Shown piece after piece: positions 1-14,838 of a DNA stretch of 14,838 nt (the stretch's first letter is position 1; the number at the start of each line of letters is the position of its first letter). This DNA is from Acinetobacter sp. WCHA55 (GTDB taxonomy: Bacteria > Pseudomonadota > Gammaproteobacteria > Pseudomonadales > Moraxellaceae), in NCBI RefSeq assembly GCF_002165305.2, contig NZ_CP032282.1, forward strand, positions 1-14,838, read 5' to 3'. Below the pieces are notes generated by a model, which saw only the letters and a list, made by a program, of their open reading frames with translations, made no database searches and had not been told where the DNA came from. A program made the position numbers and the translations under genes.

Positions 1-685
1 TCCTTTTGCAGGCAGTCGTATGATGCGTGATTTGTTGAATCGTCAAGGACATCATATAGGACGACGTCATACACGTACTTTAATGAAGAAAATGGGTATT
101 CAGGCGTTATATTGCAAACCAAATTTAAGCCAGGCTAATCAAGCTCACCGTAAATATCCATATCTGCTCAAAGGGTTGGCTATTCAGCGCAGTAATCAAG
201 TGTGGTCTACGGATATAACGTATATCCCTATGGCAAAAGGCTTTGTTTATTTATGTGCTGTGATTGATTGGCATAGCCGCAAGGTACTTGCGCATAGGGT
301 ATCGATTAGTATGGAGGTGGATTTTTGTATTTCGGCTTTAAATGAAGCGATTGAAAAATATGGTCGACCTGAAATATTTAATACAGACCAAGGCAGCCAG
401 TTTACCAGTGATGCATTTATTGATGTATTGAAATCAAATGGCATTCAAATCAGTATGGATGGTAAAGGTCGATGGGTAGATAATGTGATGGTTGAACGAT
501 TATGGCGGAGCGTTAAATATGAAGAGGTGTATCTCAAAGCTTATAGCAGTGTCACAGATGCGAAAAAGCAATTAAGTGCATATTTTGAGTTTTATAATTT
601 GAAACGACCTCATTCGAGTCTAGACAAAATGACACCAAATGAGTTTTACTATGATCAGCTACCCCAACAAAACAAGGTGGCTTAA
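1..685 (+). CDS. IS3-family transposase OrfB, C-terminal catalytic part
   Basis: This is the catalytic half of an IS3-family transposase, an RNase H-fold integrase that cuts and joins the element ends. Base 1 completes a Tyr codon begun at 14837, so the frame is continuous with 14651-14838 and the apparent ATG at 20 is internal. Numbered from that Met, the DDE triad is D65 (in WSTDITY), D123 (in NTDQGSQF) and E159 (in MVERLWRSVKYEE). The 35 residues between the second Asp and Glu give the DD(35)E spacing of the family. The C-terminal FYNLKRPHSSLDKMTP is also typical. OrfB is probably made only as an OrfAB fusion by -1 frameshifting at 14645-14651. The gene looks intact once the circle is closed. 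Confidence 0.93.
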   Translation, partial: PFAGSRMMRDLLNRQGHHIGRRHTRTLMKKMGIQALYCKPNLSQANQAHRKYPYLLKGLAIQRSNQVWSTDITYIPMAKGFVYLCAVIDWHSRKVLAHRVSISMEVDFCISALNEAIEKYGRPEIFNTDQGSQFTSDAFIDVLKSNGIQISMDGKGRWVDNVMVERLWRSVKYEEVYLKAYSSVTDAKKQLSAYFEFYNLKRPHSSLDKMTPNEFYYDQLPQQNKVA

Positions 686-718
686 CTAGAGCGGAATATC
701 ACTTATAAATACGCTTTT

Positions 719-741
719 AGTTGTTCAAACAAGTGGGACCA
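719..741. repeat. Right terminal inverted repeat of the IS3 element
   Basis: Read from the outside, this 23-bp end starts TGGTCCC and finishes TTTGAACAACT. It pairs with 14308-14330, which starts TGGATCC and finishes with the same 11 bases. The match is 16 of 23 bases, mostly in the inner 11. Confidence 0.75.
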
Positions 742-745
742 CCTC

Positions 746-771
746 TAATCAATGTTCCACGATTTTGATTA
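746..771. repeat. 26-bp dyad element, copy 1
   Basis: The arms TAATCAA and TTGATTA flank a 12-base centre, TGTTCCACGATT. A second copy at 9091-9116 has identical arms and a centre differing at 3 of 12 positions. This copy lies between the IS3 end and the 3' end of the rep1 operon; the other lies upstream of rep2. It could be a recombination or protein-binding site, or a weak terminator for the rep1 operon, although there is no T-run. Its role is unknown. Confidence 0.6.
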
Positions 772-786
772 AATAAACTGAATAAT

Positions 787-1074
787 TCAATCTGCAGAAT
801 TTAAGCGATTATCTTGAATAAGATCACTCAACTTACCTTCAAGCGATTCGATTTTATATTTCAGAGACAAGATTGAATCTTTTAAACGTGAATTTTTAGG
901 TGCATCCGGATTCTTTAATTGATTAAAAACCTCTAATAATTCGCTGTGATGAGTGCTTAACCTTTCAATGTCACTTTCAATAGCCATTCTTGGTGTCCAC
1001 AGAGCAAGTAAACTTTGCTCATAATCTTTGAGTTCTTGATGACTCATTGCATCTAATTCAGCCTTAGTTCTCAT
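787..1074 (-). CDS. Small coiled-coil protein, second gene of the rep1 operon
   Basis: This encodes 95 residues that I do not recognise at family level. The start codon overlaps the rep1 stop by 4 bp (ATGA), so the two genes are almost certainly translationally coupled. The protein is charged and helical: residues about 30-90 hold a heptad-like run of Leu, Ile and Glu, suggesting a coiled coil. No helix-turn-helix, membrane segment or signal peptide is visible. The rep2 operon has a gene of similar size (98 residues) in the same position with the same 4-bp overlap, yet the two products share little obvious sequence. By position it may modulate replication or copy number; that is inference only. 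Confidence 0.75.
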   Translation of the reverse strand: MRTKAELDAMSHQELKDYEQSLLALWTPRMAIESDIERLSTHHSELLEVFNQLKNPDAPKNSRLKDSILSLKYKIESLEGKLSDLIQDNRLNSAD

Positions 1075-2012
1075 GGTTTAAAATCCGTCTTGCTATGAAG
1101 AGCTTTAAAAATCCGTTTTGTTGTTTCCTCTCTTACACTTTTCGGATCTCGTAAGATGCCACTAATCCAGAGGGCAAATGTCGGGTAGTCTGGGAAATTA
1201 CTGAGGTCTGATAGCTCAGAAAGTTTAGATAAAATAGTGCTGTACTTGTTAATTTGAGCATCAGATAAATTGCAGAACATATCTATAGTTCTTTGATCTC
1301 GCTGAGGCGCTATTAATTTTGGCTTAGGTTTTTCTTTCACTATAAATTTAAAGCCAACTACTGAACGCCCTTTTTTTACATTTTCATAAGTGAGTTCAAT
1401 ATCTGTATTAGTTGTAATCTCATTTAATGAAGGCTTCATTACTCGGTCTTTTAAATTACAGAGTTTGTCATAAGATTTGGGCAAACCCAGCTCATTTTTT
1501 ATATGTTCTAAGGACATTTCAAATTGTCCCATTGCTTGATGCTTTTTAGCTAAATGATAAAGATCGAATGAGTAATCTTTTTTCAAACTTAGTACGATAT
1601 CTTTTTTATATTTTGTATAAGGGTTTAATTTATCAAACTCTTTTAACATCAGTAGAACGATTTCAGGGAAACGTATAGCTATCCCTCCGTCTTCATAAGT
1701 GCAATCAATCACCCAATTCGACAGCACCTTTTTTCCTCTTTCATTGTTATAAGAGAAATTTCTTTTAAGTAGATTCTTGCTGGCTAGTTCTAACTGCGTA
1801 TATGCGGAATGCGTTTTAATGCCACATTCTCTAGCAAACTCTTCTGCCGTAATCATAATTCGGTCTTTTTCAGTTGCATCAGTGGTTCTAGCAATTGGGC
1901 TAGCAAGTATTAACATTCGTTTTTCATCAATGTTCATACTCTTAAAGCATTCTTGAACATTGTTTTGCATAACAACCCAGCTCAGAGGATATGTTTTTTT
2001 ATTTTCGTCCAT
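1071..2012 (-). CDS. repB: Rep_3-family replication initiator, replicon 1
   Basis: This 313-residue initiator would bind the iterons just upstream (2144-2237) and open the origin for host DnaA and helicase. The Rep_3/RepB type is indicated by the tandem winged-helix layout: an N-terminal domain at about residues 10-125 and a second at about 130-235 ending KKGRSVVGFKF. That signature recurs in Rep2 as KKGRTITGFSF. The C-terminal tail (QRDQRTIDMF, DAQINKYS, final FKP) also matches Rep2 (KRDPNTPDFF, DAQRHLFA, final FQP), so the two are distant relatives. The ATG at 2012 has no good ribosome site. Stacked dyads built from the iteron half GTAGTTT lie in the promoter region and suggest autorepression. 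It overlaps the next gene by 4 bp. Confidence 0.93.
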   Translation of the reverse strand: MDENKKTYPLSWVVMQNNVQECFKSMNIDEKRMLILASPIARTTDATEKDRIMITAEEFARECGIKTHSAYTQLELASKNLLKRNFSYNNERGKKVLSNWVIDCTYEDGGIAIRFPEIVLLMLKEFDKLNPYTKYKKDIVLSLKKDYSFDLYHLAKKHQAMGQFEMSLEHIKNELGLPKSYDKLCNLKDRVMKPSLNEITTNTDIELTYENVKKGRSVVGFKFIVKEKPKPKLIAPQRDQRTIDMFCNLSDAQINKYSTILSKLSELSDLSNFPDYPTFALWISGILRDPKSVREETTKRIFKALHSKTDFKP

Positions 2013-2098
2013 ATAACTACAACCCCAAAAAACTAACTAACTACATTGGTATTTATGTAGCTTAAACATACATTGTCGTTTATTTTTTGACTACTATT

Positions 2099-2141
2099 TT
2101 TGTAGTTTTTTAACAAAACTACAAACTTTTTCTTGTAGTTT
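2099..2141. promoter_or_regulatory. Overlapping dyads upstream of rep1 (probable Rep autoregulatory operator)
   Basis: TTTGTAGTTTT (2099-2109) is a perfect 11-bp inverted repeat with 2115-2125 across a 5-base loop. The second arm also pairs with TTGTAGTTT (2133-2141) in a 9-bp dyad. Both contain GTAGTTT, the 3' part of the rep1 iterons. In Rep_3 plasmids, inverted iteron halves in the rep promoter are bound by Rep dimers to repress transcription; that role is inferred here. Confidence 0.65.
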
Positions 2142-2143
2142 AA

Positions 2144-2237
2144 TGTCCGGTAAAAGTAGTTTCTATGTCCGGTAAAAGTAGTTTTTTAAGTCCATTTTGT
2201 CCGGCATTTGTAGTTTAATGTCCGGTAAAAGTAGTTT
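2144..2237. repeat. Iterons of replicon 1 (oriV1)
   Basis: Four 19-bp direct repeats lie at 2144-2162, 2166-2184, 2198-2216 and 2219-2237. Three are identical (TGTCCGGTAAAAGTAGTTT); the third has CATTT where the others have TAAAA. Starts are 22, 32 and 21 bp apart, so most fall on the same helix face. They lie 130 bp upstream of rep1 and are the expected Rep1 binding sites. Confidence 0.9.
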
Positions 2238-2342
2238 TTTAAAGTCTGAAAGCATTGCTAGGCGTGGTTTATAGGGGGGTCTAAAAGCTTTTAAAAGCTT
2301 TTTAAAAGAATAAAAGGGAATTTATTTCCAAAGTGAGTTATT
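2238..2342. other. AT-rich stretch of oriV1
   Basis: After about 40 mixed bases, 2281-2320 is very AT-rich and holds two adjacent AAAAGCTTTT palindromes (2283-2292, 2293-2302). Replicon 2 has a similar stretch with AAAGCTTTTAAA at about 9447-9486, in the same order relative to its iterons. It is the likely unwinding region of the origin. I did not find a convincing DnaA box. Confidence 0.5.
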
Positions 2343-2417
2343 AAAACTGCCCTTGGTACTCGCTAAAGCTCGTACTCTATTGAAGCTCGTTTCACTCGCT
2401 TCGTGGGGGGCAGTTTT
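2343..2417. repeat. 75-bp shared origin-side element, copy 1
   Basis: AAAACTGCCC and GGGCAGTTTT bound this stretch as an inverted repeat. Its core (2355-2391, 37 bp) is identical to the reverse complement of 9382-9418. The inside is rich in CTCGCT and GCTCGT steps. An open frame of 74 codons crosses it, but the strong conservation in non-coding context and lack of protein features argue for a DNA or RNA element. The function is unknown. Confidence 0.75.
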
Positions 2418-2723
2418 TTGCATATATGATCAAGGATTCAAAAAGCAAAACATGAATAATGCATTCGCTATGCTCATGCTTTTTGACGAGCAAAAGCATC
2501 AATACTTCGCTCGTAGACACTCGCTAATCACTGTCCCCAGTAATTCAATAAAAAACGGTTTTTCAGAGGGGGAATAAGCAAACTTTCGTTGTGTCGCTCG
2601 TAGATACTCGCTAAAAGGCTCTCATTTGCGTTCTAAGCGATTTTATTTTTATCAACTATAGTTTTACTGTATTTCTATCAAAAGTCGCTAAAACCCCCGT
2701 TTTTTTGCGCTTAAATGGGATTT
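2418..2723. other. Non-coding region between oriV1 and relaxase 1, with dispersed repeats
   Basis: I see no gene here. Three segments match the region upstream of rep2 in inverted orientation. 2461-2497 is a diverged match to 9278-9314. TCGCTCGTAGACACTCGCT (2507-2525) is identical to the reverse complement of 9155-9173. A third copy, with one base changed, is at 2594-2612. The order of segments is the same in both replicons, so this is a diverged common non-coding region. No terminator with a clear stem and T-run was found for relaxase 1. Confidence 0.6.
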
Positions 2724-4376
2724 CTAAGGCGTGTAGTCATGGTTATTGTCATTTTCTGGCTTTTTAGGCTCATTTCTCTGCTGTTTTTCTTGTTCTTGGC
2801 GTCTTACAAATGCCAAATGTTCTTGTTGCTCTCGTTCTTGTGCATAGCGTTGTTCTTGTTGCTCTCGTTCTTTACGTAACTGCTGTTCTCTAGATTCACG
2901 ATCTTTTCGGTCGTTTTCGAGCTGTATTGCTCTTTTTTGGGAAAACTCTTGCTGCGCTTCGGTCTCAATTTTTTTTGTAAAAGCCGCATGCAATTCTTGG
3001 ATTTTTAGATCTTCCATTTCTTCTGCATATAGTCGCTTTTGTTTTTCACCATTTTGAGGACTAAAGTATTTATTTCCATAGTTATCTTCTTCAAATATAT
3101 AACTATTTATGATCTCCAGTCTTTGATCGCGTACATACTCTTGATACTCAGTTTCTCTGCGTGATATTTCAGAAATTTGATGATCTATATTTGAAATTTG
3201 ATCATTAAGTTTTCGTTGTTTAACAGTGATGTTCGGTTCGTCAAATTTTGCAAAAGACTTTTTAGGCTGGAGCAGCTGATTTTCTTCTGTCCATTTATTT
3301 AAATGATCAGAATATCTCTCTTTTTTTTCTATTTCACTAAGACCAGAAATATGCTTTTGGATGTCTAGTTGGGTGTTGTGTTGGTCGATCAGGTCATTTA
3401 TTTGATTGATCCATTTTGTTTTAAAAAATAAAGGCTCTTTTTTGCGTAGTTCTGATATTGCAGAACTCATCGTGTCTAATTTTGTTGTTAATTTTGATAA
3501 TTCTTCATTTTGGAATTCATAAAGTTTCTGAGAAGTTTTTTCTGAATACTCAGCTTGAGAGTATTGAAACTGAAGCTCACTTCGTACTTTTTGAACAAGA
3601 TCCTCAGATACTTTGATGTTTTCATCCAGTGCGATGACCTTTTTGATTTTTAAATTACGTAGCTTAATTTCATCATTTTTCAGACTAATTTCTGTAAATA
3701 TCCCTCGTCTCCGGAGGTATGTCGCTTGAGGACCTTCGTGCTGAGTTGCTTCTAGGTCACTTTCCTGGTCTTCATAACTTCTGTGATCGACACGTTCATC
3801 AAATCCATTTTGTTCCAGGTGATGATTGCATAACTCTGCAAATGATTCTCTCCAGTGGCTTACAGTTTCTGTGCCATTGTCACGACTGAAGTCCCTATAT
3901 TTTTTTGCTGAAAAGCCACCCTGCTCATTAATACTTCGGGTTGTGAACATGATGTGTGCATGGTAGTTGCGTTCATCACTTCCACTGTCTGTATGAGGTG
4001 CATGAATAGCAGCATCAACGATGACACCGTATTTTTTAACGAGGTTTCGGCAAAGTTCATTGAGCATATTTTCACGCTGTTCAGCGTTTAACTCACTGGG
4101 AAATGCAATCTCAAACTCTCTTGCAAGTAATGCATCTTTTCTACGTTCAACCTTTTCGACTTCATTCCAAAGTGTTTGGCGCTTGAGTAACTCAGTATTT
4201 GTATTTTCAGGTGCATAGATTTTTGTAAATTCGACACCAGTTTTTCTTGTGTAGTCTTGTTCTTTTCCATAAAAATCGCATACCAATTTTTCACTTGAAC
4301 GATATGCAGCACAAGCAACGGCCGATCGTCCATTACCTCTACTAATCGTTTTAACTGAAAAATGATATATCGCCAT
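2724..4376 (-). CDS. mobA: MobA/MobL-family relaxase 1 (MOBQ type)
   Basis: This 550-residue relaxase would nick oriT1 at 4494/4495, stay bound to the 5' end through a tyrosine, and lead the strand into a recipient using another plasmid's transfer channel. The MOBQ N-terminus is clear: MAIYHFSVKT at the start with Y25 (in ACAAYRSSEK) at the position of the RSF1010 MobA catalytic Tyr. The metal-binding histidines are H125 (in AIHAPH) and H139/H141 (in NYHAHIMFTTR). Residues about 230-550 form a long charged coiled coil, ending in a Gln/Glu/Arg-rich tail. That tail makes it much longer than relaxase 2 (323 residues). There is no primase domain. It is divergent from the accessory gene at 4588, with oriT1 between them. 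Confidence 0.95.
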   Translation of the reverse strand: MAIYHFSVKTISRGNGRSAVACAAYRSSEKLVCDFYGKEQDYTRKTGVEFTKIYAPENTNTELLKRQTLWNEVEKVERRKDALLAREFEIAFPSELNAEQRENMLNELCRNLVKKYGVIVDAAIHAPHTDSGSDERNYHAHIMFTTRSINEQGGFSAKKYRDFSRDNGTETVSHWRESFAELCNHHLEQNGFDERVDHRSYEDQESDLEATQHEGPQATYLRRRGIFTEISLKNDEIKLRNLKIKKVIALDENIKVSEDLVQKVRSELQFQYSQAEYSEKTSQKLYEFQNEELSKLTTKLDTMSSAISELRKKEPLFFKTKWINQINDLIDQHNTQLDIQKHISGLSEIEKKERYSDHLNKWTEENQLLQPKKSFAKFDEPNITVKQRKLNDQISNIDHQISEISRRETEYQEYVRDQRLEIINSYIFEEDNYGNKYFSPQNGEKQKRLYAEEMEDLKIQELHAAFTKKIETEAQQEFSQKRAIQLENDRKDRESREQQLRKEREQQEQRYAQEREQQEHLAFVRRQEQEKQQRNEPKKPENDNNHDYTP

Positions 4377-4392
4377 TTTGCTTTTGCTCTTT

Positions 4393-4430
4393 ATTTCGAT
4401 TTATCGAAATTACCAACATGTATATGTTGG
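4393..4430. promoter_or_regulatory. Two adjacent palindromes just upstream of relaxase 1
   Basis: ATTTCGAT (4393-4400) pairs with 4403-4410 across two bases. CCAACAT (4413-4419) pairs with 4424-4430 across four. They lie 17-54 bases upstream of the relaxase ATG on its template and could be operators or leader hairpins limiting relaxase expression. Replicon 2 lacks them; it has a small zinc-ribbon gene in the corresponding position. Confidence 0.45.
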
Positions 4431-4443
4431 TCAGGGGATTACA

Positions 4444-4500
4444 AAGGGGATTTACCCCTTGTCGCACCATTGGATGAAATCCAATGGCTAAGTGCGCCCT
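4444..4500 (+). other. oriT1, MOBQ type
   Basis: A 9-bp inverted repeat, CCATTGGAT (4467-4475) and ATCCAATGG (4479-4487) around GAA, is followed by TAAGTGCGCCCT (4489-4500). That is the nick region known from RSF1010-type MOBQ origins, where cutting falls between TAAGTG and CGCCCT (here 4494/4495). A second hairpin, AAGGGG/CCCCTT (4444-4460), lies on the relaxase side. The whole layout recurs at oriT2 with a different repeat sequence. Confidence 0.88.
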
Positions 4501-4529
4501 TCGGGAAAACCACGATAGCATGGGCTGTC

Positions 4530-4558
4530 TTGAATTTCAATTCAAACAGACCTATGCT
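4530..4558 (+). promoter_or_regulatory. Promoter of the accessory mobilisation gene 1
   Basis: TTGAAT (4530-4535) and TATGCT (4553-4558) are 17 bp apart, and the ATG is 29 bases further on. The same two boxes with the same 17-bp spacing occur at oriT2, and CACGATAGCAT is also conserved upstream of both. The -35 box lies inside a near-perfect palindrome (TTGAATT-TC-AATTCAA), which may let a relaxosome protein repress the gene. Confidence 0.65.
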
Positions 4559-4587
4559 TGAGGGGGATTCCTTGAGATGGTGATGGT

Positions 4588-4890
4588 ATGAGTGTTGAAA
4601 CTTTAGAGCAAAAAATTGCAAAGCAAGAAGAACGATTAAGACAACTAAAAGCACAAAAACAAGCTATTGCTGCTCGTGAAAAAAAGAAAAATTCTGATCG
4701 ACAAAGAAAAGATGATACTAGACGTAAAATTCTACTGGGAGCTTGGGTTCTAAACAAACTGAAAAATGATGAATCTTTTAAGGGTCAACTAACCGATTTT
4801 GAAAAGTTTTTAAGCACGGAAAGTAAGACTGAAGAAAATAGGCAGAAAGATAAAGATCTTTTTAATGGCGTTATATGGAATAACACCTAA
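4588..4890 (+). CDS. Small mobilisation accessory protein 1 (TraD/MobC-like)
   Basis: This 100-residue basic protein is encoded next to oriT1 and divergently from relaxase 1. Residues 1-45 form a Lys/Glu/Gln-rich coiled coil. It is followed by RKDDTRRKILLGAW (about 41-54), resembling the RK..TR..I.LG signature of small TraD-family relaxosome proteins found beside MOBQ relaxases. Its partner in replicon 2 (10892-11176) shares LKAQKQAI.ARE and RKDDTRRKILLG in the same order, so the two are homologous. The tail (about 70-100) is acidic and not shared. It probably binds oriT DNA or the relaxase; that role comes from family and position, not from a demonstrated motif. Confidence 0.8.
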   Translation: MSVETLEQKIAKQEERLRQLKAQKQAIAAREKKKNSDRQRKDDTRRKILLGAWVLNKLKNDESFKGQLTDFEKFLSTESKTEENRQKDKDLFNGVIWNNT

Positions 4891-4927
4891 ATTTCGCATA
4901 TGAGATTTTGTATTAAATAAAAAAACA

Positions 4928-4947
4928 ATCCCCTAAAAATAGGGGAT
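4928..4947 (-). terminator. Hairpin terminator after yoeB
   Basis: ATCCCCTA and TAGGGGAT form a perfect 8-bp stem around AAAA. On the minus strand the stem is followed by TTGTTTTTTT, a good T-run, so it should end the yefM-yoeB transcript. On the plus strand, after the accessory gene, the following CTTGTT is weaker. It sits between convergent genes. Confidence 0.8.
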
Positions 4948-4951
4948 CTTG

Positions 4952-5215
4952 TTAGTAATGGAATCGACATTGAATTATAGAGATTCGTTCATCTGTCACT
5001 TCATAAACTAATCTATGCTTTTCATCAATCCTACGACTCCAAAATCCTGAAAGATTAGCTTTTAAAGGTTCTGGTTTTCCTGTTCCTTCAAAAGGTGTTC
5101 GCTGACATTCTTTGATTAAGGTATTAATACGCTTAAGTATCTTTTTATCCTGTGTCTGCCAATAGATATATTCATCCCAGGCATTATCAGTCCATTCGAC
5201 GTTACGATTCGTCAT
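4952..5215 (-). CDS. yoeB: YoeB-family mRNA interferase toxin
   Basis: YoeB toxins are RelE-fold RNases that cut mRNA in the ribosomal A site when freed from YefM. Starting at the ATG at 5215 the protein has 87 residues, close to the 84 of E. coli YoeB. RTPFEGTGKPEPLK, NLSGFWSRRI, HRLVY and the final CRFHY match that family closely. The catalytic residues are present: Glu in KPEPLK (E49), Arg in HRLVY (R68) and the penultimate His (H86). An upstream TTG at 5221 would add two residues; the ATG is preferred. The gene overlaps yefM by 14 bp, the usual antitoxin-first order, and is followed by a terminator. It probably stabilises the half-A plasmid. Confidence 0.95.
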   Translation of the reverse strand: MTNRNVEWTDNAWDEYIYWQTQDKKILKRINTLIKECQRTPFEGTGKPEPLKANLSGFWSRRIDEKHRLVYEVTDERISIIQCRFHY

Positions 5216-5465
5216 CCTCAATCAACTCTCTGTGTTTTGTTTTCCCTGCACGTAATTGAGCAATTGATTCATTTAAACGACTTGCATTATTTGGAGATGA
5301 AAGGAGATATAACGTTTCCATTAAGCTATCATAATGATCTTGTCCCATTACTACAGCATGGCCACCTTCTTTTCTTGTAATAAAAGCAACGTCTACATCA
5401 TCAATTACTTTATCTAAAACAGATTTTAAATTGTTACGTGCGTCCGTATATGTAAATACATGCAT
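5202..5465 (-). CDS. yefM: YefM/Axe-family antitoxin
   Basis: This 87-residue antitoxin would neutralise YoeB and repress the operon with it. The Phd/YefM fold is shown by TYTDARNNLKSVLDKV near the N-terminus, ITRKEGGHAVVMGQDHYDSL in the middle, and YLLSSPNNASRLNESI before an acidic tail (ELIEDDES) that would wrap the toxin. I chose the ATG at 5465 because AGGGA lies 8 bases upstream; an ATG at 5480 has no such site and the protein from 5465 aligns with the family. A TGTACA palindrome lies upstream at 5553-5570. The promoter -35 box touches the adjacent pdif site, so the operon sits right at the edge of half A. Confidence 0.95.
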   Translation of the reverse strand: MHVFTYTDARNNLKSVLDKVIDDVDVAFITRKEGGHAVVMGQDHYDSLMETLYLLSSPNNASRLNESIAQLRAGKTKHRELIEDDES

Positions 5466-5512
5466 ATATCTATCCCTCATAGGGTAAGCTGCGTCAAAAC
5501 GCTGCTAGCTAG

Positions 5513-5529
5513 ACTACCTAGGCGGTAGT
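5513..5529. other. Small hairpin in the yefM leader
   Basis: ACTACC (5513-5518) and GGTAGT (5524-5529) pair across five bases, between the promoter and the yefM start. It is a minor stem with no T-run and may be incidental. Confidence 0.3.
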
Positions 5530-5550
5530 GATTGAAACTTTACAATCCTA

Positions 5551-5579
5551 AATGTACAGAATACTGTACATATTGTCAA
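5551..5579 (-). promoter_or_regulatory. yefM-yoeB promoter with TGTACA operator
   Basis: On the minus strand TTGACA (5579-5574) and TACATT (5556-5551) are 17 bp apart. Inside lies a perfect 7-bp palindrome, TGTACAG-AATA-CTGTACA (5553-5570). E. coli YefM is known to bind TGTACA-centred palindromes in its own promoter, so this is a probable operator for YefM-YoeB autorepression. The first base of the -35 box is also the first base of pdif1. Confidence 0.8.
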
Positions 5580-5606
5580 TTTCGTATAACAGCCATTATG
5601 TTAAAT
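5579..5606 (+). other. pdif site 1 (XerC/XerD recombination site)
   Basis: The XerC half ATTTCGTATAA (5579-5589) and the XerD half TTATGTTAAAT (5596-5606) flank the six-base spacer CAGCCA. These are the standard Acinetobacter plasmid pdif half-sites. The 28 bp are identical, in the same orientation, to pdif3 at 13759-13786. Host XerC and XerD act here. Confidence 0.92.
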
Positions 5607-5631
5607 AACTTTTAGAAGCTTTAGTACAAGC

Positions 5632-5659
5632 TTGACAGATTGTCTTATCATTATAAAAT
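5632..5659 (+). promoter_or_regulatory. Promoter of the ABC-F gene
   Basis: TTGACA (5632-5637) and TAAAAT (5654-5659) are 16 bp apart, starting 26 bases inside the pdif module. Transcription would begin near 5666, leaving a leader of about 195 bases before the ABC-F start. Confidence 0.6.
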
Positions 5660-5695
5660 AACCTTATTCAAATCATCCTCCCAAGAGTAACGCCA

Positions 5696-5854
5696 ATGAA
5701 GTAAGTCATTTTCTCATCATTATTTTTAAACTTTTGATGTGCAAAATAGATTCTACTTGTGGCTATATATTCTTGGTCTCTACTTTATATCCTAAATAAT
5801 ATATTGTTTTTTATAAGTTAATCTTCACTATTTTGCATATCCTCTACATGAGGA
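5696..5854 (+). promoter_or_regulatory. Long ABC-F leader with short ORFs and a possible attenuator
   Basis: The leader contains a minimal ORF, Met-Lys-stop at 5696-5704 with AAGAG 8 bases upstream. A 20-codon ORF follows at 5737-5799, without a clear ribosome site. TGCAAAATAG (5740-5749), within the first codons of the 20-codon ORF, is perfectly complementary to CTATTTTGCA (5828-5837), which lies just before the ABC-F ribosome site GAGGA (5850-5854). Several ABC-F resistance genes are controlled by ribosome-mediated attenuation, so such an arrangement is plausible here, but no terminator hairpin is evident. Confidence 0.4.
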
Positions 5855-5861
5855 ATTTTTT

Positions 5862-7430
5862 ATGCAACATGCATGTATTGCTTCAAACTTAAATTTAGAA
5901 TTTTCTACACAGAAAATGTTTGATCAGCTAAACATTACGCTTTTATCAGGACAGGTTTCTGCATTAATTGGACGTAATGGTTTAGGTAAATCCCTATTGT
6001 TCAGAATATTAGATCAAAGCCAAGCTTTAGATATTCATTATAGTGGTCAAGTTTCATGGAATATCCAACATGATTATTTGGCACAATTAGAACGCCTTAA
6101 TGCTGAAAATATTGCACAAGCATTAGAGGTAGATCATTTACATCATGCTTTTCGGCGTATAGAGAACAATACAGCTAGTTTTGATGATTATGAGTTAGTT
6201 GAAAATACCTGGGATTTACCACAAAAATGGCAAAATATACTTGAAAATGCTGACTTACCTACGGATTTGAACTTTCCAACAGAAAAACTGAGTGAAGGAC
6301 AAAAAACAAAGCTGGCTTTATGTCGTTTGTTTTTAAAAAAGGATCACTATCTACTTTTAGATGAACCAAGCAACCATTTAGACTCAACATCTAGACAATG
6401 GTTAATTGAGAGTATTTTGGCACACCCTAGTGGTGTATGCCTGATTAGTCATGATCGCCAATTACTCAATCAAGTCCAACATATTTATGCTTTAACTGAA
6501 TTAGGCTTACAACACTACAAAGGTAATTATGAGCATTACATTCAACAGCATCAGCTACACATGGATGCATTAACTCAGTCTATTAATAATGAGAAAAAAG
6601 AATTAAAGCAGTTAAAACAACGGCAACATGATAGCTTAATGAAAGCGAATAAACGTCAATCTAAAGGCAATGAACTTCGTGATTCTAATTCTCAAGCAAA
6701 GATTTTTCTAGATTTCAAAAAGGAAAATGCTGGACAAAGCTTAGGTAAGCTACGTGCCCAACAAACTCGACAAACTGATGATTTGAAAAATAGTCTGATT
6801 AATAGGCAGACCATTGTAGAAAAAATCAAAGCTCAGAAGTTTGAATTCCACTTACAGAGTACGAAGCAAGGAGAGATTTTAAGAATTTATGATTTAAAGC
6901 TACCCCATACAGCAACAAATAAAATTAATTTTGCATTGAAAGCTGGCGAAAAAATCCATCTTAAAGGTGCTAATGGAATTGGTAAATCAACCTTATTGAA
7001 ATTGATTTCTACCCATCAACGTGATGATATTTTCTTTAGTGGAACATGTTTGTATTTAGATCAAAACTTTAGTTTATTAAATAATGATTTATCCGTAATC
7101 GAAAACCTTGCACTTTATAACTCCAATCTTACTGAAGTTGAGTGGAGAAATTTGTTAGGTCAGTTACGTATTCGTCGTGAAAAAGCTTTATTAAAACTAT
7201 CAGAACTGAGTGGTGGTGAAAAATTGAAAGTCGCATTATTAGCAATGAGTCACTATCCTGATGGTATTGATTTATTATTGCTTGATGAACCAGAAAATCA
7301 TTTAGATATTGAGTCTAGAGAGCTTCTATCGCAGGCTATTAGCCAATATCAGGGCGCTGTAATTTTAGTTTCACATGATCATTTTTTTGTTGAACAGTGT
7401 GAAATATCTGAAGAGTATTTAATTGAGTAA
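5862..7430 (+). CDS. ABC-F family ATPase (ribosome-associated; possible antibiotic resistance)
   Basis: ABC-F proteins have two ATPase domains and no membrane part; they bind the ribosomal E site and act as translation factors or ribosome-protection resistance proteins. This 522-residue protein is complete. NBD1 has Walker A GRNGLGKS (37-44), signature LSEGQ (143-147), Walker B LLLDEP with SNHLD (164-174) and H197. A helical linker of about 205-330 is rich in Lys and Gln. NBD2 has Walker A GANGIGKS (369-376), signature LSGGE (449-453), LLLLDEP with ENHLD (471-482) and H505. The start has GAGGA 7 bases upstream. It is the only gene in a module between inverted pdif sites, the packaging used for resistance genes in Acinetobacter. 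It is not recognisably Msr(E), and the drug class, if any, cannot be read from sequence. Confidence 0.92.
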   Translation: MQHACIASNLNLEFSTQKMFDQLNITLLSGQVSALIGRNGLGKSLLFRILDQSQALDIHYSGQVSWNIQHDYLAQLERLNAENIAQALEVDHLHHAFRRIENNTASFDDYELVENTWDLPQKWQNILENADLPTDLNFPTEKLSEGQKTKLALCRLFLKKDHYLLLDEPSNHLDSTSRQWLIESILAHPSGVCLISHDRQLLNQVQHIYALTELGLQHYKGNYEHYIQQHQLHMDALTQSINNEKKELKQLKQRQHDSLMKANKRQSKGNELRDSNSQAKIFLDFKKENAGQSLGKLRAQQTRQTDDLKNSLINRQTIVEKIKAQKFEFHLQSTKQGEILRIYDLKLPHTATNKINFALKAGEKIHLKGANGIGKSTLLKLISTHQRDDIFFSGTCLYLDQNFSLLNNDLSVIENLALYNSNLTEVEWRNLLGQLRIRREKALLKLSELSGGEKLKVALLAMSHYPDGIDLLLLDEPENHLDIESRELLSQAISQYQGAVILVSHDHFFVEQCEISEEYLIE

Positions 7431-7470
7431 AATGACATTTTCAAATATATAGATTTATTAGTTCTACTAA

Positions 7471-7498
7471 AATTAACATAATACACCTTATACGAAAT
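7471..7498 (-). other. pdif site 2, inverted, different spacer
   Basis: On the minus strand this reads XerC half ATTTCGTATAA (7498-7488), spacer GGTGTA, and XerD half TTATGTTAATT (7481-7471). It is inverted relative to pdif1 and pdif3 and its spacer differs from theirs at most positions. It marks the right edge of the ABC-F module. Confidence 0.92.
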
Positions 7499-7503
7499 GC
7501 TTT

Positions 7504-8985
7504 TGTAACTCCAAAATAGAAATGTCCGGTTTCTCCAAAGTAAAAATGTCCGCTTTTAGAATATGCACTTCTGCAATTTCCTTAGCGGACGGTTTGATAT
7601 GTTGGTGTCTATGTCGGATAAAGAACTTAAACGATTGTCGGTCTTGCAGGAAATCTGCGATCAACGCATAACTCAATCCCAGGCTGCTCAGCTACTTCAT
7701 ATTTCAGAACGTCAGATCAGACGCTTACTGCAGAAATACAAAGCTCAAGGTCCATCTGCATTAGCCCATGCCGGTCGTGGCCAAATCAGCAATTCTAAAC
7801 TTCCTGAAGAACTCAGACTCAAGTGCCTCAATATTGTTTCTGACCAACTGCATGGTTTCGGACCCACTTTAGCGCATGAAAAGCTTACCACCGTACATGG
7901 ATTCGATCTTTCAGTAGAAACCCTGCGTTCTTGGATGATTGCAGCTGACTTATGGATGCCTAGATCCAAGCGCCTGAAACGACCGTATCAGCCTCGTTAC
8001 AACCGGGATTGCTTTGGTGAACTGATCCAAATTGATGGCTCACACCATGACTGGTTTGAAGGACGCGCTGCTAAATGCTGTCTGCTGGTGTTTATCGATG
8101 ATGCTACAGGAAAATTGCAGCATTTACGCTTCTGTGAGTCAGAATCAACCTTTGACTATATGATTTCAACACGCTTATATGTCGAACAGCACGGTAAGCC
8201 TTTAGCGTTTTACAGCGACAAACATTCAGTCTTTAGAGTGAATCAAAGCAGCAAGAAAGACACCAAGATTACCCAGTTTGGACGTGTACTCAGCACCCTG
8301 AATATCGATATCATCTTCGCTAATTCACCGCAGGCCAAAGGCCGTGTGGAACGGGCCAACAGAACCCTTCAGGACCGTCTGATCAAGGAGATGCGCCTGA
8401 AAGGCATCTGTTCGATTGAGCAAGCTAATGTCTGGCTACCCTGCTTCATTGAGGAGTTCAATCAGAAGTTCGCCAAGATGGCTTTTAATCCTAAGAATCT
8501 ACATCGGTCTATCACTGAAACAGCCGAAGAATTAGATGATATTTTTACTTGGCGTGAACCCCGCAGAGTCACGAATAGTCTGACGATTACTTATGATAAA
8601 TGCGTATATCTCCTGGAAAACACCGAAGAAAATCAAAGGTTGATCGGTAAGTATCTTGAGTTCCTTGAATACCCGGATGGTACTGTAGCCATCATGCATA
8701 ATAGCCGAAAGATCAATTACAGCCTCTTCGATAAATTAAGTCAGCTGAATCAGCGAGAGATTGTTGAGAATAAACGGTTGGGTGCTGTTCTGAATCATAT
8801 CCAACAACAGCATGAAGAACTGGAACAGCAAAACAAACGTAATCGTTCTCAAAAGATGCCAAGCAGACGTGCACAGAAAACAGCAATTCAAGAACGAAAT
8901 CTAAATCCTGTGCTTGACTTGGAAATGTCCATATAGGACATTTCTATTTGGTTATTAGGTAGGACATTTCTACTTAGGAATAACA
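7504..8985 (+). mobile_element. IS1202/ISNCY-like insertion sequence next to pdif2
   Basis: This 1,482-bp element has 24-bp terminal inverted repeats matching at 20 of 24 bases: IRL 7504-7527 begins TGTAACTCC and IRR 8985-8962 begins TGTTATTCC, both ending TAGAAATGTCC. Each end has a second, inner AAATGTCC motif about 20 bp further in. A perfect 5-bp target duplication, GCTTT, flanks it (7499-7503 and 8986-8990). The left copy abuts the XerC end of pdif2. One transposase gene is inside. The complete ends, duplication and intact gene suggest a recent, functional insertion. Confidence 0.9.
7599..8936 (+). CDS. IS1202/ISNCY-like DDE transposase
   Basis: This transposase moves the surrounding element. 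From the ATG at 7599 it has 445 residues; an ATG at 7563 would add 12 without a ribosome site, while GGACGG lies 6 bases before 7599. An N-terminal helix-turn-helix is clear (TQSQAAQLLHISERQIRRLL, about residues 25-44). A second DNA-binding region contains FGPTLAHEKL and LSVETLRSWM. The rve-type catalytic triad is D146 (in QIDGSHHDWF), D207 (in YSDKHSVF) and E251 (in GRVERANRTLQDRL). The C-terminal tail is basic and Gln-rich. The gene stops inside the inner repeat of the right end. The sequence resembles transposases named ISNCY or IS1202; IS481 is a more distant alternative. Confidence 0.92.
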   Translation: MLVSMSDKELKRLSVLQEICDQRITQSQAAQLLHISERQIRRLLQKYKAQGPSALAHAGRGQISNSKLPEELRLKCLNIVSDQLHGFGPTLAHEKLTTVHGFDLSVETLRSWMIAADLWMPRSKRLKRPYQPRYNRDCFGELIQIDGSHHDWFEGRAAKCCLLVFIDDATGKLQHLRFCESESTFDYMISTRLYVEQHGKPLAFYSDKHSVFRVNQSSKKDTKITQFGRVLSTLNIDIIFANSPQAKGRVERANRTLQDRLIKEMRLKGICSIEQANVWLPCFIEEFNQKFAKMAFNPKNLHRSITETAEELDDIFTWREPRRVTNSLTITYDKCVYLLENTEENQRLIGKYLEFLEYPDGTVAIMHNSRKINYSLFDKLSQLNQREIVENKRLGAVLNHIQQQHEELEQQNKRNRSQKMPSRRAQKTAIQERNLNPVLDLEMSI

Positions 8986-9031
8986 GCTTTATAATTATCC
9001 TTATAATTCAACGCTGTAGTTTCTAGTTGAT

Positions 9032-9060
9032 AGCCCGAACATCACTGTTCGGGCTTTTTT
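9032..9060 (+). terminator. Strong rho-independent terminator
   Basis: AGCCCGAACA (9032-9041) and TGTTCGGGCT (9046-9055) form a perfect 10-bp stem around TCAC, followed by TTTTTT. It lies 47 bp beyond the IS1202-like element. Before that insertion it would have followed pdif2 closely, and it now shields the rep2 region from transcripts of the transposase. Confidence 0.93.
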
Positions 9061-9090
9061 AATGATTTGTCACGTTCCACGCCTACTATT

Positions 9091-9116
9091 TAATCAATGT
9101 TTCACAACTTTGATTA
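9091..9116. repeat. 26-bp dyad element, copy 2
   Basis: TAATCAA and TTGATTA arms flank TGTTTCACAACT. The element matches 746-771 at 23 of 26 positions in the same window orientation. A related GTTCCACG lies just upstream at about 9074. Confidence 0.6.
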
Positions 9117-9359
9117 GCTCAATTAAATAATTAAAACCTAGATAATAAGAACCGAGCGAGTGTCTACGAGCGATTGAGCATCATCAAAATTTCGCCCTCG
9201 CCTTTTCTCTGATTACAAGCTCCCTTTCGATTTTAAACGGTAGGTACAGAGCATCCCGAATGGGTGCGAACTTTGGAGCTTTTGCTTTTCAAAAAGTATG
9301 AGCGAAGCGAATACATTACCAATATTTTTGCTTTTAGATTTCACAAATAGGATTACCCA
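9117..9359. other. Non-coding region upstream of oriV2, with repeats shared with replicon 1
   Basis: No gene is visible. The reverse complement of 9155-9173 is identical to 2507-2525, and 9278-9314 is a diverged inverted match to 2461-2497. Between them lies about 100 bp that replicon 1 lacks. The segments run in the same order relative to the rep gene in both replicons. Confidence 0.6.
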
Positions 9360-9429
9360 AAAACTGCCCCACGAAGCGAGGAACGAGCTTCAATAGAGTA
9401 CGAGCTTTAGCGAGTACCTAGGGCAGTTT
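9360..9429. repeat. Shared origin-side element, copy 2
   Basis: This 70-bp stretch is bounded by AAAACTGCCC and GGGCAGTTT. It contains the 37-bp core 9382-9418, which is the exact reverse complement of 2355-2391. It is inverted in the window but has the same orientation relative to its own iterons and rep gene. It is followed by an AT-rich stretch with AAAGCTTTTAAA (about 9447-9486). Confidence 0.75.
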
Positions 9430-9522
9430 GCACTCCCCTCTCGAAAGGCTTTTAATTATTTTTAAAGCTTTTAAATGCTTTTAGATAAGCTGAAAACATT
9501 GATATTAGAGGACTACAGCTTA

Positions 9523-9610
9523 TATAAGCACACAAATTCTCTTGTATAAGCACACAAATTCTCTTGTATAAGCACACAAATTCTCTTGTATAAGCACACA
9601 AATTCTCTTG
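9523..9610. repeat. Iterons of replicon 2 (oriV2)
   Basis: Four perfect tandem copies of a 22-bp unit occupy 9523-9544, 9545-9566, 9567-9588 and 9589-9610. Each begins TATAAGCACAC and ends ATTCTCTTG. With 22-bp spacing all copies lie on one helix face. They bear no resemblance to the replicon 1 iterons, so the two initiators should not cross-react. They are the expected Rep2 binding sites. Confidence 0.95.
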
Positions 9611-9666
9611 ATTTACACACATAAAATATATAGTGTGTAAATACACATTAATAATAACGTGTATTT
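9611..9666. promoter_or_regulatory. Two dyads between iterons and rep2 (probable operator)
   Basis: ATTTACACAC (9611-9620) pairs with GTGTGTAAAT (9633-9642), and AAATACAC (9639-9646) pairs with GTGTATTT (9659-9666). The second arm ends 3 bases before the rep2 ATG, and no ribosome site is visible. The dyads probably bind Rep2 dimers for autorepression, and an RNA stem here could also hide the start. Confidence 0.6.
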
Positions 9667-9669
9667 AAT

Positions 9670-10602
9670 ATGAAGAATGGTTTAGTTGTGAAAGATAATG
9701 CATTAATAAACGCCAGTTATAATTTAGAACTAACGGAACAGCGTTTAGTCATGCTTGCAATCATTAATGCAAGGGAATTAGGGCGGGGTATTACGGCAGA
9801 TAGCAAACTAGAAATACATGCTAGTGACTATGCAAAACTATTTAATGTATCACCTGATGCATCCTACAAAGCCCTGAAAGATGCCGTAAATAATCTATTT
9901 AACAGGCAGTTTAGCTATACAGCCGAATATAAAAAAACAGGGAAGGTAGGTATCGTTCGCTCTCGCTGGGTAAGCCGTATTTTTTATGTAGATGATTTGG
10001 CATTACTAGAAATTACTTTCGCACCTGATGTAGTTCCTTTAATCACTAGATTAGAAGAACACTTTACAAAATATGAAGCCAAACAAGTTGCACACCTAAC
10101 CAGTAAGTATGCTACTAGACTTTATGAGTTATTAATCGCTTGGCGTGAAGTTGGTAAAACACCTGTTTTTGAACTACAACAATTACGTAAAAATTTAGGT
10201 GTTGAAGATGATGAATATCAACGTATGCACCATTTTAAAAGCCGTGTATTAGAAACTGCCATTACTCAAATCAATGAACATACAGACATAAAAGCCACTT
10301 ATGAGCAACACAAGAAAGGGCGTACAATTACTGGGTTTTCATTCAAGTTTAAGCAGAAACAACAACCGAAAAAATTAGATTCTAAGCGTGACCCAAACAC
10401 ACCTGACTTTTTTATCAAAATGACCGATGCACAACGCCATTTATTTGCAAAAAAAATGTCAGAAATGCCTGAAATGGGGAAATATTCACAAGGTACAGAA
10501 AGCTACCAACAATTTGCTATTCGTATCGCTGATATGCTTTTAGAGCCTGAAAAATTCAGAGAGCTTTATCCAATTTTAGAAAAATCAGGATTTCAGCCAT
10601 GA
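9670..10602 (+). CDS. repB: Rep_3-family replication initiator, replicon 2
   Basis: This 310-residue initiator acts on the four 22-bp iterons immediately upstream. The N-terminal winged-helix domain carries the family hallmark NLELTEQRLVMLAI (about residues 18-31), VSPDASYKALKDAV and RSRWVS. The second winged helix contains LTSKYATRLYELL, FKSRVLETAITQINEHTDI and KKGRTITGFSFKF (about 140-240). A Lys-rich link then leads to the C-terminal DPNTPDFF and GFQP. Length and layout are normal for Acinetobacter RepB proteins. The ATG at 9670 lacks a clear ribosome site and lies just after a dyad. The stop overlaps the next gene by 4 bp. It is a distant homologue of the replicon 1 initiator. Confidence 0.96.
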   Translation: MKNGLVVKDNALINASYNLELTEQRLVMLAIINARELGRGITADSKLEIHASDYAKLFNVSPDASYKALKDAVNNLFNRQFSYTAEYKKTGKVGIVRSRWVSRIFYVDDLALLEITFAPDVVPLITRLEEHFTKYEAKQVAHLTSKYATRLYELLIAWREVGKTPVFELQQLRKNLGVEDDEYQRMHHFKSRVLETAITQINEHTDIKATYEQHKKGRTITGFSFKFKQKQQPKKLDSKRDPNTPDFFIKMTDAQRHLFAKKMSEMPEMGKYSQGTESYQQFAIRIADMLLEPEKFRELYPILEKSGFQP

Positions 10603-10895
10603 TTAAATTAAATAACCTATCAACCGATCTAAAGCATGTGACCGTTGAATACCTCGACATCGTAAATTATGAAATTGCGAGGGAAAATATATGCGGTTAT
10701 ATCTTCCTATTATCCCGACTATCCAAAGATGCCGAACCCACCGAAAAAATGCAGATGGAAAGCAAAATACAGAACTTAATTTACTATCGGGATAATTTAC
10801 AAATCGAGGACAAGGACAATATTCAAAAGGTTTTAAATACGCTCATTCCAGAGTATCAAGCCGAACAAAACAACCAAACAGCTAAGAAAAATTAG
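10599..10895 (+). CDS. Small protein, second gene of the rep2 operon
   Basis: This 98-residue protein overlaps rep2 by 4 bp (ATGA), so it is made from the rep2 transcript by coupled translation. I do not recognise its family. It appears wholly helical, with YLDIVNYEIARENICGYIFL near residues 18-37 and amphipathic stretches to residue 85, and ends in a polar Gln/Lys-rich tail. No DNA-binding motif or membrane segment is evident. Its stop overlaps the stop of the convergent accessory gene by 4 bp. By analogy with the similarly placed but dissimilar 95-residue product of replicon 1, it may tune replication, but nothing in the sequence proves that. Confidence 0.75.
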   Translation: MIKLNNLSTDLKHVTVEYLDIVNYEIARENICGYIFLLSRLSKDAEPTEKMQMESKIQNLIYYRDNLQIEDKDNIQKVLNTLIPEYQAEQNNQTAKKN

Positions 10896-11176
10896 GCTTC
10901 AATATCGGGCAAATCAAAAAGCTGTCGATCTCTATTTTCTGTTAAATATTCGTTGAGTTCAGCGAGTATTTTTTCTTTATTGGCTTCATTTGCCTGCATT
11001 TTCTTAATCAAGTAAGAACCGAGCAAAATTTTACGCCTAGTATCATCCTTGCGCTCCTGTTCTTTCTTTTTGGTACGTTCTCTTGCTTCAATAGCCTGTT
11101 TCTGTGCTTTTAACTGTTTCAGCTTCTCTAACTGGGCTTCAATTTTCTTTTCGATATTTTCAGCAGATTTAGTCAT
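10892..11176 (-). CDS. Small mobilisation accessory protein 2 (TraD/MobC-like)
   Basis: This 94-residue basic protein is homologous to the product of 4588-4890: both have an N-terminal coiled coil with LKAQKQAI.ARE, then RKDDTRRKILLG (about residues 45-56). It lies beside oriT2 and is divergent from the relaxase 2 operon, the same layout as half A. I placed the start at the ATG at 11176. A GTG at 11206 would extend the frame, but it lies almost on the -10 box and upstream of the expected transcript start. The protein probably binds oriT2 or relaxase 2 in the relaxosome. The acidic tail (LFDLPDIEA) differs from the other copy, which may contribute to partner choice. Confidence 0.82.
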   Translation of the reverse strand: MTKSAENIEKKIEAQLEKLKQLKAQKQAIEARERTKKKEQERKDDTRRKILLGSYLIKKMQANEANKEKILAELNEYLTENRDRQLFDLPDIEA

Positions 11177-11209
11177 AACGGTTAATTTCGGAATATAGAA
11201 AACCACTCA

Positions 11210-11238
11210 AGCATAAGACCCTATGAATTGAAATTCAA
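11210..11238 (-). promoter_or_regulatory. Promoter of the accessory mobilisation gene 2
   Basis: On the minus strand TTGAAT (11238-11233) and TATGCT (11215-11210) are 17 bp apart, identical in boxes and spacing to the promoter at 4530-4558. The shared palindrome TTGAATT-TC-AATTCA covers the -35 box, and CACGATAGCAT is again conserved upstream. The start codon at 11176 is 33 bases downstream. Confidence 0.65.
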
Positions 11239-11270
11239 GCGGGTAATATGCTATCGTGTTTTTCATGAAA

Positions 11271-11330
11271 TGCGCACTTACGACTTGAATTTCATTCAAG
11301 TCAAAAGATGCGTAAGGGGGACACCCCTTA
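11271..11330 (-). other. oriT2, MOBQ type
   Basis: On the minus strand a perfect 9-bp inverted repeat, GACTTGAAT and ATTCAAGTC around GAA (11302-11282), is followed by TAAGTGCGCA (11280-11271). The expected nick is between 11275 and 11274. A TAAGGGG/CCCCTTA hairpin (11313-11330) lies on the relaxase side, as at oriT1. The loop GAA and the TAAGTGCGC core are shared with oriT1 but the stem sequence is not. Confidence 0.85.
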
Positions 11331-11363
11331 ACCCCAAAAGCAAAAGCAAGAGCGGTAAAGCAA

Positions 11364-11540
11364 ATGAAGAAATACAATATTGATGAACAGCATATTTTTA
11401 TATGCTCAAACTGTGGGAATGAATTTTTATACAAATTACCTAAAATTCTTATAGAGCAAATGAATGGAGTATCCATTCAAACTATTAGAAAAGAATGCCC
11501 GAAATGTAATCAATACGTGGATGCCACAAGGAAAATTTAA
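11364..11540 (+). CDS. Small zinc-ribbon protein coupled to relaxase 2
   Basis: This 58-residue gene lies between oriT2 and relaxase 2. Two Cys pairs, C14-x2-C17 (in FICSNCGNEF) and C45-x2-C48 (in KECPKCNQYV), are spaced as in a zinc ribbon. The stop codon shares a base with the relaxase ATG (TAATG at 11538-11542), a coupling signal that supports real translation. The ribosome site is weak (AGCGG about 11 bases upstream). Half A has no counterpart. It might bind DNA near oriT2 or regulate relaxase synthesis; the family is not identified and the role is inferred from position only. Confidence 0.7.
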   Translation: MKKYNIDEQHIFICSNCGNEFLYKLPKILIEQMNGVSIQTIRKECPKCNQYVDATRKI

Positions 11541-12511
11541 TGGCGATTTACCACTGTACAACCAAAACCGTTAACCGCAGTTCGGGAAGAACTGCCGTTG
11601 CATCTATGGCTTATCGTGCAGGGGAAAAACTCAAAGATGAACGAACAGGACTAACCCACGATTTTACGAGAAAGGATGGTGTCGCCCATAGCGAAATTGT
11701 GTCTAACCTTGATATAGAAATAGACCGTAGCGAATTGTGGAACTTGGCGGAACAGTCCGAAAACCGCAAAGATGCTCGAACTGCTAGAGAATGGGTCATT
11801 GCCCTACCTGATGAATTAGACGCTGATCAACGTAAGGACTTGGCAAAAGAGTTTGCTCAATCACTTGTTGATCGCTATGGCGTGATCGCAGATTTAGCCA
11901 TTCACGAACCCAGCAAAGGCGGAAATGATAAAAACCATCACGCCCATATCATGCTGACCACCCGAAAAGCTGAATTAGACCCTGACAATAAACTCACTTT
12001 GACGACAAAAACCGATATTGAGTTAAGTAATGCCAAACGCAAAAGCCTAAATATGGGAACAACCCAAGACGACATCAAACAGATTCGGGAAACATGGGCG
12101 GACTTAGCCAATCACGCACTGGAGCGAGCAGGCTACCGAGAAAAAATAGACCACCGCAGCTATGCCGATCAGAACAATGGACTACAAGCCACCATTCATG
12201 AGGGGACTTCGGTCACTCAACTCCGTAGACAAGGCATAGACACCGAAATCAGCCGTTATAACGACCATGTGAAGCAACACAACGCCCAACACCTCAAACA
12301 ACAGCAACAGCGCACAGACAGCGTTTTACAGCGTGGTTTAAACCGTGCCGAGCAAGGCTTCGAGCAATGGCAGAAAAACCAAGAAGCTAAACGCCTAGAA
12401 CAAGAACGCCAAGCCGAAATACAACGACAGCAAAAACTAGAGCAACAGCAAGCCGAGCGAGCCAACCGTAAAGCATCACAAGACTTAGATCAGGGCGGAA
12501 TGTACCGATGA
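11540..12511 (+). CDS. mobA: MobA/MobL-family relaxase 2 (MOBQ type)
   Basis: This 323-residue relaxase should nick oriT2. It starts MAIYHCTTKT, has the catalytic Tyr candidate Y25 (in SMAYRAGEK), and carries the metal-binding His set H122 (in AIHEPS) and H134/H136 (in NHHAHIMLTTR). DHRSYADQ (about residue 204) and the ATIHEG...LRRQGI block are also shared with relaxase 1. The two proteins are clear homologues through about residue 235 and differ after it. Here only a short Gln/Arg-rich coiled coil follows, so this version lacks the extra 230 residues of relaxase 1. It is coupled to the zinc-ribbon gene upstream (TAATG) and overlaps the membrane-protein gene downstream by 4 bp. Confidence 0.95.
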   Translation: MAIYHCTTKTVNRSSGRTAVASMAYRAGEKLKDERTGLTHDFTRKDGVAHSEIVSNLDIEIDRSELWNLAEQSENRKDARTAREWVIALPDELDADQRKDLAKEFAQSLVDRYGVIADLAIHEPSKGGNDKNHHAHIMLTTRKAELDPDNKLTLTTKTDIELSNAKRKSLNMGTTQDDIKQIRETWADLANHALERAGYREKIDHRSYADQNNGLQATIHEGTSVTQLRRQGIDTEISRYNDHVKQHNAQHLKQQQQRTDSVLQRGLNRAEQGFEQWQKNQEAKRLEQERQAEIQRQQKLEQQQAERANRKASQDLDQGGMYR

Positions 12512-12978
12512 GCAACCAAAACGACCTAGATGACCAGCTCTATATTTTACTGGCATCTATGAAAGAGTATCGAGAAGCCATAGCAGACGATAACAAGCGA
12601 TTAGAAGCGTTTTACAAGGAAGTGGCTAGCGGAGTACTCAATAAGACCGAAAAACACCTAAAAAACGCCAATCAGAAGCAAATAGACGCACTCAACAACA
12701 GTATTCGGGAATTAAACAATGCAACCAATCAACTTGACTGGCGATTCATGGCAATCTACGCCAGTGCTTTTGTTAGCTTGCTGATCGTTTTCTTTTTAGC
12801 ATTATTTTTATATGTGCCGAGCATGGACGAAATCAAACAGCGTAGAGCAGACGTTGCATGGCTAGAACAAAAATACAGCCTAGATATTAAAAATTGCAAT
12901 GGGAAGTCTTGCGTTCGCATCATGAAAAATGACTGTCACGGAGCGAATAAGGATTATTGTGTGATTGACCCAAAATAA
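12508..12978 (+). CDS. Membrane-anchored coiled-coil protein of the mob2 operon
   Basis: This 156-residue protein follows relaxase 2 with a 4-bp overlap (ATGA). Residues about 1-75 are polar and helical and look like a coiled coil. A single strong membrane segment follows, AIYASAFVSLLIVFFLALFL (about 82-101). The C-terminal part has four Cys (in KNCNGKSCVRI and NDCHGANKDYC), consistent with disulphides if it faces the periplasm. I cannot name the family. MOBQ and ColE1-type mobilisation operons often include a small membrane-associated helper such as MobB or MbeB, so it may connect the relaxosome to the host conjugation channel. Half A has no equivalent gene. Confidence 0.78.
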   Translation: MSNQNDLDDQLYILLASMKEYREAIADDNKRLEAFYKEVASGVLNKTEKHLKNANQKQIDALNNSIRELNNATNQLDWRFMAIYASAFVSLLIVFFLALFLYVPSMDEIKQRRADVAWLEQKYSLDIKNCNGKSCVRIMKNDCHGANKDYCVIDPK

Positions 12979-13047
12979 TGATTAGACAGTACTTTGCTCG
13001 GCTCTTGCCATCACCGAATCAATGACAGCAGTCGCAAAGTTGCCCGA

Positions 13048-13079
13048 CTTTGAAACATGGCTAAAGCCATCTTTCAAAG
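13048..13079. other. Long hairpin between the mob2 operon and yafQ
   Basis: CTTTGAAACATGGCT (13048-13062) pairs with AGCCATCTTTCAAAG (13065-13079) around AA, with 14 of 15 positions matching. There is no T-run on either side. CAAAGT (13035-13040) could pair instead with ACTTTG (13047-13052). It lies between convergent genes and may stop transcripts with help from Rho, or be a protein site. Confidence 0.5.
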
Positions 13080-13092
13080 CATCGAGCGATAG

Positions 13093-13374
13093 TCATCCAA
13101 AAATTTCGGAATGGCTATCCAACTGATGCAGTTCTAAAATATCGTCACCAACAAGCCTATAGATCAAGACTAAATCAGGCTTCACATGACAATCACGACA
13201 ATTTTTAAACTCTGCACCACCTTTCAAGGGATGATCTAAATACTTTTCAGGCAAAGGATTATTTGCGACTAAACAATCTAATACTTCTGCCCATTCAGCC
13301 GTAACCAGTTCTAAATAACGTCTTTTAATATCACGTTTAAAAGAACTGGTTACGATAATCTTACGTTTAGCCAT
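13093..13374 (-). CDS. yafQ: YafQ-family mRNA interferase toxin
   Basis: YafQ toxins are RelE-fold RNases that cut mRNA on the ribosome in frame with codons. This 93-residue protein is normal length (E. coli YafQ has 92). The family core is clear: YLDHPLKGG, CRDCHVKPDLVLIYRL and the C-terminal SHSEIFG. Likely catalytic residues are H48, H63, D67, H88 and F92, matching the reported E. coli set. It overlaps the upstream antitoxin gene by 8 bp. The convergent mob2 operon ends 114 bp away. It is the addiction module of half B, as YoeB is of half A. Confidence 0.94.
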   Translation of the reverse strand: MAKRKIIVTSSFKRDIKRRYLELVTAEWAEVLDCLVANNPLPEKYLDHPLKGGAEFKNCRDCHVKPDLVLIYRLVGDDILELHQLDSHSEIFG

Positions 13375-13660
13375 GTGCTTCTTCCGACATAGCTTTAATC
13401 GCTTCTTCTACCGTTTCGTACTCGGTGTACTCGCCATTTTCAATCTCTTTTAAAGATTGAAGTAACTTGGCTGCTGCTTTAGGAGTTAAAGCAGGTTCTC
13501 GTGCATAGTCAAAAGACAAAGGAATCGCTTTAGTTTTAACGATTTGATTCAAGAACAGTTTGAATGCTTGAGGCATAGTCAAACCATAGTCTTCCAAAAT
13601 TGGGGTGACTTGTTCTTTTAACTCTGCTTCTAAGCGCATATTGAAATTGACTGCGGACAT
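13367..13660 (-). CDS. dinJ: RelB/DinJ-family antitoxin
   Basis: This 97-residue antitoxin would bind YafQ and repress the operon. The ribbon-helix-helix N-terminus is evident (SAVNFNMRLEAELKEQV, then GLTMPQAFKLFLNQIV), followed by AIPLSFDYAREP, which is characteristic of RelB/DinJ, and an acidic helical tail for toxin binding. I chose the ATG at 13660, preceded by GAGGGA. A TTG at 13675 would add five residues that the family does not have. A dyad upstream at 13684-13718 is a likely operator. The promoter region ends about 40 bp from pdif3, so this operon marks the edge of half B. Confidence 0.94.
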   Translation of the reverse strand: MSAVNFNMRLEAELKEQVTPILEDYGLTMPQAFKLFLNQIVKTKAIPLSFDYAREPALTPKAAAKLLQSLKEIENGEYTEYETVEEAIKAMSEEAHG

Positions 13661-13683
13661 GATTCCCTCACTCAAAAACCATT

Positions 13684-13718
13684 AAAGTAAAGATAATATA
13701 AGTCATATTCTTTACTTT
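13684..13718. promoter_or_regulatory. Dyad upstream of dinJ (probable operator)
   Basis: AAAGTAAAGA and TCTTTACTTT form a 10-bp inverted repeat, with TAATAT and ATAT continuing the symmetry inward. It lies about 25-60 bases upstream of the dinJ ATG. RelB/DinJ ribbon-helix-helix proteins bind dyads in their own promoters. A clear -35/-10 pair was not resolved. Confidence 0.55.
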
Positions 13719-13758
13719 TTCATTACTTTTGATGTAATAAATGGTTTCTGACAACTGA

Positions 13759-13786
13759 ATTTCGTATAACAGCCATTATGTTAAAT
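13759..13786 (+). other. pdif site 3, direct repeat of pdif1
   Basis: All 28 bases, including the spacer CAGCCA (13770-13775), equal those of pdif1, in the same orientation; one further base on the left also matches. Flanking sequences differ immediately beyond. The last six bases hold the stop codon of the cysteine hydrolase gene on the opposite strand. Confidence 0.92.
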
Positions 13787-14260
13787 CATCGTATTAGAAG
13801 ATAAATTTTCAGATGTAGTAATTGATCTAAAATGATGTTTCCAAAGTTGAATTCCTAAATTTCCACTTCGATCTAAAGAAGAACCTACAGTTAAATCTGT
13901 AACTAAGCAGGGGAAAAGACCAGCATCAAATAATCTAAAACCAGCAGCAAGAACACACGTATCCGTTTGGATACCACATACATAAACTTGTTGAGTATCT
14001 AAACCTTTCAAATACTGAATCAAGTCATCTGTTGGAGAATATCCATACTTAATAAATACTTTCTCTACTTTTAGTGGACATTCATCAAATTCCGATGGAG
14101 CCCAATTTAGCTGGCTTTTGAAGGGAACTATTGATTCATCATGTAGTTCTATAGTCGCGATTGAATGAACCGAAGGCAGCAATTTTTCTAATTTTTGTAT
14201 TAACCAGTTAGGAGGATTAAAAGTTGATTGAACATCAATTATTAACAGGACTGGTTTCAT
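13781..14260 (-). CDS. Isochorismatase-like cysteine hydrolase
   Basis: This 159-residue enzyme belongs to the cysteine hydrolase (isochorismatase/nicotinamidase-like) superfamily. The triad is visible: D9 in LLIIDVQ, K71 in VFIKYGYS, and C102 in GIQTDTCVLAA. Members hydrolyse amides or isochorismate; the substrate cannot be read here. It is a little shorter than the usual 180-200 residues and lacks obvious metal ligands of nicotinamidases. The start is the ATG at 14260; a TTG at 14272 would add four residues. No ribosome site is clear. Its stop codon lies inside pdif3, so the 3' end is defined by the recombination site. The IS3 element begins 48 bp upstream, which may have separated the gene from its promoter. 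Confidence 0.85.
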   Translation of the reverse strand: MKPVLLIIDVQSTFNPPNWLIQKLEKLLPSVHSIATIELHDESIVPFKSQLNWAPSEFDECPLKVEKVFIKYGYSPTDDLIQYLKGLDTQQVYVCGIQTDTCVLAAGFRLFDAGLFPCLVTDLTVGSSLDRSGNLGIQLWKHHFRSITTSENLSSNTMI

Positions 14261-14390
14261 AAATAATAACAAATTAGTTTTAGTAAATTGATTTTATCAA
14301 AGAGAGATGGATCCGTAAATTTGAACAACTCCTATAAGTGATATTCTGCTCCTCAAATGATGTTATAAACATCAATATATGGAGTATTTT

Positions 14391-14696
14391 ATGGCACGTA
14401 GACCAAGAAGAAATCATTCAAATGATTTTAAAGCTAAGGTAGCACTTGCTGCGATTAAAGCAGAAAAAACACTTGCTGAATTGAGTGCTGAGTTTGATGT
14501 TCATCAAAACCAAATTATTGACTGGAAAAATCAATTGATCTCAGCTTCCTCGCAAGCTTTCGATCAATCAAAAGCTCCAACAGAACCACCCATCGATCTA
14601 AAAAAACTACATGCAAAAATCGGTGAGCAGGCATTAGAAATTGATTTTTTAGAAGGTGTGTTGAAGAAACTGGGCCGCTTCAACCACAAAAGTTAA
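14391..14696 (+). CDS. IS3-family transposase OrfA
   Basis: This 101-residue DNA-binding subunit recognises the element ends. It has the HTH_Tnp_1 type helix-turn-helix (FKAKVALAAIKAEKTLAELSAEF with the recognition helix at about NQIIDWKNQL), then a leucine-zipper-like helix (KLHAKIGEQALEIDFLEGVL) for multimer formation. I chose the ATG at 14391 because GGAG lies 6 bases upstream; an ATG at 14379 overlaps that ribosome site. The heptamer T TTT TTA at codons near residues 85-87 lies in frame for -1 slippage into orfB, about 45 bases before the stop. OrfA alone typically inhibits transposition, and the OrfAB fusion promotes it. Confidence 0.93.
   Translation: MARRPRRNHSNDFKAKVALAAIKAEKTLAELSAEFDVHQNQIIDWKNQLISASSQAFDQSKAPTEPPIDLKKLHAKIGEQALEIDFLEGVLKKLGRFNHKS
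14645..14687 (+). promoter_or_regulatory. Programmed -1 frameshift signal of the IS3 element
   Basis: T TTT TTA (14645-14651) is a canonical slippery heptamer in the correct orfA frame. After an 8-base gap, GTTGAAG (14660-14666) pairs with CTTCAAC (14678-14684), and the stem can extend by TG/CA past a bulged C. After slippage the next codon is AGA at 14651, which enters the orfB frame. Confidence 0.72.
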
Positions 14697-14838
14697 TCGA
14701 CGACTCACTTCAGATTTCAGTATCTAAGCAAGCTAAGCTGCTGAAAGTCTCCCGTGGTTGTTATTACTATCGCCCAAAACCTGTGAGTGCATCAGATCTG
14801 AAGCTGATGCGATGTATTGATGAATTACATATGCAATA
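14651..14838 (+). CDS. IS3-family transposase OrfB, N-terminal part
   Basis: In the -1 frame relative to orfA, translation gives RRCVEETGPLQPQK, then VSKQAKLLKVSRGCYYYRP, a conserved OrfB start region in this family, and MRCIDELHMQY at the window end. The next residues, encoded from base 2, are PFAGSRMMRDLL, which is the normal continuation. There is no good independent start codon, so OrfB is probably made as an OrfAB fusion. Confidence 0.88.

Follow-up and report, generated by a model that had tools for sequence, protein, structure and literature searches.

A two-replicon plasmid of Acinetobacter sp. WCHA55 as the very probable product of one XerC/D crossover between two mobilisable plasmids

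The window, that is, the whole stretch of DNA analysed here, is the complete contig NZ_CP032282.1 of Acinetobacter sp. WCHA55 (14,838 bp; C3 of its own assembly). It carries two Rep_3 initiators on different arcs of one circle, which raises the question of how two replication backbones came to share a single plasmid. Closure of the 14,838-bp plasmid as a circle is supported, since copies of its IS3-family insertion sequence (IS) elsewhere in the genome (6 of 6 examined, with more listed) align uninterrupted over the 14838/1 join at 99.9–100% identity. The original prediction was that the plasmid is a cointegrate of two mobilisable plasmids, joined at two of the following pdif sites.

4891..4918, plus strand: pdif0, degenerate, ATTTCGCATAT-GAGATT-TTGTATTAAAT
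5579..5606, plus strand: pdif1, XerC arm ATTTCGTATAA, spacer CAGCCA, XerD arm TTATGTTAAAT; hybrid junction of the YoeB side and the ABC-F side (junction 1)
7471..7498, minus strand: pdif2, spacer GGTGTA, inverted
13759..13786, plus strand: pdif3, identical to pdif1; hybrid junction of the RelB side and the cysteine-hydrolase side (junction 3)

The exact 28-mer with the CAGCCA spacer occurs in two copies in the window, both on the plus strand and directly repeated, as predicted, and no match to it at three or fewer mismatches appeared in 200 dinucleotide-preserving shuffles of the sequence. The identity around pdif1 and pdif3 extends to 29 bp (5578–5606 and 13758–13786), and the two parts of the plasmid have no other direct exact match of at least 14 bp. 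These sites divide the circle into arcs of exactly 8,180 bp (half A) and 6,658 bp (half B), the sizes foreseen. Under the module rule of PMC13141974, pdif1 and pdif2 bound the ABC-F module as a D module, and pdif2 and pdif3 bound the half A backbone as a C module with the XerC sites inside. In half B, an inverted pdif is absent on the left of the backbone, where the IS3-family element stands, and the C-module bounding is seen in half A only. The features of half A are as follows.

5607..13786: half A, 8,180 bp, equal to pAT205-1 (6,693 bp) plus an IS of 1,482 bp and a 5-bp target-site duplication (TSD)
5862..7430, plus: ABC-F protein, accessory module (best NCBIfam model 310.6 bits, below the cut-off of 380)
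7504..8985, plus: IS1202-family (ISAjo2-type) IS, 1,482 bp, transposase at 7563–8936
9519..9606: 22-bp iterons, repeat family D1, upstream of rep
9670..10602, plus: Rep_3 initiator (RepM), profile match
10599..10895, plus: ORF downstream of rep at the orfX position, no NCBIfam match
10892..11176, minus: mobilisation accessory ORF, no NCBIfam match
11198..11299: putative oriT-like region, from inverted pairs I3 and I4 common to both halves
11540..12511, plus: MobA/MobL (MOBQ) relaxase, profile match
13093..13374, minus: YafQ toxin, profile match
13367..13660, minus: RelB/DinJ antitoxin, profile match

Half B contains a second set, read here across the contig join.

13787..14838 and 1..5606: half B, 6,658 bp in all
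13781..14257, minus: cysteine hydrolase family protein, named after annotated relatives, no NCBIfam match; its 3' end overlaps pdif3
14303..14838, plus: IS3-family IS, left part (orfA at 14379–14696; orfB crosses the contig join)
1..746, plus: IS3-family IS, right part, at the place occupied in relatives by sequence bearing an inverted GGTGTA pdif
787..1074, minus: ORF directly downstream of rep at the orfX position, no NCBIfam match
1071..2012, minus: Rep_3 initiator, profile match
2133..2237: iterons with 22-bp spacing, repeat family D2, upstream of rep
2724..4376, minus: MobA/MobL (MOBQ) relaxase, profile match
4470..4570: putative oriT-like region, from inverted pairs I3 and I4 conserved with half A
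4588..4890, plus: probable mobilisation accessory ORF, assigned by position, no NCBIfam match
4952..5209, minus: YoeB toxin, profile match
5202..5480, minus: Phd/YefM antitoxin, profile match

Each half was expected to hold one iteron set, one rep gene, one relaxase gene, one oriT region and one toxin-antitoxin pair, and this was the case, with the putative oriT-like regions placed solely from a pair of stretches that recur in both halves (I3, 79%; I4, 81%; both inverted). The counterpart of the half A accessory ORF is annotated as "hypothetical protein" in pAT205-1 and as "mobilization protein" in another A-type record. The IS1202-family element begins 5 bp from the XerC arm of pdif2, is flanked by the TSD GCTTT (7499–7503 and 8986–8990) and is missing from pAT205-1. 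The ends of the IS3-family element (14303 and 746) were set by the extent of matches to two other sequences, and no exact 3-bp target duplication was found at them; compared with its relatives, half B appears to carry an IS3-linked deletion with loss of their inverted GGTGTA site.

We then compared each half with separate plasmids, using head-to-tail multimer records for sequence adjacency only and leaving copy state out. Without its IS and the 5-bp duplication, half A is exactly as long as pAT205-1 (6,693 bp) and aligns with it over the full length with a single mismatch. The record of pAT205-1 gives its topology as linear, and its ends join inside a continuous 4,801-bp match. As far as the pdif, the half B backbone aligns over 4,864 bp with pAYTCM-8 and with the closest of the five pAcsw19-3 units, at 1 mismatch in each case; the cysteine-hydrolase arm is identical over 519 bp to p2_010030 and pAYTCM-6, and the backbone or junction of half B was present in pAYTCM-8, pAcsw19-3, p2_010030, p4_010060 and pAYTCM-6. 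The halves therefore do not always occur together, as pAT205-1 and these five B-type plasmids are separate. At the sensitivity of this comparison, traces of half A in the five B-type records were patches of at most 203 bp at 80–83%, with none in pAYTCM-6, and traces of half B in three A-type records, pAT205-1 included, were patches of at most 181 bp at 80–81%. The expectation that both halves exist as separate circles held over the whole length of half A, but for half B it held for the backbone and junction only: neither a 6,658-bp circle B nor its 5,376-bp IS-less version was found, and the nearest separate B plasmids bear different or extra modules. A search of the own genome with the backbones of both halves also showed its contig C4 to be a related third plasmid.

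The boundaries of the halves in these relatives fall at the pdif, where the arms of the window match those of separate plasmids at 99–100% up to the site, against a background of 53–64% for unrelated arms. In this arm comparison, the RelB/ABC-F pairing at a CAGCCA pdif was found in pAT205-1 and pBDT2044-4, and the YoeB/cysteine-hydrolase pairing in four plasmids (p2_010030, p4_010060, pAcsw19-3 and pAYTCM-6). Reciprocal to these are the two hybrid pairings of the window, whose switch point lies inside the 29 shared bases. Junction 3 was spanned in 0 of 52 plasmid records having a match and, among 175 genus genomes, solely in the plasmid's own; its 52-mer had 0 matches in a genome contig collection that may omit this genome. 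Junction 1 also occurs in the separate 6.8-kb plasmid pHZE30-1-7, so junction 1 alone is not diagnostic and was rejected as proof of fusion by itself. One of these plasmids, p4_010060, contains two reps and two MobQ genes and splits at two GAGATT sites into 6,992 and 5,281 bp, the latter being the length of NZ_CP133716.1. It was not counted as an independent pdif cointegrate because both its backbones match the MobQ region of the window at 99% or more, which homologous recombination explains equally well.

Taken together, the identity of half A with pAT205-1 plus an IS, the occurrence of the half B backbone in separate plasmids and the reciprocal junctions bear out the predicted cointegrate origin, and the plasmid is very probably the product of one recent XerC/D crossover between two Rep_3/MOBQ mobilisable plasmids. 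Each parent, presumably compatible with the other, would have brought one 28-bp pdif with a CAGCCA spacer: parent A a pAT205-1-type circle reading RelB/YafQ side–pdif–ABC-F side, and parent B a pAYTCM-8-type backbone reading YoeB side–pdif–cysteine-hydrolase side. One conservative XerC/XerD strand exchange at the spacer would swap the right-hand partners and leave two directly repeated hybrid sites. Since the comparison covers the complete circle for one partner and runs as far as the crossover for the other, the event is readable to within 29 bp. Both the action of XerC/D and the recent date are inferred. The host genome has a dif-like site with the spacer TGTATA (contig C7:1675479) and a XerD candidate scoring above the profile cut-off; its best XerC candidate scores 318.6 against a cut-off of 335.15, which only 2 of 14 control genomes reached.

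Stepwise shuffling of dif modules, whereby a B-type plasmid with YoeB–pdif–ABC-F gained the A backbone, is improbable, although several observations fit it. Junction 1 already exists in pHZE30-1-7, the cysteine-hydrolase module could derive from the 372-kb contig C6 of the same genome, since C6 carries it beside a CAGCCA pdif, and exchange at the YoeB-side site seems common, since that site opens onto yet other modules in pYH12207-8 and pAYTCM-8. However, shuffling requires at least two events instead of one, both parental pairings exist with arms of 99–100%, and the end-to-end match of half A to pAT205-1 with 1 mismatch is as expected of one whole-circle insertion. Still less probable is an assembly chimera in which two circles were misjoined at their common 28 bp. 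The 28-bp site is indeed the sole common direct sequence of at least 14 bp, and several related records are head-to-tail multimers, so small-plasmid assembly here may be error-prone; yet the assembly consists of 7 contigs, including one of 3.4 Mb, despite many near-identical IS3 copies, which suggests long reads, for which 28 bp poses no repeat problem, and no second high-identity copy of the half A or half B backbone was found in it when both were searched. Fusion by homologous recombination or replicative transposition is ruled out for practical purposes by the junction sequences: each half has an IS and the halves share rep-upstream and oriT-like segments at ~66–81%, but these segments are inverted and lie away from the boundaries, direct identity of at least 14 bp is confined to the 29-bp site, each IS is single-copy in the window, and both A/B borders are bare pdif sites with a transposable element at neither, whereas a transpositional fusion leaves its element at the borders (argument in PMC5790767).

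Given a single XerC/D crossover, the plasmid might further be a module-exchange intermediate with one exit closed, the fusion leaving solely by the CAGCCA pair, a reading we consider possible but rather doubtful. Three separate or larger half B relatives have an inverted GGTGTA pdif 130 bp ahead of the point at which their homology to half B starts (pdif/homology start: pAYTCM-8, 1296/1426; pAcsw19-3, 16940/17070; p4_010060, 8018/8148). In a cointegrate of A with a GGTGTA-bearing B, this site would form a further directly repeated same-spacer pair with pdif2, and resolution at that pair would transfer the ABC-F module to the B backbone. ABC-F on a B-type backbone is the arrangement of pHZE30-1-7, a plasmid whose rep region is just 77% identical. 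The CAGCCA pair is perhaps the sole exit because half B would have lost the GGTGTA site by the IS3-linked deletion, and this closed exit may be part of the reason why the assembled form is the fusion. If true, the IS-linked absence of a second exit suggests a route by which fusions become fixed.

Cointegrates at pdif sites have already been published in Acinetobacter (PMC5790767, PMC9947245, PMC11705084, PMC13141974). According to the available text of the first three, same-spacer pairs fuse in related plasmids, fusions were shown experimentally in 2018 (PMC5790767), 2023 (PMC9947245) and 2025 (PMC11705084), with resolution in the first two, and such cointegrates are proposed as vehicles for gene swaps between Acinetobacter plasmids, resistance modules included (PMC11705084). 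Ambrose, Xiao and Hall (2026, PMC13141974) annotated eleven r3-T5 cointegrates; 8 of 10 types have two pdif sites that share a spacer and a direct orientation, and for one a simple plasmid with matching modules is reported. They combine two Rep_3/OrfX backbones per plasmid, as the window combines two Rep_3 backbones; both halves of the window have a candidate OrfX ORF at the orfX position, for neither of which the NCBIfam profile search gave a match. Unlike them, the window has one partner matched over its whole length, and the CAGCCA spacer is not in the main text of that paper. The IS1202-family element resembles the ISAjo2 group (Harmer 2023, PMC10132070), whose members are about 1.5 kb long, encode transposases of 441–457 aa, make a 5-bp TSD and lie 5 bp from a pdif XerC arm; ours has 1,482 bp, a 457-aa ISNCY transposase and the same TSD length and spacing.

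p1ABAYE, a relative of half B, shares with it the YoeB module, a pdif in the same place and a degenerate GAGATT site identical to pdif0. Its pdif by the YoeB module, apparently xrs66, has the spacer CCGCCA, one base from CAGCCA, and its GAGATT site is probably xrs107, which was poorly recognised, with no recombination seen in the available text of PMC11705084; in several matching records the match to the window stops at 4918–4920. Cointegrates of p1ABAYE and p2ABAYE are described there as XerC-dependent and present at 0.1–1% at steady state (Blanchais 2025, PMC11705084); there the separate plasmids predominate, whereas in our case the assembled form is the fusion. The CAGCCA pair may be able to resolve this fusion, which may, as originally suggested, be in balance with its parts; published results on reversal point both ways. 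pAb242_37, a cointegrate of pAb242_25 and pAb242_12 (Cameranesi 2018, PMC5790767; Giacone 2023, PMC9947245), has, like the window, one pXerC/D pair with an identical spacer and kept polarity, and was shown to resolve back; it differs in its spacer (GGTGTA instead of CAGCCA) and in its cargo of carbapenem and aminoglycoside resistance. Reversal is nevertheless not assured, because same-spacer direct sites around relBE on pK50b gave no deletion, and intramolecular recombination was called inefficient (both PMC11705084, available text).

The available text of the cited pdif-cointegrate papers reports no activity for a CAGCCA × CAGCCA pair. All 28 letters of the window's 28-mer recur in site C4/D4 of pAb242_25 (Table 1 in the work on pAb242_37), for which Giacone 2023 (PMC9947245), in the part available, infers fusion with a CGCCCA site, reversal not being seen. 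In the window this 28-mer, which according to Giacone et al. fused at a mismatched spacer, is present as a matched CAGCCA × CAGCCA pair, on which the spacer rule can be tested cleanly.

The window makes up all of contig C3, one of the seven contigs of the 3.97-Mb host genome. Its ends meet within an IS3-family transposase gene, and the plasmid is very probably closed, since orfB stays in frame over 14838/1 and all six IS3 copies retrieved from other places in the genome align unbroken across this join (99.9–100%). Identical direct repeats with the spacer CAGCCA had been claimed in the original prediction, and the exact 28-mer ATTTCGTATAA-CAGCCA-TTATGTTAAAT was present twice on the same strand; it was absent from 200 shuffles of the window, even when 3 mismatches were allowed. 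The following sites were located:

5579-5606, + strand, pdif1, spacer CAGCCA
13759-13786, + strand, pdif3, spacer CAGCCA
7471-7498, opposite strand to the CAGCCA pair, pdif2, spacer GGTGTA
4891-4918, degenerate pdif, spacer GAGATT

When 4 mismatches were allowed, as the degenerate site requires, first-order random copies of the window yielded 0.05 sites each (20 copies). The cysteine-hydrolase ORF has its 3ʹ end (13781-13786) within the pdif3 XerD arm.

The CAGCCA pair divides the circle into half A of 8,180 bp (5607-13786) and half B of 6,658 bp (13787-5606), exactly the predicted sizes. By Pfam, both arcs encode a Rep_3 initiator and a MobA/MobL relaxase, together with RelB and YafQ in A and Phd/YefM and YoeB in B. 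Both arcs carry 22-bp iterons, different in sequence, and, adjoining the relaxase, an oriT-like block (79–81% conserved between A and B, in inverted orientation). Thus the set predicted for each half (one rep, iteron set, relaxase and toxin-antitoxin pair) was found in both, the oriT being an oriT-like block by sequence conservation. Because iterons and initiators differ between the arcs, the sequences fit two compatible replicons.

Half A is on record as a separate plasmid, as the prediction would have it. Plasmid pAT205-1 of Acinetobacter towneri (NZ_CP048016.1; 6,693 bp, record labelled linear) matched A along its entire length with a single mismatch, located in a segment of 1,897 bp; the other segment, 4,801 bp read across the record's ends, had none. 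The one larger difference was a 1,482-bp IS with a 5-bp duplication, GCTTT, in A, and 8,180 − 1,482 − 5 gives 6,693, the exact size of pAT205-1. A gap of 5 bp separates this IS from the XerC arm at the GGTGTA site, and the element's transposase is of the ISNCY type; both features recur in the ISAjo2 group, whose members target pdif sites and belong to the IS1202 family (PMC10132070).

For half B, separate relatives were found for its two sides, but no one record matched the whole. Positions 743-5606 begin slightly within the IS3 edge, take in rep, mob and YoeB, and end at the pdif. This stretch matched pAYTCM-8 (NZ_CP121784.1; 6,289 bp), which carries a different module beyond its pdif, with a single mismatch in 4,864 bp, and the five units of pAcsw19-3 at 99.5–99.98%. 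The cysteine-hydrolase module, 519 bp past the pdif of B, was identical in p2_010030 and pAYTCM-6; four of the five pAcsw19-3 units had one mismatch there (one of them also a gap), and in the fifth the match began at position 38, again with one mismatch, and contained gaps.

To compare junctions, we aligned 150 bp on each side of every NTTTCGTATAA-6-TTATGTTAAAT site in the window and 13 other sequences; unrelated arms scored 53–64%. RelB/ABC-F pairings had arms of 100/100 in pAT205-1 and three units of pBDT2044-4 (CAGCCA) and in three units of pBDT2091-5 (CCGCCA), and of 82/100 in pYUSHP14-2 (TCGCCA). YoeB/cysteine-hydrolase pairings with CAGCCA had both arms at 99–100% in p2_010030, p4_010060, pAYTCM-6, the genus locus G024:C2 and four scored pAcsw19-3 units. 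The window carries the remaining two pairings, YoeB/ABC-F and RelB/cysteine hydrolase, so by sequence its junctions are reciprocal to those of the separate relatives. The half boundaries do fall at pdif sites: relatives' arms stayed mostly at 99–100% up to the site (the RelB arm of pYUSHP14-2 at 82%), against 53–64% for unrelated arms. The 29 common bases are the only direct identity of at least 14 bp between the arcs, and the exchange point lies within them.

The arms also occur in other combinations. YoeB/ABC-F is found in pHZE30-1-7 (99/100, CAGCCA), and the YoeB side is joined to a third module type in pYH12207-8 (CCGCCA) and pAYTCM-8 (CAGCCA). On host contig C6 the cysteine-hydrolase side follows a different left side (CAGCCA). 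None of the four arms was matched at sites whose spacer is GCTCTA or CGCCCA in these 14 sequences. Beside the ABC-F module, the spacer is CAGCCA in pAT205-1, pBDT2044-4 and pHZE30-1-7, CCGCCA in pBDT2091-5 and TCGCCA in pYUSHP14-2, and the module-side 150 bp is 100% (rounded) in all five despite these differences, as if spacers had been swapped or mutated after mismatched-site recombination.

The YoeB/ABC-F hybrid was spanned in one of the 31 plasmid records matching that junction, and the RelB/cysteine-hydrolase hybrid in none of 52, in a search where a match split by the record start would appear as two places. Among 175 genus genomes, the latter hybrid was confined to its own genome, the sole full-length match among the matches listed in E-value order; it was absent from genome_contigs, where its own genome is possibly excluded. 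Among the matches listed, at least eight other genus genomes had the RelB arm through the site (94–100%) and at least four the site with the cysteine-hydrolase arm.

The window molecule is best explained by one XerC/XerD crossover that joined circle A to circle B at their CAGCCA pdif sites. The host has a XerD candidate above the family cut-off, and a XerC candidate scoring 318.6 against a cut-off of 335.15, a threshold that just 2 of 14 control genomes pass. Its chromosome carries a dif-like site whose spacer, TGTATA, is that of A. baumannii dif (PMC10132070). Divergence from the separate relatives is low, at 1 mismatch in 6,693 bp and 1 in 4,864 bp, which points to a recent fusion. The fusion may be in equilibrium with its parts, as predicted, with published evidence on both sides. 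Reversal is favored by accounts of same-spacer pairs that fused and resolved (PMC5790767, PMC9947245). Against it, PMC11705084 terms intramolecular recombination inefficient and reports that relBE of pK50b, flanked by same-spacer sites in direct repeat, was not seen to be deleted; the XerC-dependent cointegrates it reports in strain AYE, at 0.1–1%, concern formation, not resolution. No second high-identity copy of either backbone was found in the host assembly, where separate circles would be hidden because all their sequence is common to the fusion.

The IS3 copy in half B spans 14303-746 (1,282 bp, from the extent of matches to two other copies), and no exact target duplication was found at its ends. 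The element has many genomic copies, two of the six fetched being fully identical over 1,282 bp, and was therefore probably active recently in the host. Its left side breaks the cysteine-hydrolase module, which continues to more pdif sites in p2_010030, p4_010060, pAcsw19-3, pAYTCM-6 and C6. To its right, homology begins at 743, and relatives extend 130 bp beyond, to an inverted GGTGTA pdif:

pAYTCM-8, pdif at 1296, homology start at 1426
pAcsw19-3, pdif at 16940, homology start at 17070
p4_010060, pdif at 8018, homology start at 8148

Half B thus most likely lost its GGTGTA site through a deletion adjoining IS3. With that site in place, a further direct pair, GGTGTA, would have been available to the cointegrate, and its use would transfer the ABC-F module to the B backbone. 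This route corresponds to the two-step exchange that PMC11705084 and PMC13141974 describe as a proposal of Balalovski and Grainge. Plasmid pHZE30-1-7 shows the layout of such a product, but its rep differs. The degenerate GAGATT site is identical to one in p1ABAYE, which we infer to be xrs107, where no recombination was seen according to PMC11705084.

Several other elements drew attention. Plasmids pBDT2044-4 (CP094250.1), pBDT2091-5 (CP094839.1) and pAcsw19-3 (NZ_CP043310.1) are apparent head-to-tail pdif-plasmid multimers of three, three and five units. These multimers may exist as such or have arisen in assembly; for pAcsw19-3, indels from unit to unit suggest an artefact. The authors of PMC11705084 knew of no report of Rep_3 plasmid dimerisation. 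Plasmid p4_010060 (NZ_CP031712.1; 12.3 kb, two MobQ and two rep genes) has GAGATT sites at 23 and 7015 that give 6,992 and 5,281 bp, the latter being the size of NZ_CP133716.1; it is possibly a second cointegrate, via pdif or homologous recombination in the common mob region. The 372-kb host contig C6 has a CAGCCA pdif (13699-13726 of locus L025; G000:C6:359699-359726) and, after it, the cysteine-hydrolase module of the window (546 bp, 100%), so the plasmid could in principle fuse with C6 too. Two GGTGTA sites on C6 (G000:C6:351152-351179 and 362597-362624), identical to each other and to pdif2, lie on the same strand 11.4 kb apart, a potential further recombination set. A third MobQ-type plasmid sequence in the host (G000:C4, about 17-5624) is related to half A, with 76–78% identity where rep and the relaxase lie and 97% across 415 bp surrounding the oriT-like region; given this similarity, one relaxase might act on several plasmids of the host.

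Cointegrates of two rep backbones at pdif sites are an established class, with 11 plasmids of one rep type in PMC13141974, older cases cited there, and the experimental fusions of PMC5790767, PMC9947245 and PMC11705084. In the searched passages on Acinetobacter XerC/D cointegrates, no matched CAGCCA pair within a fusion was found. The CAGCCA site of the window recurs unchanged as C4/D4 of pAb242_25; in the account of PMC9947245, C4/D4 was inferred to have fused with a CGCCCA site, and no reversal was found. The fusion is a well-documented case within this class, to which the probable loss of a second exit is a modest addition.
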